Origin: a virus
Direction: 5' to 3' (one strand)
DNA: 64,000 nucleotides
Virus record (IMG/VR): IMGVR_UViG_3300008448_014963
Coordinates: 1 to 64,000 of that record
The translations under genes were made by a program, and so were the position numbers. The stretch's first letter is position 1, and the number at the start of each line of letters is the position of its first letter. The notes beneath the pieces were generated by a model. It was given only the letters and a program-made list of their open reading frames with translations, ran no database searches and was not told where the DNA came from. Positions 1 to 64,000 of this stretch are shown piece after piece.

Positions 1-1329
1 GTAGTTAAAGAGGTTAAAAAATTAATCTATGAGAAGTTCAAAAAATATGATGCAGTAAGTGGAACTAGTGATTGGAGTAAGGTTTATGCAAGCTACCCAA
101 AAGTAAGTTCTACATTAAGAGCTAATACTGCTAATGTTATTAAAGATGTTAAGAATGGATTGAGAAAGAGCTACAAAGAGCTCGAGAATGATAAAACTGG
201 AAATATAACGCCAGAATTTTACACAATTCTATTAAATTATAAAGAAACTAATGAATCCTTGGGAACAAATTTGAAATTGGTTTCTTTTGATAGTTTTATA
301 AAAAAAAAATTAAACGAGGGATTTGACGTTGAGGCTGTTAAGTCAGGTAGAAACGTCCCTCGTGGCGGAACTTCAGGAGTTGGAGCTAAGAAGGATCCAG
401 TAGGTGAGGCTAATCCTGCAACTCCTTTTAAAACTAAAGAAGAAGGCAATTTTTTTAGAGTTTATGTAAATGAAAAGGATCCAGAATATGCTAAAAAAAT
501 ACAGCTTGACAAGAGCGGAGAATTCAATAATAAATTTATAAGAAAAGCTTTTGCTCAGTATGGTCAGCAGTATTTGAAAGAAATCAAAGATGGTACCTAT
601 AAAATTTCAGGGGAAACAGAGGTTCAAGTCTTAAGTAACGATCAGATTAAAAAAGTTTATGACTATTTAAAGACTGAAGTTCAAAATAATCCAACGAAAT
701 GGTTTAGTGGTTTCGCCGGTGGAAGTGGGGAAGTCAAAGTAGAAATTTTACCAACAGGAAACACGTTTTATGTCCAAATAGATTTGGAGGATGCAAACGA
801 GGCTTTACTTCTTTATTCAAATTATACAGCATCTTATTTTTCTAATTTCAACAAAGGAGTTTCAGGATATACAAGATTCGATGCAGATCTAAACATTCCA
901 CAGGGCAAAGAGACTGATCCATCATCTTGGCAAATTGCTTTCAGAGATGGTCAAGGAACATTTTCACTTAAAGAGGTTGGAAAAGGAACAGTAGCAGGAA
1001 AAATTACTGGAAAAGAAAAACAGAAACAAGCAGCTACCGAAGAAAAGATGAAAAGGACATATACAGATGCCCAATATCAGGAGATGGTTTCTGAACTTCT
1101 CATGAATATGAAAGGAATTAATACAGCTTACGAAGGTGGACAGGTTCAAAAATTATTCAGAGAGAAAATTAAAACTCAAGGTGATTTAAATGCTTTGAAT
1201 GATGCTTGGGGTTTGAAAGATGGTGACACACTTAAGCAATGGTTATATGATGATACTCTTTGGCCACAAGTTAAAAAAATCTTGAAAGAAAAAGGTCTTG
1301 ATGTAAGTATGATGGCTGCTGGGGAATAA
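1..1329 (+). CDS. 5'-truncated protein of unknown function
   Basis: The frame is open from base 1 to the stop at 1329, so the gene begins upstream of the window and 442 C-terminal residues are visible. The first possible internal start (TTG at 160) is not needed, because codons upstream of it read as ordinary protein (VVKEVKKLIYEKF at the edge). The protein is hydrophilic, Lys/Glu/Gly-rich and has no signal peptide or membrane segment. It has a Lys-rich stretch around residues 335-350 and ends DVSMMAAGE. I do not recognise the family. It is followed by a strong hairpin terminator at 1357-1389, so it is the last gene of its unit. Confidence 0.75.
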   Translation, partial: VVKEVKKLIYEKFKKYDAVSGTSDWSKVYASYPKVSSTLRANTANVIKDVKNGLRKSYKELENDKTGNITPEFYTILLNYKETNESLGTNLKLVSFDSFIKKKLNEGFDVEAVKSGRNVPRGGTSGVGAKKDPVGEANPATPFKTKEEGNFFRVYVNEKDPEYAKKIQLDKSGEFNNKFIRKAFAQYGQQYLKEIKDGTYKISGETEVQVLSNDQIKKVYDYLKTEVQNNPTKWFSGFAGGSGEVKVEILPTGNTFYVQIDLEDANEALLLYSNYTASYFSNFNKGVSGYTRFDADLNIPQGKETDPSSWQIAFRDGQGTFSLKEVGKGTVAGKITGKEKQKQAATEEKMKRTYTDAQYQEMVSELLMNMKGINTAYEGGQVQKLFREKIKTQGDLNALNDAWGLKDGDTLKQWLYDDTLWPQVKKILKEKGLDVSMMAAGE

Positions 1330-1356
1330 TTCCAGACAAAGAAATTTTATTAATTT

Positions 1357-1389
1357 AAAGGATATAATCTATGGTTATATCCTTTTTTT
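1357..1389 (+). terminator. Rho-independent terminator
   Basis: An 11-bp perfect stem (1357-1367 AAAGGATATAA with 1375-1385 TTATATCCTTT) has a 7-nt loop and is followed by a T-run. It lies 27 nt after the stop of the first gene. The ATG at 1371 is in the loop and stem, which argues against its use as a start for the next gene. Confidence 0.85.
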
Positions 1390-1400
1390 ATACAAAAAAC

Positions 1401-1937
1401 ATGAGCTTACTAATTATTGAAGGTGCTAGAAAAAGTGGAAAAACTTATCTCGTCCAACAGCAAAAATCTTTACCAGTTTTTAAATTCGATTTCAATTCTA
1501 ATTTCGAAACATGGGAATTTTCTAAAAATGACGAAATTGTTCATTGGTTCGGATTAGGAAAAGAAGTTATGTTGCACGAGTTAGATAACCAAGGATTTCT
1601 ACCAAAGATTATAGTTGATAGAGGGATTCTTACAAATTCTGTTTGGGGAGTATTCCAAGGTAGAATAACTGAACAGGAAGCAAAAAGGGATCTTATAAAT
1701 TTCAGCAAAAGAGGATTTTTTAGAAAAACAAAGATTATTCTTGTTGAAGGATTATACGAGCAAAATAGAAACAAAGATATCTGGGATAAAGACGACCAAC
1801 GAAGAGAAGAAGAGAAGGGTCTTTTTTCATCGTTTTCTTCCTTGCTGCTAGACTTGGGAGTTGACATAGAGGTTTTCCATAACAATATGGATTTAGATTC
1901 AGTAATACGCTTTAAATCAAAAGTATCACAATTTTAA
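1401..1937 (+). CDS. P-loop nucleotide/nucleoside kinase-like protein
   Basis: A 178-residue protein. It begins MSLLIIEGARKSGKT, a Walker A loop immediately after a first beta strand, as in nucleoside and nucleotide kinases and other P-loop NTPases. Around residues 69-78 is IIVDRGILTN followed by SVWG; this resembles the DR(S/G) motif that binds phosphate in deoxynucleoside/thymidylate kinases. A frame extension to an ATG at 1371 exists, but that ATG is inside the upstream terminator hairpin, so 1401 is the better start. The gene ends 3 nt before the asparagine synthase gene and is probably co-transcribed with it. The substrate cannot be read from the sequence; a dNMP or nucleoside kinase role in phage DNA synthesis is inference. 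Confidence 0.6.
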   Translation: MSLLIIEGARKSGKTYLVQQQKSLPVFKFDFNSNFETWEFSKNDEIVHWFGLGKEVMLHELDNQGFLPKIIVDRGILTNSVWGVFQGRITEQEAKRDLINFSKRGFFRKTKIILVEGLYEQNRNKDIWDKDDQRREEEKGLFSSFSSLLLDLGVDIEVFHNNMDLDSVIRFKSKVSQF

Positions 1938-1940
1938 AAT

Positions 1941-3362
1941 ATGTGTGGAATTTTAGTAGCTAAGAACCCGAGCGAGGAACGGGTTTTGTCAATATCACAT
2001 AGAGGTACAGAATACTCTATGGTCCAACATAAAGATCTTTCATTAGTTCATCATCGTCTACCTATTCAAACATTAGATGGAGATAATTGGTCACAGCCAA
2101 TTCAAATAGGGGAGAATAGATGGTTGTTGTTTAATGGAGAAATATTCAACTACTCCGGGGATTTTGAATCTGACACTGCATATTTACAAAACCTTTTTAG
2201 TAGTTTTAATTTTTCTGGTATAGGCATGTTACAAGCTATCTACGAGCCGCATGTGGTTTCTTGGGATGGTTTTTGGGCAATAGTTCTAGTCGATACAGAA
2301 AAAAGGGAAGTTTATGCTTTCACTGATCCTCTAGGTAAAAAATGCTTATATAAAAACGACAGAGGGGAGGTTTGCTCAGAAATAAAAGGTTTATACGAAA
2401 AAGAGGATCCTGTACTTTATAATCCTGCCTTCTTCAGTGGAGTAGTTAAATTTGGATATGTTCCTACAAACGAAACTCCTTTCATGAATATCCAAAAACT
2501 CGAACCTAATAGATTTTACAGGTGGTCTTTGGATCATCCAATAAAAGTTGAGATTTCAAATCCTTATTATAACTTTTACTCTTTTGATGCGGGATTAGAG
2601 ACTTATGATGATAGAATGGACTGGCTTTGGCAAAAGATGGAAAACTCTGTTAAATCAAGACTTCTGTCTAAAAATTATCCAACATCCCTTTTGCTTTCTG
2701 GAGGATTGGATTCTGCTATAATAGCAGGACTATTACTAAAATTAGATGCAAATGTAAGTTTTTATTCTATATCAAATGGTGAAGATGAACAGTATGTTCA
2801 AGAATGTGAGAAATATTGGGAAATTTCTTCAAAAAGATTAAACTACGGAGTAGATTTAGAAACTGAAGAAGGAAAGAAGACCCTTCTAGAAATCTACCAA
2901 AAATGGAACGAGTCTCCTGTTGATCTTGGAAGTGTAATTCCTCAGTATCATTTATTCGATGCAATTAGGAAGGGTACAGATACTAGAATAGTAATTTCTG
3001 GTGATGGTGCAGATGAATTGTTCGGAGGATATAGAAGAATTAATGAATACGACTCTCAAAGCTCTGATATCTTTCATGAATTAACACATTATCATTTACC
3101 AAGATTAGATAAGCTTTCAATGGCTCACACGTTAGAGTTACGGAGTCCTTTCCTAAATCATGATGTGGTAAGGTTTGCTTTACATCTTCCTTTTGAAGAA
3201 AGGAAAAATAAGAAAATCCTGAAGGATACTTTCAAGGGATTAATTCCAGATTCGGTTATAGAAAGAAAGAAATTGCCTTTGAAAAATCAAATGATAGTCG
3301 ACGATCAAACATCTTACAGAAAGAAGATAGTCGAATTATTTGTTATGGGATCCGTTAGCTAA
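1941..3362 (+). CDS. asnB: Asparagine synthase (glutamine-hydrolysing), short form
   Basis: A 473-residue class II glutamine amidotransferase fused to an ATP-pyrophosphatase synthetase. The N-terminal nucleophile is Cys2 (MCGILVAKN). Glutaminase residues follow in HHRLPI, FNGEIFN and SDTAYL. The synthetase PP-loop SGGLDSA starts near residue 253, and SGDGADELFGGY lies near residue 353. These are the AsnB signatures; the reaction is aspartate plus glutamine plus ATP to asparagine. It is about 80 residues shorter than E. coli AsnB (about 554), mostly at the C-terminus. It ends in a 27-nt convergent overlap with the RimK-like gene. Relatives also amidate other carboxylates, so the substrate might be a sugar acid or protein rather than aspartate. 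Confidence 0.88.
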   Translation: MCGILVAKNPSEERVLSISHRGTEYSMVQHKDLSLVHHRLPIQTLDGDNWSQPIQIGENRWLLFNGEIFNYSGDFESDTAYLQNLFSSFNFSGIGMLQAIYEPHVVSWDGFWAIVLVDTEKREVYAFTDPLGKKCLYKNDRGEVCSEIKGLYEKEDPVLYNPAFFSGVVKFGYVPTNETPFMNIQKLEPNRFYRWSLDHPIKVEISNPYYNFYSFDAGLETYDDRMDWLWQKMENSVKSRLLSKNYPTSLLLSGGLDSAIIAGLLLKLDANVSFYSISNGEDEQYVQECEKYWEISSKRLNYGVDLETEEGKKTLLEIYQKWNESPVDLGSVIPQYHLFDAIRKGTDTRIVISGDGADELFGGYRRINEYDSQSSDIFHELTHYHLPRLDKLSMAHTLELRSPFLNHDVVRFALHLPFEERKNKKILKDTFKGLIPDSVIERKKLPLKNQMIVDDQTSYRKKIVELFVMGSVS

Positions 3363-4820
3363 AACAATTTCCACACCTGCAATAGGATTTCCCTTTGCAT
3401 CTCTAGGTGAGTAACCTTCAGGTCGATCTGTAATTACAAAATCTTCAGAAGGATCTACAATTAATCCTGCAGAACTTAAGAAGTCCCTGTTCAATAATAA
3501 AGGAGTACTTTTTTCTGTTCTGTCTACTAGAGAGAATTTGACTTTTCTGTATACTATTCCGTTAAAATCTACGTCAAGGTTAACTACCGATCTATGATAG
3601 GTTTTTTCTCCGACTTCGGCTTTAGATTGTCCAACTATTTTATTTCTGAATTCTTTGTCACCTATCTTCCAGTTTACATATCCATCAACTTCCTCTATAA
3701 AGTCCGCATGGAGTGAGCAAGAGGTAGATCCGTTTCCTGTATCTAGTTTTCCAACAAAAGAGCCAACCCCTGGGATCGAAATCATTTCTCTGAACCCAGT
3801 TACTTTTTTAGGTTTAACCCAATTCTTCTTATCCAAAAGAAAATCTAAGATATAATCAGTTACTGGTATTTTAGTAGTTTTTTCGATACCAGTAGTTCCT
3901 GGTGATGCGTTGACTTCTAAAACGAATGGCCTTTGATCCTGTTTATCTACGATAATATCTACTCCGCACCAGAGGCATCCGGTTGCTTTTGCTGATTCAA
4001 TTGCTATTTTTTCGATTTCTGGTGAAAGCTCTACTTGTTCCGTTGCACCACCTAATGAAAAGTTTGTTCTAAAATCCCCTTCAATCTTAATTCTTTTCAT
4101 CGCTGCTATAACTTTGTACTCTCTGCCTAATGAATCATTAGTTTCAGCAACAACGTGTATTCTTAAGTCATATTCAGCATCAATTTTTTCTTGAAGAACT
4201 ATTTCAGTCCCAGGAGCTAGGTGCCAAATTGCTTGCAGAGTTGATACAAGAGAAGGCCTAGAATCAATCATAAAAACACCTATTCCTTTAGTACCAGAAA
4301 GAAATTTACAAACTACTGGGTAATTACCTCCAACCTCAGCAACCGCTTTATCTATATCAGCAGGAGATGAAATCAGGGACGTTTTAGGAACAGGAATACC
4401 ATTGATTTCAAGCTTTCTAGTTGTTTGTAATTTATCTTCGCAAATAATGACAGATTCATACGAATTGACGCAAGGAAATCCAAGGTCTTCCATTTTCTTG
4501 AAAAATCCTTTGGCTGCGTTATTCTTAATAGAAGATCTTCTTGTTAAAACTACAGTTCTATCTAAATAGATTTCCTTGGGTTTATCTCCGTTTGAAGAAA
4601 TTAAAAATGTTCCCTTTAAAGTCTTTTGTATTGATCCTTTTTCTGTATCAATGATAATACAGCGTACACCCCTTTCCTCACAGATTTTCATGATCTTATC
4701 TGTAGTTGGAGCGTTTTTTAGACTTTTTCCAAGCTTTGTTGTAAGAATAACAACGGTCAAAGGTCTATCTTTCCCTTTAATTCCTTTAAAAATAAATTTC
4801 TCCAACAGGGTATTTTCCAT
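3336..4820 (-). CDS. RimK-like ATP-grasp glutamate ligase fused to RimB-like retropepsin-fold domain
   Basis: A 494-residue fusion. Residues about 80-330 form a RimK-type ATP-grasp ligase: NSYESV, then CEDKLQTT, PVVCKFLSGTKGIGV (ATP loop), an R-rich strand with MKRI, RTNFSLGG, and the Mg-binding EVNASPGTTGIE. RimK adds glutamates to the C-terminus of ribosomal protein S6 in E. coli. Residues about 345-480 match the PF05618 domain (annotated ATP-dependent zinc protease, RimB/retropepsin-like), with LDTGNGST and SCSLHADF; DTG is the aspartic protease motif. In enteric bacteria RimB and RimK are separate neighbours; here they are one chain. The ORF extends to a TTG at 4844, but that lies in the terminator T-run, so ATG 4820 is chosen. 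A TATATAT box lies only 4 nt upstream of that ATG. Confidence 0.82.
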   Translation of the reverse strand: MENTLLEKFIFKGIKGKDRPLTVVILTTKLGKSLKNAPTTDKIMKICEERGVRCIIIDTEKGSIQKTLKGTFLISSNGDKPKEIYLDRTVVLTRRSSIKNNAAKGFFKKMEDLGFPCVNSYESVIICEDKLQTTRKLEINGIPVPKTSLISSPADIDKAVAEVGGNYPVVCKFLSGTKGIGVFMIDSRPSLVSTLQAIWHLAPGTEIVLQEKIDAEYDLRIHVVAETNDSLGREYKVIAAMKRIKIEGDFRTNFSLGGATEQVELSPEIEKIAIESAKATGCLWCGVDIIVDKQDQRPFVLEVNASPGTTGIEKTTKIPVTDYILDFLLDKKNWVKPKKVTGFREMISIPGVGSFVGKLDTGNGSTSCSLHADFIEEVDGYVNWKIGDKEFRNKIVGQSKAEVGEKTYHRSVVNLDVDFNGIVYRKVKFSLVDRTEKSTPLLLNRDFLSSAGLIVDPSEDFVITDRPEGYSPRDAKGNPIAGVEIVLANGSHNK

Positions 4821-4824
4821 AGTG

Positions 4825-4831
4825 TATATAT
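4825..4831 (-). promoter_or_regulatory. TATATAT box before the RimK-like gene
   Basis: On the minus strand GATATATAC ends 4 nt before ATG 4820. It matches the box found at other unit starts in the window. It lies just downstream of the terminator at 4843-4868, so a new transcript must start here. The short spacing suggests a leaderless mRNA or a translational role. Confidence 0.5.
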
Positions 4832-4842
4832 CTAGAAACAAC

Positions 4843-4868
4843 AAAAAAGCCCAGAATAATCTGGGCTT
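4843..4868 (-). terminator. Rho-independent terminator of the acidic-protein unit
   Basis: An 8-bp GC-containing stem (AAGCCCAG at 4847-4854 with CTGGGCTT at 4861-4868) has a 6-nt loop. Read on the minus strand it is followed by a run of six T, 19 nt after the stop of the acidic protein gene. Confidence 0.85.
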
Positions 4869-4886
4869 GTGATTTACAAGAAATTC

Positions 4887-5441
4887 TTAACTAAAGAACT
4901 TATCAAATCTTATAACTTTTTGAGTTTGTTCCTCTTTTTCGTTTTCTAGATCAGATTCATCTTCTTCCTCGGAATCGTCTTCATCTTCGTTATCATCTTC
5001 ATCTTCATCTTCATCATCTTCAGTGCCTTCCTCAGATTCTTCAGTGTCTTCTTCAGTATCTTCTTCAGTATCTTCTTCTGATTCCTCCTCAGTATCCTCT
5101 TCAGATTCCTCTTCAGTATCTTCCTCAGTTTCTTCTTCAGTATCCTCCTCAGTTTCTTCTTCAGTATCCTCTTCAGATTCCTCGTCAGATTCTTCTTCGG
5201 TATCTTCCTCAGATTCCTCTTCAGTATCCTCTTCTGATTCTTCTTTAGTGTCTTTTACTTTATTAGACTTTTTAGAGGTTTTTTCAGTTTTCTCCTCTTC
5301 TTCATCTTCAGAATCTTCTTCCTCTGTTTCCTCGTTTTCCTCTTCTTCTTCAATTTCCATATCGCTCCAGAAAGATTTTCTTGGATTCTGAATAGGATTC
5401 GCAGAACTGTATTCTTCGAAAGTCATTATTTTTTTACTCAT
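4887..5441 (-). CDS. Highly acidic low-complexity protein with capsid-targeting-like leader
   Basis: A 184-residue protein. The N-terminus MSKKIMTFEEYSSANP is followed by a basic/aromatic stretch (RKSFWSDME), then about 120 residues made almost only of Glu, Asp, Ser and Thr in imperfect EEDTEEESEED units, and a short ordered C-terminus ending VIRFDKFFS. Acidic prohead core and scaffold proteins of T4-like phages have comparable composition, and the leader resembles those of its four neighbours. Its start overlaps the stop of the upstream gene by 4 nt. A terminator follows. The function is not known; prohead core or internal protein is inference. The Ser-rich open frame on the other strand (5023-5391) is its shadow. 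Confidence 0.8.
   Translation of the reverse strand: MSKKIMTFEEYSSANPIQNPRKSFWSDMEIEEEEENEETEEEDSEDEEEEKTEKTSKKSNKVKDTKEESEEDTEEESEEDTEEESDEESEEDTEEETEEDTEEETEEDTEEESEEDTEEESEEDTEEDTEEDTEESEEGTEDDEDEDEDDNEDEDDSEEEDESDLENEKEEQTQKVIRFDKFFS
4960..5260 (-). repeat. Imperfect tandem codon repeat (Glu/Ser/Thr/Asp)
   Basis: Short units of GAA/GAG, TCT/TCA, GAT and ACT codons repeat imperfectly through most of the acidic gene. Synonymous variation between units (GAG/GAA, TCT/TCC) suggests selection on the protein rather than a very recent DNA expansion. Confidence 0.7.
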
Positions 5442-5704
5442 CTGTTTTGATTTTTTTCTGTTAGACCTATTGATTGTGCGCTGCCAGTTTCAGTTGCTCC
5501 ATATCCTGGATAATCAATTTTTGATTGTCCTTTGAATATAGAATCCTGGAAACCAACATAAGCATAAGCTTCTTCTGGTGTTATTTTATGAAATCCTGTT
5601 CTATCCTCTTTACTAAGATTTTCTGGATTCCATGGATCTTGTATAACTTTTAGAAAATCTTTATAACTTAGGATTTCCCTTTTTGTTACGTTTTTTTGAT
5701 TCAT
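5438..5704 (-). CDS. Small protein of unknown function (88 aa)
   Basis: 88 residues, start ATG at 5704. The N-terminus contains KREILSYKDFLKVIQ, again the K-x-x-(Y/F)-x-x-F pattern seen in the neighbouring genes. The rest is polar with no recognised domain (EEAYAYVGFQD, DYPGYGATETG). It overlaps the acidic-protein gene by 4 nt (ATGA type) and follows the 235-residue gene by 15 nt, so the three form one minus-strand operon. Confidence 0.7.
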   Translation of the reverse strand: MNQKNVTKREILSYKDFLKVIQDPWNPENLSKEDRTGFHKITPEEAYAYVGFQDSIFKGQSKIDYPGYGATETGSAQSIGLTEKNQNR

Positions 5705-5719
5705 TTTATATTTAATAAT

Positions 5720-6427
5720 TTAGAACTGAAGAACGTCTGTTAATCCTGTTTTCATTGCCTTTTGGAAAATGTTAGGATCTCTTGTTTCGGCTTTTTCAAT
5801 TTCTCCTGCTAGTTTTTGTTTGTCACCTTGATTTATGCTACCTGAAAGAATATCACCAAGATTAAAACCACAGATTTTATCGCCAATCATATTTTCAACA
5901 TTGTTCATGAAACCAGTGTTGTTAATAGCATTAGTTAAAGCTTCTCTTAAGCCAGCAGCGATTGTTGCTCCTAGTCCAGAATTCATATCTAGTCTTAGAC
6001 CTAGTTTTGGTAACAAATAGTCTATTCCCCTTTCTTGCAAAGTTTCTGATAAACCCTCTACGATTGCTCTTGCCCAGTTTTTACAAGATCCTTTACCGAA
6101 GTAACTTCCAAGTTCAGTAATATTTACTCCTTCAATTACGTTTCTTATCAATTGATAAAAGAATGAAGGCTGACCTTGATCATCGAAAGGATCAATACCC
6201 AATTTTTCAGCTGCCCAGTCAATAACATAATCCTTGAAAGTGTCAGTAAAACCTCCTCCTAGCGAACCTAAAATAGAACTAAATATGTTTTCGTTTATCT
6301 CTTGTTCAGATAAGCCCTCGGACTTCATTCTAAGATATTCATTTTCTAAGATAGCCATGTCTTGCGATTGGTTGCCTGAAGCTTTCTTAGATTCTGAGAT
6401 AAACTGGGAATATTTTCTTATTACCAT
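5720..6427 (-). CDS. Putative internal/prohead protein with T4-like capsid-targeting leader
   Basis: 235 residues. The N-terminus MVIRKYSQFISESKKAS closely resembles the T4 internal-protein capsid-targeting peptide (MKTYQEFIAEA), including an I-x-E sequence (ISE, residues 10-12) of the kind cut by the T4 gp21 prohead protease. The body is rich in Gly and amphipathic helices (GSLGGGFTDTF, GATIAAGLREALTNA) and has no catalytic motif I know. It is the first gene of the minus-strand unit 6427 to 4887. A TATATAT box lies about 20 nt upstream of the start. The virion-internal role is inferred from the leader only. Confidence 0.7.
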   Translation of the reverse strand: MVIRKYSQFISESKKASGNQSQDMAILENEYLRMKSEGLSEQEINENIFSSILGSLGGGFTDTFKDYVIDWAAEKLGIDPFDDQGQPSFFYQLIRNVIEGVNITELGSYFGKGSCKNWARAIVEGLSETLQERGIDYLLPKLGLRLDMNSGLGATIAAGLREALTNAINNTGFMNNVENMIGDKICGFNLGDILSGSINQGDKQKLAGEIEKAETRDPNIFQKAMKTGLTDVLQF

Positions 6428-6446
6428 GGTTCGTAGACTTTTATTG

Positions 6447-6453
6447 TATATAT
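6447..6453 (-). promoter_or_regulatory. TATATAT box, minus-strand unit
   Basis: On the minus strand GATATATACAAT lies about 20 nt upstream of ATG 6427, in the 60-nt divergent gap. The gap holds a second box for the plus strand. Confidence 0.55.
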
Positions 6454-6473
6454 CATTTTAATAGACGAAATCC

Positions 6474-6481
6474 GATATATA
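6474..6481 (+). promoter_or_regulatory. GATATATA box, plus-strand unit
   Basis: GATATATA ends 6 nt before ATG 6488; the intervening AGAGAA is purine-rich. It is the partner of the minus-strand box at 6447-6453. Confidence 0.55.
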
Positions 6482-6487
6482 AGAGAA

Positions 6488-6898
6488 ATGGGGAGAATTG
6501 AAAAAATAGATCAATTTATTAAAACGAATCCTACCAAGTATGGTTTGGATGCAGATGGTTGTTTTTTCGAAGTCAAAGAGGAATTCCAAATAGAATGTGT
6601 TGAAGAATATAAACCTGGGGGAAGCTTCTTAGGTGTTGAGGTTTTAGAACCAGTATGGACGAAGATGAAAGCATTACCTGGCGACATTTTAATTGTAAAT
6701 AAGAATTCAAGTTATATTATCCCAAAAGGGGAAGAAGCATACATTGAGTGTAAACCATCACAGCTATCACAAGGACAAGGTTTGAAGCAAGATGTTTATT
6801 CTAAAGATAAATTGATTAAAGTAGGAAAGGATGTTACGAAAACTAAATCAATGCCTTTCAAAGACAGGATCAAAATAACTCTATCAAGGCCAATATGA
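6488..6898 (+). CDS. Protein of unknown function (136 aa)
   Basis: 136 residues, begins MGRIEKIDQFIKTNPTKYG. The body looks beta-rich (EVLEPVWTKMKALPGDILIVNKN, SSYIIPKGEEAYIECKPS) and ends in a basic tail. It has no known motif. Its stop overlaps the next start by 4 nt (ATGA), so the two genes are translationally coupled. The N-terminal IEKIDQFI is a weaker form of the leader found in the neighbours. Confidence 0.7.
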   Translation: MGRIEKIDQFIKTNPTKYGLDADGCFFEVKEEFQIECVEEYKPGGSFLGVEVLEPVWTKMKALPGDILIVNKNSSYIIPKGEEAYIECKPSQLSQGQGLKQDVYSKDKLIKVGKDVTKTKSMPFKDRIKITLSRPI

Positions 6899-7449
6899 GA
6901 AAGATAAAAACGTTTAGTCAATTCAGTTTGTTTGAGAGTTCTGCTGCCGGAAATAGAGACCAAACTTTTGAGTTACCGTTCAGACACTCGTCGAATGATC
7001 CGAGATATGGATATAGCAGCAAAAGTTTTGTAGACGATCTAAAGTCTATTTTTGTAGAGAAACCACATCTCAAAAGAGAAATTTTATCATTTATTTCAAG
7101 AAATATTGGAATTTCGAATCTAGAAGATTTAGCTTCTAAGCCATTTGCACTAATTTCTGAAATAGTTCCCGAGATAGAAAGAATTATTGATGCTGGAGAA
7201 TACGAACCCGAATTAACAATGCCAGGTGGAGCTTTATTATTTATAAGAAATAAAACATTCAGAGATGGATCAAGTGGTGATTTCTATATCAACAGAAAGG
7301 GTAATAAAATAGAAGTTGTCACGGAAGATCGTAATGGAATCGAAAAAGTAGAAATGTACGAAGTTGGAAGATTTCCTTTTGACAGATATGAATTTTCTCA
7401 AGAAGAAAGTGACGAACTCAAGGCTTTAATTAGGGGAAAGAATGCCTAA
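6895..7449 (+). CDS. Putative internal/prohead protein with capsid-targeting-like leader (184 aa)
   Basis: 184 residues. The N-terminus MRKIKTFSQFSLFESSAAG contains KTFSQF followed by the L-x-E sequence LFE (residues 13-15), as expected for a gp21-type prohead protease site. The remainder is a mixed helical and beta protein (GGALLFIRNKTF, DFYINRKGNKIEVVT) with no known family. Its TAA stop interlocks with the stop of the convergent gene (4-nt overlap). Packaging into the head is inferred from the leader. Confidence 0.7.
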   Translation: MRKIKTFSQFSLFESSAAGNRDQTFELPFRHSSNDPRYGYSSKSFVDDLKSIFVEKPHLKREILSFISRNIGISNLEDLASKPFALISEIVPEIERIIDAGEYEPELTMPGGALLFIRNKTFRDGSSGDFYINRKGNKIEVVTEDRNGIEKVEMYEVGRFPFDRYEFSQEESDELKALIRGKNA

Positions 7450-8162
7450 TCGTTCTTGTAGTTTTTGAGGATAATATCTATAGATTTTTCTTTGCCTATT
7501 TCCGCGCCAATTTCAATATCTGTGATTGGTGACACCTCAGCAACTAGTACACAATCATGCATTGCTGAAAAATCCTTAATATTCTTTTTTAGAAATTTCT
7601 TTATGACCTCCATTTCTGTTGTTGTTTCAATTGGAGGTTCAAGCATTTCTGTCATAAGTAATGCTATGTTTTCTTTTTGATCTATTTTAATAACAGAGAA
7701 AAACCAGGTAAAGACCTTCATGAACTCATCTCCCTGTTTCCTAACTATTAAGAATCCTTGGTCCCAAAGATTGTATCTAGTACAATGCGTTTGTATTTGT
7801 ACTAGAGAATTATACTTGTCATAAATTGACTGGTTTTCTTCAAGGAACGTTTCTATTGTCTTAATTGAGTTTTTAACTATAGAATCTATTTCTTCAATCT
7901 TATCAAGATTATTGTCAAGTATTGTATAAAACAAGTCTCTCTCCTTATCTGGCATTTTTGCCATAGTTTTCTGAGAAAATTCTGTATTCACATCGAAATT
8001 TTCCAAATCCTTTTTAAGGAGCAGAAGTTCTTTGAATCCCTTTTCAAAACCGGGTTTATCAAAATTTTTCTTTATCTTCGAAAGGAATCCCATTAGAACA
8101 TAAAACTTGTGTTCAGTATCTACTGGGCTTTCTAAAAACCAATATGGCTTGAGCGCTTTCAT
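7446..8162 (-). CDS. Helical protein of unknown function (238 aa)
   Basis: 238 residues, chosen start ATG 8162 (a GTG directly before it at 8165 is possible). Predicted mainly helical and charged in residues 20-130 (EKGFKELLLLKKDLENF, DNNLDKIEEIDSIVK), with a more globular C-terminal half (LWDQGFLIVRKQGDEFMKVFTWFF). It has no signal peptide or recognised motif. It is a single-gene unit, convergent with the 6895-7449 gene. A TATATAT box lies about 20 nt upstream. Confidence 0.7.
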   Translation of the reverse strand: MKALKPYWFLESPVDTEHKFYVLMGFLSKIKKNFDKPGFEKGFKELLLLKKDLENFDVNTEFSQKTMAKMPDKERDLFYTILDNNLDKIEEIDSIVKNSIKTIETFLEENQSIYDKYNSLVQIQTHCTRYNLWDQGFLIVRKQGDEFMKVFTWFFSVIKIDQKENIALLMTEMLEPPIETTTEMEVIKKFLKKNIKDFSAMHDCVLVAEVSPITDIEIGAEIGKEKSIDIILKNYKND

Positions 8163-8314
8163 CACAGAAAATATCGATAACTTATATATGGATAAACCCT
8201 AAATTATTTCATGTAGAAATATTTTTAGTTTTCTTTGAAACTATCCTACAGGACAGGTCTAAAATATTTACCTAGTAAATCCCGGGCTATGATCCATATA
8301 CTATCTAGTTTCCT
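8163..8314. other. Divergent intergenic gap before the glycan island
   Basis: A 152-nt gap, the largest in the window. It holds a TATATAT box for the minus-strand gene (8183-8189) and a weaker CATATACTAT at 8295-8304 about 10 nt before ATG 8315. I see no small gene, tRNA or convincing hairpin. Confidence 0.5.
8183..8189 (-). promoter_or_regulatory. TATATAT box, minus-strand unit
   Basis: On the minus strand CATATATAAG lies about 20 nt upstream of ATG 8162, the same spacing as the boxes at 6447 and 43173. Confidence 0.5.
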
Positions 8315-8938
8315 ATGAGCCCCAATTTTTTAATTATTGCATATTTCACCAAATCTACTAGATATGAAGAACTCTCGCAAAAGCTTAAGCAGTCTTTAGA
8401 TGAATTTGGTTTGCCTTATCATATTCAGGGAATAGATGATTTGGGTTCTTGGGAAAAGAACACACATTTTAAAGCTTATTTTATTAAGCAGTGTTTAGAG
8501 AACTTTAGTCAGGATCTTCTTTGTGTTGACGTGGATGCAGTTTTTAAGGCTTATCCGAGTTTGATTGCAACTTTGGAGTGTGACCTAGCTTATCGGACCG
8601 AAAACTTTAGATGGAGGAAAGATGAAGCCCTTTCTGGTACTTTGTTTCTAAAGAACAATGACAAAGTGAGAGGTTTTGTAAATAGGTGGATAGAATTAAA
8701 TGAGTCGACTCCTGCTGAGCGGATGAAACCTGAAACTTGGGAGCAGAAGAATATGCAAACTGCACATCGTGAATTCAATGATCTGGTTTATTACAATCTG
8801 CCTCCGGAATACACGTTTATTTTTGATCACACTAGGAACATGTATCCTGGTCTTCATCCAGTTATTGAACATTTTCAAGAAAGCCGTAATGTTCAAAGAA
8901 ATAATCTGCATTCTCGAGGTATAATTAGAAAGAAATAA
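8315..8938 (+). CDS. DxD glycosyltransferase-like protein
   Basis: 207 residues. A GT-A-type fold is suggested by alternating strands (FLIIAYFT at the start) and by the metal-binding DVD at residues 72-74 in LLCVDVDAVF. DEALSGTLFLKNN follows at the place where nucleotide-diphospho-sugar transferases bind acceptor. The C-terminus is basic. It is the first gene of the glycan island and lies 2 nt before the next gene. Donor and acceptor are unknown. Confidence 0.65.
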   Translation: MSPNFLIIAYFTKSTRYEELSQKLKQSLDEFGLPYHIQGIDDLGSWEKNTHFKAYFIKQCLENFSQDLLCVDVDAVFKAYPSLIATLECDLAYRTENFRWRKDEALSGTLFLKNNDKVRGFVNRWIELNESTPAERMKPETWEQKNMQTAHREFNDLVYYNLPPEYTFIFDHTRNMYPGLHPVIEHFQESRNVQRNNLHSRGIIRKK

Positions 8939-8940
8939 GG

Positions 8941-9678
8941 ATGGAATTAAAGTACGCTGTTGTTAGTTCAGATTCAAATCCGGAGTATTTAGATTTTTGG
9001 CCTTATGTGGCAAAAATGTGGAAGAGGATAGGGATCGAGCCTGTACTTTTGTATATTGGAAATCAAACTCCTTCTGAAGATCTTTCGAGATATGGTAAAG
9101 TATTTTTCTTTGAATCGATTCCAGATTGGCAGATTTACCAACAAGCGCAATGTATAAGGTTCTGGGCAGCTAAGATTTTGGATGGTCCTTTCATAATATC
9201 AGATATTGATATGCTTCCTATATCTGAGGATTACTATAAGCATGGAGCTGCTTCTCTGATTGGTAATGGAATAGTCTCTTATAGCTCTGATATAATTAAT
9301 TATAGGTGGTATAAAACTAATCCCCAGTATCCTATGTGCTATCTAGCAGGAGACCCTGGATCTTTTGTTGATATGTTAGACCTCCAAGACATAGATCATA
9401 AACACTTCTTCAGAAGAATTATGAAAATGAACTTAAGGTTCGGAACAGATCAGAAGTTTTTTTATAATCAATCTAAAGTTAAAATTCATATCCATCTGAA
9501 GCATCTTTCTAGAGGATGGGTGGAAGAAAAATATGCTTCAAGAAGATTAGATAAAGCAGTTTGGCCAAAAAATGACTATAATCCAGAGGAATATATAGAT
9601 TGTCATTTACCCCGCCCCTTGTCACAAAATCTAGGGATCTGTAAATTATTATTTAAAAAGTTAGGAATTGACACATGA
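8941..9678 (+). CDS. DxD glycosyltransferase-like protein
   Basis: 245 residues. A DID metal-binding motif sits at residues 88-90 in FIISDIDMLPIS, after an N-terminal strand-helix unit (KYAVVSSDSNPEY). GTDQKFFYNQ near residue 165 resembles the acceptor-side region of GT-A sugar transferases. The ATG follows an AAGG sequence by 1 nt, and the stop overlaps the next gene by 4 nt. Donor is unknown. Confidence 0.65.
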   Translation: MELKYAVVSSDSNPEYLDFWPYVAKMWKRIGIEPVLLYIGNQTPSEDLSRYGKVFFFESIPDWQIYQQAQCIRFWAAKILDGPFIISDIDMLPISEDYYKHGAASLIGNGIVSYSSDIINYRWYKTNPQYPMCYLAGDPGSFVDMLDLQDIDHKHFFRRIMKMNLRFGTDQKFFYNQSKVKIHIHLKHLSRGWVEEKYASRRLDKAVWPKNDYNPEEYIDCHLPRPLSQNLGICKLLFKKLGIDT

Positions 9679-10472
9679 GATTATCTATTGTTTTACCTAC
9701 AGGAGGCAATGATGGTTTAAGAACCAGGAACTTCAATGAATGTTTAAGATGTATACAAGAACAGTCTTTTAAGGATTATGAGGTCATTGTTGTTGAACAG
9801 GCCTTAGATAATAATTTCTACAAGGTTGGTAATCCTTTTTATAAGCATATACCTATTAAGGATCCTCAGAATAGAGGTTTCAATTTGAGCTGGTGTAGAA
9901 ATGTCGGTGCGAAAGAGGCGACAGGGGATCTCTTAGTTTTAATGGATTCTGACTTTGTTTTTGAAAAAGATTACTTTCAAAAAATATCTGAATTCCAGGG
10001 AAACTTTGCCGCTGGAGCAGAAACGTATTATTGGTGTAATACAGAAGCACCAACATCAGTGTGGTTGAGAAACAGAGATTTCAATTATTTTAGGACGCAG
10101 GGAAATGGACCCAGAGACCCTGTATTCAAATTTAGATCAATGACTCGCGGATGTGGATTCGGTGCTATTCTTGTTTATAACAGAAACTGGTTCTGGGAAA
10201 CTTTTGGCGGATACAATGAGAATTTTTTTAAATATGGCTGGGAAGATAAAGCGGCAACAGAAACTATTAAATTTTTATTAGGAAGAACTGATGAATCTAT
10301 GGACAGAATTCCTTACGAAGCTGCACATCTAAGTCATTTCGGTAAAGATGTCAGAAATATGCCAACTAACGAAAGGCTATTCAATCAATACAGTTCTTTA
10401 AATCAGGCGATTCTGGTTGAAAGGATTAAAGGAGCGGAAGTTGGAAAAAAAAGTACTCCTTCTCTAATATGA
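9675..10472 (+). CDS. Family 2 / GT7-like glycosyltransferase
   Basis: 265 residues. The N-terminal nucleotide-binding strand MRLSIVLPTGG is typical of GT2. The DxD is DSD at residues 91-93 (LVLMDSDFVF). The C-terminal GGYNENFFKYGWEDKA (about 176-191) matches the GG(F/Y)-x-E-x-(F)-x-GWGxED motif of galactosyltransferase-type GT7 enzymes and supplies the catalytic acid pair. A phosphopeptide-like or polysaccharide acceptor cannot be told apart. It overlaps both neighbours by 4 nt. Confidence 0.8.
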   Translation: MRLSIVLPTGGNDGLRTRNFNECLRCIQEQSFKDYEVIVVEQALDNNFYKVGNPFYKHIPIKDPQNRGFNLSWCRNVGAKEATGDLLVLMDSDFVFEKDYFQKISEFQGNFAAGAETYYWCNTEAPTSVWLRNRDFNYFRTQGNGPRDPVFKFRSMTRGCGFGAILVYNRNWFWETFGGYNENFFKYGWEDKAATETIKFLLGRTDESMDRIPYEAAHLSHFGKDVRNMPTNERLFNQYSSLNQAILVERIKGAEVGKKSTPSLI

Positions 10473-11599
10473 ATAACGGACAAAGAATCACCAGGGAGGG
10501 TAAAAGGAGAATCGTCAACAGGTCCAAACCTATACCAAGTAAGAATCTGAATAACGTTGCAGATAAAAATGAAATTGACTTTACGAATGAAAAAATAAAC
10601 GTAGTGATAAATTCTACAGTAACCCAATATTTTAATCAACTTTTGTATTTAAGTACTACTAAAGGGGAAGATGATAATCTCCCTTTTTTAAAACCCTTAC
10701 CTAAAACAAATATATTTAACATAAGCGATTTAGCAGTCGAAAAAAATCTTGAAGTATTAAACGCTTATAAAAATGTAAGTATTCCAAGATTGGTAGAGAA
10801 TTATGATTTAGTAACTATAATACCTTTTAGAGGGCGGTGGCTACATCTCGAAAAAACACTTAATTCTTTGATAGATTCTGCTGATAAATTAGATATTAAA
10901 ATAGGATTTGTAATTATTGAAAATTCTAAAGCTCCAATTTTCAATAAAGATTTGTTTTCCAATCTTGCAAATTTTCATTATGTTTGGCTTAATTCTAATG
11001 GTAATATATTTAATAAATGTATCTGTCATAATTTGGGTGTTGCCATTTCTCAGTCTCAGTATGTCCATTTTCACGATTGCGATCTATTAGTTCCCGATAA
11101 TTTCTATAGTTCATTATTAAATGAGCTATCAAAAAACCAAGCTGTCCAGGCATTTTCTGGTAGAAAGGTAAATTATTTGGACGAAGATTCAACTAAAGAA
11201 TATTTTACAACAGGAGATTTATCACCAATCACAAAAAACACATCAAATTTCAGAGAAGGTGTCTATGGAGCTCCTGGAGGATCAATTGCTCTTACTAGAG
11301 ATCTTTTCGATAGAGTAGGCGGATTTGATCCTCATTTTTTCTGGGGATATTCTATTGAGGATAAATTTTTCTGGGATAAGGTTGAAAAGCTTAATCATTT
11401 CACATCACTTGAAAATCCCAAAATTGATCTTTACCATCTTTGGCATCCACCTGGGTGGGGAAAAAATCCATATGAAAGATTTGAGCAACGCATATACCAG
11501 TTATTTGCATCATGTAGACCAGGAAGTGAACATTATCTCAAAATAGCTAAGGAGCTTTACAATATAACAATAGAAAAATTAGTTACGGATGAGAAATAA
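10469..11599 (+). CDS. Family 2 / GT7-like glycosyltransferase with N-terminal extension
   Basis: 376 residues. The first 110 residues are an Asn/Lys-rich extension without a recognised fold. The catalytic domain starts at DLVTIIPFRGRW, with DCD as the DxD at residues 203-205 (FHDCDLLVP). GGSIALTRDLF and VGGFDPHFFWGYSIEDKFF follow, the GT7-type GGFD...EDxxF motif. The last 11 nt overlap the epimerase gene. It is probably a second enzyme of the type encoded just upstream, with a different linkage. Confidence 0.78.
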   Translation: MNNGQRITREGKRRIVNRSKPIPSKNLNNVADKNEIDFTNEKINVVINSTVTQYFNQLLYLSTTKGEDDNLPFLKPLPKTNIFNISDLAVEKNLEVLNAYKNVSIPRLVENYDLVTIIPFRGRWLHLEKTLNSLIDSADKLDIKIGFVIIENSKAPIFNKDLFSNLANFHYVWLNSNGNIFNKCICHNLGVAISQSQYVHFHDCDLLVPDNFYSSLLNELSKNQAVQAFSGRKVNYLDEDSTKEYFTTGDLSPITKNTSNFREGVYGAPGGSIALTRDLFDRVGGFDPHFFWGYSIEDKFFWDKVEKLNHFTSLENPKIDLYHLWHPPGWGKNPYERFEQRIYQLFASCRPGSEHYLKIAKELYNITIEKLVTDEK

Positions 11600-12506
11600 A
11601 ATATTGGTTACTGGCGGAACCTCACATTTAGGAAAAAGCCTTTATCGACTTTTGCCAGATGCTACATTCATAGAGGGAAAAAAGGAACTAAATCTTTTAG
11701 ATTTTGAGTCTACATTAAAATATTTTAAATCTAAAAACCCATATAGAGTTGTGCATCTAGCTTCGAAAGTTGGTGGTATCAAGAGCAACATTGAACACCC
11801 TTTCGAATATTTTTATGAAAATATCCTAATCAATACGAACGTTTTTAGGGCATGTATAGAATTACAGATTCCGAGATTAACTTCTATATTATCTACATGT
11901 GTATACCCAGCTATCAGTCCATATTATCCTATTTTAGAAGAAGATATTCTTTCCGGAGATCCTGAGAAAACCAATCGAGGATACGCACTATCGAAAAGAT
12001 TTCTAGCAGAAATGACACAACTTTATAATTTAAAACATTCTTCTCAGTATAATTATATTATTCCTTGTAATCTTTTCGGGAACGAAGAAACATATGATCC
12101 AGACAAAACGCATTTCTTGACCTCATTAATTTATAAATCAGCAAAATCTATTTTATCTGGTGAAAAAAATCTCGAGATGTTTGGATCAGGAAAAGTACTC
12201 AGACAATTTGTAACGTATGATGATTTGGCTAGGATAATCCATTTTTGCATTGAAAATGATATAACAGAATCCTTTAATTTTACACCTGACTATAATCTGA
12301 CACTTAAGCAATATTCGGATATAGTTGAAGAGATTTCTTGTAATAAGATAAAAATTTCGTTCAATTGTCAAGGGCCGGACGGGATTTTTAGAAAGGATGG
12401 ATCCAACTCGAGATTAAAACAAATTGCTCCTAATTTTGAATTTACTGATTTAAAATCAAGTATAAAAACAGTATTAGAATTCTATCTAAACAATGATCAC
12501 ATTTAG
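11589..12506 (+). CDS. fcl: GDP-L-fucose synthase / ColC-type epimerase-reductase
   Basis: 305 residues, an extended short-chain dehydrogenase. NADP-binding is GGTSHLG at residues 8-14, and the HLASKVGGIKSN block is diagnostic of GDP-fucose synthase. Catalytic residues by motif: Ser-x-Cys in STCVYP, Tyr-x-x-x-Lys in GYALSKR, and the epimerase His in DKTHFLT. FGSGKVLRQFV replaces the usual LREF. The family converts GDP-4-keto-6-deoxymannose to GDP-L-fucose; ColC is a close relative acting on the 3-deoxy compound. A ColD-type gene lies 7.5 kb downstream, so either product, or both, is possible. It overlaps its neighbours by 11 and 14 nt. Confidence 0.85.
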   Translation: MRNKILVTGGTSHLGKSLYRLLPDATFIEGKKELNLLDFESTLKYFKSKNPYRVVHLASKVGGIKSNIEHPFEYFYENILINTNVFRACIELQIPRLTSILSTCVYPAISPYYPILEEDILSGDPEKTNRGYALSKRFLAEMTQLYNLKHSSQYNYIIPCNLFGNEETYDPDKTHFLTSLIYKSAKSILSGEKNLEMFGSGKVLRQFVTYDDLARIIHFCIENDITESFNFTPDYNLTLKQYSDIVEEISCNKIKISFNCQGPDGIFRKDGSNSRLKQIAPNFEFTDLKSSIKTVLEFYLNNDHI

Positions 12507-13233
12507 CAACTTGGGAAAACATGGTAAGATGGGGAATCAATTTTTCCAAATTTCGACTGTTTTTTCCCACTGCATGAAATATAACTACGATTATATTTTT
12601 CCTGAGTGGAAATATAACAGGCATTTAGATAAACCGATAAAGACAGGCAAAGTATCACAAGTGCTAACTCAATTTAGGGAAAAGGATCCTTTTAGTTATT
12701 CCCAAATCCCACAGATTGACAATATTGATTTGATAGGATATTTCCAGAACGAGAACTATTTTTCTTGTCATAAAAAGGAAATAGTAGATTTATTTGATCC
12801 TAATGATGTCATAAAATCTAAGGTTTATTTGACAGACTTTGATGGACTTACTGCAATACATGTTAGAAGAGGAGATTATTTAAATTTTCCTTTACATCAC
12901 CCAGTTCCAAGTTTAAGTTACTACAATACTGCAATATCGAATCTAAAGAATATTTCTAAGAACTTTATGGTATTTTCTGACGATATCCCTTGGTGTAAAG
13001 AGCAATTTCCCTCTAATTTTTTATACTCGGAAGAAACTGATGAATTTATCGATTTATTTAAGATGTCTTTGTGTTCAAATTTTATTATAGCTAATTCTAG
13101 TTTTTCTTGGTGGGGTTCATACCTATCAAAGAATCCTTCGAAAAAAATATATGCTCCGGATAATTGGGTAGGTAGAGGCTATTCAGGTACAGGTTGGAGA
13201 CAGGTTTATCGAAAAGAAATGATTATATTATAA
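12493..13233 (+). CDS. Alpha-1,2-fucosyltransferase, GT11 family
   Basis: 246 residues. It shows all the GT11 blocks: GKMGNQFFQI near residue 11, GYFQNENYF near 82, HVRRGDY at 123-129 (binds the GDP donor), FMVFSDDIPW near 155 and the NSSFSWWGSYL block near 200. Family members transfer L-fucose from GDP-fucose to the 2-position of galactose; related enzymes accept GDP-colitose. It lies directly after the gene for the probable GDP-fucose synthase (14-nt overlap), so donor supply and transfer are encoded together. Confidence 0.88.
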   Translation: MITFSNLGKHGKMGNQFFQISTVFSHCMKYNYDYIFPEWKYNRHLDKPIKTGKVSQVLTQFREKDPFSYSQIPQIDNIDLIGYFQNENYFSCHKKEIVDLFDPNDVIKSKVYLTDFDGLTAIHVRRGDYLNFPLHHPVPSLSYYNTAISNLKNISKNFMVFSDDIPWCKEQFPSNFLYSEETDEFIDLFKMSLCSNFIIANSSFSWWGSYLSKNPSKKIYAPDNWVGRGYSGTGWRQVYRKEMIIL

Positions 13234-13234
13234 A

Positions 13235-13852
13235 ATGAAAATTCCTGGTATAGATAACATTTATTGTGTCAACTTAGAAAGAAGGTCCGATAGGAGGACA
13301 GAAGCATTTCAGGAGTTCAAAAAATTTAATTTAGATTTTGAATTTTTTACCGGGGTTGATGGTCACGAATTGAACGTTAAGTCTACTATAAAACCAGGAC
13401 ACGTTGGTTGTGTCATGTCTCATTTGAACTTATATAGATATTTAAAAAATGTAGAAGGCTCAATTTTTATGATTACTGAAGATGATGTCGTTTTTTCCCC
13501 TGATTTCATAGAGATATTTCTAAACGAGATCCAATCAGTACCTCAAGATTGGAACCTTTTATATTTTGGAGGAAATCACAACGGCATAGCCCCGCAAATG
13601 GTTTCACAAAAAATACACAGATTACAAAAAACATATACCACCCATTGTTATCTGGTAAAAAAATCAGCTTTAGATTGTTTGATAGAGGAATTTGATACTC
13701 CTAATATTTTTAATAGTGAAGTCGATGTTCATTTATCAAAAATACAAACTAAATTACCTTGTTATGGATTTATCCCCCCTATAGCATGGCAGAGAGATGG
13801 TTTCTCTGATATTGAGATGAAAACTGTTGAATATAATTTTTTAAAAAAATAA
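13235..13852 (+). CDS. GT25-family (LPS-type) glycosyltransferase
   Basis: 205 residues. It begins with IYCVNLERRSDRR, then FFTGVDG, the conserved VGCVMSHLNLYRYL block, and EDD at residues 82-84 (MITEDDVVF). These are the motifs of family 25 beta-galactosyl/glucosyltransferases that act on lipooligosaccharide or collagen-like acceptors. It starts 1 nt after the fucosyltransferase stop and its stop overlaps the next start. Confidence 0.85.
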   Translation: MKIPGIDNIYCVNLERRSDRRTEAFQEFKKFNLDFEFFTGVDGHELNVKSTIKPGHVGCVMSHLNLYRYLKNVEGSIFMITEDDVVFSPDFIEIFLNEIQSVPQDWNLLYFGGNHNGIAPQMVSQKIHRLQKTYTTHCYLVKKSALDCLIEEFDTPNIFNSEVDVHLSKIQTKLPCYGFIPPIAWQRDGFSDIEMKTVEYNFLKK

Positions 13853-14790
13853 TGCAAAATACATTTGTTTTTACTGAGGCTTTCAATTGTGGAAAAATTT
13901 TATCTGTATGCTTAGAATCTTTTCATAAACATCACGATACCAAGATTCATATTATCGGGACATCAAGGGATTTTCTTGAAGCCGGTGAAATAATTAATCA
14001 TCCCAATAACATTTTAATTAATTGGGACACCAATATATCTGCTAAAGAAAAATGGTCTTCAGGACACCAGGGTACTGCCTTAGCATTCGCTTCTGTACTT
14101 AAAGGAGATTTACATACAAATCAATATGTTATACATATAGATTCTGACTGTTTTTTTAAAGATGAATCAATAAGCGATATCATTGGAATGCTCCAAAATG
14201 GGTATGATATAATCGGATCTCCGAGACCTTACAAAAACAATTTAAGTGGAGTAAAAGGCCTCGATAATACGCCTGATTGTGTTTCAACCTATTTAATGGG
14301 GGTCAATACACTTAAAATACCGTCTTATGATTTTGAAACTTTTACAAGAATGTGCGGAGGATGGGCTTCTCCAACTGGCCACAGAGTACTTGATTTCTTT
14401 GATCCTGTCACACACTCTATAATATCAAATGGTGGAAAAATAGGGTTTCTGGACACTACTAACTATGGGGGTATAGATTTGAAAGGATCTAAGTTTAACG
14501 GATTTGAGTCGAATTTAAATTTTGATTGTGGCAAAAAAATCGCACATTTTGGGGGGGTGGGTTCAGGAAAAGCAGTAGCTGATAATTTATCAGCTCCACC
14601 AAAGGGATATGCCGATTGGGCATATTATAGATGGAATTTTTTCTCTCATCTTTTCTTTAACACTGAAAGATTAAATACCCCTCAGTCGACTTATTCGGAG
14701 CAGAATGATCACAATGGCAAGAGATGGTGTAACGGAGCAGCTAGCTTAGATATAATCAATAACGCAAAAAAAGATCTTAATCTAATATGA
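13852..14790 (+). CDS. DxD glycosyltransferase-like protein
   Basis: 312 residues. The GT-A domain has DSD at residues 97-99 in VIHIDSDCFF, preceded by a GHQGTALAFAS helix. The C-terminal half carries FDPVTHSII, GGKIGFLDTT and KIAHFGGVGSG, where His and Gly residues could bind metal and donor. I cannot assign a CAZy family with confidence. It overlaps the next gene by 4 nt. Confidence 0.7.
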   Translation: MQNTFVFTEAFNCGKILSVCLESFHKHHDTKIHIIGTSRDFLEAGEIINHPNNILINWDTNISAKEKWSSGHQGTALAFASVLKGDLHTNQYVIHIDSDCFFKDESISDIIGMLQNGYDIIGSPRPYKNNLSGVKGLDNTPDCVSTYLMGVNTLKIPSYDFETFTRMCGGWASPTGHRVLDFFDPVTHSIISNGGKIGFLDTTNYGGIDLKGSKFNGFESNLNFDCGKKIAHFGGVGSGKAVADNLSAPPKGYADWAYYRWNFFSHLFFNTERLNTPQSTYSEQNDHNGKRWCNGAASLDIINNAKKDLNLI

Positions 14791-15578
14791 TAAAACCAAT
14801 AGTTCAAAGAGAAGTACTCAAAGGATGGGGGGTAGACCCGGATAAATATTTCGGTTTATATGAATCCAATGTGGGGATACAAATAGATCCCATTTCGGAC
14901 CCTATCTGGATTAATGATCCATCTATATTCAAAGTTGCAGTGCAAGCAGAACCCCCATCAGTAAACAATTATTCAGTAGAGAAGTATCTTTTGAATAATG
15001 GAAGGAAGTATAATTTAATTCTTAGTTATTACGAATCTATTTTAACAAATTTAGATAATTCTGTACTAAATTATTTTGGGGGCACGTGGATTAAAGAGAT
15101 CAAAACGGACTTTGACAAATTCAAAACTGTTTCTTTCATAACATCTGACAAAAACTTTGCTGTCGGGCATAAAGTAAGGATGAAAATAATAGAACTACTA
15201 AAAGGAAAATTTGATTTATACGGGAGGGGATTTAATGAAATCTCCAATAAAATGATAGGGCTAGAAAACTATATGTTTTCAATCGTAATAGAAAATGAGT
15301 TTATGAAAAACTGGTTCACTGAAAAAATCGTTGATTGTTTTATGACTAAAACCGTTCCTATTTATAAGGGATGTCCAAATCTTGGGGATTTTTACGAAGA
15401 GAAAGGTATAATAAAATTTGAAACGATAGAAGAACTAGATCAAATTTTAACTTCTTTAAATCATGATAAATACCAATCTATGCTAGAGAGCATTGAAAAG
15501 AATTATCAATCCGCTTTAATAGATCAGCCTTTCGAAAAAAGAGTCGAAAACACAATTAAAAAATATGCAACTAAATAA
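14787..15578 (+). CDS. GT10-like alpha-1,3/4-fucosyltransferase
   Basis: 263 residues. The C-terminal half has the GT10 signature: FDLYGRGF near residue 142, then FSIVIENEFMKNWFTEKIVD and TVPIYKG across residues 164-195. This matches the family pattern F-x-(I/L)-x-x-E-N, YxTEK, VPIxxG. The N-terminal acceptor domain is divergent. GT10 enzymes use GDP-L-fucose. It is the second fucosyltransferase family in the island and overlaps the carbamoyltransferase gene by 14 nt. Confidence 0.8.
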   Translation: MIKPIVQREVLKGWGVDPDKYFGLYESNVGIQIDPISDPIWINDPSIFKVAVQAEPPSVNNYSVEKYLLNNGRKYNLILSYYESILTNLDNSVLNYFGGTWIKEIKTDFDKFKTVSFITSDKNFAVGHKVRMKIIELLKGKFDLYGRGFNEISNKMIGLENYMFSIVIENEFMKNWFTEKIVDCFMTKTVPIYKGCPNLGDFYEEKGIIKFETIEELDQILTSLNHDKYQSMLESIEKNYQSALIDQPFEKRVENTIKKYATK

Positions 15579-17190
15579 TTCGATTCTTTCACTTTACGGA
15601 TCACACGATTCTAATATTTCTGTTGTCACAGAAACTGGAGACTATTATACTTACGAGCTAGAAAAGATCAATGGGATCAGACATTTTTCGTTAGAAAAAG
15701 ATCCCAATTATTATGATACTCTTTTGGCTGTAAAGGATATCCTTTTGAATGATTTTAATAATACTGCAACATTCACAACCTGCCTTTATGGTCAGTGTAG
15801 TGAAAAAATAATTCGTGCAGTAGAAGAGATCTTTAATTGTACTGAATTCAAAGAAATTGGACATCATTTATCCCATGCAGCTACAGCTTTTTATACATCA
15901 GGATTTTCAGAATCGTTAATTGCAACATACGATTCAGGAGGTCACGACAATGGTGATGTGTCAACTTTCAATTTTTTCATTGCAGACAGAAAAAATGGGA
16001 TCAAGCATCTGGAAAAACTGGACTTGAATGTCTGTGATCCTTATACATGTTTAGCAATTCCCCTGAATTGTATAAGTAAAAAAATATCACCAATCGATAT
16101 AGGATCAGAAATTCATGATTTATCAATCACTTACCAGATTAGCGAATCATACTTAACTCTTGCAGGTAAAATTATGGGACTTTCTGGATACGGTAAACTT
16201 AGGGAAGATTGGATAGAATTTTTTGAGGAATATTATAACGGGCCTTGTGACGATAGATACAGGAAAGAGTTAGGTGTAAAAATAGGCTTAGAGCTGAAAA
16301 ATATAAACAGTTTAGATTGGGAAGATTCCCTAGACGTTGCAGCAACATCTCAGCATGTATTTAACCTGTTAGTGTATAAAAAAATATTGGTGTATTTAAA
16401 AAAATTCAAAGTTCCTGTTTGTTTATCTGGTGGAGGTGCCATGAATATAATATTTAATCAATATTTAAGAAATAAAATAGAATATCCTGTGCACGTTCCA
16501 CCAAATCCTGGAGATTGCGGACTTTCTTTAGGTTTTCTGTTAAATGAAAATAACCCAACACATAAGATTGAATGTGCTTTCAACGGAATAGATTTAATAG
16601 ATAGATATAATCTACCGACTCTAATATCTGAATATTCAGCAAAAGAATGTTCGATAGATTTCCTTACTGGATTGATTCGTGATGGAAAAATCATAGGTAT
16701 TGTTTACGGAAGAGGCGAAGTAGGCGAAAGAGCTCTTTTAAGAAGAAGTATTGTTGCTTCTCCTTCCATCACTGGGATTAAAGACAAATTAAACAAAATA
16801 AAAAATAGAGAAAATTGGAGACCTTTAGCACCCGCAATTTTAGAGGAATACACTGACCAATATTTTACGTCCTTCACTTCCTCTCCTTATATGAGTTTCA
16901 ATCCGACGGTTAGACCGGAAGTGTCTGATATAGTAAAAGAGATAGTCCATATTGACGGGACAGCAAGAGCACAAACTTTAAATTTTAAGGATAACCCTTT
17001 CGGTTATAATCTCGTTAAATCATTCTTTGAGAAAACAGGAATACCTATTCTAATAAACACATCCTTCAATAATAGAGGAAAATCTATTCTTTCTACGATT
17101 TCCGAAGCTCTTGATATATTAGACAATACTGATATTGACCACGTTTGGATTGAAGGATATCTTTTCGAAAAGAAAAAAAATATCCAATGA
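15565..17190 (+). CDS. NodU/CmcH-type O-carbamoyltransferase
   Basis: 541 residues. The N-terminal ASKHA-fold domain begins SILSLYGSHDSNISV and has the metal-binding GHHLSHAATAF (99-109) and ATYDSGGHDNGD. The C-terminal YrdC-like/carbamoyltransferase part has GRGEVGERALLRRS, NRENWRPLAPAI, DGTARAQT and ILINTSFNNRG, all family hallmarks. These enzymes move a carbamoyl group from carbamoyl phosphate to a sugar hydroxyl, as in Nod factors and antibiotics. Here the likely substrate is a sugar of the phage-encoded glycan. Slightly shorter than most homologues (560-600). Confidence 0.9.
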   Translation: MQLNNSILSLYGSHDSNISVVTETGDYYTYELEKINGIRHFSLEKDPNYYDTLLAVKDILLNDFNNTATFTTCLYGQCSEKIIRAVEEIFNCTEFKEIGHHLSHAATAFYTSGFSESLIATYDSGGHDNGDVSTFNFFIADRKNGIKHLEKLDLNVCDPYTCLAIPLNCISKKISPIDIGSEIHDLSITYQISESYLTLAGKIMGLSGYGKLREDWIEFFEEYYNGPCDDRYRKELGVKIGLELKNINSLDWEDSLDVAATSQHVFNLLVYKKILVYLKKFKVPVCLSGGGAMNIIFNQYLRNKIEYPVHVPPNPGDCGLSLGFLLNENNPTHKIECAFNGIDLIDRYNLPTLISEYSAKECSIDFLTGLIRDGKIIGIVYGRGEVGERALLRRSIVASPSITGIKDKLNKIKNRENWRPLAPAILEEYTDQYFTSFTSSPYMSFNPTVRPEVSDIVKEIVHIDGTARAQTLNFKDNPFGYNLVKSFFEKTGIPILINTSFNNRGKSILSTISEALDILDNTDIDHVWIEGYLFEKKKNIQ

Positions 17191-17912
17191 ATATATCGCC
17201 CGCTATAATAGACGGAGATTCTTTTGACAAAGATCTTTATGAAGCATTAGACCAAGCAAAAATTACTGTGCCATTATTGCACAGCAGTTTTAATGCACAA
17301 TGGATTGATGAGTGTGGTATAGATCCTAAAGTTATCTTTGATATTGGATCTTATGATGCGGGAGATTCTATTAGACTCAAACATAGATATCCAAGATCTA
17401 ACGTGTATTCCTTTGAAGCTGATCCTGCTAGGATAATTTCTATACAAAAATACATTTCAAAATTTGATATAGAATTTGTTCCTGTTGCAGTTTGTGAAAA
17501 TCCAGGACAAACAAATTTTTACCAGTCATTCGTAGAGGGTGATGCTTTAGGACAGGGATCAATTTTGAAACATACTTCCTTGTATAAAGAAATATATTCT
17601 CATATAATACAAGAGAATTATCCTATAACAGTTCCTTCAGTTTCTGTTTCGAGTTTCTGTAACGAGAAAGGAATTGGCCATGTTGATGTCGCTCATATAG
17701 ATGTTGAAGGGGCGGAGGGATATGTTATTAATGGATTTGGCGAGATACGTCCTAAATTATTATTCATCGAAACTATTTTAAACAAAGGACAAAACCGAGG
17801 TTGGCAAGGTTCATTCTGTGTAGAATCTGAGATTCATTCAATTTTGACAACAATGGGATACGTTCTAATAAAGGACCTAGTTTCCGATAGATTATATCTA
17901 CATCGTGGCTAA
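17187..17912 (+). CDS. FkbM-family methyltransferase
   Basis: 241 residues. SAM-binding motif I is VIFDIGSYDAGDS near residue 50, followed by VYSFEADPARI and the FkbM-typical IDVEGAEGYVINGF near 175 and KLLFIET. FkbM enzymes O-methylate hydroxyls, often on sugars in exopolysaccharide clusters. It overlaps the carbamoyltransferase by 4 nt, so the two decorations may be placed on the same glycan. Confidence 0.88.
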   Translation: MNISPAIIDGDSFDKDLYEALDQAKITVPLLHSSFNAQWIDECGIDPKVIFDIGSYDAGDSIRLKHRYPRSNVYSFEADPARIISIQKYISKFDIEFVPVAVCENPGQTNFYQSFVEGDALGQGSILKHTSLYKEIYSHIIQENYPITVPSVSVSSFCNEKGIGHVDVAHIDVEGAEGYVINGFGEIRPKLLFIETILNKGQNRGWQGSFCVESEIHSILTTMGYVLIKDLVSDRLYLHRG

Positions 17913-17926
17913 AAAATATTAATAGT

Positions 17927-18547
17927 ATGCTAATATCATTAGGTATGAGATGTAATCCTGCTGGGATAATAAGGGAACGCTTGAAAATAGAAAGACCTAC
18001 AATGGTTTTTGATTGGGCTCAAATGAGTTCGCAAACTATGTTAGAGATTATTGATCTTGAAATAACTAATATTGATGCTTATATTAATAAATATTTTTCT
18101 GAAGGATTTGATGCAAGTAAAAGAAATAAAATAAGGGGTGACTGGTTTCCGCACGACTTTCCTAATGATCTAGATTTTATAAAAGAAAAATATATTAGAA
18201 GAACAAAAAGATTTCATGAAAGTTTAAAATCGAATGAATACAAAGTTTTTATAACGCACTTTGGAGTTAGCCCAGTAAAATCTAATATTGAAATAATGTG
18301 TTCTTTTATTGATCATATAAGTAGAAGAACCGATATCGATAAAGCTCTATTTTTATCTATAAATTGTGAAGATGAGAATAAAAAAATAAATAAAAACTGG
18401 ATCAATATACATAACACATTAGGCATATTGGATGAAGGAGATAATTATATAGCCAAAAAAATAGAGATGTTATCTCTATTAAACCAAGATGGGATAAGAT
18501 CTGCTATTATCAATAATAATATTGATTTTTTGTTCAACAATGAATAA
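17927..18547 (+). CDS. DUF1796-like (papain-like) protein
   Basis: 206 residues. The N-terminus MLISLGMRCNPAGIIRERL followed by MVFDWAQMS matches the start of DUF1796, where SLG-x-x-C and PFDW are the invariant blocks; the family is described as putative papain-like cysteine peptidases. Cys9 would be the nucleophile and ITHFGVSP near residue 108 may hold the partner histidine. Members often sit in surface-glycan clusters. The true reaction is unknown. Confidence 0.6.
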   Translation: MLISLGMRCNPAGIIRERLKIERPTMVFDWAQMSSQTMLEIIDLEITNIDAYINKYFSEGFDASKRNKIRGDWFPHDFPNDLDFIKEKYIRRTKRFHESLKSNEYKVFITHFGVSPVKSNIEIMCSFIDHISRRTDIDKALFLSINCEDENKKINKNWINIHNTLGILDEGDNYIAKKIEMLSLLNQDGIRSAIINNNIDFLFNNE

Positions 18548-18555
18548 AACATTAG

Positions 18556-18567
18556 TATATATAAATA
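18556..18567 (+). promoter_or_regulatory. TATATATAAATA box overlapping a start region
   Basis: TATATATAAATA contains the T4 late-promoter consensus TATAAATA (18560-18567). It ends 1 nt before the GTG start at 18569, so a transcript starting downstream of it would be leaderless or would begin inside the gene. Confidence 0.5.
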
Positions 18568-18568
18568 G

Positions 18569-19321
18569 GTGAAAGTTTTAATTTTAGAATCTGGAGAATC
18601 TTCAAGCGAGAGAGGTTTTTTTTCTTTCGTGATCCAATTTGTTTCTGTTCATAGACATTATTTCACACTGGGAATAGATTATAAAATTTATTTTGATATG
18701 AGAAATTCCTCATACTCTGACTCAAAGGACAATCAATGGAATGAATTTTTTTTACAGGATATAATCACAGACGGTAAACGGACATTTTGGGGTGACAGTG
18801 GGAATTTTTATGGATATTCTTTTGATTTTGGAAATAAAACAGAGAGAAAAATTGCAAAGGAAATAATAGACACACATTTGAAATTAAAGTCTGAGATTGG
18901 TACCAAAATCCTATCTCTTTATTTGGAAATGTTTGCTGGCAAAAAAATATTAGGTGTCCATAAAAGGGGAACAGACATAGGTACACACCACGAAAGTCCA
19001 CCATTACAAAAATATTTTGAAATTATTGACAAAATACATTCAAATTTTGATTGTATCTACTTAGCTTGTGATGAAGCTGTAAGCATTGAATTATTTAAAC
19101 AGAGATATCCTAATGTAATAAACTTGAGTGGCTCAACAGTTACTGATGATCAAGATCTACCAAATTTTAAAAAAAAGATGCCGGACAAATACAGAATGGC
19201 AGAAGATGTCATAATAGATGCTTATCTTCTTTCCACGTGTGACCTGTTAGTAAAAATGAATTCTAATTTATCTAATTTTTCTTTGCTCTTAAATCCAGAC
19301 CTTGATTTTATATCTCTTTGA
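18569..19321 (+). CDS. NodZ/GT23-like fucosyltransferase
   Basis: 250 residues from a GTG start. KILGVHKRGTDIGTHH at about 126-141 matches the HxRRGTD donor motif of alpha-1,6- and protein O-fucosyltransferases. CIYLACDEAVSIELFKQRYP near 180 and the late STCDLLVKMNSNLSNFS block match the other two family motifs. It would be the third fucosyltransferase family in the island. The N-terminal 120 residues are divergent. The GTG is kept because it starts the first beta strand (KVLILES) and no ATG is close. Confidence 0.72.
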   Translation: MKVLILESGESSSERGFFSFVIQFVSVHRHYFTLGIDYKIYFDMRNSSYSDSKDNQWNEFFLQDIITDGKRTFWGDSGNFYGYSFDFGNKTERKIAKEIIDTHLKLKSEIGTKILSLYLEMFAGKKILGVHKRGTDIGTHHESPPLQKYFEIIDKIHSNFDCIYLACDEAVSIELFKQRYPNVINLSGSTVTDDQDLPNFKKKMPDKYRMAEDVIIDAYLLSTCDLLVKMNSNLSNFSLLLNPDLDFISL

Positions 19322-19340
19322 AACTTCCTAGATTTTCTTG

Positions 19341-19349
19341 GATATATTA
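19341..19349 (+). promoter_or_regulatory. GATATATTA box
   Basis: GATATATTAAATA lies 9 nt upstream of ATG 19359, supporting that start over the TTG at 19338. Confidence 0.45.
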
Positions 19350-19358
19350 AATAAAGCC

Positions 19359-19988
19359 ATGCATTTAGACAAACAAAATGACGAGTACGTTTGGGAAAAA
19401 TACACACCGGAATACTCAGGCCAGCTCAAAGAGATGGTTCAAAATGATAAGTTCGATTTTTTTGTAAGAAATTATGAAATAGTGGATAGAATCCCAGTTT
19501 TTCATGATAATTTAGTTGCGAATTGGAAAGAATTATATTCCTTAATTTACACAAAAAATCCTAAGAGTGTTTTTGAATTTGGATGCGGAGCTTGCTACCA
19601 TTTAAGAAATCTAATGACTTTGTGTCCGAAAACCAAAGTATCAGGTGCAGACTATTTGCAATCTCAAATAGATTTTGGTAAAGAGTTTATCCCAAACGAC
19701 CTAGAATTCCCAAAAAACGTATCTGTTAGGGATTTAACTGGTGATGTGTCAGATCTACCTAAGGTAGAACTTGTTTATTCTCAAGCAGTTGTTATGCACT
19801 TGAATTCTGAAAAGGCTGTGAAAATGATGAGAAACATGGGGGAAGTTTCCACCAAATACATAATCATGGTCGAAGGTGTTCGTAATCACACAGATTGGTA
19901 TGATCTAGTAAGATATTCTTTACCGGGTTGGAAGATGTCAATTACTAACAATTACATCGACTATGGCATATTACTAGAAAAAGAATGA
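19359..19988 (+). CDS. SAM-dependent methyltransferase
   Basis: 209 residues. Motif I is VFEFGCGACYHL near residue 73, then VSGADYLQSQI and LVYSQAVVMHL (motif IV-like). This is a class I methyltransferase core, probably small-molecule or sugar-directed given its position. ATG 19359 is preferred; an in-frame TTG at 19338 lies upstream of the box. Its stop overlaps the ColD-type gene by 4 nt, so it may act on the same sugar pathway. Confidence 0.8.
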   Translation: MHLDKQNDEYVWEKYTPEYSGQLKEMVQNDKFDFFVRNYEIVDRIPVFHDNLVANWKELYSLIYTKNPKSVFEFGCGACYHLRNLMTLCPKTKVSGADYLQSQIDFGKEFIPNDLEFPKNVSVRDLTGDVSDLPKVELVYSQAVVMHLNSEKAVKMMRNMGEVSTKYIIMVEGVRNHTDWYDLVRYSLPGWKMSITNNYIDYGILLEKE

Positions 19989-21151
19989 AAGATATAAAAT
20001 TAGTTTCAGATACGATATCCAAACAAGATATCCAAAATCTTGTTGCTTGGCTTTCCCAAGAAGATATTCCACAGCTAACCAAAGGTCCATTGACAATTAA
20101 ATTTCAGGAAAATTTTTCGTCTTTCCTTGGAGATGATTTAAAAAGTTGTTTCATTAACTCAGGATCATCTGCAATCTTATTATCACTTCTTGCACTTAAG
20201 ATAAAAAACAATATTAAAAAAGTTGTGGTTCCTTCCGTTTCCTGGGCGACTGATCTTAGTAGTCCAGTAGTCCTTGGAATTGAACCTATTTTATGTGACT
20301 GTAATCTTGAGGATTTATCATTAGATTTAGAAAAACTGGAACAGATATTCATAGAAGAAAAACCTGAAGCTTGTATATTAGTTTCAGTCTTGGGCTTAGT
20401 CCCTGATATGAAAAAAATAACTGAGTTGTGTGAAAAACATGGTGTTATTTTATTGGAGGATGTTTGCGAAAGTTTAGGTTCTAAGTTTCAGAATCAATAC
20501 TTAGGTTCTTTTGGTTTAATGTCATTTTTTTCTTTCTATTACGGTCACCATATCAGCACAATAGAAGGTGGGATGATCACAACTAAAGATAAGGAAATAC
20601 ACGATCTTTTAGTTTCAATTAGAAATCATGGATGGGACAGGGATTGGGACGACGATCTTAAACAAGAATACAGAGAAAAGTACAACGTCGATCCATTCAC
20701 AAGCATGTACACATTTTATTTCCCTGGATTGAATGTGAGATCTACTGATTTGCAGGCTTTCATAGGGATAGACCAAATTGGAAAAATCGATCCTTTCTCT
20801 GATATAAGGAACAGAAATTTTTTAATGTATTCTGAATTGATATCTGAAAACCATCTAAATATCAAACAAAGACCTGGTGATTTTATTTCAAACTTTGCCT
20901 ATCCTGTGGTACATTCGGAAAGAGATTCAATAATCACTAAGATTAAATCTAAAAATATAGAAGTCAGACCCCTTATAGCGGGATCAATGGCAAAACAACC
21001 TTTTGCTTCAAATCTAAACAGAAAGTTTGGAACTGGTAACTCAGATATAATTCACGAGAAGGGCTTCTATTTACCAAACCACCAAAATCTCACCATAGAT
21101 GAGATTAAATTGATTTCATCAATAGTAAACTCCGAAAAAAATATTCTCTAG
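19985..21151 (+). CDS. colD: ColD-type GDP-4-keto-6-deoxymannose 3-dehydratase (PLP)
   Basis: 388 residues, DegT/DnrJ/EryC1/StrS fold type [15 protein letters not shown] binds the PLP phosphate and [11 protein letters not shown] holds the Asp that contacts the ring. In ordinary family members the PLP lysine sits in an SFhxxKxxxxxEGG block; here it reads [14 protein letters not shown], so Lys is replaced by His at residue 188. This is the hallmark of ColD, which is also 388 residues in E. coli and uses His188 as the base. ColD removes the 3-hydroxyl from GDP-4-keto-6-deoxymannose in GDP-L-colitose synthesis, using glutamate. The next gene makes its substrate and overlaps it by 1 nt. Confidence 0.88.
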
Positions 21152-22158
21152 TGAAAAAGTCTATAATAACTGGAATCAATGGCCAGGATGGATCTTACCT
21201 TGCAGAGCTTTTGTTGGAAAAAGGTTACGAGGTTCATGGAATAATTAGGAGATCTTCTTCTTTCAACACAAGACGAATAGATCACTTACGAAATAAACCC
21301 AATTTCTATTGGCACTACGCTGATGTGACTGATCCCGTCTCTATAAGCACATTAATTTCTGAGATCAAACCTGATGAATTTTATAATTTAGCTGCACAAA
21401 GTCATGTTAAGATTTCTTTCGAAATCCCGTATTATACAGGTCAGGTAGATGCAATAGGTACTTTGAATGTACTTGATGCTATCAGATCTCACTCACCAAA
21501 AACCAAACTGTACCAAGCTTCAACCTCCGAACTTTATGGCAAAGTTCAAGAGATTCCTCAGAAAGAAACAACACCTTTTTATCCTAGAAGTCCTTATGGT
21601 GTAGCTAAGCTTTATGGATTTTGGATAATTAAAAATTACAGAGAGGCTTATAACCTTTTTGCTTGTAACGGAATTCTTTTCAATCACACGTCTCCAAGGA
21701 GAGGTGAAAATTTCGTCGAGAAGAAAATAGTTGACTCCTTGGTTGATATCCTGTACCACAAAAAAACTGATTGTTTCTCTTTAGGAAATTTAGAATCACA
21801 AAGGGATATAGGTCACGCAAAAGAATACGTAGAAGGTATGTGGAGAATGTTGCAGCAAGACCAACCTGAAGATTTTGTACTTGCGACAGGTAAAACACAT
21901 ACAATCCGATCTATTGTTGAAACTACAGCAAGAATTCTAAATGTTGACATTGAATGGGAAGGCACAGGAATAAACGAAGTTGGAAAAAACAAAGAAACAG
22001 GAGAAATTATGGTTAAAGTGGATCCTAAATATTTTAGACCATCTGAAGTTGATTTGCTCATCGGAGATGCAACAAAGGCAAAAGAAAAACTAGGATGGAC
22101 ATATTCAATGTCTCTCGATGAAATTCTGAGAGAAATGGTAAACGAGAGAATTAAATAA
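21151..22158 (+). CDS. gmd: GDP-mannose 4,6-dehydratase
   Basis: 335 residues from GTG. The NADP loop is [10 protein letters not shown] (8-17), followed by [10 protein letters not shown] at 33-42, which is diagnostic of GMD. Catalytic residues fit Thr125/Ser126-Glu127 (STSELYG), Tyr149 and Lys153 (YGVAK). [12 protein letters not shown] is also conserved. The enzyme turns GDP-D-mannose into GDP-4-keto-6-deoxymannose, the branch point to L-fucose, colitose, rhamnose and perosamine. Slightly shorter than most bacterial GMD (about 345-373). The GTG shares a G with the upstream TAG, so translation is coupled. Confidence 0.93.
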
Positions 22159-22746
22159 ATGAACCTTAAGTCCCTACTGAAGCAAGAAATATCTGCTATC
22201 TCAAGGATTCCAGTCGATAGACTTGCAGAATTCATCGAATCTATCAAAAGGCAGCTCGTACCAGAGAGTAAGATAATTACATCAGGAATGGGAAAAGCTG
22301 GACAAATTTCTAACACATTAGCAACAACTCTATCTTCTACAGGAACTCCGTCTGTCTTTCTACACCCTTCAGAAGCACAACACGGAGATCTCGGAGTAAT
22401 CCAGCCCAATGATGTCCTTATCATGTTCACAAACTCTGGAAAAACTAGAGAAATACAAGAGTTAATTTCTTTAGTACACGAACTCGGAAACAGAAATCAT
22501 ATTTTTGTAATAACTGGACAAAGTAATCCGTATCTAAACACAAAATGTTCTGATGTTTTTGAATTCGGGGTTGTTGATGAGATATGTCCATTAGGATTAA
22601 CTCCAACAACTTCGACTACTTGCATGTCGGTAATTTCTGATTTAATAGTAGTTGAACTCATGAGTTCTAAAAAATTTACCACTTGTGATTATTTTAAACG
22701 TCACCATGGAGGATATCTTGGAGAAAAGTCGAAAATCCGATCCTGA
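22159..22746 (+). CDS. SIS-domain arabinose-5-phosphate isomerase-like protein
   Basis: 195 residues. It matches the SIS half of KpsF/KdsD/GutQ: SGMGKAGQISNTLATTLSSTGTP, HPSEAQHGDLGVI, FTNSGKTREI and CPLGLTPTTSTT are all nearly canonical. The C-terminal HHGGYLG corresponds to HPGGxLG. The two CBS domains of KpsF (about 120 residues) are absent. The family interconverts ribulose-5-P and arabinose-5-P for Kdo synthesis. In a phage it could supply a Kdo-type or other sugar; no Kdo synthase is visible here. It starts immediately after the gmd stop. Confidence 0.85.
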   Translation: MNLKSLLKQEISAISRIPVDRLAEFIESIKRQLVPESKIITSGMGKAGQISNTLATTLSSTGTPSVFLHPSEAQHGDLGVIQPNDVLIMFTNSGKTREIQELISLVHELGNRNHIFVITGQSNPYLNTKCSDVFEFGVVDEICPLGLTPTTSTTCMSVISDLIVVELMSSKKFTTCDYFKRHHGGYLGEKSKIRS

Positions 22747-22759
22747 AACTTTACTCCTT

Positions 22760-22777
22760 AAAACTTCTAAAGTTTTT
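22760..22777 (+). terminator. Weak AT-only hairpin, possible terminator
   Basis: A 7-bp stem AAAACTT/AAGTTTT with a 3-nt loop and a short T-run lies 14 nt after the isomerase stop. It has one G-C pair only, so function is uncertain. TATAATCT follows at 22777-22784, just upstream of the next start. Confidence 0.35.
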
Positions 22778-22793
22778 ATAATCTGATTTGTAA

Positions 22794-23501
22794 GTGGACA
22801 GTAAAATCGATATTGTAATTGTAAGTTATGCTAAGGATGATTATTGTAAATCTCTTACTTCTCGCTGTATAGAAACTTTGTTTTCCTCCGAAGAAAACTC
22901 TTCAGAGATTTTCAATGTAATAGTTGTGGAATCACAAGAAGGGGTAACTTGGAACTATAAAAATTGCAACATCCAAACTTTATCTGCACCTCTACCTTAT
23001 GGATATCACAAATTCTTAAATTTTGGTAGAAAAAGCGGATCCTCTGAATGGGTAGCCTTGTGCAATAATGATTTAGAATTTACAAAAAACTGGTTTTCTA
23101 CAATTCTTGATTGCCACGAAAAAAATCCAGATGTTATTTCTTTCTCTCCCATTTGTCCAATGACACAAGTTATGTATGGAATCTATCCTCACTCTGGAAT
23201 TAGATTTGGTCACAATATTAGAAAGGAATTATCCGGATGGTGTATCGTCCATAAAAGAGAAATTTATGATATCATTGGTGACTTGGATGAAAGATTTTTT
23301 CACTGGTTTTGCGATAATGATTATGCGATGACATTGATGCAACAAGGACTCAAACACGCACTCGTTACTGACTCCATAGTTATACATCACGACAAAAACA
23401 TAGGTAAAACAACAGAGGCTGTTGTATCTGATAACACTGAGATGTTTAGGCTAACGACGGGATCTCAGCCAATATTCTTAGAAAAATGGGGACTACTTTA
23501 G
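22794..23501 (+). CDS. Family 2 glycosyltransferase
   Basis: 235 residues, GTG start placed right before the first strand IDIVIVSYAKDD. Typical GT2 features: WVALCNNDLEFTKNW (variant DxD, NND) near residue 85, GWCIVHKREI, and LDERFFHWFCDNDYAMTLMQQG near 170, the ED-like catalytic block. It is the last recognisable glycan gene of the island, separated from the isomerase by 47 nt with a weak hairpin and a TATAAT-like box. Confidence 0.8.
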   Translation: MDSKIDIVIVSYAKDDYCKSLTSRCIETLFSSEENSSEIFNVIVVESQEGVTWNYKNCNIQTLSAPLPYGYHKFLNFGRKSGSSEWVALCNNDLEFTKNWFSTILDCHEKNPDVISFSPICPMTQVMYGIYPHSGIRFGHNIRKELSGWCIVHKREIYDIIGDLDERFFHWFCDNDYAMTLMQQGLKHALVTDSIVIHHDKNIGKTTEAVVSDNTEMFRLTTGSQPIFLEKWGLL

Positions 23502-23561
23502 AACTTCTTTTTCTTGGATTCTCGAATCAAAAATCTAGAAGTAATCTATAATATAAAAGTT

Positions 23562-23825
23562 ATGGAAATAACATCAGGTCATAAGATGGTATTATCAAAG
23601 GCAACTGGCAAAGCCAAATTAGAAATATCAAGGCATAAAGATCCAGTGATGGATAATATACTTGTAATCAACAGCATTTCTGGAGGCAAAACCTACAAAA
23701 ATACTTGGATAACTCAAAAAGACTTACCTACATGGATAGAGTATTTAAGAGCTAATGGATACACTGAAACAAAAATAATTGAGGATGTGGAATCTTCTGA
23801 AAAAAATAATAAGAAAAAATCCTAA
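23562..23825 (+). CDS. Small protein of unknown function (87 aa)
   Basis: 87 residues from ATG 23562; an in-frame TTG at 23514 is less likely because TATAATATA at 23548-23556 sits between the two. It looks like a beta-rich core (GHKMVLSKATGKAKLEI, DNILVINSISGGKTYKNTWIT) then a helix and a Lys-rich tail. A single-stranded nucleic-acid-binding role would fit this shape, but no motif proves it. The next gene begins 1 nt after its stop. Confidence 0.65.
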   Translation: MEITSGHKMVLSKATGKAKLEISRHKDPVMDNILVINSISGGKTYKNTWITQKDLPTWIEYLRANGYTETKIIEDVESSEKNNKKKS

Positions 23826-23826
23826 G

Positions 23827-24429
23827 ATGGAAAATATAGAAGAAATTGATGTTGAGCATCTTGATAAAGAATTGAGCCCCTTTGCTTATAAATGGACCAA
23901 AGGTGACAATAATGGAACTGTTTGTGAATATAGTGACGTGTTCAAAGATCCAACTAGTGGTGTTATTTGGGTCAATTTCAAAGACGGTACTCGCATCAAC
24001 TACGCTCTTTTGAATGATTATATGATTCAAATAGATCCTGTTCCCGCGCAAACACTAAATTCTTTACCACAATCTACCACTCCCACGATCAATTCAACCA
24101 AACCGCTTGGAGCAAGAAATGTCATGGTGGTTGAAACACCGTCAGTGGTAACTGTTTCTTCAAATCCAATTACTTCATTATTAGAGAAGCAAAAACCTAA
24201 CTGGGTAGAGGTTGGGATTAAGCTCAAATTGAATCTTCCAACTAAAAGCCTTTATAATATCCTCACTACGTCTTTTGAGGATGCGGATAAAGAAATCATT
24301 GAATTTGTTGTTAATGATTTAGATATTGAGATCATTAAGGACAGTTTAAGACAGAATATTCGAGAGATATATAAAGGTAACCATGCAAATATTCGAAAAA
24401 GCGGAAACGATCTCCCTTCGGAAGACTAA
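23827..24429 (+). CDS. Protein of unknown function (200 aa)
   Basis: 200 residues from ATG 23827 (a TTG at 23779 inside the previous gene is not needed). An N-terminal part to about residue 75 looks like a small beta domain (TVCEYSDVFKD, GVIWVNFKDGTRINY), then a Pro/Thr/Ser-rich linker, then a helical C-terminal domain (GIKLKLNLPTKSLYNIL). No known family. The last 47 nt overlap the Nudix gene in another frame. Confidence 0.65.
   Translation: MENIEEIDVEHLDKELSPFAYKWTKGDNNGTVCEYSDVFKDPTSGVIWVNFKDGTRINYALLNDYMIQIDPVPAQTLNSLPQSTTPTINSTKPLGARNVMVVETPSVVTVSSNPITSLLEKQKPNWVEVGIKLKLNLPTKSLYNILTTSFEDADKEIIEFVVNDLDIEIIKDSLRQNIREIYKGNHANIRKSGNDLPSED
24366..24373 (+). promoter_or_regulatory. GATATATA box inside an upstream gene
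   Basis: GATATATA followed by AAGGTAACC and ATG 24383. It lies within the coding sequence of the preceding gene. AAGG 5 nt before the ATG could also be a weak ribosome site. Confidence 0.45.
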
Positions 24430-24943
24430 AAACACCGAAAGTGTAGAGATAGACGGTAAAATTTTCATCAGACAGATAAATCCTGGTGTTATCATTATGC
24501 CTTATACCTTGGACAAAGATGGCGTTCCTGATCAAATCGGAGTTCTAAGTGAGGTCTTAGATCAAAGACCTGGAGGAATGGCTAAGACGTTGATCACAGG
24601 ATCGCAAGATGATGATGACAAAAATATATTTCAAACTGCAGTAAGAGAGCTCATGGAAGAATCTGGTTTTTCTGTTGACGATCTTAAAAGATGGAATTTC
24701 TTAGGTACATTATACACATCAAAATTAGTCCTTAATTCTAATCCTTGTTTTGCAGTCAATATAACGGGATTAGTTTCTGAAGAAAAAACCACTGATGGAT
24801 CTAGTTCAGAGAAAGATTCAAAGTTTGAACTAATTTCTGTGGATGAGGCATTAGATCTTGAGGATTCTTTGGTTAGCACACTATTCATCAAAACATTCAA
24901 AAATCTTTTCAATAAAACAACAAAGGAAAATGAACTTACCTAA
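24383..24943 (+). CDS. Nudix hydrolase
   Basis: 186 residues. The Nudix core is AVRELMEESGF near residue 88, giving the metal-binding RE-x-x-EE. The preceding Gly-rich part (GSQDDDDKN) is irregular and the usual first Glu of the box is replaced by Lys, so the box is slightly degenerate. T4-like phages carry Nudix enzymes that act on dinucleoside polyphosphates, ADP-ribose or RNA caps. The substrate is not visible here. It overlaps the upstream gene by 47 nt and the small basic gene by 14 nt. Confidence 0.8.
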   Translation: MQIFEKAETISLRKTKNTESVEIDGKIFIRQINPGVIIMPYTLDKDGVPDQIGVLSEVLDQRPGGMAKTLITGSQDDDDKNIFQTAVRELMEESGFSVDDLKRWNFLGTLYTSKLVLNSNPCFAVNITGLVSEEKTTDGSSSEKDSKFELISVDEALDLEDSLVSTLFIKTFKNLFNKTTKENELT

Positions 24944-25094
24944 TAGAAAGGAAAGAAGAAAACTCGCCAAAGAGATGGGTCTTCTGAAGAAAGAAAACAA
25001 CAAAAAAACATCCGGCTCATCTGGATCACTTGGTAAGTTAATTCATTTGAGAAATTTAACTGAGCAAAGGAATCTTAATAAAAAAACAGATTAA
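24930..25094 (+). CDS. Small basic protein (54 aa)
   Basis: 54 residues, start ATG 24930 overlapping the Nudix stop by 14 nt. It has a strongly basic N-terminal helix (NRKERRKLAKEMGLLKK), a Ser/Gly linker and a second basic helix. A longer frame from 24858 is discarded as shadow. Probably nucleic-acid or ribosome binding by charge alone. Confidence 0.55.
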   Translation: MNLPNRKERRKLAKEMGLLKKENNKKTSGSSGSLGKLIHLRNLTEQRNLNKKTD

Positions 25095-25103
25095 TTTTTT
25101 CTA

Positions 25104-25427
25104 GTGCTGTCTAAATCATTTATAGTCACTAAAGCGGACAAAGTCAAAACTGTCCAATTGCAAAGCTGTGATGTTTATCCGATTGATGTAAATTCTTGGT
25201 TTAAGCAAAACAACTTGTCTCCTTCTAGCATGAATGAAATAAGGCAATACATTTTTGAAGAATGGCTTCATAAAAAAATATTAAGCTCAAAATCTAAGGT
25301 TTCTTCTGGTTGCTCTTTAGTTGTTGTTTACGATTCTCCCACTGACCCTTTTGTTTCCTTATTAAAACAAAAAATATCCACGATTTTCGAATGTGAATTT
25401 TGTGAGGTAGTTTTAATAACGGAATAA
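25104..25427 (+). CDS. Protein of unknown function (107 aa)
   Basis: 107 residues from a GTG at 25104. It reads as a compact alpha/beta protein (SLVVVYDSPTDPFVSLLKQKI, CEVVLITE at the C-terminus). No family recognised. It is the last gene before the virion module; a GTATATAC box and a new unit follow 10 nt later. Confidence 0.6.
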   Translation: MLSKSFIVTKADKVKTVQLQSCDVYPIDVNSWFKQNNLSPSSMNEIRQYIFEEWLHKKILSSKSKVSSGCSLVVVYDSPTDPFVSLLKQKISTIFECEFCEVVLITE

Positions 25428-25437
25428 CCAATCGGGG

Positions 25438-25443
25438 TATATA
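25438..25443 (+). promoter_or_regulatory. TATATA box before the tail/hub module
   Basis: GGGGTATATACAGT directly precedes ATG 25448, a 4-nt gap. It marks the start of the long 25.4-38.7 kb structural operon. Confidence 0.5.
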
Positions 25444-25447
25444 CAGT

Positions 25448-27301
25448 ATGGGAGTTCCTAATACAGATTCAATCAAAAATGGGATCAGTGGTGCATCCTC
25501 TGGAGGAAGTGTAGCAGATCCTACAGTACAGAGGTTCGCTACTGGTATTTATGTTTCAGCAGCAGATAAAACTTTTGCTACTTATGAGTTAAGTGAACTT
25601 AATGATCTTCCCAAAAGCTTATTTTATGATGCTGCAACTTCTGATGGAGTCTATTCTGGTCTTTTTGCATATTATGTTCTTGGAAAAAATACACAAGGTA
25701 AAAAGGTAAGATACGATCTTTCTGAAACTACTGAGTACCTCCAAGAGATAACCCCGAGAGTGTCAAGAAATCCGACTGCTAAAATGATTATTGACACAGT
25801 ATCAGGTACATCAACATCAGGTTCTGTACCTGCTTTTATGGATCCAAACAGTCCATACCGAGGACAGGTTTATAACGTGAAAGATTTTATTTTTTGTAAG
25901 CACTACGGAATAATTCCAAACAATAGAATGCTTACTCTGAGAAGATTCCCATATCCCACTTTGGATTCTTTGAGAATTTTACCACCCAAACCAGCAAGTA
26001 TTAAACTTGCAAATGGGAAAGTTACAGTGGAAGAAGCTAGTATTGGTGGTTTAAGAGACCGATTGGAAGATCGCAATGCTTCAGAAAATACAACGCTTCC
26101 TGTTGCACAGGCAGTCACATATTTTGGTGAAGGCACTGGAAATAATCTTACTCCTATACTCGGAATAAGCACAGGTCTTAATTTTAGCTATGACACACAA
26201 GAGCCTCTAAAAAATGAGCAAACTGGTGACCCTGGTTTGATGAATTCACCTTTTGGAGACCTAATAAAATCCTTCATATCTAGTGGTAATAATAATTTAG
26301 ACGTTGAAGGACTTGACAAATTACTTGGTACATTTACGTCACCACAAAAAAATATAAATGCGCTAAGGAGAAAGCTATTAGATGGAGCCACATCAGGTGA
26401 TGGTCCACTTTCGAAGAAGATTTTTGTTAATGTCAATACAGTCAACAAAATGATGACGAGAAAGCAGGGATTTACTGGTGGTGATGAACAATCGTCTTTC
26501 ACTTTGACGTTTGATTATAATTTAACATCAGTAGGAACAGTAAATTCTAAATTACTTTTCCTTGATTTAATGACGAATCTATTGTCGATTGGAACAGATT
26601 ACGGACAATTCCTATCTCCTGAACTTCGATTAGAACAAACTAGTGTAGGTCTAGGTTTCCCTGGAGGCGCAAAAGGATACGCTAAATCTATTGTTGATCC
26701 GATTGGATACATCAAAGACCAAGTTTCGAATATTCTTTCTGAGCAAAATGTCAATAATATAGCTTCTGCTGAGGGATCATTAAAAAGTGATATAGAACAG
26801 GCAACAAACGAAATCAAACAGTTTATCGCAGATCCAAGTAAAGGTATTCCAAAAGATGGCAAGTTCTATAACTCTATAGCAGTAATGCTAAGTGATTTGT
26901 TCTTAAGAAAAGTTTATTATCAACCCATAATGCTTAGTGGATACCCAGTTGGTGAATGGCATTTAGTTGTTGGAAATCCATTGAATCCTATCGCAATGAT
27001 AGGAAACTTAGTTTGCACAAATGTTAAAATCAATTTTGGAGATGATCTAGGTCCAGATGATTTTCCAACAGAACTAACAGCATCTTTCACTCTTTCTCCA
27101 GGAAGACAAAGACACAGAGGAGATTGGGAATCTATGTTCAATAGAGGTAATGGTAGATTATACTTAGGCCAATTGGTTGAAAGCACAGAAACTACAGAGG
27201 CTTACATTAATACTTCAGGATTAAGAGTAAATGAACAAAGCCTAGACAATTTGATCTTGCAAGGGGCACCAAATAACAATCTGGGGAATACCAGCAACTA
27301 A
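25448..27301 (+). CDS. Putative tail/baseplate structural protein (617 aa)
   Basis: 617 residues without catalytic motifs. Segments such as SSFTLTFDYNLTSVGTVNSK near residue 355 and the C-terminal PVGEWHLVVGNPLNPIAMIG with ELTASFTLSPGRQRHRGDW look like a tail-tube-type beta barrel. The Cys-containing FIFCKHYGIIPNNRM near 155 is notable. It directly precedes LysM, hub and spike genes, which is the place of a tube-initiator or baseplate protein in contractile-tail phages. The exact T4 counterpart is not assignable by eye. Confidence 0.6.
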   Translation: MGVPNTDSIKNGISGASSGGSVADPTVQRFATGIYVSAADKTFATYELSELNDLPKSLFYDAATSDGVYSGLFAYYVLGKNTQGKKVRYDLSETTEYLQEITPRVSRNPTAKMIIDTVSGTSTSGSVPAFMDPNSPYRGQVYNVKDFIFCKHYGIIPNNRMLTLRRFPYPTLDSLRILPPKPASIKLANGKVTVEEASIGGLRDRLEDRNASENTTLPVAQAVTYFGEGTGNNLTPILGISTGLNFSYDTQEPLKNEQTGDPGLMNSPFGDLIKSFISSGNNNLDVEGLDKLLGTFTSPQKNINALRRKLLDGATSGDGPLSKKIFVNVNTVNKMMTRKQGFTGGDEQSSFTLTFDYNLTSVGTVNSKLLFLDLMTNLLSIGTDYGQFLSPELRLEQTSVGLGFPGGAKGYAKSIVDPIGYIKDQVSNILSEQNVNNIASAEGSLKSDIEQATNEIKQFIADPSKGIPKDGKFYNSIAVMLSDLFLRKVYYQPIMLSGYPVGEWHLVVGNPLNPIAMIGNLVCTNVKINFGDDLGPDDFPTELTASFTLSPGRQRHRGDWESMFNRGNGRLYLGQLVESTETTEAYINTSGLRVNEQSLDNLILQGAPNNNLGNTSN

Positions 27302-27311
27302 ATAACACAAT

Positions 27312-27917
27312 ATGCTTTCAATTGATATAATAGACTCTAAACCTTTTTTTGTTAATCCAAAAACTAAGGTTCAATCTGTGGATCTTTTGACACCATCATG
27401 GGATCCCAAAAATATCAGATACTCTCTGCGAACACTTGCAATAGTAACAGAGGAAACGGAAATGAGAGCTGACTTAGTTGCTCTCTCATATATGGGAAAT
27501 TCTGCAGAATTAGGAAGCTTATTAAAACTTAATAATATCTCTAATCCACTTACAGTGAAATCTGGAGAAATCCTAGCTGTTCCTGGGGAAACAATGGTAA
27601 GGGATCTTTTCAATAGTGGTAGAGCAGTTACTAACCAAAAACAAAAAGCTAAATCTTTCAGAAAGGAGCTACAAGAGAAGATTTCACAAGTTAGTCAAGA
27701 AAGACTGGAATACCTTAATTCAAAGAATATTTCGAATTTAGCTGATGTTCCACTTCCGACTAATTTATTACAAGAGGGTCAACAACAAATACTAGTTGCT
27801 GATGGAAAACTTTTATTTGGTCCAGATATAGGTCAATGTAAAACTAAAGCGAAGAAAAACGTATCTGTTACTGATATTAAAACGAAACTTGCACAGAAAA
27901 ACATTTTTAGAAGATAA
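27312..27917 (+). CDS. LysM-type baseplate protein (gp53/XkdP-like)
   Basis: 201 residues. Residues about 47-95 form a LysM-like domain: RADLVALSYMGNSAELGSLL then NNISNPLTVKSGEILAVPG. In T4 the wedge protein gp53 carries a LysM fold, and in SPO1/PBSX-type phages a LysM protein (XkdP) lies just before the hub gene, which is the order seen here. The C-terminal half is helical and basic. It starts 10 nt after the upstream stop and 5 nt precede the hub gene. Confidence 0.7.
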   Translation: MLSIDIIDSKPFFVNPKTKVQSVDLLTPSWDPKNIRYSLRTLAIVTEETEMRADLVALSYMGNSAELGSLLKLNNISNPLTVKSGEILAVPGETMVRDLFNSGRAVTNQKQKAKSFRKELQEKISQVSQERLEYLNSKNISNLADVPLPTNLLQEGQQQILVADGKLLFGPDIGQCKTKAKKNVSVTDIKTKLAQKNIFRR

Positions 27918-27922
27918 AACTT

Positions 27923-29548
27923 ATGGCAGAATTTAATGTAAGAAAAGCAATTCTCCAATATCGCAATCCTGATATATTTCTGGACGAACTTTCTGTGCTT
28001 GATACTTCATCGCAAGAGGGCAACACTCAAGTAAATGATGAAAAATCAAATAATATCCAGAAGAAGTGGTTCGGTATGGCAGAGCCACTGATCCGGATTA
28101 ATAGTGTTATTGTAAAGGGACTATCATATTTTCAATTGGATATGACAGGATTCAAACCCACCGCAATATTCAGATTTCAAACGATCGACGAGAGATTTAT
28201 TTTCACATCCTTTCCTAAGGATGGCGACATATTTTCAATTTATATCAGGGCTTTAGGTGAAATGTTTAAGCCTATAAGAATGGACTTCATTGTGACTGAG
28301 GTCATTTCCCCTTTTTCTAGAGCTAACACAGTGAGTGATGAAAATAACTTTGAACCCTCTACTGGAAGATTCCAAACTTATACAGTCAAGGGCGAAGTTA
28401 GAATTCCTAAATTATATAGGCATAATTCTGCAGCTTACAAAGGAACAAGTTCTGATGTTTTAATTAAAATGGCTGAAGAATTAAATCTAGGATACGCTTC
28501 TAATGAACCAAAAACAAATGATTCGATGACTTGGATTTCTCCAAGTACTGAATACGAAAACGCAATAAAACACATTGTCAATAGTTCTTGGTTAGGAGAA
28601 CAAGATTATTTTGATTGTTGGATTGATCAATATTACAACTTGAATCTTGTTAATTTAAAAAAACAGTTTGATGAACAAAATTCCACAATCGAAACGATAA
28701 GAATGGCTTATGGAGCGGACTACACTCCAGATTTAGCGCCTGGTGCAGAAACTGCTGAGGTTGAGTTTCCGATTCTATTAACAAACCAAACGAGCTATAG
28801 TAAATCCCCTTTATTTATCACAGCAATGTCATTACAGCACAATGCTGGACAAATTAATAATGATATAGGATATTTTCAAAATCTTCAATTTTACGACTCC
28901 AATCTGACATCTGACAAACCCAAAAATAAGTTCGTTAGCTATAAAATTGAGTCTGTTACAAATAGAGATTTAGGGGCAAGAGACGCTTTGAACAAAGGAA
29001 GACTAGGTGAATCTCTTTATAAAGAGGAAGTTAAAAACACTTACGCTGGAACAATTTATTTCGATAATGTTCATGAAAATTTTCAGCAAGCACAAGTTCA
29101 GAATATCTTAAATAGGAACGATAGTTATAAAATTCTTCTTAAGGTTAAGAACAGAGCTTGGACACCATTTATTTATAGAGGACAAACGTTTCCTGTTAAT
29201 ATAGTTCAAGAGGGAAGTAGCACTATTTCCGGAGATTCAAAATACACTGCCGCAGGTGGTGACGGAACCTCATTAGCACCACCACCAGATAAAAGAGTAC
29301 CGAATACTTTTTTGTCAGGAAATTATGTTGTACTTGGTTTCACTATTGAATACAATAAAAAAGATGGAATGCACCAAACTTTGCTTTTAGGCAAAAAGCA
29401 ATGGTCACTCAATCCTGGAATTGCTTCTGATCCTTCTCCTTTAAATCCTAAAGAGAATGATCCGAACTTTAATGATCTTGTAGAAAATGCTTCTTCGATT
29501 TTGCAGGAAGATATAGGAAGCATCAAGAGCGATATATTTGGAAAATAA
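27923..29548 (+). CDS. Baseplate hub protein (gp27/XkdQ-like)
   Basis: 541 residues. The arrangement fits a gp27-type hub: a beta-rich N-terminal domain with FRFQTIDERFIFTSFPKDGD, a middle helical part with GTSSDVLIKMAEELNLGY and a strand-helix unit ISPSTEYENAIKHIV, then FDCWIDQYYNLNLVNL. A later beta domain (NRAWTPFIYRGQTFPVNIV) and YVVLGFTIEYNK ends the fold. These correspond to the repeated barrel domains of hub proteins. It lies between the LysM gene and the spike gene with only one gene between. The assignment is by fold pattern and position. Confidence 0.62.
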   Translation: MAEFNVRKAILQYRNPDIFLDELSVLDTSSQEGNTQVNDEKSNNIQKKWFGMAEPLIRINSVIVKGLSYFQLDMTGFKPTAIFRFQTIDERFIFTSFPKDGDIFSIYIRALGEMFKPIRMDFIVTEVISPFSRANTVSDENNFEPSTGRFQTYTVKGEVRIPKLYRHNSAAYKGTSSDVLIKMAEELNLGYASNEPKTNDSMTWISPSTEYENAIKHIVNSSWLGEQDYFDCWIDQYYNLNLVNLKKQFDEQNSTIETIRMAYGADYTPDLAPGAETAEVEFPILLTNQTSYSKSPLFITAMSLQHNAGQINNDIGYFQNLQFYDSNLTSDKPKNKFVSYKIESVTNRDLGARDALNKGRLGESLYKEEVKNTYAGTIYFDNVHENFQQAQVQNILNRNDSYKILLKVKNRAWTPFIYRGQTFPVNIVQEGSSTISGDSKYTAAGGDGTSLAPPPDKRVPNTFLSGNYVVLGFTIEYNKKDGMHQTLLLGKKQWSLNPGIASDPSPLNPKENDPNFNDLVENASSILQEDIGSIKSDIFGK

Positions 29549-29557
29549 AAGAAAGAA

Positions 29558-32515
29558 ATGGCAGATTTTATATCGGATTTTGGTTCAGGATTAGCTGGTA
29601 ACGTTTTACCTACTGGAGATATCTTAAACAGAAAAATAGATTTCCAGAGAGAGAAATTTCTGAAGGGAATTTCATCTACGAAACACGGAAAGAAAGAAGA
29701 TCCTACCTACATCTATTTCAAGTTTATGTTCGACTTTGGGAACAATTCCTTAATAGACGAGGAAACCTTTTTAGCCCCTTCCCCGTTATTTAGATCTTAT
29801 TCAGCTAATGGTGTTGGTAACATTAACGCGGCTGCAGGAGATCTTGAGGCAAGAACATTAGAAGCACTCAGAAGTGGAAAGAATCCTTCAGATATTACCG
29901 GAATATCTAATGATATACAAAATCTTACAAATTCAGGATTTGGAACTTCCCAAGATTATTTTTATGGATCAAAGGGAAAAATTCCCAGCAGAGCAAATTA
30001 TGGATTCTTTCCCGCTAACTCCCCTCTTGCCTATATGGGAGCACAACAATTTTTATATCAAAGATCTCAGAAAAGACAGCAAATGCTTGAAGCTTTTAAA
30101 AGGGGATTAGATTTCGTTAATAAAAATTGTCCATACTACTTCCAAAATGTTAGTGGATTAGATCAGCTTTTAAAAACTGATATCAAAAATTACCACAAAA
30201 AGGGAAGTATTCCAAAAAGGGCAGGAACTTTAAGCATAGATTGTTTAGAATCAATCGACATGAGAATATTTGGTCTTTCAGAACTTTATCGAAAGGCTAT
30301 TTATGACTACACTTACCACAGAGTTATGCTCCCTGAGAATCTCAGAAAGTTCAGAATGTGGCTGATAGTAACTGAGATAAGAAATATTCAACTCACATAT
30401 GGAATCAACGATATTCTGAACCCTTTCCAGATTCCTTCTGTAGCACAAGCAGCTAACTTTTTAGATAGCTTTAATAGCCAAACTGGTTTGTTGAATAATA
30501 CAGAAGGACTTTTACAAAGATCTACAAATGCCGAAGATCCGGGAAATGACAAATTCGGATCTTATACTTTAGGACCTTATGCTTTCATTTACCAATTTGA
30601 TCAGTGTGAATTTGACTTCGATGAAACATTTCCTTCTTATGCGTCAATTGACAACAAAGGAGGTCAATCAGTCTCCACAAAGTTTAAGATACACGTGGGA
30701 AGAGTAAGGGATCATAAAATTCAGTTCAATCAGTTAGCAGATGTCATTCAGAAAAACGATAACATCAAAAGCATGGTTATTTCTGATCTTTGGGAAAACC
30801 CTAAGTCAGATTACAATTTTTCAGATTACGCTAACAGCACTGGATTCGGTGATGCTTTTGTGGATCCCGGGGGAAATGCAGGACAGTTTGCTGCAGAACT
30901 TGCATCTAACTTTATTAACAATACTGTTGCAGATTTAACTAATCAAGGTGTATCCATCGTTCAGGGAGCGTTACTTGGAAATATTTACGGATTAGGTGGT
31001 GTAAATGCAGGACAAGCTTTATCCAGTGTTCAAAGCTTGGTGAGCACTATCCAAGCAGGAGTTCCTAACCCATTCCAGGACAACACGCCACAAGCTAGAG
31101 GACTTGGAGGTCCTACAGAAAGACAATACCCAACAATAAATTCGGATGTGTATCCTGATGTTAACGGACAAGCTGGACAAAATCTTGGAAATGTTTTACC
31201 CAATTCAGGAGCAGGAACAACCAATCTTCAAGATGATGTTTACAACAACGTTCCTGGAACTGATTTAGGCGCTCCAGAAAGACAATATCCAACAGTCTCT
31301 ACAGACGAATATAATAACGTTCCTGGTCCAGATCTTGGAGTTCCACAGAGAGTTTATCCAACAATAAATTCTGATGTTTACGGAAACGTACCTGGAAATG
31401 ATTTAGGTGTTCCTGATAGACAATATCCACCAGTAAACTCTGATGAATATGGCGATGTACCTGGATCAGATCTTGGTGTTCCTCAAAGAGTTTATCCAAC
31501 TCTTAATGATGATCTTTATAATAATGTACCTGGATCGGATCTTGGCCCGCCACAAAGACTCTATCCAAATGTACAAGGGAATGATGAATATTCAGATGTC
31601 CCCGGTGCAGATTTAGGCGTTCCTTTAAGAGCTTATACAGAACCAAAAGGTGATGTTTATCCGGATGTCCCAGGCACAGATCTTGGAGCACCAGAAAGAG
31701 CCTATCCTGGCCCTCCTGCAGGTGATGAGTTCAAAGGAGTACCTGGTAAAGATCTGGGTGTTCCTGATAGAGTATATTCTGAGCCTACTGGTGACTTATA
31801 TCCAGGGGTTCCTGGACCCGACTTGGGAGCACCTGATAGGCAATATAAAGTACCTCCACCAAAAGATGAGTACACTGAAGTTCCTGGTAAAGATTCAGGT
31901 CCACTGGGAAGAATTTATGATGAACCTAAGGGTGATGCTTACCCGGGAGTTCCTGGACCTGATTTAGGAGGGACTGAAAGGGTTTATAATGCTCCTCCTC
32001 CTAAAGATGAATACAAAAACGTACCTGGTTCGGAACTTGGTGCACTAGCAAGAGTTTACAAAACTCCAGATGGTGATGTTTATCCTGATGTGCCTGGAAA
32101 AGACTTAGGAGCACCTACCAGAGAATACAAACCAGTCACACCAAAAGATGAATACACAGGGGTTCCTGGTCGGGATCTTGGAGGTTTGGGAAGAGTGTAC
32201 GAATCAGTCAACGATGACTCCTATCCAACTGTTCCAGGAATAGATTTAGGTGCACCAGCAAGAACTTATCCCGGAGCAAAAGCTCCCGATGAATTCCCTA
32301 CAGTACCTGGATCATCGCTCTCTGCACCAGAAAGACAATATCCACCAACAAATGAGGACGTTTACGCTAATGTACCTGGATCTCTCTTAGGAGGATCTGA
32401 CAGAATTTACCCAAGAGCTTTTGGTAACGCGGAATATAATGTTCCTCCTTCAGCCCCAGTAAACCTTGGAAGAGTTTACCCTAAATCAAATAACAATGAA
32501 AACCCTAGCATTTAA
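29558..32515 (+). CDS. Baseplate-associated protein with 17 VPG-x-DLG repeats (985 aa)
   Basis: 985 residues. Residues 1-540 form a structural domain (IYFKFMFDFGNN near 50, FKIHVGRVRDHKIQF near 380). Residues about 559-952 are 17 units of 22-24 residues with the core VPGxDLGxPxRxYP; linkers alternate between D-(V/L/A/S)-Y and D-E-(Y/F), giving a two-unit super-period. The C-terminal 30 residues are degenerate repeats. The repeats are Pro/Gly-rich and probably extended, as in a fibre or tether. It lies between the hub and spike genes. No such phage protein is known to me. Confidence 0.75.
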   Translation: MADFISDFGSGLAGNVLPTGDILNRKIDFQREKFLKGISSTKHGKKEDPTYIYFKFMFDFGNNSLIDEETFLAPSPLFRSYSANGVGNINAAAGDLEARTLEALRSGKNPSDITGISNDIQNLTNSGFGTSQDYFYGSKGKIPSRANYGFFPANSPLAYMGAQQFLYQRSQKRQQMLEAFKRGLDFVNKNCPYYFQNVSGLDQLLKTDIKNYHKKGSIPKRAGTLSIDCLESIDMRIFGLSELYRKAIYDYTYHRVMLPENLRKFRMWLIVTEIRNIQLTYGINDILNPFQIPSVAQAANFLDSFNSQTGLLNNTEGLLQRSTNAEDPGNDKFGSYTLGPYAFIYQFDQCEFDFDETFPSYASIDNKGGQSVSTKFKIHVGRVRDHKIQFNQLADVIQKNDNIKSMVISDLWENPKSDYNFSDYANSTGFGDAFVDPGGNAGQFAAELASNFINNTVADLTNQGVSIVQGALLGNIYGLGGVNAGQALSSVQSLVSTIQAGVPNPFQDNTPQARGLGGPTERQYPTINSDVYPDVNGQAGQNLGNVLPNSGAGTTNLQDDVYNNVPGTDLGAPERQYPTVSTDEYNNVPGPDLGVPQRVYPTINSDVYGNVPGNDLGVPDRQYPPVNSDEYGDVPGSDLGVPQRVYPTLNDDLYNNVPGSDLGPPQRLYPNVQGNDEYSDVPGADLGVPLRAYTEPKGDVYPDVPGTDLGAPERAYPGPPAGDEFKGVPGKDLGVPDRVYSEPTGDLYPGVPGPDLGAPDRQYKVPPPKDEYTEVPGKDSGPLGRIYDEPKGDAYPGVPGPDLGGTERVYNAPPPKDEYKNVPGSELGALARVYKTPDGDVYPDVPGKDLGAPTREYKPVTPKDEYTGVPGRDLGGLGRVYESVNDDSYPTVPGIDLGAPARTYPGAKAPDEFPTVPGSSLSAPERQYPPTNEDVYANVPGSLLGGSDRIYPRAFGNAEYNVPPSAPVNLGRVYPKSNNNENPSI
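31232..32412 (+). repeat. 17-unit coding repeat, about 69 nt per unit
   Basis: Each unit encodes D-x-Y-x-x-V-P-G-x-D-L-G-x-P-x-R-x-Y plus 4-6 linker residues. Nucleotide identity between units is modest while the amino-acid core is kept, so the array is old and under protein-level selection. Alternating linkers (D-V-Y versus D-E-Y) show that pairs of units were the duplication step. Confidence 0.85.
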
Positions 32516-32531
32516 AATTCTATAATTTAGT

Positions 32532-33407
32532 ATGACACTGATATCAAGAGAACATTTAATTGATAGTAATATTGAAGTTGCTCACTTTCTAGGTGTTGTA
32601 ATTGACAACAAAGATCCAGAATTTAAAGGCAGAGCAAAAATTAGGATATTCGGAGTTTATGATGGGGTTGGTGATGAGGATTTGCCCTGGTCACACCAAA
32701 GATTTGATATGAGTTATGGTCTAGGTGGAGGATCTGGAAGAATGTCTGTTCCTAAATTAGGTTCAGTTGTACACGTCCAATTCAATAATGGCAACTATTA
32801 CAGTCCAGAATACAAAGCAGTGCAGGAACTTTCTCCAGATCTCATCGATGAAATCAGGGCAAGTTACGATGGAGCTCATTCCCTTATTTATGATGGAATC
32901 GAGAGATTAAAAATTTATTACACTGTAGAGAAAGGTCTTGTAATCGATCTAAAGGAGTCCAAAATCATCATTCGAAACGATAACTCGATATTGATCACTC
33001 ATGCGGACGATACTTCGTCTATTGAGCTAAAAGGAGGTAAAATCACTAAGTATGCTGACCAAGAGATAGAGAATACTGCAGTTACTAGAATTAAGCATTC
33101 TTCTGAGGAAGTTTGGATGGACGGAAAAACTACCAACCTCGGACATTCCCCGGTTTTCTCAGCGATTTGTGCTGAGCCTCTTTGGGATTTTCTGAAGAAG
33201 TTAGCCATCGCAGTAGATGCTAAACTTCCAGTAACACCTGGTGTAAGTTCCACATTAGCACAAAGCTTTGAACAGCTTGCAACTAGTCAGACAGTAAGGG
33301 TAACAAGGGAAAACTTACCAGACCTTCCTACAGTCCCAGCACAAAATAGCCAACCTGTATCTTTACCTAGTTCTGCTACTGGAGGAACAGGAGCAACAGG
33401 AGGATAA
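32532..33407 (+). CDS. Baseplate spike protein, gp5/VgrG-like OB fold
   Basis: 291 residues. Residues about 15-95 are the gp5-type OB domain: VVIDNKDPEFKGRAKIRIFG, then EDLPWSHQ, GGGSGRMSVPKLGSVVHVQF and NGNYYSPEY. Residues 125-200 have short alternating strands (KIIIRNDNSILITHADD, SIELKGGKITKY) as in a triple-stranded beta-helix spike. There is no lysozyme domain like that of T4 gp5. The C-terminus is Gly/Thr-rich and ends with GGTGATGG. The box is absent here, so it is read from the upstream operon. Confidence 0.82.
   Translation: MTLISREHLIDSNIEVAHFLGVVIDNKDPEFKGRAKIRIFGVYDGVGDEDLPWSHQRFDMSYGLGGGSGRMSVPKLGSVVHVQFNNGNYYSPEYKAVQELSPDLIDEIRASYDGAHSLIYDGIERLKIYYTVEKGLVIDLKESKIIIRNDNSILITHADDTSSIELKGGKITKYADQEIENTAVTRIKHSSEEVWMDGKTTNLGHSPVFSAICAEPLWDFLKKLAIAVDAKLPVTPGVSSTLAQSFEQLATSQTVRVTRENLPDLPTVPAQNSQPVSLPSSATGGTGATGG
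33398..33403 (+). promoter_or_regulatory. Strong Shine-Dalgarno site (AGGAGG)
   Basis: AGGAGG lies 6 nt before ATG 33410. It is one of the few canonical ribosome sites in the window, though it is also part of the Gly codons that end the spike gene. Confidence 0.55.
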
Positions 33408-33409
33408 CA

Positions 33410-36400
33410 ATGGCATCTGAAAGTATAGAATCAAGAATAGATGATTTACTTGGTCAAGATTTTGAAAATCTTACTACTGAGCAAATAGTACAAACAATTA
33501 CTGGTCAACAAATTGATTTACCTTACGAGGATTTACAATCAGAGGAAGGATTCAATAAAGAACTTGAAAAATCTGAAAAAGAAGTAGAGGAACTTATTAA
33601 AAGTCTTGAGCCAGGACCACCACCTATTCCTCTTTCTAAAATAGAAGACCTGGCGTGTAAATATGAAGGTGATTCTTTATATTCTCAAATTCTGTTGGAA
33701 TCATTAAAGACTGAAAACAGGGACTTATACGAAGAACTCAAAAACTCTGGTAGTTTAGACGAAAAGACCTTTATAGTGGATGATTTGGGCGTGCAAACAA
33801 ATATTCCAACTTTCAAAAAAGAACGGGATATTTCTTCAACAGGTATTGTGAAATTTCTTGGACAAAAGGACCCCAAATTTTTAGAGAAGACAAACGAATC
33901 TTTGTTCGACAATCTTGATCCTCTAGTACTTGGAAAACCCTCAAATTCAGGTGCAAAGAAAAAAAGAGAGCTCAATATTCTTGGATACAAAATTCCTTTG
34001 GAATTTATAATGTCAGGTAAAAGAGTTGTCCATGTTAAACTTGGAGGACCTTCGATTACAAATGACCAAGCCCTCAGTGATATTAATAGAGTTCTAGGAG
34101 ATCAGCTTAAAAATTCTAAAAAATGTGATTTTAAAGATCTGGATTTAAACGGAGATGCTGATAATGATTCAGAGAATGATCCAGAAAATGATTCAAGGGA
34201 AGGATCAGGTTTGGAATTCGACAGTGATGGAAACTTTTCAGGACTGGGAAGATTCGCATCAAATCGACAAGATGGATATGATGCTAATTTTTTTCCGGAT
34301 GGAGATGATCCTATCATTAATGATGATTGCGATCCAGGCCTTCCTGAAGATCCAATTACTGGAGACATCATATCAACCAAATCTGATGTTGAAGAGATAT
34401 CTGGAGAATTCTGCGATCCACCTGCCTTTGACTTCTCTGGAATAAATGACTTGACAGGATCCAATGACTTGACAGGATCCAATGTTGATCAGGAGGATCC
34501 ACCAGCAGCTAATGTAGATGTTGATGCAATCCAAGCATGTATAGACTCTGCATTAGAAAAGTCTAACAAAATAGATAAAAAAAATAAGGAAACAGCTCGT
34601 TGGCAAGTTATAGAAAGATTTCTAGAGGAAATTCTTTATCACTATGAAATCATATTCGAATACCAAAAGTCTTTGCAAGATGCCTGGCAATTAAGATTTC
34701 CGTTTTCGAATGGAGGATCTCTTAGTGATTACGAACTTGGAATTTCAATTTTAACCCTTACTGACCAAGAACCAATTCTGGAACAACAAGTACAGCAAGA
34801 AGTTACTGATATAGAAAACGTTTATAATCTCTTCCTTTCTAATAATCCAGTTTTCACGCGAAAACTGTTCGACCTTTCCTTTGCTGATACTGAACTTGAA
34901 AGGAAAGACCTAAAGGACTTATTTAAAGAAAATATCGAAGCAGGAAACTCTCCGGTTGCTTTTGATCAATCAAAACAAGCTTATCGATTGGACGAAGGAT
35001 TAGCTTCTTTTGAAACTAATATTGAATCGATTAGGAACATACTGGTTAAAAAAGATTTTGTTGACTCTTTAATAAACCAAAAAAATGAACTCACAGCACT
35101 TAAAAATGCTAATATCGAAACACTACAATCAAGAACTGGAAGAGATTTAGACCTTAATGATATAGAAGCTGCGCTCATAGGAACATCAGGTGATTCAGGA
35201 GATCTATATGGACAATCTAGTGCTCAACTTGAACGTAATGAGAGGGTTTTCTCTGCATATTCTAGCAGTAACGAGGAATATGCCACAGATGGATACCCTT
35301 TTATAAACAAGATCCAAGAATTTTCTGTTCGATTTGCAAGACCAGAATTTAACAGGGCCAGGGCTGAACTTCAATTTAAGGTGTCTTTCATGTCTGATCT
35401 AGGAGATCCTTTACCTTATAAGAATGTCAAAAAACCTGGTAAAATTTCTATGACTGGGGAGCCATCAAATCCTTTGCAGGAAGTTCCTGAACCAGACCAA
35501 GAAAAAATCAAACTAGGAAACGAACACGCAGGTAATGGTGGTTTATTAGCTGAATATTCCACGGAATATTTGGCTTCTTACCAATTCTTAGAAATTGTGA
35601 ACCTTAAAACTGGATTTCCTGATGTTGGAGATTTTTTCGGATTTTTTGAAGATGTATTGAATACGAATAAATCCAAACAGACTATCATAAACCAGATTAA
35701 CGAGGACAGGGGAATTCTTTATGGTGAGCTTATTGAAAAATCTGCCTCAAATTGGCTTTTCTTTTCTCCACAGGAAAGAGGAGATAACGATGCTAGGAAT
35801 CCAAGCAAGCTTAGACCTGGTACTTTTACTGCAGATGGCGAACCTAATGAAGTTTTCACAGATTTCTATGGAAACTTTAAACCTAAATGGGATGCTAAAT
35901 ACCAACAAAACAAACAGGTTTATGTCGAGCCTAAACTCAATGAAATAAAAGGATTAGCAAGACAGGCTGGAAATGCACTAGGAAACACTTTGCCTTTATT
36001 AGATGTTATCGGAATTAGAATATTTGAAAATTTTACTAACATCAAAGAAAAGATAGAGCAAATTGAAGAACTGATGCTCATTGCAGCACAGAAAAGAACT
36101 GAAAACGAGCAATCCCTTACTCCTGAAGCTTTGGATAAGGAGTTTTCTGATCTTAAATGTGCGGGTGCTGGTGGTGCTGGAGATGGCGATGGAGGAAACG
36201 TTGATAACGGAAATTCAGTTAATTGTCCACCGCAATGCTGTGGTCCAGCTGGATCGGATTTTAAATATGCTAATTATCTAACATCGTCCCCACCTAGTTC
36301 GGACTGTCCAACTATATTTCAAAGATGTTGGTGGAAACAGTTTTGTAAAGATGTAACTAAAGTTGGGTTACTGCCGTATCCTAATGGATTGCCTCCAATT

Positions 36401-38659
36401 GAAAAAACTAGTTTCTTTCTTTCTGGAGGACCATCAGTGAGACTTGGTTTAAAATATTGGCCGGTTGGTTATTTACCACCTGCTTTTATTCCTATTCCTG
36501 TACCTAATCCTGTGGACGGACAGCCTTTTATTAGGATCCCTTTGCCTATGATATGGACAATAGTAGATCCTATTATTATTCCACTTCCACTTAATTTAGG
36601 AGTAATCGTAATTTTCATTCCATTTATTGGAGGTTTTATGCCTACTCCTCTAGTGTACTTAAAGGAGTTTATAACTGGAAGTTCTTTATTCTTAACAGGA
36701 ATCAGAGGTCCAAGATTTATCCCAAGAAAATCTGATCCTGAACTTAAAGACCCTCTTGAAAAAATCAAGCAGATTCTTTCTTTTGGTATTCCTGATAAAC
36801 TTATTCCACTCCCAGGTTTTGGACAAGATGACGTGGATTCTCCAAATAGGATTCTTAGTGATCTTCAAACTAATCTGACAAAAATTTTTGACAGTGTTCC
36901 TCCTCCTGGTAATATTGAAGCTTTAAGGGAAGCACAACAAAGAGAAATAGACCTTAAGAATTCGATTTTATCAAAAAGGAAAGAGTATGACAAAAAAGCA
37001 GCACTGCTGGACGTTCCTCAGCCAAACGTGGATGAAGAAAGAGAGCAGTTGGAATTAATAATTGCACAAAGGAAGGAAACTCTTAAAACTGTAATAAAGG
37101 ATTATTTAAAAACAGGGATACCTAATCCTAAATCCATTTATTACCCACAGGATAAAGACAAGCTTAAAATCGACGTTCCTGGAATAGTTAAGTCTTTGAG
37201 AATTCTTAAGGATATGAAAGCTAGTTTTGTACCGTTAAAGTGTGGGGACAGTATTAACTTCAAAGACGAAATGAGGGAGGTTCTTAAATTAATCAAAGTA
37301 CCTTCTCCACCCAAATATATTTTGGACAACTTAAACGTTTCGAATCCGAATAAAATTTTCTTGAGATTAGATAAGGATCCAAGAACTATGGAAAAGGAAG
37401 AATTTGAAGATCTAGTTAAAGAAATTAGATCAGCATCTCTTGCAATAACCCATATTATACTAAAGGGAAACAAATTCTCGGTAATTAAAAAAGTTAGAAA
37501 GGGAGCATTTTCAATAATTGATGATTGTGAAAAACAAGGACCTTTTGTGTTTCCTCCTGTTCAAGTTTCAAATATTGCACCTGTTCCTCTCAAAATTATT
37601 AAAATTAAAAATCCTCTTCTTACTGCGATGTACCTAAGGATTATGGAGGGTATGTCTAAAATAATATATTCAAGAGAGGACTTCTCAAGATATGTTAGGT
37701 ATGATGGAGAAAATCCAATTCTAGTTATAAGAGTTAAGGATTTAAAAAAATTAATATCGAAAAAATTAGGACTTTCTAGAAGGGGTCCATTTGATCCCGA
37801 AAGACCTCTGGACCTTGAAGAACCTTTAGTTTCTGATTTTCCGCATCCCGAAGGTCCGTATTGTTGCTTGGAATCACTTAATGGAGGTTTTGGTAATGCT
37901 ATCTCAGCTTTTGAAATCCCTACAGTTTTCCCTCCCAAACAAGATCAAGTTTCACAAACACAAGGTTTAGGTGGAATAATTCAGGTAACTATACCTGGTA
38001 CTATAATTAAGAATTTTATTATTGAAACAGTAACATCCTTATTAGATGGAGGTTTATTAGAGCAACTGCTTCCTGAAATTGATAATATAGATTCTCCTAA
38101 GTTTACAAATTTAAATCCGCAGGATATTCAGAAAATAGCTAGGAATTTAGTTAGAGAGAGTTTAAATCCAGAGTCTCCAAATATCCCTGATTTTTTAAAT
38201 CTGACACAAATTCCAGTTATACCAAAAGCTCGACCTACCGACATGATAGAACAAGCCCTAATTGGAATGGGTGCACCCCCTCCTGCAAGAATAGTTTACA
38301 GCTTATTCTGGAAATACTTTAAGGGTTTGCCAAAATCCCCACTACTTGGAAATATAGTAAATCCTGCAGTTGAATTGTCTTCGAATATACTTACCAAAAT
38401 TCCATGGCCACTTACAGTATTATTAGGAAGAAATGTTATAAACTTAATTAATCCAATCATCTTATCAGATGACCATCCCTCATGGAGAAGAATGAGCCTT
38501 AAAAACGCTTATTATGTTGTCTATATCGATGAATTTTTAAGAAGTGCAGCTGATGTTTCTGGACTATTTAAATTCTTCTTAGGTGCAGCTGATCCAGTTT
38601 ATCCAATTCCTGAACTCCCTTCCGAATTACAAAAAGCATTTAATGTAAAAAAATATTAA
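33410..38659 (+). CDS. Giant virion/baseplate protein (1749 aa)
   Basis: 1749 residues, unknown family. Visible parts: a Glu-rich helical N-terminus (to about 75); an Asp/Asn/Glu/Gly-rich segment at about 240-330; NDLTGS twice in tandem; helical segments 390-600; a Cys cluster at about 938-980 (CPPQCC, then CPTIFQRCWWKQFC); a Pro/Ile-rich hydrophobic stretch at about 1020-1085; a helical C-terminal half; and a final region with LTKIPWPLTVLLGRNVINL. Its place after the spike gene suggests a baseplate or tail-tip part. The hydrophobic part could contact membrane or pack inside the virion. No catalytic motif seen. Confidence 0.65.
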   Translation: MASESIESRIDDLLGQDFENLTTEQIVQTITGQQIDLPYEDLQSEEGFNKELEKSEKEVEELIKSLEPGPPPIPLSKIEDLACKYEGDSLYSQILLESLKTENRDLYEELKNSGSLDEKTFIVDDLGVQTNIPTFKKERDISSTGIVKFLGQKDPKFLEKTNESLFDNLDPLVLGKPSNSGAKKKRELNILGYKIPLEFIMSGKRVVHVKLGGPSITNDQALSDINRVLGDQLKNSKKCDFKDLDLNGDADNDSENDPENDSREGSGLEFDSDGNFSGLGRFASNRQDGYDANFFPDGDDPIINDDCDPGLPEDPITGDIISTKSDVEEISGEFCDPPAFDFSGINDLTGSNDLTGSNVDQEDPPAANVDVDAIQACIDSALEKSNKIDKKNKETARWQVIERFLEEILYHYEIIFEYQKSLQDAWQLRFPFSNGGSLSDYELGISILTLTDQEPILEQQVQQEVTDIENVYNLFLSNNPVFTRKLFDLSFADTELERKDLKDLFKENIEAGNSPVAFDQSKQAYRLDEGLASFETNIESIRNILVKKDFVDSLINQKNELTALKNANIETLQSRTGRDLDLNDIEAALIGTSGDSGDLYGQSSAQLERNERVFSAYSSSNEEYATDGYPFINKIQEFSVRFARPEFNRARAELQFKVSFMSDLGDPLPYKNVKKPGKISMTGEPSNPLQEVPEPDQEKIKLGNEHAGNGGLLAEYSTEYLASYQFLEIVNLKTGFPDVGDFFGFFEDVLNTNKSKQTIINQINEDRGILYGELIEKSASNWLFFSPQERGDNDARNPSKLRPGTFTADGEPNEVFTDFYGNFKPKWDAKYQQNKQVYVEPKLNEIKGLARQAGNALGNTLPLLDVIGIRIFENFTNIKEKIEQIEELMLIAAQKRTENEQSLTPEALDKEFSDLKCAGAGGAGDGDGGNVDNGNSVNCPPQCCGPAGSDFKYANYLTSSPPSSDCPTIFQRCWWKQFCKDVTKVGLLPYPNGLPPIEKTSFFLSGGPSVRLGLKYWPVGYLPPAFIPIPVPNPVDGQPFIRIPLPMIWTIVDPIIIPLPLNLGVIVIFIPFIGGFMPTPLVYLKEFITGSSLFLTGIRGPRFIPRKSDPELKDPLEKIKQILSFGIPDKLIPLPGFGQDDVDSPNRILSDLQTNLTKIFDSVPPPGNIEALREAQQREIDLKNSILSKRKEYDKKAALLDVPQPNVDEEREQLELIIAQRKETLKTVIKDYLKTGIPNPKSIYYPQDKDKLKIDVPGIVKSLRILKDMKASFVPLKCGDSINFKDEMREVLKLIKVPSPPKYILDNLNVSNPNKIFLRLDKDPRTMEKEEFEDLVKEIRSASLAITHIILKGNKFSVIKKVRKGAFSIIDDCEKQGPFVFPPVQVSNIAPVPLKIIKIKNPLLTAMYLRIMEGMSKIIYSREDFSRYVRYDGENPILVIRVKDLKKLISKKLGLSRRGPFDPERPLDLEEPLVSDFPHPEGPYCCLESLNGGFGNAISAFEIPTVFPPKQDQVSQTQGLGGIIQVTIPGTIIKNFIIETVTSLLDGGLLEQLLPEIDNIDSPKFTNLNPQDIQKIARNLVRESLNPESPNIPDFLNLTQIPVIPKARPTDMIEQALIGMGAPPPARIVYSLFWKYFKGLPKSPLLGNIVNPAVELSSNILTKIPWPLTVLLGRNVINLINPIILSDDHPSWRRMSLKNAYYVVYIDEFLRSAADVSGLFKFFLGAADPVYPIPELPSELQKAFNVKKY
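34445..34480 (+). repeat. 18-nt perfect tandem duplication in the 1749-aa gene
   Basis: AATGACTTGACAGGATCC occurs twice back to back and encodes NDLTGS twice. Perfect nucleotide identity means it is recent. Confidence 0.85.
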
Positions 38660-38717
38660 AAAAATTGGAAATTTAAATCCAATTATCTACTAAAAAAATC
38701 AACAAACCAAAAAATTA

Positions 38718-39827
38718 ATGAAAAGGAACAATTACACGTACTTCGATTACGATGAAAGTGAAAGAGATGTACTAGAAAAACTATACGAGAAATCATTACC
38801 ACAGGATATCAACCAAACAGAAGGTAAGGATTTAAAAAATAACTCCTCAACTAGAGTTATTATTAGCAGATACGACACAGAAAAAGGCATAGCTCTTGGG
38901 GAGACTCAGTTTGGTCAAAGCATTGTTATCGATACAAACAAAGAACAAAAAAGTCTTACGAAATTAGGATATCCTTTGATCGAAATGTCAGAGGGACAGG
39001 TTTTAGAAGTTGTTGTACATAAAGATCCTTCAGGTGCTTTTTATGGTTCTGTTTCAGCAGGATACGAAAAAGCTCTTAAGTCTGAACTTCATAGAGCAAT
39101 CAAGGATGATAATTGTGCTTTCAAAGTTAAAGTAAAAGAAGTTTGTAACGGTGGATTTATGGTCGATCTTTCAGGAATTCAATGTTTCTTACCCGGAAGC
39201 TTAGCTGCTGCAAACAGAATCATGAATTTTGCAGATTATGTTGGAAAAGAACTCACTGTAATGGTTGAGATTTATGATCAGAAAAGAGACATTTTCGTAG
39301 TATCATTTAAAAAGTACTTGAGAAAAATTATTGACGGGGAGGTTCAAAAACTTTCTTTCTCTAACAAGTATGATGGTATAGTTACAGGTGCTTCTGGTAA
39401 CGGTGTGTTTGTTGAATGGGATGAAATATTCACTGGTATTATTCCTTTTGACGAAGCTAACTCTGCTAAACTCCAAAGTCTGAAGACTGGAGACCCCGTA
39501 ACTTTCTTTGTAACTGACATTAAGAATCCACAAAGGATTACTCTATCGGTTACTGAGCCAAACGAGAAACTTAAAAGCATTCAGGAGCTTAAAGATTCTT
39601 CTTCTGAAGTAGTTGGGGATGACACACAGCTTAAAACTTATAAAGCTGAAATCACAAAAATCAAGACTTTCGGTGCTTTTGTTAAGCTAGAAAATGGTCT
39701 CAATGGATTGATCGAAAGAGAAAGATTAATGAAGTCAATTAAAGAGTATGAGGTTGGTCAATTTGTGAACTGCTCGGTTTCGAACGTTGACTTATCCTCC
39801 TTCAAAATACAATTAGCGGAGGTTTAA
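38718..39827 (+). CDS. S1-domain RNA-binding protein (ribosomal S1-like)
   Basis: 369 residues. After an N-terminal region of about 125 residues come three S1 OB-folds: about 130-200 (FKVKVKEVCNGGFMVDL, CFLPGSL), 215-280 (YDGIVTGASGNGVFVEW, GIIPFDE) and 305-369 (YKAEITKIKTFGAFVKLENG, GLIERERL). The third is closest to canonical S1. Residues 44-125 (RVIISRYDTEKGIALGET) may be a fourth, degenerate domain. S1 proteins bind mRNA at the 30S subunit. It is followed by a strong terminator. A role in directing ribosomes to phage mRNA is inference. It may equally bind replication or packaging RNA. Confidence 0.85.
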   Translation: MKRNNYTYFDYDESERDVLEKLYEKSLPQDINQTEGKDLKNNSSTRVIISRYDTEKGIALGETQFGQSIVIDTNKEQKSLTKLGYPLIEMSEGQVLEVVVHKDPSGAFYGSVSAGYEKALKSELHRAIKDDNCAFKVKVKEVCNGGFMVDLSGIQCFLPGSLAAANRIMNFADYVGKELTVMVEIYDQKRDIFVVSFKKYLRKIIDGEVQKLSFSNKYDGIVTGASGNGVFVEWDEIFTGIIPFDEANSAKLQSLKTGDPVTFFVTDIKNPQRITLSVTEPNEKLKSIQELKDSSSEVVGDDTQLKTYKAEITKIKTFGAFVKLENGLNGLIERERLMKSIKEYEVGQFVNCSVSNVDLSSFKIQLAEV

Positions 39828-39852
39828 TCCTTTAATAATTCCAAATTATAAT

Positions 39853-39893
39853 AAGAGTTTTACTTGTGATAAATAAGTAAAACTCTTTTTTTG
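39853..39893 (+). terminator. Rho-independent terminator
   Basis: A 13-bp perfect stem (AAGAGTTTTACTT 39853-39865 with 39875-39887) has a 9-nt loop and a 7-T tail. It ends the unit that closes with the S1-domain gene. Confidence 0.9.
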
Positions 39894-39927
39894 TTCCCAG
39901 TGCTAGAACTTTATTTTCTAGTTTAAG

Positions 39928-39935
39928 AATATATA
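39928..39935 (+). promoter_or_regulatory. AATATATA box
   Basis: GAATATATAAAAC directly precedes ATG 39940 with a 4-nt gap, right after the terminator at 39853. A new transcript must start here. Confidence 0.55.
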
Positions 39936-39939
39936 AAAC

Positions 39940-41379
39940 ATGGATTTAAATAAAAGCAATTTTTTTTATTCAGTGAAGCTTGGTTTTGAATTTGAGTTCT
40001 ATAGCAACTTGAATAGAGAAGAAATTGCTCAAAATCTGGGTAAGGAATTAGGAAAAAAAATAGTAGTTCTAAACAAATATCATTCGAAGCTTAAGCCTTC
40101 TGCCGATATTTTCAAATTAGAGCCAGATTATTCTGGTGGATCTAAGATGGTGGAACTAATCACAGGTCCACTTCCTTACTACGAAGCTATCCCTATTCTT
40201 ATCAGAACTTTGAAGTGGATCGATCTTTATGGTTACACTGATAAAAAATGTGCTTTCCAATTTGGGATCGATATTGACACCTCAATTTATCCGGAAATAC
40301 CTCCAGTTTCCCAACTCAATATACTTAAATTTGTATTGGGATTTGATGAGAATATAGTTTACAAATCGTTTGCTGAGAGAGCAAACTCTCTTTATGCTAA
40401 ATCTATAAAAAGGGTTATTCCTTCTAATAAATTTGTAGATCCATCAACACTGTCATTTATTGATAAGAACCTTTTTGAAGTCCCAGTAGAGAAGAATATG
40501 GGAATAAATTTCTTGAAATTAAGCGATGGCTATTTTGAGGTACGATACCTAGGAGGAAAAGATTATCAGAGAAAATATACACAGATTAAGGAAGTCATAG
40601 ATTATGTAGCAACTTACACTATACAGACTTTACAATCTAACAACATATTCACTCAGAATGATTTGAAGATATTGAAAACATTCTTGAACGAAATTTATAA
40701 AAGTTCATCAACCTTCATAAATCCGGATGCTTTCCAGAAAAATTATCCACACTTACAGGTGATGATTGATTTAAGATCTGATCCTCAAATACTAAGATCT
40801 TTTTTCCTAAACATAAGGGATGTTCTTTATGATTTGATCGTTGAAAATGGAATCAAAGAGGGACAATTGAACTACGATAGCAACCTTGGAAAATTCCAAA
40901 TCAAGGATATTAAAACAGCCAAAGCTTATTTGCTTAAGGACTACGATATTCTTGAATCTGAAATCACAGGCAACCTTTTCAACTGTAGATTATTTTCTAC
41001 TAAGTTGAACAATTGCTCTCTTGAAGATTGTGATTTGATTGCAGGTAACGAGGTTTATAATTCAAAAATTATGCACTCTGATATCATGTTTAGTAATGCT
41101 ATTCATGAAACCTACATTGATAATAAAGACAAAGAAATAAATTGTGAAGTCTTCGGAGGAATTATAAGATCTGGATTTATCGGAAAACTTGCTACCATTT
41201 CTCCAGAAACAGAAGTTGTAGCTGATGCTGAGGATGACAAAAAACTTAAAGGATCTTCTAGAAAAAGATTATTTCCTGACAGAAATGATGGTGAGTCTTT
41301 ATCAAAGCCAGTAAGATTTAGTAATAATAATGCTAAACCTTCTGGAATCCCTGGTGTATCTTTCAAACAAAACAATTAA
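39940..41379 (+). CDS. Putative amidoligase-like protein
   Basis: 479 residues. The first half resembles amidoligase/GCS-like COOH-NH2 ligases: KLGFEFEFYSN near residue 12 (first metal-binding Glu pair), PDYSGGSKMVELITGPLPYYEAIPIL near 65-92, a third block CAFQFGIDIDTS near 107, and YFEVRYLGGKDYQRK near 205. The usual His-x-His of the family is replaced by F-x-I-D-I-D, so the assignment is tentative. Residues 330-420 look like pentapeptide-type beta structure (FNCRLFSTKLNNCSLEDCDLIAG). It is the first gene after the terminator. It is followed by a probable connector gene, so it could also be a structural protein. Confidence 0.45.
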   Translation: MDLNKSNFFYSVKLGFEFEFYSNLNREEIAQNLGKELGKKIVVLNKYHSKLKPSADIFKLEPDYSGGSKMVELITGPLPYYEAIPILIRTLKWIDLYGYTDKKCAFQFGIDIDTSIYPEIPPVSQLNILKFVLGFDENIVYKSFAERANSLYAKSIKRVIPSNKFVDPSTLSFIDKNLFEVPVEKNMGINFLKLSDGYFEVRYLGGKDYQRKYTQIKEVIDYVATYTIQTLQSNNIFTQNDLKILKTFLNEIYKSSSTFINPDAFQKNYPHLQVMIDLRSDPQILRSFFLNIRDVLYDLIVENGIKEGQLNYDSNLGKFQIKDIKTAKAYLLKDYDILESEITGNLFNCRLFSTKLNNCSLEDCDLIAGNEVYNSKIMHSDIMFSNAIHETYIDNKDKEINCEVFGGIIRSGFIGKLATISPETEVVADAEDDKKLKGSSRKRLFPDRNDGESLSKPVRFSNNNAKPSGIPGVSFKQNN

Positions 41380-41380
41380 C

Positions 41381-42160
41381 ATGACTGAACAGGATCTAAT
41401 TCAAGAGGTTAAAGATGAGATTTCTCATTCTTGTTCTCTGCCTTACAACCTAAATGATCAAGAGATCAAAAGGATCATTAAAAGGGCAAGAGCTTATTTT
41501 TACGACAACTATCAATATGCTGTTGAAGATAGAATATTCGTCCTTGGTAGGGAATTATTTTCTGCACCAGCATTTAGAGCAACAAGACAAATACAACTTC
41601 CTTCTTGTGTGGTTTCAGTCTACGACGTAAGAGAAGTTAACGGATCTGGACTTATAGGAACACCGGATAAGGATTTCGGTGATTCCAAATTATTAGGGTC
41701 AGAATTGATGCTTTCTCCATTTGTTGGAGACAACCTTGTTTATAGAACTGTTTTATATTCTTTCTTTGACCTTGCAAAAGCATATCTTTTAGAAAGCTTT
41801 GCTTTTAATTTTAATAAAAACACAAAGAAACTTACTATTAATGGTAGAGATCCTGCTAGAACTAACACAACTGAAGCAGGAACAACCCAAGTTCTTTATA
41901 CTGGTATTGATGTAGGGGTTAGAGCTTACATAGCTATTCCTGAAGAAAGTCTTTATGATGATGAGCTTTTTGTAAGATATGTCTTAGCAGAAGCAAAGAT
42001 CAACATTGGTAGATTATTGGGAACATTCGAATACAATCTCCCAGGAGGTGTTAGAGTTAATTACAACAATATCCAGTCGCTAGGAACAACTGAAAAAACA
42101 GAAATTCTTAACATGATTAGAGACGAGAACACAAGTTCTTGGTTCCTGCAATGGAATTAA
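41381..42160 (+). CDS. Putative head-tail connector or baseplate structural protein (259 aa)
   Basis: 259 residues from ATG 41381, one base after the previous stop (an in-frame ATG at 41330 lies inside the previous gene). N-terminal helical region (QEIKRIIKRARAYFYDNYQ), a beta region with ATRQIQLPSCVVSVYDVRE, then long helices (VLYSFFDLAKAYLLESF, LAEAKINIGRLLGTFEYN). The mix resembles neck and connector proteins of large phages, but no family is certain. The homing endonuclease gene is inserted convergent to it, 20 nt away. Confidence 0.5.
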   Translation: MTEQDLIQEVKDEISHSCSLPYNLNDQEIKRIIKRARAYFYDNYQYAVEDRIFVLGRELFSAPAFRATRQIQLPSCVVSVYDVREVNGSGLIGTPDKDFGDSKLLGSELMLSPFVGDNLVYRTVLYSFFDLAKAYLLESFAFNFNKNTKKLTINGRDPARTNTTEAGTTQVLYTGIDVGVRAYIAIPEESLYDDELFVRYVLAEAKINIGRLLGTFEYNLPGGVRVNYNNIQSLGTTEKTEILNMIRDENTSSWFLQWN

Positions 42161-42179
42161 AAGGGTAATAACGGATCAG

Positions 42180-43154
42180 TTATATAATTCTCAAATTCCC
42201 TTTAGCGTCGAAGATCCAGAATTCAAAATTGATTTTTTTTGCTAATACAGCATCCTTTTTTTCTAGATTTTCTGTTAAATTACATTCATAGGTATATTCA
42301 GATTTTACCTCTATAATCTTATTTTCCGTTTTTATAAAGATGTCAGGAAAATAGATTCTATCTTTACTATACTCTATTTTTCCAGTTTCTTGAGCAATCT
42401 CAGAATCCTCTATTATTATATTTGCTTCATCGTGTATTTTTAATAATAGATCTATAGCTAAATTCTCATATCCTTGTATCCTTACTTTCTTTCCTGACTG
42501 AAAGATATAATCTTTGTATTGAAACGATTTCCTAGAATATTCCTCATATTTTATTGGATCTTTTAGTCTATGAGAATACCCATATTTTTCTACATTTGTT
42601 TTTTTAATTTTATCCTGAGTTGATTCTAATTTTGTTGGGTGCACCCCGTATTTCTTTTCGAATGTTTTCTGAGTTTTAAACTTAAATTCTTCCGTTGATG
42701 TGTAATATTTTGCCCCATATTTTTCTATATTATTTTTCTCGAATTTTTCTCTATATCCTTCTATTTCCCATACATTTTTAGTCCCGTATTTTTCAATTAA
42801 TTTTTCTCTCCCTTTATCCAAATTATATTTTTTATTACATTGATCTTTACAGCAAGTTCCACAATAATTAGCGTCTCTTTTGTTATATTGGTTTATTGAA
42901 AATTTATTAGTAAATGAGAATTTTTTGTGTTCATCACAATATGGGCATTTTTCGATGTCCATTATGTTAAACCACAAATGATAGAATCTTTGTGATAAAC
43001 TTATATCCTGATATACTTGATCCAAAAATTCCGTTTCCTTTATTGTTTCTTCTAATAAATTTGGATCCCTTTTAATAATTGATATTACTTGTCCAAAAGC
43101 TTGCCCTTTAAAATCTCTTTTTTTAGTTTCCTCTATAAAATTGTGTATGCCCAT
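42180..43154 (-). CDS. Free-standing homing endonuclease-like protein with PD-(D/E)XK motif
   Basis: 324 residues. A zinc-binding module is suggested by C70-x2-C73 (CPYC) and C98, C101, C102, C106. It is followed by four DNA-binding-type EKYG repeats at 122, 145, 168 and 190, spaced 22-23 residues apart with K/T-rich linkers, typical of phage homing endonucleases. The nuclease core is YFPDIFI with IIEVKS (Asp271, Glu282-x-Lys284). It is encoded against the direction of the surrounding structural genes and has its own TATATAT box, so it is most likely a mobile gene inserted between two virion genes. Confidence 0.82.
   Translation of the reverse strand: MGIHNFIEETKKRDFKGQAFGQVISIIKRDPNLLEETIKETEFLDQVYQDISLSQRFYHLWFNIMDIEKCPYCDEHKKFSFTNKFSINQYNKRDANYCGTCCKDQCNKKYNLDKGREKLIEKYGTKNVWEIEGYREKFEKNNIEKYGAKYYTSTEEFKFKTQKTFEKKYGVHPTKLESTQDKIKKTNVEKYGYSHRLKDPIKYEEYSRKSFQYKDYIFQSGKKVRIQGYENLAIDLLLKIHDEANIIIEDSEIAQETGKIEYSKDRIYFPDIFIKTENKIIEVKSEYTYECNLTENLEKKDAVLAKKINFEFWIFDAKGNLRII
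42180..43154 (-). mobile_element. Inserted homing endonuclease gene
   Basis: A single opposite-strand gene between the connector-like gene and the baseplate operon, with a promoter-like box of its own. Homing endonucleases spread as one-gene elements. The sequence boundaries cannot be read without an uninterrupted relative. Confidence 0.5.
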
Positions 43155-43172
43155 ATCTTGGTGTATTTTCTT

Positions 43173-43179
43173 TATATAT
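43173..43179 (-). promoter_or_regulatory. TATATAT box for the homing endonuclease
   Basis: On the minus strand AATATATAAAG lies about 18-20 nt upstream of ATG 43154. It shares the 99-nt divergent gap with a plus-strand box at 43242. Confidence 0.5.
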
Positions 43180-43241
43180 TAGATATTGAAATTAATTTTC
43201 CTTATCTAGAGATATAATAAAAATAGCCATTTCATTTTTTG

Positions 43242-43250
43242 AATATATAA
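43242..43250 (+). promoter_or_regulatory. AATATATAA box
   Basis: AATATATAA lies 3 nt before ATG 43254. A second AT-rich candidate, GATATAATAAAAATAG, is at 43211-43226. Confidence 0.5.
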
Positions 43251-43253
43251 TGA

Positions 43254-43613
43254 ATGAGTAATTTTCTGAATTTAGGAGGCTTTGAAATATTTCCAGAGTA
43301 CTTTTTCTTAAACCTAGAAGAAAGCGAGAAAAAAATTAGAGAATTTGGAAATTCTGCAAGATTTTTAACCTTTCCCGAAATGCTCTATTTGAATTTAGAA
43401 ATTAGAAATCTTTCAGTCCTTAACCTATCCGAGGGAGATTACTGGATGAAAAATGATAAAAATTTACTGAATGTTTACTGGAATAAAGCCACAATTTTTA
43501 GTATGAAGAGTAAGCTTCCAGGCTGGGAAAATTATAATTATGATTTCTGGAGTGCGACAAAGAAAGATCAATTAATCAAAAAAATTCTTATAGTTGGTGC
43601 CGATGTCAATTAA
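43254..43613 (+). CDS. Small protein of unknown function (119 aa)
   Basis: 119 residues, Leu/Asn/Phe-rich (LNLGGFEIFPEYFFLNL, TFPEMLYLNLEIRNL). It contains a conserved-looking Trp-rich C-terminal half (GDYWMKNDKN, NVYWNKAT, YDFWSATKKDQ). No family recognised. It lies alone in front of the wedge operon, separated by 34 nt and another box. Confidence 0.6.
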   Translation: MSNFLNLGGFEIFPEYFFLNLEESEKKIREFGNSARFLTFPEMLYLNLEIRNLSVLNLSEGDYWMKNDKNLLNVYWNKATIFSMKSKLPGWENYNYDFWSATKKDQLIKKILIVGADVN

Positions 43614-43632
43614 TGTTGGTTTAATTAGTTCT

Positions 43633-43640
43633 GATATATA
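43633..43640 (+). promoter_or_regulatory. GATATATA box before the wedge operon
   Basis: GATATATAGAACAAC precedes ATG 43648 with a 7-nt gap, marking the start of the baseplate wedge unit. Confidence 0.55.
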
Positions 43641-43647
43641 GAACAAC

Positions 43648-44019
43648 ATGGCAAGGTACTCAGAAATTTATCCTAGAAATCCTGATGATCCTAATTATAA
43701 ATCTGGACAACTCCATACTGATGACTCTGTTGAGATTCTAATTGGTATGATTAAACAGTGTATGATGACTACTCCAGGAGAGGTTCTTGGAGATCCTTAT
43801 TTTGGGATAGATCTAGAAGGTTTACTTTTCGAGTTTGGTGTGGACCAAGCAACTTTAGAAAGGGCAATCAGAATACATTTAATGACCTATGTTCCTTTAG
43901 CAGGTTCAATCTATGACGTTGATTTCACTGTGGGTTTCTTTAAGGGAGACACCAGAGACTCATGTGTGATTGATTTTGCAATAAAAGGCAACCCAATACT
44001 TGGAATTAAAATAATTTAA
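43648..44019 (+). CDS. Baseplate wedge protein gp25-like
   Basis: 123 residues. It matches the T4 gp25/GPW family: SVEILIGMIKQCMMTTPGEVLGDPYFGIDLEGLLFE is the conserved helical-plus-loop core (SI...TxPGE...xPxFG...LLFE), followed by an arm helix and a beta strand pair ending LGIKII. gp25 is the smallest wedge component and seeds the sheath. Its stop is 1 nt before the gp6-like gene. Confidence 0.88.
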   Translation: MARYSEIYPRNPDDPNYKSGQLHTDDSVEILIGMIKQCMMTTPGEVLGDPYFGIDLEGLLFEFGVDQATLERAIRIHLMTYVPLAGSIYDVDFTVGFFKGDTRDSCVIDFAIKGNPILGIKII

Positions 44020-44020
44020 G

Positions 44021-45718
44021 ATGGATTTATTACAGAAAAATAGAGCGAAGATAGGTGATTTATTAAGTCAAACCTTCGACCTTATTCAAGCTAGATATTC
44101 AATGTCTGAGCAGCTATTTACTGTTGCTTCAGTTTGGGGACAGATTATTTTCGTTTTAGAAAACCTTAGCCAGCTTATTCTGTTTTTTATAGAGGATTCG
44201 ATTACTGAATTAAATATCAATCAGGCAACAAGAGAATCTTCAATTTATGGCCTTGCAACTTTAGCTGGACACAACCCAACTAGAGCAATTTCTGCAAAGG
44301 GTGAAGTGGTTATCACATGGAACGGAAAAGGATTTGAACAAATAGGAGGTGGAGCAATTCTGCTCCCGAATAACTCCCAGATTAGATGTGTAAATAACGG
44401 AAAAACTTATCTCATCAAATTGAATCAGGAATACCTAAGATTAAACTTAGATGCAACTTCGAAAATTATTTGTTCTATGGTGGAAGGAACACTTAATACG
44501 AACCAGTATACTGCTGATGGAACACGTTTACAAAGTTACAACATTTCTTCCCGTGGTACTTCAAGTATAGAAAATTTTGAGGTTGCTGTTAGAGTGAATG
44601 GGGAAGAATGGAAAAAGTATGATTCCTTATATGACATTCCAAGAAATGCCAAAGGCTATTTAGTAAAGAGTTCTTTGATCTCAGGAATAGATATTTTCTT
44701 TGGAACTGTAGATTTTGGGTTTCCTCCACCTGCTGGTGCTATTATTGAGGTTGATTATTTAGAATCCACAGGTGCATTTGGAAATATCCTTGTTGAGGAT
44801 TCTTCAAAGGTCATTTTCAGATTTGACTCCGATGGTACAGATCTTTTCGGAAGAACAATTACTCTTCAAGATTTCTTAGGAGTAACTTGCACGATTGCTC
44901 CACAATTAGGAGCTAACCAGGAATCAGTAGATTTAACAAGACTCATTGCTCCAAAAACTTCTAGAAGCTTTGTTCTTGCCAATCCAACCAACTATATTAC
45001 TTTCTTTGAAAAGTTTGGTCAGTTTTCAATCATTGAAGCATTTACAACTTTCAATGACCAATATATCGACGATGACAATATAATCTATTTGATTTTAGTA
45101 CCAGATATCCAATTAACACTCAAAAGCAACGAGACGTATTTTGATATTCCATTGACTAGATTCAAATTAACAAAACCACAAATTGATCGAATCTATCAGT
45201 TGCTTGATGAAAGTGGACAAAAAATAGTTACCACAGTAGCTAAGATTTTAGATCCAGTAATTATTAAATACGTGGTAAACATTGCAATCACGATCTTCGA
45301 AGGAAACGATCCAGATACAATCAAGACAGAAATCACCAACGTTTTGAGTGATTATTTCTTGAACATAAGAAGAAGAGATAAAATACCAAGATCTGACCTT
45401 GTTGCAGCTATAGAAGGCATAGAGGGAATAGACTCAGTATCTTTATATTTTGTTGGACAAAGAAATGAAGCAGCAAAAGCAGGTAATCCAAATGCACCTG
45501 ATATAGGTTTCGATGAATTTGGTGATATTGTGATAGGTAAAGATGAAATAGTGGTTATCTCTGGAGGATGGGATGACAGAAATGGTATTTATTACGATTA
45601 TGGAGCTAGTATGCAAACTTTATCTTCTGTCAATGTAGATGTTAGATCTATAGTTCCTGTGACATACAACACTAAAGTTAATACAATACTTAAAAACTCT
45701 TTAAAAACAACTAACTAA
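44021..45718 (+). CDS. Baseplate wedge protein gp6-like
   Basis: 565 residues. The N-terminal helical region (ENLSQLILFFIEDSITEL, TRESSIYGLATLAGHNPTRA) and the following beta barrel (GEVVITWNGKGF, GGGAILLPNNSQIRC) match the gp6/baseplate_J architecture. RRRDKIPRSDLVAAIEGIEGIDSV near residue 450 is the classic C-terminal gp6 region. It directly follows gp25 as in many contractile-tail systems. Confidence 0.85.
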   Translation: MDLLQKNRAKIGDLLSQTFDLIQARYSMSEQLFTVASVWGQIIFVLENLSQLILFFIEDSITELNINQATRESSIYGLATLAGHNPTRAISAKGEVVITWNGKGFEQIGGGAILLPNNSQIRCVNNGKTYLIKLNQEYLRLNLDATSKIICSMVEGTLNTNQYTADGTRLQSYNISSRGTSSIENFEVAVRVNGEEWKKYDSLYDIPRNAKGYLVKSSLISGIDIFFGTVDFGFPPPAGAIIEVDYLESTGAFGNILVEDSSKVIFRFDSDGTDLFGRTITLQDFLGVTCTIAPQLGANQESVDLTRLIAPKTSRSFVLANPTNYITFFEKFGQFSIIEAFTTFNDQYIDDDNIIYLILVPDIQLTLKSNETYFDIPLTRFKLTKPQIDRIYQLLDESGQKIVTTVAKILDPVIIKYVVNIAITIFEGNDPDTIKTEITNVLSDYFLNIRRRDKIPRSDLVAAIEGIEGIDSVSLYFVGQRNEAAKAGNPNAPDIGFDEFGDIVIGKDEIVVISGGWDDRNGIYYDYGASMQTLSSVNVDVRSIVPVTYNTKVNTILKNSLKTTN

Positions 45719-45720
45719 CT

Positions 45721-45969
45721 ATGACAAACAAACCCAGCTGGTATGAGTTTATAAGATCTCAAAACGAGATTAGATCCAATGTTGGATTTGATTATGAGGG
45801 TAAGATTTTTGAGAAAACATTATCCAATCAAATTCTACAAGGAGATGAGTCCAGAATGTTGATACTAAGCAGTATTGAAAGGGTAGTACATCAACTATTT
45901 GAATCTACGAAATATATTAAGAACTATATAAATTATACAGTTCCTAAAAACAATAAGTATGTAAGGTAA
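45721..45969 (+). CDS. Small baseplate-operon protein (82 aa)
   Basis: 82 residues between the gp6-like gene (2 nt) and the giant wedge gene (1 nt). N-terminal WYEFIRSQNEIRSN, then a helix (SRMLILSSIERVVHQLFES) and a basic tail. Unknown family; a small accessory of the wedge or an assembly chaperone is plausible from position only. Confidence 0.6.
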   Translation: MTNKPSWYEFIRSQNEIRSNVGFDYEGKIFEKTLSNQILQGDESRMLILSSIERVVHQLFESTKYIKNYINYTVPKNNKYVR

Positions 45970-45970
45970 G

Positions 45971-48900
45971 ATGGTTAATCAGAATCTATTATTTTTCGAT
46001 AAACAGGGAGAGCAATATAATTTCGAATGGAATGGAGATTATTGGGAAGGATCTGTATTATTCCCCTTGGTTTCAGAAAAGCTTTTTGAAATCGAACACA
46101 TTTTTGTTATCGAAAAATTCCTGGATAATCTTTCTGAGACAAAATATGGATTTCCTCACAGCTATGGTGTTAGCCCAGGAACTCCTGTTTGGAGAACTAA
46201 ATGGGAATCAGATTATGATGGAAAGGTTGATGTTTCTTCTATTATCTACACTTATGAATTAGGTGTAGACGGAAACTTAGATGCACCAATTTTAGTTGAA
46301 GCAGATAATGTAGAGTTTTTCCCTGAAGTTGTTCCTGGTGATGTGATATCATCTCCTTCAGGACTAGTGGTTACATCCGAAATCACTTCTTCTTCAATGC
46401 AGATCAATATTGCTCTCAATTCTGATAATGAGGGTGTATATGATAGAGTATTAATTTTAGAAGACTATACAGATCCTGATAATCCTGTTACAATTCTTAG
46501 AGTGAATTTTCACGGAGAAGTTGAGGGAGAGGATTCAAGATTAGGTGTTCTACTTGACAATTTTGGAAGGTCTTTTATTGCTGAAGATTCTTTTATTGTT
46601 AGAGAAACTGACATTAAAGAACCTCTTCCTGATTTTAAAATTATAAACGAAAAAAGAAAGGAACTTCTTTTAACAGGAGAAAGTATATTTCCTTACCTTG
46701 GCTCATATAAATCCTTATTTAATGCTATTAAGTTCTTTGGATACTATGATCTTAGAATTAAAGAATATTGGCTAAATATTAAGAAAGATTCTGCTTCAGT
46801 ACTTACTCCTTTACAGCAGAATTCACAAATCTTAAAGCAGTTAGCCACAAAGAACTTACAAGGACAAGATTCTCTTTCTCTCATAAGCAGTTTATTGAAA
46901 GACGAAAATGAGGGGAAATTCAAGCAAGTTGAGATCTATGGAAAAAAACCTGATGGGTCTTTTGGTCTCAAGAAACAGTATGAACAACTATTTCCGTCCA
47001 AATCATTTAAAAAGACTTCACTTTTTGGACTTTTTTATGACATCAATAGAGTTAATGATTCAGTAGACGAAGACGAGTTTGGGTATCCTGTTGTTGAGGA
47101 TGCTTTCTTATTTAGCCCTGAAGAAGTTCTTATAAAACTTTTCGGTCTCAAAGAGCGTTTGAAAAGAGACTATTTACCTCTCAATGCAAGAATAGTAGAC
47201 ATCACAGGTGAAGGTGTTTATTTTAACATTTACAAAACCAGGGGTTGGGTTGATCAACTTGGAATAAGTGAAATTAAATCTGGAATAAAGGTAGACTTCA
47301 CAGTATTTCCAGAAAAGGGATACATCGAGGACCTAAGAGTTTTTTATACAAAACCCAACCAGGAATCTCTTCTTTATCCTAATATCAATGGAACTGAGCT
47401 AGGAATAAGCTATTATGGTAACACAGTAGATCCTTATTCATTTTTTCAAGAATATCCAGTACCTTCTATTGCACCGTTTAAAACTGCGATAGAATCTTAC
47501 TATCAAGATGTTGAAGAAGGAACAATGCCTAAATTCTTAGGAGACGGGGATTATGATTATCCAGGTTATCAATTGTTCTCGTCTGGTACCGAACACGTTT
47601 TGCCTGCTGGTTGCCCAGTGATTATAACTGATTCAACTTTTGATCTGGCCTGGGACGAAATAAGTGCTACTTGGGAAACTTTAGATCCAACTATCACAAC
47701 AGATTTATTTGACATAGCAAGTTACACTGGAACCATTCAAAGCAATCCTGGTACTCCTTTTCAAACAGTAACATCAGCCACAAGTTTTGAATTAAGCTAT
47801 ACCTTTCCACAAACTCTTTTACTTAATATCGGTTCTGGAAACGATTGGTTTTCTGCTTCTTCAGATAATGTGTTTGTTAGAGTTGAATCTGATACTTCCC
47901 CTGGTAATCTTTGTTTGGGATATGTTATTCCTGGTGGGTATGACACCGCTACTGGTTTAATAACTATTCAGGTAATAAGCACCAGAGGATCAGGAAGCTA
48001 TTCGAGCTGGAATGTTAGTCCTACCAATTTGACTTTCTCTTCCTATAGTTTTACTTACTTCCAAAACTATGTAAATTCGGGAGGATTTTACTCTTGGTCA
48101 AGGTTACCTTACTTAGATTTTTATGAAATTGAGTGGACAATTTACAAAGAAGATGATAGACCTTATTATTTCCAAATTAGAGGGGGTCTTCCTGAATTAG
48201 AAACAATAGTTCACTTTCTTCCTTATACTGGAGATTATAATGTCAAGTGTAGAGTTTGGGACACTTTAAATTCCATTTCGTTAGGCATTAAAAGAAGCGT
48301 AATCACTGTCGGAAAAAGAGAGATTGAATTGAACACCATAACTAGGTTTAGACAATCTGAAAAGTACGATTGGGAAAATATGCCTTTGAAATGGGAAAGT
48401 TATCCATCACAATGGATCTGGCCTGTTGAAAACACGGACGAAACAAGTCTTATTTCTGACTTTATCCAAAATTTCCCTGAATATTCAAATAACTTCAATG
48501 AGGGTCAAAGTTGTGAGGTACTTTCTAAAATAGCAGAAGTTAAAGCCACAACAACTTTTGAGATGGGAGTGGATTCAGTTGCTGTTTCAACAATCGAAAG
48601 CACATTAGTTGATGGAGGTTACTCCCTTGCAGTTGTTACAACAACATCTGCTCATGGATACACAACAGGTGACACTGTTTGGATTTTAGATTCTTCAGAT
48701 GATCCCTATGGACAGTTTGTAATCAATGTTCTTTCATCAACAACTTTCCAGATTCCAGAAATTGTAATAACTCCCATTAGTGGTGGCTCTGCTTTTGGTC
48801 CAGGAAATATAAAAATATTTGCTGATTCAATTAAGATTGCTGATTGTAATTTTCAAGGAGATATTGAATCAACATCCAGTGTAATATACAGTGCCATTAA

Positions 48901-51900
48901 TAATTCTGTATTACAGCCCAAATACAAGATCATTAGCTTAACTGATTCAATAATCACTTCAGGTGATAAAACATTCGTTATACAAGCTCCTAATGACTCA
49001 GGATCACTATGGAATGGTAAGAGCTTAGTAGTGCAGGTCTCTGGATCAATCCATGCATCTCCATTATCAACAACATTCTCTGGAGGTTCTAATCAAACTG
49101 AAGAGTATGTTGAATATGATTTCGGGGCACTTCCGAAAGCAGAAATGAAATATTGGGGAACGAAAAAACTTTGCTGGGACACCTTCGAAGATTTCGAGTT
49201 TGCAAAAGCATATGCCCACACTTGGGACATGTATGATTATCACAACGACTGGTTGGGCGGATTCGATCTCTATTCTCTGCAATATGGAGATAGAGTAAGA
49301 GTTTCTGAACAAACCAATGGTATTGTCTTTACTGAGACTGATTCGCCCGGAAATTCATACCTAGATCTTTTCGAAGCTGCTAATCAATTGAATTTGTCAG
49401 AAGACGAAAACATACAAAGATTTGATTATGTGGTAAGAGGATATTCTGAATTACCAGAAGATCCTGAAGGAAACCTCATTTCTCCTGATATCACTACAAC
49501 TCCAGGGCCAAGAAATGTGACATCGAACTTCTGGGCTATTCCTTCATATTCACCAGTTATAATTGAACCAACAGGAATTGCTTGGGACGGTGATGGGGAT
49601 ATTTGGGTTACGGGAGAGGATTTAATCAGATTTGATGGTGCCAATTTCGAAACATACAATAGTACTAACAGTCCTATTCCTGGAATAGCGGTACAAACTA
49701 ATTGCATCAAAATCGATAGCAATGATGTTAAATGGATAGGTGTTGAGAACACTGACAAACCTCTGGTTAAAATAAATGACAATGCTCCAGAAGAAAATTA
49801 TGCTTATGATTTAACAGAATTCATAGACAATCAGGGGAATATGGTTTGTCCAGATGCTAACTCAAGTATTAAAGTTATTGAGATTAATCCACAATCAGGG
49901 GATATTTTTGCAGCTTTTATTTCAAATACATCACCTTCCTATAATGGACTTCTTTACTATGATGGATTTGGAAAATCTTGGAAACTCTTTACTCCTTCCA
50001 ATTCAGATCTTGGTGATGATATTATTAGAGATTTACGACTGGAATATTATTCATTCACTAAATGGTATTTATGGATAGCTACTGAAAATGCTGGACTTAT
50101 TAGATTTGATGGGGTTAACTTCAGAAACTTCAATACATCCAGTTCTGGTATTCCTTCTAATGATGTTTATTCAATTGAACTCGATTCACTAAATCATAAA
50201 TGGATAGGAACTGATAACGGATTAGCTTATTGGGACGAGGAAAGATGGGCAGTTTGGAACAATTCAACTAATCCTGAGATTTCTGTTGGTAACTTTACAA
50301 ACATAGTTGAAACAGGCAACGGAAATATCTGGTTTGCTATTGAAACAGCACCTTCTTCATCTGAGCTTTATTTCTTTGATGGTTACTTCTTCACTCAGGT
50401 TCTATATAGAAACGATGGATCAACTCCTATTGATCCTTGTCCAAATGTTTACGGAAAATCTGCTCTTTCAGCACCCTGGAAAACTATTAAGAATGGAGAA
50501 ACAACTTTCCCTAGAAATTTAATATTTACAACTTTAGCTGGAGAAATAGGTAAGTTAGATTATATTATTCCTCACATTCACGCTACATCTAAGTTTAGTG
50601 GAACAAATGGTTGGGATTTTGTTTATCACGAAACATCGACGCCCCTTCCTAAAATAAAATATGTTTACAATTCTGCTATAGGAAACAACCAAATAGGATT
50701 CAATTTCTTAGTTGGTCCGTTCTATGACAACATCACTTTAGATTCCAATATAGTTAGACCAGAAATTCCTTCTGTTGACAGATATTCTTGGTATAAACCA
50801 ACTTGGCAGAGGTATTCATTAGAAAGTTTGAAAAACCAATTCCCTTCTCTAAATTTAAATGATACCTTCTTATATGCACCACTTAGAGATATTATTAGCG
50901 GAAAAGCGACTAAGGAAAGTTACTGGAGAAACGCTCAAATAGAAAGAATTCTGCAGAAAAAATCAAATGATTTATTCCAAAATTTCGAATGGGTAGTAAC
51001 ACTTGGAAGTAATTTTAATGACCAGGGAGTTAAACTTACAGTTGATTCTGAAGGCTTTATTATAGGCATAGGAGATTTCAGAGGAACAATAACTTTGGGA
51101 GAAAAAAGCAATATTTCCACAGTCACTCTTACTGAATCCTCGCAAAGTGTTTACGTCACTAAGTATAATAAGGTAGGGGTTTTACAATGGGCAATTTCTC
51201 TTAATAGCCCAGGAAACTTAATAACCTCTAGATCTGTAACAACAGATGCTTACAACAATTTGTATGTTGTATATGAGGATCAACTATCATCAACCTTAGA
51301 ATTAGTTAAGATAAGTCCGGATGGTGTACAGCTTAATTCTTTAACAATATCAGTTCCTAGCACAAGATTTATTTTCGATGTTAAAACTGACAAATATGAG
51401 AACGTTTATATATGTGGTAGCTTTAGAGGTACAGTTAACTTTGGGCCATTCACATTAACTGCAACCAATTCTAATGGATTCATCGCTAAACTTGACTTCA
51501 ATTTTGATTATGTCTGGGTCAAGCAAATTGAGTCATCAAGTATATCAAGAGTTTTTGAAATCGCAGTACTTAACGAAGAATACGTTTATTGCTCAGGAAT
51601 ATTTTCAGGAATTATAGACTTAGGTGGAATCGAACTTACAAATGTTGGATCTACTGATATGTTCCTTGCAAAATTTGATGCAGGAAGTGGAACGTGTCTT
51701 TGGGCCGAGTCTTTGGCTGCAACACCAACCACATCGATTTCTACAAATTCAATCACATTAGATCCAAATGGACATCTTTTGGTAACTGGAGCATTTACAG
51801 GAACACTTGAATTGGAAGGTCAATCTATTTCTTCTTTCTCTTCTTCATCAGATATTTTTGTCATTAAGCTTCTATCAACTGGTAAATTGATTTGGATGAA

Positions 51901-52741
51901 AATGTGTGGAGGAGCTTCTGGGGATTTTGCTTTTGACATAGAAAGTGATTCCCAAGAGAATGTTTATATTACTGGATCCTTCACAACTACAGCATATTTT
52001 TCACCAGATACTGTTGTTTCTAGGGGTGGATCTGATATTTACTTGACCAAATTCAACAAGGATGGATTATTGATAGACATTGTAACTGCAGGTGGGGTCA
52101 ATAGTGATTCTGGAGCAGATCTTATTCTTGACGACGAAGAAAATGTTTACATCACTGGACTATTTAGAGGCAATGCGGATTTCTCCCCCTACCTCGCAAC
52201 TCCTCCAGGAACACTTAACGATGCTTTCATTGGGAAAATACCTAAAGAAAGGTTTGATCCAGGTCTTAGCATAGGATCTGTACAAAGCTGGTTAGGTTCA
52301 CATTCTTGGTCTTGGAAAGAGGAAAGATTCTATCAAGAAGAATTCGAAATCCCTTTGGCTTCAACCATTTTCATAAATCCAATTGATTCTTTAATTCCTG
52401 GAAAGAAAAACCACACATGGGTTTTAACTGACACTGACACTGGTGAAGAAATAGTAAAGGTTAGAAGAACTCCATATTTCATTTGGACATTCACAACTCC
52501 TGGTTTTTATTCCATTTCTTGTCAATTACAAGACGCAAACGGAAACACTTATGAAACACAACACAAAGGAAAAGTTCGTGTTATAGACCACAAAGAAGCT
52601 TTTGCGGGAGACTTAATTCCTGAAGTTGTAAATCCAGACGACTATCTAATTCGTACAATCTACGACAACAGAAAGACATTAGGATTTCCACCTTTATCAA
52701 AGTTCGATCTTGAACAAGAATCTCAGGAATTAGAGGTTTAA
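45971..52741 (+). CDS. Giant baseplate wedge-position protein with two beta-propellers (2256 aa)
   Basis: 2256 residues, in the place of T4 gp7. Residues 1-500: wedge-like region with YLGSYKSLFNAIKFFGYYDL near 236. About 726-780: PKD-like beta sandwich. About 1200-1480: regulator-propeller blades (KWIGVENTD, LWIATENAGLIRFDGVNF, HKWIGTDNGLAYWD). About 1671-2097: SBBP-type propeller of about seven blades (NVYICGSFRGTVNFG, HLLVTGAFTGTLEL, NVYITGSFTTTAYF, NVYITGLFRGNADF). About 2124-2207: second PKD-like domain. Propellers and PKD domains commonly bind glycans or proteins, so the chain may combine baseplate assembly with host recognition. No catalytic motif seen. Confidence 0.78.
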   Translation: MVNQNLLFFDKQGEQYNFEWNGDYWEGSVLFPLVSEKLFEIEHIFVIEKFLDNLSETKYGFPHSYGVSPGTPVWRTKWESDYDGKVDVSSIIYTYELGVDGNLDAPILVEADNVEFFPEVVPGDVISSPSGLVVTSEITSSSMQINIALNSDNEGVYDRVLILEDYTDPDNPVTILRVNFHGEVEGEDSRLGVLLDNFGRSFIAEDSFIVRETDIKEPLPDFKIINEKRKELLLTGESIFPYLGSYKSLFNAIKFFGYYDLRIKEYWLNIKKDSASVLTPLQQNSQILKQLATKNLQGQDSLSLISSLLKDENEGKFKQVEIYGKKPDGSFGLKKQYEQLFPSKSFKKTSLFGLFYDINRVNDSVDEDEFGYPVVEDAFLFSPEEVLIKLFGLKERLKRDYLPLNARIVDITGEGVYFNIYKTRGWVDQLGISEIKSGIKVDFTVFPEKGYIEDLRVFYTKPNQESLLYPNINGTELGISYYGNTVDPYSFFQEYPVPSIAPFKTAIESYYQDVEEGTMPKFLGDGDYDYPGYQLFSSGTEHVLPAGCPVIITDSTFDLAWDEISATWETLDPTITTDLFDIASYTGTIQSNPGTPFQTVTSATSFELSYTFPQTLLLNIGSGNDWFSASSDNVFVRVESDTSPGNLCLGYVIPGGYDTATGLITIQVISTRGSGSYSSWNVSPTNLTFSSYSFTYFQNYVNSGGFYSWSRLPYLDFYEIEWTIYKEDDRPYYFQIRGGLPELETIVHFLPYTGDYNVKCRVWDTLNSISLGIKRSVITVGKREIELNTITRFRQSEKYDWENMPLKWESYPSQWIWPVENTDETSLISDFIQNFPEYSNNFNEGQSCEVLSKIAEVKATTTFEMGVDSVAVSTIESTLVDGGYSLAVVTTTSAHGYTTGDTVWILDSSDDPYGQFVINVLSSTTFQIPEIVITPISGGSAFGPGNIKIFADSIKIADCNFQGDIESTSSVIYSAINNSVLQPKYKIISLTDSIITSGDKTFVIQAPNDSGSLWNGKSLVVQVSGSIHASPLSTTFSGGSNQTEEYVEYDFGALPKAEMKYWGTKKLCWDTFEDFEFAKAYAHTWDMYDYHNDWLGGFDLYSLQYGDRVRVSEQTNGIVFTETDSPGNSYLDLFEAANQLNLSEDENIQRFDYVVRGYSELPEDPEGNLISPDITTTPGPRNVTSNFWAIPSYSPVIIEPTGIAWDGDGDIWVTGEDLIRFDGANFETYNSTNSPIPGIAVQTNCIKIDSNDVKWIGVENTDKPLVKINDNAPEENYAYDLTEFIDNQGNMVCPDANSSIKVIEINPQSGDIFAAFISNTSPSYNGLLYYDGFGKSWKLFTPSNSDLGDDIIRDLRLEYYSFTKWYLWIATENAGLIRFDGVNFRNFNTSSSGIPSNDVYSIELDSLNHKWIGTDNGLAYWDEERWAVWNNSTNPEISVGNFTNIVETGNGNIWFAIETAPSSSELYFFDGYFFTQVLYRNDGSTPIDPCPNVYGKSALSAPWKTIKNGETTFPRNLIFTTLAGEIGKLDYIIPHIHATSKFSGTNGWDFVYHETSTPLPKIKYVYNSAIGNNQIGFNFLVGPFYDNITLDSNIVRPEIPSVDRYSWYKPTWQRYSLESLKNQFPSLNLNDTFLYAPLRDIISGKATKESYWRNAQIERILQKKSNDLFQNFEWVVTLGSNFNDQGVKLTVDSEGFIIGIGDFRGTITLGEKSNISTVTLTESSQSVYVTKYNKVGVLQWAISLNSPGNLITSRSVTTDAYNNLYVVYEDQLSSTLELVKISPDGVQLNSLTISVPSTRFIFDVKTDKYENVYICGSFRGTVNFGPFTLTATNSNGFIAKLDFNFDYVWVKQIESSSISRVFEIAVLNEEYVYCSGIFSGIIDLGGIELTNVGSTDMFLAKFDAGSGTCLWAESLAATPTTSISTNSITLDPNGHLLVTGAFTGTLELEGQSISSFSSSSDIFVIKLLSTGKLIWMKMCGGASGDFAFDIESDSQENVYITGSFTTTAYFSPDTVVSRGGSDIYLTKFNKDGLLIDIVTAGGVNSDSGADLILDDEENVYITGLFRGNADFSPYLATPPGTLNDAFIGKIPKERFDPGLSIGSVQSWLGSHSWSWKEERFYQEEFEIPLASTIFINPIDSLIPGKKNHTWVLTDTDTGEEIVKVRRTPYFIWTFTTPGFYSISCQLQDANGNTYETQHKGKVRVIDHKEAFAGDLIPEVVNPDDYLIRTIYDNRKTLGFPPLSKFDLEQESQELEV
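50984..52240 (+). repeat. Beta-propeller (SBBP) blade repeats, protein level
   Basis: About seven diverged blades of 55-65 residues in the giant protein, each with a (N)xY(I/V)xGxFxGxxxF strand and an F-(I/V)-x-K-(L/F) strand. A different repeat family (regulator propeller) occurs upstream at about 49570-50400. Confidence 0.7.
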
Positions 52742-53412
52742 ACTGTATACTCCCTGTAAACGTCTAAGATAGAAGGAACGATTGGATGTCTATGGTTTTG
52801 CTTGAGTGAAATAACCTTAACTCCTTCTACTCTTGCAGAGATGGTGTTCATGAAATCTAATCCCGATTCCTTCTTGTTTTTAAGATCTATCTGAGAAGTG
52901 TCCCCACAAATCATGATCTTAGAACCGACTCCTAATCTACCTAGAACCATTTCCATCTGGTTCATTGTGACGTTTTGTGCTTCATCAACTACCACACATG
53001 AATTAACAAGGGTTCTACCTCTCATGAAAGGAAATGGCAATATTTCAATTATCCCTTCAGCTAGGAGTTTTTGGATTTTCTCCTTTTCGTATAGCATCTC
53101 TAAATTTGAATAAATTGGAGCCAACCACGGATCCATTTTTTCCTTTAAATCGCCGGGCAAAAAACCTATATCCTCCTTGGCTACAGTTGGTCTGGTGATT
53201 ACAATTCTTTCTACCTCTCTAGTAAATAACAAGTCTAAAGCTATCTGAACAGCCAAAAGTGTCTTACCAGATCCTGCTGCTCCCTTAAGAACATTTACAG
53301 GATTTTCTAGAATAATTCTTTTTGCTTCTTTCTGTTCGTCGTTTAGAGTGATCTTGAATTTAATAGGATTTTTAGGTTTTCTTTTCTGGGTCCAGTTGTT
53401 TTCAGTTGTCAT
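52738..53412 (-). CDS. phoH: PhoH-like ATPase
   Basis: 224 residues from ATG 53412 (an in-frame ATG at 53448 would add 12 residues; it lies in a 7-bp hairpin at 53445-53468). Walker A is GAAGSGKT near residue 46, then VITRPTVAKEDIGFLPGDLKEK, Walker B CVVVDEAQN near 141, KIMICGDTSQIDL and the final KQNHRHPIV. This is the PhoH family, a P-loop NTPase close to the RecD-type helicase core and frequent in marine phages. Its stop interlocks with that of the giant gene (TTAA). A lone minus-strand gene inside the tail operon. Confidence 0.9.
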   Translation of the reverse strand: MTTENNWTQKRKPKNPIKFKITLNDEQKEAKRIILENPVNVLKGAAGSGKTLLAVQIALDLLFTREVERIVITRPTVAKEDIGFLPGDLKEKMDPWLAPIYSNLEMLYEKEKIQKLLAEGIIEILPFPFMRGRTLVNSCVVVDEAQNVTMNQMEMVLGRLGVGSKIMICGDTSQIDLKNKKESGLDFMNTISARVEGVKVISLKQNHRHPIVPSILDVYREYTV

Positions 53413-53496
53413 AAAGAAACTCTTTTTTTCTAAGAAACTACTTAGCATTTTGCTGTTTAATAAAATGCCTGTCTTTTCCTATCTTGATTAGTACAG

Positions 53497-53506
53497 GATA
53501 TATATC
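53497..53506. promoter_or_regulatory. GATATATATC palindromic box in a divergent gap
   Basis: GATATATATC lies 17 nt upstream of ATG 53524. Because it is a palindrome it could serve the fibre operon (plus) and phoH (minus). This divergent gap shows no separate second box. Confidence 0.5.
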
Positions 53507-53523
53507 AAAAAAAGAAATCCCAA

Positions 53524-54441
53524 ATGGCAGTAACAATCAATGAAATCCTTGGAACCGATTCTATTTCGGGTTCAAGACTTACAATTAATGCTAATTTTTT
53601 ACTATTAGAGAACGCTTATAATGATTTAGAAGACACTTTTAACATTAATGTTTTAACTGGATCGATAGACGTTTCTTCAGCTTCCAGCGGTCAAATCAAG
53701 GCTAAGTCCTTCCTTTCCAATAGTATGGTCATGCCTTCAGCAGGATCTCCAACTATTCAAATTTATGGAACTGGAGCAAGTGCTGGTTTTATGGTAGCTT
53801 CTAATACGATTGCTGGTGCCACTGGTATTTTCTCAAATGTGCTTCAATCGAATGCCTTTTCAGCAACAGGTTCTGCTACGTTTGGTGCAACTGCTACCTT
53901 CCAGGCAAAAGCAATTATGGACGGAGCACTAACTTTCGGAGCTTCTGGTAGCGTAGTAAACACAAACAGAAAAGCTTCAGTTGGATCTACAACAGTATTC
54001 CCAGCTGCTCCCGGAGCAGGCGTAACAGGAACATACTCAAATCCTTATCAGTTAACATTGACTGAAAATGTGATTTATATTCAATCCGATTATGTTTCAT
54101 CTGCACCGGGTGATGCAGGATTTACCACTGGATTTTTCTTTTATGCAACAACAGGATCAGGAGCTACAGCTTCCGATATTCCTGCAGGATTTACTGTTAC
54201 TTTAATAGACACAGCAACCTCAAGTGGCTCAATAGCAACTGGAGTTACTGGACCAGGTTTACAATACTATACTGGATTCAATACTGCTGATGGACAATAT
54301 ACATCGCCAGAATTCACAACCACTGCAAATCAGTACAAATCTGCACTTACCCTCATGTGGGAACCTAGAATAGCTCAATCTGATGCCTCTGAAAAGGGAT
54401 CATGGGTCGTTCTATCAGCCACATCAAACTGGAACTTCTAA
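53524..54441 (+). CDS. Putative tail fibre or whisker-like protein (305 aa)
   Basis: 305 residues, very rich in Gly, Ala, Ser and Thr. Residues 60-150 have repeated short strands with A/T/F pattern (ATGIFSNVLQSNAFSATG, SATFGATATFQAK) like a beta-helical fibre shaft. The C-terminal 140 residues look like a globular beta tip (ENVIYIQSDYVSSAPG, WVVLSATSNWNF). N-terminal MAVTINEILGTDSISGSRLT resembles attachment domains of fibre proteins. First gene of the last operon. Confidence 0.6.
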   Translation: MAVTINEILGTDSISGSRLTINANFLLLENAYNDLEDTFNINVLTGSIDVSSASSGQIKAKSFLSNSMVMPSAGSPTIQIYGTGASAGFMVASNTIAGATGIFSNVLQSNAFSATGSATFGATATFQAKAIMDGALTFGASGSVVNTNRKASVGSTTVFPAAPGAGVTGTYSNPYQLTLTENVIYIQSDYVSSAPGDAGFTTGFFFYATTGSGATASDIPAGFTVTLIDTATSSGSIATGVTGPGLQYYTGFNTADGQYTSPEFTTTANQYKSALTLMWEPRIAQSDASEKGSWVVLSATSNWNF

Positions 54442-54454
54442 TTAATAGCATTTA

Positions 54455-56638
54455 ATGGCAAAAACCCCTTTTATAAGACCCATATCAGTTCAGGGAGGTA
54501 CATTTTATACCTTCTCTTCTGCTGCAGAGGATTTATCACTTACCTTTAATAATTCATTAAAGAAATTTAAGTTCTCAAAATATGCTCTTCTTAAACTTCC
54601 TGAATTCGGAAGTCCAACTTATGGGGAAAACTCGTTTCAGTTCGATGCTATTGATACGACATTCTTAGATGCTGCTTATGGAGATTTTATTCTGTCAAAC
54701 CCGAATAATTTAAGTCCGTCTGCAGAAATTTCTTTCCAAAACTATTGTTTGAATTTAGAAAGCACTGTTATTTCTGATGCAAATTATAATGCGGAGTTAA
54801 AAAGAAACGTTTCGGAAAGAGTTTTTTGGAAATGGGTAAAAGAATTAGGAGGAATCCGTTATAGAGCAGCCAATTCTAATGAAGTGGTTTCCACTCTTGA
54901 CCAAGTAACAACAAGTACAGTTAATGGTTTTCCATACTCAGACAAAAGATGGGTAGAAGAAGACACATATTTAACTGGTAATGGAACTCCTACTCCAAGA
55001 TATGAAAGATTAGTCCAATATATCGGAGAAATTGACGTTGTAAATTCTGTACAAAATTCAGAAAACGCATATTCTGAGGTTTATATTCACGTTCCAACTA
55101 GTGATGGTGCAACTCCTTATGTTCTTTTCAAAACCGTAGCTGATGAAAATTACTATCCGGATAGAACATGGACTCACAATCCTTCTGACCCTTTAGATAC
55201 AGAGTATATTCAAGGAAGAGATTCTGCTTCTGGAGTTTATGGTCCAAACGGGCTACCAAAATTAGCTATTTTCGACCAGGACGTTTTAGGAGAACCTGGA
55301 GTAAGTGGCACATCAGCAACAGGTACATTCAGTTCGAATTGGTACTCTCCAAGAGATGAGGCTAATTCTTATTTCAGTGATCCTTCTTTCTTCGATGCCT
55401 CAAACTATGAACTTGAAAAATATGTAGCAGCTACAGGTTTAGGCGGATTTACAGTTAGTTACAAAAGAAGCAACTTAGATGGTGTACAAATTGATTTTGA
55501 ACCATCATCTTACAAGGCAGTACAAAACTACGTTGGAATTACAACTATTGAAGAATGGAATTCAACACCAAGTACAGTTTCTTTTGAATTTAATGCAGCA
55601 CTGATTTATTATGATGTGTATGATCCTAATAATCCTACCGATTCAGAAACAAATCTTTACGGAATCTTATTCTTTAATGATCCTGAGCCAGTTTCTGGAA
55701 ATGCTGCTAAACTTCCAAGTTTCAATAAGTTCAAGCCTGATCCAATAACCAAACTCAATGGAAATTCCTATGGTTTCAAGATCAATTTAAAGTTTGACAC
55801 TGATGTTGAAAGTACTGGTGTAGAACAAGCAATTAACGATTACTCTTCTTTCTCTCTTTCTATATTCATGGATGCTGCAACTGTGTTACAGGATGCTGCC
55901 AAGAATTTGAACGACAGAACTTTGGAGATCATGAATCTCCAAGATGAAGTTGCTGCCTTAAAGGACCTTATCATCAATACTGATGACAGTAATGAAATAA
56001 AAAATAGACTAACTATTGTTGAGAATTCATTACAGGCAAATCAGGCACTGTTTGAGAACACTCAAGATATCTTATTCCTCATTGAGAAAAATAGCGATGA
56101 TATTCAGGACATTTTGCAAAATCAAACATCAATTAATATGTCCTATAATTTGGATCTATTGAAAGATGGAAAGGGAACGCAAGTAGATAGAACAATTCCT
56201 AATATCTTAAGAGTTGATGTCACACAACAGGATTATAATATAGGACCTAATTCCATATTTACAATCAATCCTGTAGCTGGTAACACAGTAGGATTAGAAA
56301 TCTATACAAATTATCTTAAGCATAAGAATAACGGAATTTCAATAACTGCAACCAATGATATAGTTATCAAAATCGATGACTCAATTACCAAATGGAAAAA
56401 AGGACAGGTTATGAGATTGGTGATAAGTGATGAGATTGATTTAGGAAATTATTCCTTAGTAGTATTAACAGATGCTCTTGGAGAATATCCTAAAAATGCA
56501 CCTTCTGGAGTTCCTTATTCTGTAGTAGTAGCAGGATTCTTAAATACACAATTCAGTACTTCTTCTTATAAGCCTATCTTTGATATAGTTTGTACTGACG
56601 ATGTGAATTTAACATTCGAAGTTGATCAAATAAAATAA
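54455..56638 (+). CDS. Tail/baseplate structural protein with coiled coil (727 aa)
   Basis: 727 residues. A beta-rich N-terminal domain (FIRPISVQGGTFYTF), aromatic surface loops (YYPDRTWTHNPSD) and a coiled coil at about 475-555 (EIMNLQDEVAALKDLI, IVENSLQANQALFEN, EKNSDDIQDILQNQ), then a C-terminal beta domain. The coiled coil suggests a trimer, as in short fibres or wedge-associated proteins. No family assigned. Confidence 0.62.
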   Translation: MAKTPFIRPISVQGGTFYTFSSAAEDLSLTFNNSLKKFKFSKYALLKLPEFGSPTYGENSFQFDAIDTTFLDAAYGDFILSNPNNLSPSAEISFQNYCLNLESTVISDANYNAELKRNVSERVFWKWVKELGGIRYRAANSNEVVSTLDQVTTSTVNGFPYSDKRWVEEDTYLTGNGTPTPRYERLVQYIGEIDVVNSVQNSENAYSEVYIHVPTSDGATPYVLFKTVADENYYPDRTWTHNPSDPLDTEYIQGRDSASGVYGPNGLPKLAIFDQDVLGEPGVSGTSATGTFSSNWYSPRDEANSYFSDPSFFDASNYELEKYVAATGLGGFTVSYKRSNLDGVQIDFEPSSYKAVQNYVGITTIEEWNSTPSTVSFEFNAALIYYDVYDPNNPTDSETNLYGILFFNDPEPVSGNAAKLPSFNKFKPDPITKLNGNSYGFKINLKFDTDVESTGVEQAINDYSSFSLSIFMDAATVLQDAAKNLNDRTLEIMNLQDEVAALKDLIINTDDSNEIKNRLTIVENSLQANQALFENTQDILFLIEKNSDDIQDILQNQTSINMSYNLDLLKDGKGTQVDRTIPNILRVDVTQQDYNIGPNSIFTINPVAGNTVGLEIYTNYLKHKNNGISITATNDIVIKIDDSITKWKKGQVMRLVISDEIDLGNYSLVVLTDALGEYPKNAPSGVPYSVVVAGFLNTQFSTSSYKPIFDIVCTDDVNLTFEVDQIK

Positions 56639-56643
56639 TTTAA

Positions 56644-59600
56644 ATGTCGAGTACCAAAAATTCGTTTGCATCTTTAATAGCTCAATTTCTAAGATTACAG
56701 AAAAATTCTCTGGAAATTATTAATAAGCTTAACGATGTTGCAACTTCTCCTAATGACTCAGTAGAGATTGAATTTCTGAAGGATGATAACACTTCAGAAA
56801 ATATTCAAATTCCATCTTATGGATTTTTGAAATCTGAGATTAATAGACTGGATCAGAATATTTTAGCTCTTTCAGGACTTGAGGATAACACTGCAAATAT
56901 TAGAAAATCTGATGGTACTGTTTCTAAAATTTATCAAGCTTCTGTTTTAAAAGATCCTTCTTCACCAACTAGTCTTCAAGTTCCAGCAACATTCAGAGCA
57001 AGAAATAATTGGTTTTTTGAATCTTTCTTAAATCCTTTACTCTATATTACAGTTGATGTTGAAAATCAAATTCCTGACAATTCTGAAAGCGTTCAGCTAA
57101 AAAGAATAATTGCAAACACTCAGACTGACATACAAAGACAATACTTCGACACAAACATTAAAGGCAGAAATGATCTTACTGATGCAGATTTTATTGCAGC
57201 TCTAGAAGGTCAAGGCATACAATATTTTGTTGATGAACAAGTTAATGACTTAGAATTAAGAACGCTAAGATACAAAGGTTCATTCGGTGTACTTAGAATA
57301 TTTGATGAAGAAACTCAAACAACACAAAACGGAGTCACTTCAACTAATACTGTAAGGAAATATAAACTTACCACTTTAAGATATACAGATACTCTTTCAA
57401 CAACTACAGATTCGAGAACCCTTACAAAAGGTGATCAACTTATCACAACAGGTGGTACCAAATACGAGATTACCTCGATTGATAACTCAGATTCGACAGT
57501 TGTATTAAGAAGACTATTTGGATTTGAACCGATTAGAATTGGAAATGATTCACTTGCTATTTCATCGAATGTCTTATCAAACAGAAGAGTGGAAGTAAAT
57601 GTTGGATTTGATGAAAGACAGGCTATTTTTCTCAAATCGATTGATGGTGACTTCAATGTAGCTTCAAGCACTTACAGTCCTGGTATCACATTTTGGTCAA
57701 ATGAGCTTCAGATCAATACCAGCGATGGTGTGAAGACTTTAGCAGAATTTTACAATTCCCAAGTTTCTGATTTTGGACAAACATTCATAGCAGCTGCAAA
57801 AGAAAAAACGATTCCTGCAGTTTTTGGATTATCTCCTGCTGCACCTGTTGTTGCACAGGAAAATTTCAAAGTTGTACAGGTTAATACACAGATCACAGAC
57901 TCTAAAGAAAATAAACTTTTCAAAGAGAAAGTACAGGTAAAAACCTCTTTAAAAAATGAAATCTCTTCTATTGACAAAGCAATAGATCAAACAAGAAAAC
58001 AGATTTCAGATCTTACAACAACTGCCACTAAGAAAGCACCAACTGCTGAATTCAAAAAGTTGAGCGACAAAATATCAACTTTAACTAAAGAAAAGGCAAC
58101 AAAAACTGATCTCTTAGCCACAACAATAACTGACTTAAATAATTTAACCACTACAACTCCGGAGCTTAAGGAAGCTCCTAAATATAGAGTTAGAGGTTTT
58201 TGGCCAATTCCAGAACCCCTTTCTGATCCTAAAACAGGAGAACAAAACATAGTTCAATTCAATATCAGATATCGATATCTTTCTCTTACAGGAAACAGTA
58301 ACGGTACAACTCAAATTGACTTTGTTGACAATGATGGAGTAAGCAAACCTGGTCAATTCTCGAACTGGACACAAACTAAGAGCGATCTTAGAAAGAAAGT
58401 TTATGACCAAAAAAGAGGTACATATGTGTGGAAGCTTGAAGATGTTAGCGATGCCAACACAGTAAACATCAACCAATTGGACGTTGCAATCTCAAAAGGC
58501 GAAAAAGTAGAAATACAGGTTCAAGCAATTTCTGAAGCAGGCTGGCCAACTAATCCTTTAACGTCTGATTGGTCAACCTCAATAGTGGTTGAGTTTCCAC
58601 CAGATCTTGCTGTACAGATTGATAACTCTCCATTTATTGAGCAGAATGTAAGTGACCAAACTTTGGTTCAGGTTCAAGCTGATTTACAAGCAAAAGGTTT
58701 AGACCAACACTTGTCTACTTCATTTACATCCGGTGATAAGTACTATGCTCACAATTCAACAGTAATTTCTTCTGGATTTTTCGATCCAAATGGAGTGGCA
58801 ATAGATTTATTCCAGAAGCTTACTCAAATAGACAATGAACTCCAGAACTTAAGATCGTTAATTGCTAAAGCAAAAGGAACTCTTGGAGTTTATATCACAA
58901 ATGGGAACACTTCTACGAAGATTAAACCAGGAAGCACTGTTAACTTCTTCGCAGGTTATTATAATGAGCTTATAGACCTTTCTAATCCGAATAATAAGGG
59001 TAAGATAGCCACTGTTACTTATTATGTTGAATTAAGAAATGAAGCAGCTACTCCTCTTGAACTAACTTCATTAATTCCTGGAGGTCAGGGTGTTAAAGCG
59101 CCTAACTCTGCTATCTCACCACCCCCATTTGCAGTTAGTAGTGATTATGATACTAATAGAAAATATGGAGAAACCCCTGTACAATTATCCGGTGTGGTTG
59201 CTTCACAAGTTGATACCACAACACCCGGTGATTTCATTCAAGCTCTTGGATACCAAAGTGGAAATGCTTATTCGCAATTCATTTATCCAAGGTATAAGAG
59301 TGTAGGCCTAGACCAGAATCTTTATTTTACCCCTAGTACAACTTTAGGCTGGACTATTTCAAACGGGTCATCTTCTGGAGGTGCGAATTATCCGATCAAC
59401 AACTATGGTATACTAATGCCTTTTGATCCTGATACAACAGCAGTCGGTGGTGCGGGAGCAAACTCAGGAGTTTGGAGCGGAACCTATTCTGGAACAACAC
59501 CAGTAGGGGGAGGAAACTTAAATGAATTCTGTATTCATATTTCTCACCCTCAAATCAATGATGGATCTGCCCTAAGTTTTACTGATTTAGAAAGACCCTC

Positions 59601-60177
59601 TGTTACTTCTTCTGGTCCAATGATATATCCAGCATTTAGACATGCTTTAGGATTTGAAGTTGATACAAACATCACTTCTGAACCAGTTGGATACGACACT
59701 GCAAATCCTCAAAATCTTTCAATTCAGCAATTGGAATTTTATGGAGCTAACTCGGGATCAACATTCGGAACCGATGATAATTCTTATCCTAATAAGCTAG
59801 GATTTGTAGAATTTGATGAATACTTATGTGGTAAGTTCTCATGTGGAGCTTATTTATTTTTAGCTCCTACAGATCACACGGCAGTACAAGTTGAAGGTTC
59901 AACACAGTTAGCAAAAAAGACACTCGAATTTGGACAAGAAAACGCGATTACAGTTCCAATTATATTCCAACTTAGAGCACAGGACAAATTAGGATATATT
60001 GGAGGTTGGAGATCTGCTGGTAACCTTAAGAATATCACTTATACCAAAAAGATAGGTATAGATATTCAAGTAAAGAACGAGGATCTTTTTTCCTTTGACG
60101 TTTTAGTTTCTGGAAGCTACACTAAGACATCCTTGGTTTCTCCAGCTTACTCACAAAATGTTATCACAAATAAATAA
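56644..60177 (+). CDS. Large tail protein with coiled coil and FN3-like domain (1177 aa)
   Basis: 1177 residues. N-terminal helix (SFASLIAQFLRLQKNSLEII), beta domains, a Lys/Thr-rich coiled coil at about 425-505 (SLKNEISSIDKAIDQTRKQI, KKLSDKISTLTKEKATK) and an FN3-like unit at about 515-665 (EKVEIQVQAISEAGW, SDWSTSIVVEF). The C-terminal part is Gly/Ser-rich with SGPMIYPAFRHALGFEV and KFSCGAYLFLAPTDH. It is separated from the flanking structural genes by 5 and 16 nt. Unknown family, fibre or baseplate role inferred. Confidence 0.62.
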   Translation: MSSTKNSFASLIAQFLRLQKNSLEIINKLNDVATSPNDSVEIEFLKDDNTSENIQIPSYGFLKSEINRLDQNILALSGLEDNTANIRKSDGTVSKIYQASVLKDPSSPTSLQVPATFRARNNWFFESFLNPLLYITVDVENQIPDNSESVQLKRIIANTQTDIQRQYFDTNIKGRNDLTDADFIAALEGQGIQYFVDEQVNDLELRTLRYKGSFGVLRIFDEETQTTQNGVTSTNTVRKYKLTTLRYTDTLSTTTDSRTLTKGDQLITTGGTKYEITSIDNSDSTVVLRRLFGFEPIRIGNDSLAISSNVLSNRRVEVNVGFDERQAIFLKSIDGDFNVASSTYSPGITFWSNELQINTSDGVKTLAEFYNSQVSDFGQTFIAAAKEKTIPAVFGLSPAAPVVAQENFKVVQVNTQITDSKENKLFKEKVQVKTSLKNEISSIDKAIDQTRKQISDLTTTATKKAPTAEFKKLSDKISTLTKEKATKTDLLATTITDLNNLTTTTPELKEAPKYRVRGFWPIPEPLSDPKTGEQNIVQFNIRYRYLSLTGNSNGTTQIDFVDNDGVSKPGQFSNWTQTKSDLRKKVYDQKRGTYVWKLEDVSDANTVNINQLDVAISKGEKVEIQVQAISEAGWPTNPLTSDWSTSIVVEFPPDLAVQIDNSPFIEQNVSDQTLVQVQADLQAKGLDQHLSTSFTSGDKYYAHNSTVISSGFFDPNGVAIDLFQKLTQIDNELQNLRSLIAKAKGTLGVYITNGNTSTKIKPGSTVNFFAGYYNELIDLSNPNNKGKIATVTYYVELRNEAATPLELTSLIPGGQGVKAPNSAISPPPFAVSSDYDTNRKYGETPVQLSGVVASQVDTTTPGDFIQALGYQSGNAYSQFIYPRYKSVGLDQNLYFTPSTTLGWTISNGSSSGGANYPINNYGILMPFDPDTTAVGGAGANSGVWSGTYSGTTPVGGGNLNEFCIHISHPQINDGSALSFTDLERPSVTSSGPMIYPAFRHALGFEVDTNITSEPVGYDTANPQNLSIQQLEFYGANSGSTFGTDDNSYPNKLGFVEFDEYLCGKFSCGAYLFLAPTDHTAVQVEGSTQLAKKTLEFGQENAITVPIIFQLRAQDKLGYIGGWRSAGNLKNITYTKKIGIDIQVKNEDLFSFDVLVSGSYTKTSLVSPAYSQNVITNK

Positions 60178-60193
60178 TAACTAGTTACAGATT

Positions 60194-63100
60194 GTGGCAA
60201 GGAAAATAATCAAACAGACGGCTTCTTTTGGAGTTTTAAGAGCTAACCCAAGAATCAGTGGTAATGTTAAAATCACTGTTGATTCAAAAGATGATATTTG
60301 GCTTAATTCTATAGATTCTAATGCGGAAATGTCTAATCGAGCATATAAAGCTTTTAGAATTTCTCCCGAGTCATCGTTTGATCGTGATCTTTACACATTC
60401 TTTGATAACGGACAAACGCCTTCGCAATTTGTTTTTGGACTTTCCGGTGAAGGAACCCCTGTACAAAACCAGATCGAAAACCTTTCTGGCCAATATAATT
60501 TCACATACAGTGCAGGTGTTACTCCATTAGTTTCTGATCGTTATCCTGAGGATTTCTCATATTTAGCTCCTTTTTGGCTTGGCGAAGATATTCCCGATTA
60601 CTTTGTTATTTTCAAAGTTAATGATCCTATTGATTATCCATATCAGGTTCCAGTTTCTGCTTTAGAAGCTGGTAAAAATTATAAAATTCTTGAAGATCCA
60701 TCAGTAGATGTGGACTCTCCAGGTTACTTGCCTTTCATTGTTCAATATCTTGGACAGAATTATACTGATGGAAACATTTTAACTGGACAGATTAGTCCAT
60801 TTTTTACTGTACTGCAAGGACAAGGAAGTGTTATTCTTCTTGATCCCTTGTACAATCTTAATAATGTTGAGAACACTGCATCACACTTTACAGAAAAAAT
60901 TCTTCCTAAATCCACAGTTGTTGCAACTTATGATATGGGAGAATCTTCTAAGATAGGAAAATATCTTAGAAAAATTAAACAAACGCCAGGTTTTACTGAT
61001 TCCCTTATAGACGTTAGATTTGAAGAGAATCAGCTTACAACCTATAATGGTGTTAACTATTCAGTTGGTGTCTTTGATAAGAAAGGGGATTATTTATTAG
61101 ATTTCTTTTCAGATCCCAGTTCACAGATAGGATTCGAAGAATCTATGACAGATGGATTCAGAAGAAATGGGATTATTAGTTATAAACTGCTTAATCTTGA
61201 ATTTTTATTCGATGACAAAGATTCTGAAAACTACACAATTAATAGATATTTTGGACTTTATGTGAATGCAGCAGAAATGGCTTCATTCCAGTTGGACGGA
61301 AATGCTCTATATCTTGATCAAGGACAATCTGGAAACACTCCTGTTCCTCAAAGAAATGACAAAGGGTATTATTACCAAGATTTTCCTTATTACCAATACA
61401 ATAATGATGGTGTTAGAATTTTCATTGATTCAGAAAAAATAGAGGGAATAATTCCAGATTCAACGGATGTTAATGTCAATGAATTTAATAAGGTTTTCTG
61501 GATTCAGGACAAAAATGGAGATTTCTTATCTCTAAAGAGATCTGATACCTATGATACTTCACCTGGATTAGAAAAATATAGATACGGTCTTTCGGGATCT
61601 GAAAATCAATTAGTTCTTCAGAATATCTCATTGGACCTTTCAGTTCTGACCGGAAGTGATGTCACGACAAAAAAGCAATACGGAGCAACTTCGACTGGTG
61701 AGAAGGGAAGAGCTTATCAGGTAATTAGATTAACCGATGAGCTTACCAACACTAATCAAGATAGTTTTATATTCTATAATCCTTTAGGATTTTATGGAAC
61801 CCCTGGTGCAAAATACGACATTATTAGTGCTTCTGATATGTCCTCTGTTATTGATGAATGGGGACCAGGAAGCTATTATGCACAGGACAACGCTTATTAT
61901 TTTCATCCATTCGGAACGCCAGAAGATATTATTAGTGCCTTAACCGGAATTTTTAATTCTTTCACCTACAATTCATTTGAAGCTTTCCAATCTGGTGACG
62001 AACTCGTAATCAGGACAAGAGCAACAGGTGCTCAAGAAAATAATAAGTATTATCTGGATTTCTTCCAGAATTTTTCCACACAAACTAGAATGCCGGATTC
62101 TAGAAGAGGAATATTATTCATTAATGATATTGATGCTTGCGATATAAATCAAAAGCAATCTTTTGTAGGAGGATCTAACTATTCAAATACAAGGGTTAAA
62201 GTACTGCTTGAAGATGCCAACAAAATAGAGGTAGGAACAACTTTCCTAGATACAGTTAAGAACACTTCAACTGATACGTATAAAGGATTTCCAGAATATT
62301 CAAACAAGGGAGCTTCAGTAGTTGTCGGCAAGTTCAGATTTGTTGACCAGTATGCTAAAGATTCTGGAGGTGAAATTTTAGGTTTAAAAGATTTTGAAAC
62401 ACATGCTACTATTGAAGTTGAAGATTTTACTTCAAAAGTATCTCTTGGATCTATTAACAGAATTTCCACTTTTAACCCATATAGAATTCCACTTGGAATC
62501 TTTTCATTCTACGGTCTTAGAGAACTTGATATGGACTTCTGGCAAAGTCAATATGGATATACACCAACTAAGGAGTACTACAAGTATTTAGATGTGCAAC
62601 CGGAAGGAGAAACACAAATAGTTAATGGTAAGACTTATTTTGTATCGTCTGGAGCAGTTATCACGTATGACGGAAACAACATTACAGGACCAGATTTCTT
62701 TGAGGGGGTCGTAGACGAAACAGCTTACACACTGGTAACATCTTCTACTGGTGCAGAGGCCAACATTTATCCCACGATTTCCTCAAGAGGAAACGTTACA
62801 AGTGGAATTACAGGTTCCAACTTTGATACTGCATATTATCCAGACTTGGATGCTTTTCCTGGATTTTACGGAGTTCAAGCTCTTAAATTTGTGAATGATG
62901 AAGTTGGATCACAAACAAAGTTAGCCCAATTAAACTTTGGAAAATTGTCCTCCGAATATGATTACACTCAGGATAACTATAATCCAGATTTTGCAACTAT
63001 CAGTAGAGTTAGTCCGTATATTACAAAGTGGTCTTACAAGAGAGGAACAGATGTTAGAGGAAATCCTTACAGCTTAAATGCAAATATTGCTTTTAGCCCT

Positions 63101-64000
63101 CTGAACTTCTCTCCTAGCTTTTTTAGAAATTCACAGGACCCACAATACTTTACTCATGAGTGGTACCAACTTCAGAAACCTCCATATTCAATACCTGAGG
63201 AAACTCTTAAAGAAGATAAAAACTATTTAGCAGATGAATTAGATCAAGCTAAACTTATAAATGCTAATCCTTCTCTTAGAGATTATTTCTTGGACTATTT
63301 TTCAATAGAGGGTGAAGATCTTCTACAATATTATGTTGATAGCACAACTATTGAAAATATAAACCTATCAGAAAGATACAGTGTTTTTGATTTCAATTCA
63401 GCTAATGGATTTTCTGAAACATTATTCAGGGGAGCAAAAGTTAGAATTAAAAGAACCTTTACAAATTTCGGGCAACAAGAATCAATCAAATATCTGACTG
63501 ATGACAGATTTTATGATGAATATAAATTCTCTTGTGTCATTGTTCCTGTTGAAAACATTGAGGATGAGATTCAACCACCTATTAAAATAAAGGTAATTGA
63601 AAACAGAACTTTCAAAAATATAACCTTCGTAATTGAATTACTGATCGATGATGTAAGAGTTTATGATTTTGAGCCTACAATAGTTAGTCCACCACAGCAA
63701 TACTTGGATTTGGATTATTTCCTTCTTTATTCATTGAAAGATAAATTGGAAAGACAAGAAGGACCGGTTTCTTCACCTCCTACTTGGCTTCCAGGAGGAA
63801 CAATCGAACTTCCTGCAGTTGGTGATATTAAACTTTCATCTGCTTTAAACGTAACTTCAACTGCAAATGCTGCGGGTGTTGTATCTGTAGTTAACTCAGG
63901 AACTCCAGGAGATGATGGAACTGTTTATATCATACCAAATCCAGAATATGAATCGGATTTAAGAGAAGAAATTAATTTCACATACCCAATAAGTACTGTT
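60194..64000 (+). CDS. 3'-truncated giant tail/baseplate protein (at least 1269 codons)
   Basis: The frame is open from a GTG at 60194 to the last base of the window, so the gene continues beyond it. The GTG follows 16 nt after the previous stop and starts VARKIIKQTASFGVLRANP; no ATG is close. The protein is rich in Phe/Tyr/Asp and beta strands (KITVDSKDDIWLNSID, FAPFWLGEDIP-type loops, NYFVIFKV-type strands) and reads as a structural protein. Residues about 1215-1260 become Gly/Ser/Ala-rich (PGGTIELPAVGDIKLSSAL), as in fibre shafts. No catalytic motif seen. The family is not recognised. Confidence 0.7.
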   Translation, partial: MARKIIKQTASFGVLRANPRISGNVKITVDSKDDIWLNSIDSNAEMSNRAYKAFRISPESSFDRDLYTFFDNGQTPSQFVFGLSGEGTPVQNQIENLSGQYNFTYSAGVTPLVSDRYPEDFSYLAPFWLGEDIPDYFVIFKVNDPIDYPYQVPVSALEAGKNYKILEDPSVDVDSPGYLPFIVQYLGQNYTDGNILTGQISPFFTVLQGQGSVILLDPLYNLNNVENTASHFTEKILPKSTVVATYDMGESSKIGKYLRKIKQTPGFTDSLIDVRFEENQLTTYNGVNYSVGVFDKKGDYLLDFFSDPSSQIGFEESMTDGFRRNGIISYKLLNLEFLFDDKDSENYTINRYFGLYVNAAEMASFQLDGNALYLDQGQSGNTPVPQRNDKGYYYQDFPYYQYNNDGVRIFIDSEKIEGIIPDSTDVNVNEFNKVFWIQDKNGDFLSLKRSDTYDTSPGLEKYRYGLSGSENQLVLQNISLDLSVLTGSDVTTKKQYGATSTGEKGRAYQVIRLTDELTNTNQDSFIFYNPLGFYGTPGAKYDIISASDMSSVIDEWGPGSYYAQDNAYYFHPFGTPEDIISALTGIFNSFTYNSFEAFQSGDELVIRTRATGAQENNKYYLDFFQNFSTQTRMPDSRRGILFINDIDACDINQKQSFVGGSNYSNTRVKVLLEDANKIEVGTTFLDTVKNTSTDTYKGFPEYSNKGASVVVGKFRFVDQYAKDSGGEILGLKDFETHATIEVEDFTSKVSLGSINRISTFNPYRIPLGIFSFYGLRELDMDFWQSQYGYTPTKEYYKYLDVQPEGETQIVNGKTYFVSSGAVITYDGNNITGPDFFEGVVDETAYTLVTSSTGAEANIYPTISSRGNVTSGITGSNFDTAYYPDLDAFPGFYGVQALKFVNDEVGSQTKLAQLNFGKLSSEYDYTQDNYNPDFATISRVSPYITKWSYKRGTDVRGNPYSLNANIAFSPLNFSPSFFRNSQDPQYFTHEWYQLQKPPYSIPEETLKEDKNYLADELDQAKLINANPSLRDYFLDYFSIEGEDLLQYYVDSTTIENINLSERYSVFDFNSANGFSETLFRGAKVRIKRTFTNFGQQESIKYLTDDRFYDEYKFSCVIVPVENIEDEIQPPIKIKVIENRTFKNITFVIELLIDDVRVYDFEPTIVSPPQQYLDLDYFLLYSLKDKLERQEGPVSSPPTWLPGGTIELPAVGDIKLSSALNVTSTANAAGVVSVVNSGTPGDDGTVYIIPNPEYESDLREEINFTYPISTV

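What the first reader, a model, noticed from the sequence alone, without database searches (positions are those of the whole stretch)
4887..7449. Five consecutive genes share a capsid-targeting-like N-terminal leader
Leaders read IMTFEEYSS, ILSYKDFLK, IRKYSQFISE, IEKIDQFIK and IKTFSQFSLFE. They resemble the T4 internal-protein peptide MKTYQEFIAEA; two include I-x-E or L-x-E sites for a gp21-like protease. The proteins have unrelated bodies, as expected for packaged and injected effectors. This may be an undescribed set of ejected proteins acting early against host defence.
Basis: partly seen in the sequence, partly recalled or inferred. Interest (0 to 1): 0.68.

Follow-up and report, generated by a model that had tools for sequence, protein, structure and literature searches.

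The report
T4-like capsid-targeting leaders on phage proteins
Five neighbouring genes of an uncultured T4-related phage begin with the same short tag that phage T4 uses to load proteins into its head, and relatives of this phage put the tag on roughly two dozen different proteins, so these phages may pack far more protein cargo than T4 does.

Summary
All five leaders are present as quoted. The genes form two divergent late-type operons (three on -, two on +), syntenic in about 15 related IMG/VR contigs. Leader positions equivalent to T4 CTS residues 4 and 7 (the targeting residues of T4 IPIII) are invariant or nearly so in four of five families. The same regex on most of T4 finds IPI, IPII and IPIII. 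Adjacent [ILV]xE sites are conserved in the 235-aa and 184-aa proteins only. The window is a fragment, but relatives carry a gp21-like S77 protease fused to a scaffold of about 14 'ISYSEYLAE' repeats that resemble the leader. Leaders recur on about 25 protein families, including MoxR ATPases, DUF2201 metallopeptidases, adenylate kinase, RNA ligase and CHAP hydrolase (34 ORFs observed, 5.5 expected). A GATATATA box links leader operons to head genes. Packaging is well supported by inference. 'Injected anti-defence effectors' is not supported for these five: no family or fold match, and a conserved syntenic set looks more like prohead-core or internal head proteins. New variant of a known kind (T4 CTS and internal proteins).

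The parts
4887..5441 (-). 184-aa highly acidic protein (56% Asp+Glu), leader motif at both ends; likely prohead core cofactor
5400..5429 (-). its N-terminal leader IMTFEEYSSA (residues 5-14)
   Evidence: F4 and Y/F7 in 12 of 12 orthologues
4893..4916 (-). C-terminal copy of the motif, VIRFDKFF
   Evidence: present in 10 of 10 complete orthologues
5438..5704 (-). 88-aa protein with leader; body unknown
5645..5674 (-). its leader ILSYKDFLKV (residues 11-20)
   Evidence: Y4 and F7 in 13 of 13 orthologues
5720..6427 (-). 235-aa, mostly helical protein with leader; body unknown
6392..6421 (-). its leader IRKYSQFISE with predicted cleavage after ISE
   Evidence: [ILVM]xE in 14 of 15 orthologues
6290..6298 (-). 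predicted second cleavage site INE before NIFSS (residues 44-46)
   Evidence: invariant; same kind of site in 7 of 7 N-terminal cases, all leader proteins
6447..6454 (-). GATATATA box, putative late promoter of the minus operon
   Evidence: conserved in G002 and G005
6474..6481 (+). GATATATA box, putative late promoter of the plus operon
6488..6898 (+). 136-aa protein with the weakest leader; body unknown
6497..6526 (+). its leader IEKIDQFIKT (Ile at position 4, no cleavage site)
6895..7449 (+). 184-aa alpha/beta protein; residues 1-37 modelled as disordered
6904..6936 (+). its leader IKTFSQFSLFE with predicted cleavage after LFE, before SSAAG
   Evidence: F..F and [ILV]xE in 14 of 14 orthologues with varied residues
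3336..4820 (-). RimK-family glutamate ligase fused to a retropepsin-like domain, next gene downstream on the same strand; has its own GATATATA box
277..318 (+). leader-like LVSFDSFIKKKLNE inside a head-cluster protein cut by the record's left end (1-1329)
   Evidence: related G002 protein has LLSFNDFLSA internally

Best explanation
The leaders are a T4-type capsid targeting sequence in a T4-related phage whose capsid relatives mostly infect Bacteroidota. The five proteins are made late together with the head genes. Their leader (aromatic residues at positions 4 and 7) docks them onto the prohead core while the head forms, so they are enclosed. In at least two of them the gp21-like S77 protease then cuts after [ILV]xE and frees the mature protein inside the head. 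The core is probably the C-terminal half of the protease-scaffold fusion, about 14 tandem 14-residue repeats (ISYSEYLAE) of the same shape as the leader, so the leader may work by imitating one scaffold repeat. The five are most likely conserved internal or core head proteins; the acidic one, tagged at both ends, probably acts as a core cofactor. Shown: leader, its conservation, the sites, protease and scaffold in relatives, the shared promoter box. Inferred: packaging, cleavage, docking partner. Not shown: ejection into the host.
For: Leader statistics. Positions 4 and 7 kept while codons and other residues vary, the same positions that target T4 IPIII (PMC9026906). Positive controls: T4 IPI-III found at the first residue; the only start-anchored hit in cyanophage S-SM1, T4-GC190, is a virion protein by mass spectrometry (PMC3037559). 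S77 protease with GEL-HP and SSR motifs and gp23 capsid gene near the cluster in relatives. Scaffold repeats. GATATATA box shared with head genes. Leader region of the 184-aa protein modelled as disordered.
Against: No virion data for this group. Three of five lack an adjacent cleavage site and one has a degenerate leader. A leader-trained profile does not rank the scaffold repeats high. Head regions of cultured relatives PTm1, PAU and MaF61 show no excess of leaders. Some tagged proteins (adenylate kinase, pterin dehydratase) are not obvious head cargo.
Confidence: 0.75

Rival explanations
1. The five are packaged and injected effectors that act early against host defence, as T4 IPI-III do against GmrSD enzymes.
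For: Same leader type as T4 IPI-III, which share only the leader and are anti-restriction proteins (PMC12373910). Bodies unrelated to each other and to known families. The 136-aa and 184-aa bodies diverge faster than the 235-aa and 88-aa ones.
Against: Conserved syntenic block in about 15 genomes, unlike the variable T-even ip loci; the acidic protein looks like a core component; no anti-defence homology.
Confidence: 0.25
2. The leader directs the proteins to another virion part or assembly site (neck, tail or a membrane assembly centre) rather than the head interior.
For: Tagged families include CHAP and OmpA domains and a protein with tail-fibre-like collagen repeats, which could be tail or envelope associated.
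Against: Match to the T4 CTS at its functional residues, cleavage sites of head-protease type, and scaffold resemblance.
Confidence: 0.12
3. The leaders are chance or compositional similarity of short N-termini in an AT-rich genome.
For: The motif is short; about 5.5 regex hits are expected by chance in 315 ORFs.
Against: Far above shuffles; synonymous codon change with constant residues 4 and 7; kept in relatives whose 184-aa protein is only 34% identical.
Confidence: 0.03

Closest known systems
T4 capsid targeting sequence and internal proteins IPI, IPII, IPIII (MKTYQEFIAEA)
   Same: Ten-residue leader, aromatic at positions 4 and 7, [IL]xE site, unrelated bodies, gp21-type S77 protease in the same phage group
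   Different: About 25 tagged families instead of three, several of them enzymes; leader often followed by a second site [LIV]xE before GIFSS-like residues; tag also at a C-terminus; scaffold made of leader-like repeats
T4 gp67 acidic prohead core protein
   Same: Very acidic composition, presumed core location
   Different: No detectable homology; carries CTS-like motifs at both ends, which gp67 does not show
Tenacibaculum phage PTm1 prohead core scaffolding protein and protease
   Same: Same fused protease-scaffold architecture, 28% identical to the G002 protein
   Different: No ISYSEYLAE repeats and no leader excess in the 50 kb examined
Huge uncultured phage LR756500 (462 kb)
   Same: Capsid protein 43% identical, about a dozen proteins with leaders such as MKYIQTYKDFLNE, degenerate scaffold repeats
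   Different: Consensus shifted to MKYIxxYxDFLNE; relatives of the five bodies were not found there

Membership tests
T4-type capsid-targeted internal proteins | N-terminal leader with targeting residues at positions 4 and 7 | tested here: met
   Aromatic at both positions in every orthologue of four of the five families; the 136-aa family has Ile at position 4
T4-type capsid-targeted internal proteins | Protease site [IL]xE at the end of the leader | tested here: inconclusive
   Met in the 235-aa and 184-aa families, absent next to the leader in the other three; T4 tolerates targeting without processing (PMC9026906)
T4-type capsid-targeted internal proteins | gp21-like S77 protease encoded by the same phage | tested here: met
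   In relatives G002 and G006, over the Pfam cut-off, motifs aligned with T4 gp21; the window's own record is a fragment without that region
T4-type capsid-targeted internal proteins | Late expression with head genes | tested here: inconclusive
   Shared GATATATA box; promoter function not shown
T4-type capsid-targeted internal proteins | Present in the virion and cleaved there | not testable with these tools
   No proteome of this group; only a cyanophage leader protein (T4-GC190) is known from virions
Injected anti-restriction proteins (IPI-III type) | Ejection into the host and inhibition of a defence enzyme | not testable with these tools
   No homology in PHROGs, Pfam or NCBIfam
gp67-like acidic core protein | Acidic composition and homology to gp67 | tested here: inconclusive
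   56-70% Asp+Glu in orthologues; no family match, and low complexity defeats homology tests

The most novel reading that the evidence does not exclude
The targeting leader is a single copy of the 14-residue scaffold repeat, and this phage group uses scaffold imitation as a general cargo code to load some 25 unrelated proteins, including enzymes (MoxR ATPase-metallopeptidase pairs, adenylate kinase, RNA ligase, a peptidoglycan hydrolase), into the head for delivery.
Probability: 0.3. Interest if true: 0.78.

Novelty: new variant of a known kind. Interest (0 to 1): 0.6.

Why it matters
I found no account of how T4's targeting peptide recognises the prohead core. A phage group whose scaffold is a visible array of leader-like repeats suggests a testable answer. 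It also turns many 'hypothetical' genes of huge phages into predicted virion cargo that can be read straight from sequence, and it offers natural cargo-loading tags to test in laboratory phages.

Tried and rejected
Body homology: no matches for the five in PHROGs, Pfam or NCBIfam; no tblastn match in the phages collection for the three bodies searched. Fold search with the 184-aa model: nothing convincing (best Foldseek E 0.17; VIA Z at most 4.8). The 235-aa model was too weak to search (mean pLDDT 54). Classical T4 late promoter TATAAATA: not enriched; GATATATA found instead. Leader-profile scan: scaffold repeats do not dominate internal hits, so scaffold imitation is kept as a suggestion only. 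A YRG motif in G005:111786-112271 suggested an Alt-like ADP-ribosyltransferase, but Pfam and PHROGs gave nothing, so it is not claimed. Leaders in the head regions of PTm1, PAU and MaF61: background level.

Full report
What was checked. The five ORFs and leaders are exactly as described, except that they form two divergent operons, minus 6427-4887 and plus 6488-7449. The window is part of a 69,867-base IMG/VR record of a T4-related myovirus: gp5-like, gp6-like and PhoH genes are present. Relatives were found through the 235-aa protein and, with alignments, in about 15 contigs.

More than chance. A regex taken from the five leaders, with residue shuffles as control, gives 7 N-terminal hits in the 55 ORFs of G000 against 1.05 expected. 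In G000, G002 and G005 together (315 ORFs) a stricter form gives 34 against 5.55 expected, and with an adjacent [ILVM]xE 10 against 0.04; the latter is about 150 times denser at N-termini than inside proteins. The regex was made after seeing the five, so its value rests on the genes that did not enter it. Part of the count is orthologues of the same gene in the three contigs, so the hits are not all independent.

Positive controls. In T4 (bases 20,001 to 168,903) the regex finds IPI, IPII and IPIII at the first residue; of its four other hits three start at residue 13 or later and one is a short ORF that is not in the T4 annotation at that place. In cyanophage S-SM1 it gives two hits, one of them start-anchored: SSM1_190, T4-GC190, which was detected in purified virions (PMC3037559). 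This is a single case.

Agreement with T4 genetics. T4 IPIII targeting depends mainly on residues 4 and 7, and processing on 8 and 10; gp21 cuts after L/I-x-E (PMC9026906). Here residue 4 is aromatic and residue 7 is F or Y in every orthologue of four families. The 184-aa family keeps F..F and [ILV]xE followed by S in 14 of 14 (INE, VNE, IFE, LFE, LNE, LDE, ILE, LSE) although spacing and other residues vary. Synonymous codon changes show that the constraint is on the protein. The 136-aa gene is the weak member: Ile at position 4, no site, and no leader in two distant homologues. The 88-aa and acidic proteins have the targeting pattern but no adjacent site; in T4, Asp at position 10 blocks processing but not targeting (PMC9026906), so uncut cargo is possible.

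Machinery. The window lacks a head protease because, judged by synteny with G002 and G006, the record starts just after the capsid gene. In G002 and G006 an S77 protease and a gp23-type capsid protein lie about 10-13 kb from the leader cluster. The protease ORF (686 and 678 aa) keeps the GEL-HP and SSR motifs of T4 gp21 and continues into a scaffold of about 14 tandem 14-residue repeats, NISYSEYLAENLDK. The repeat matches the end of the leader and of T4's CTS (Y-x-E-[FY]-[IL]-A-E). In G002, 14 of 19 internal occurrences of that pattern are in this protein. Against over-reading: a leader-trained profile puts only one repeat in its top 40 internal hits.

A second site. [LIVM]xE followed by G/N, two hydrophobic residues and S/G/T occurs within the first 70 residues of seven non-redundant ORFs, all of them leader-bearing (for example LNE|GIFSS, INE|NIFSS), against two occurrences further inside. 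This looks like a two-step propeptide; it is inference from sequence.

Timing. GATATATA is 25.7-fold enriched within 60 bases upstream of ORFs. All eight copies in G000 lie upstream of genes in sense direction, including both leader operons and a baseplate gene (43648-44019, phrog_261). In G002 it precedes the protease-scaffold and neighbouring head genes. I read it as the late promoter; its function is inferred.

Breadth. In seven contigs, about 25 families carry the leader, some being chance hits. Identified bodies: DUF2201 metallopeptidases and MoxR-type ATPases in adjacent pairs, a T4 Rnl1-type RNA ligase, CHAP, OmpA and pterin dehydratase domains and an adenylate kinase whose domain starts at residue 32, after the leader. 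The 462-kb uncultured phage LR756500 (capsid protein 43% identical) has about a dozen, such as MKYIQTYKDFLNE. The 50-kb head regions of PTm1, PAU and MaF61 do not. The set is thus an expansion in one part of the group. Capsid relatives mostly infect Bacteroidota, so a Bacteroidota host is likely but unproven.

What the five do. The block is conserved and syntenic, and one protein is acidic with the tag at both ends (C-terminal VIRFD[KN]FF in 10 of 10 complete orthologues). That fits conserved core or internal head proteins better than a variable set of anti-defence effectors. The literature already treats T-even internal proteins as a diverse injected set recognised by the leader (PMC12373910; PMC3012670), so the concept is known; the size of the repertoire, the enzymes in it and the scaffold resemblance were not met in the papers I could search. 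Several contigs (G003, G005, G006) are near-identical in parts and do not count as independent.

Noticed in passing
G002:C1:32083-34143 (L018:12083-14143): S77 protease fused to a scaffold of about 14 tandem 14-residue repeats ISYSEYLAENLDKN, each with an [LI]xE site; degenerate form in LR756500.
   Followed up: partly
window 3336-4820: RimK-family glutamate ligase fused to a retropepsin-like domain, directly downstream of a gene for a Glu/Asp-rich protein; a phage glutamate ligase beside an acidic head protein is suggestive.
   Followed up: no
L040:14780-18237 and L042:2798-5226 (G005): Two separate pairs of MoxR-type ATPase and DUF2201 metallopeptidase, all four proteins with leader-like N-termini.
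   Followed up: partly
L003:6845-7621 (record position 65844-66620, outside the window): CHAP-domain peptidoglycan hydrolase with leader MRKIKDYYDFLNEG, possible packaged lysin.
   Followed up: partly
window 6428-6487 and whole record: GATATATA box, a candidate late promoter that differs from T4 TATAAATA; all 8 copies in the record are upstream of genes in sense direction.
   Followed up: partly
window 8315-23501: Long run of genes that look by eye like glycosyltransferases and nucleotide-sugar enzymes between head and baseplate genes, suggesting elaborate glycan synthesis; not searched against families.
   Followed up: no
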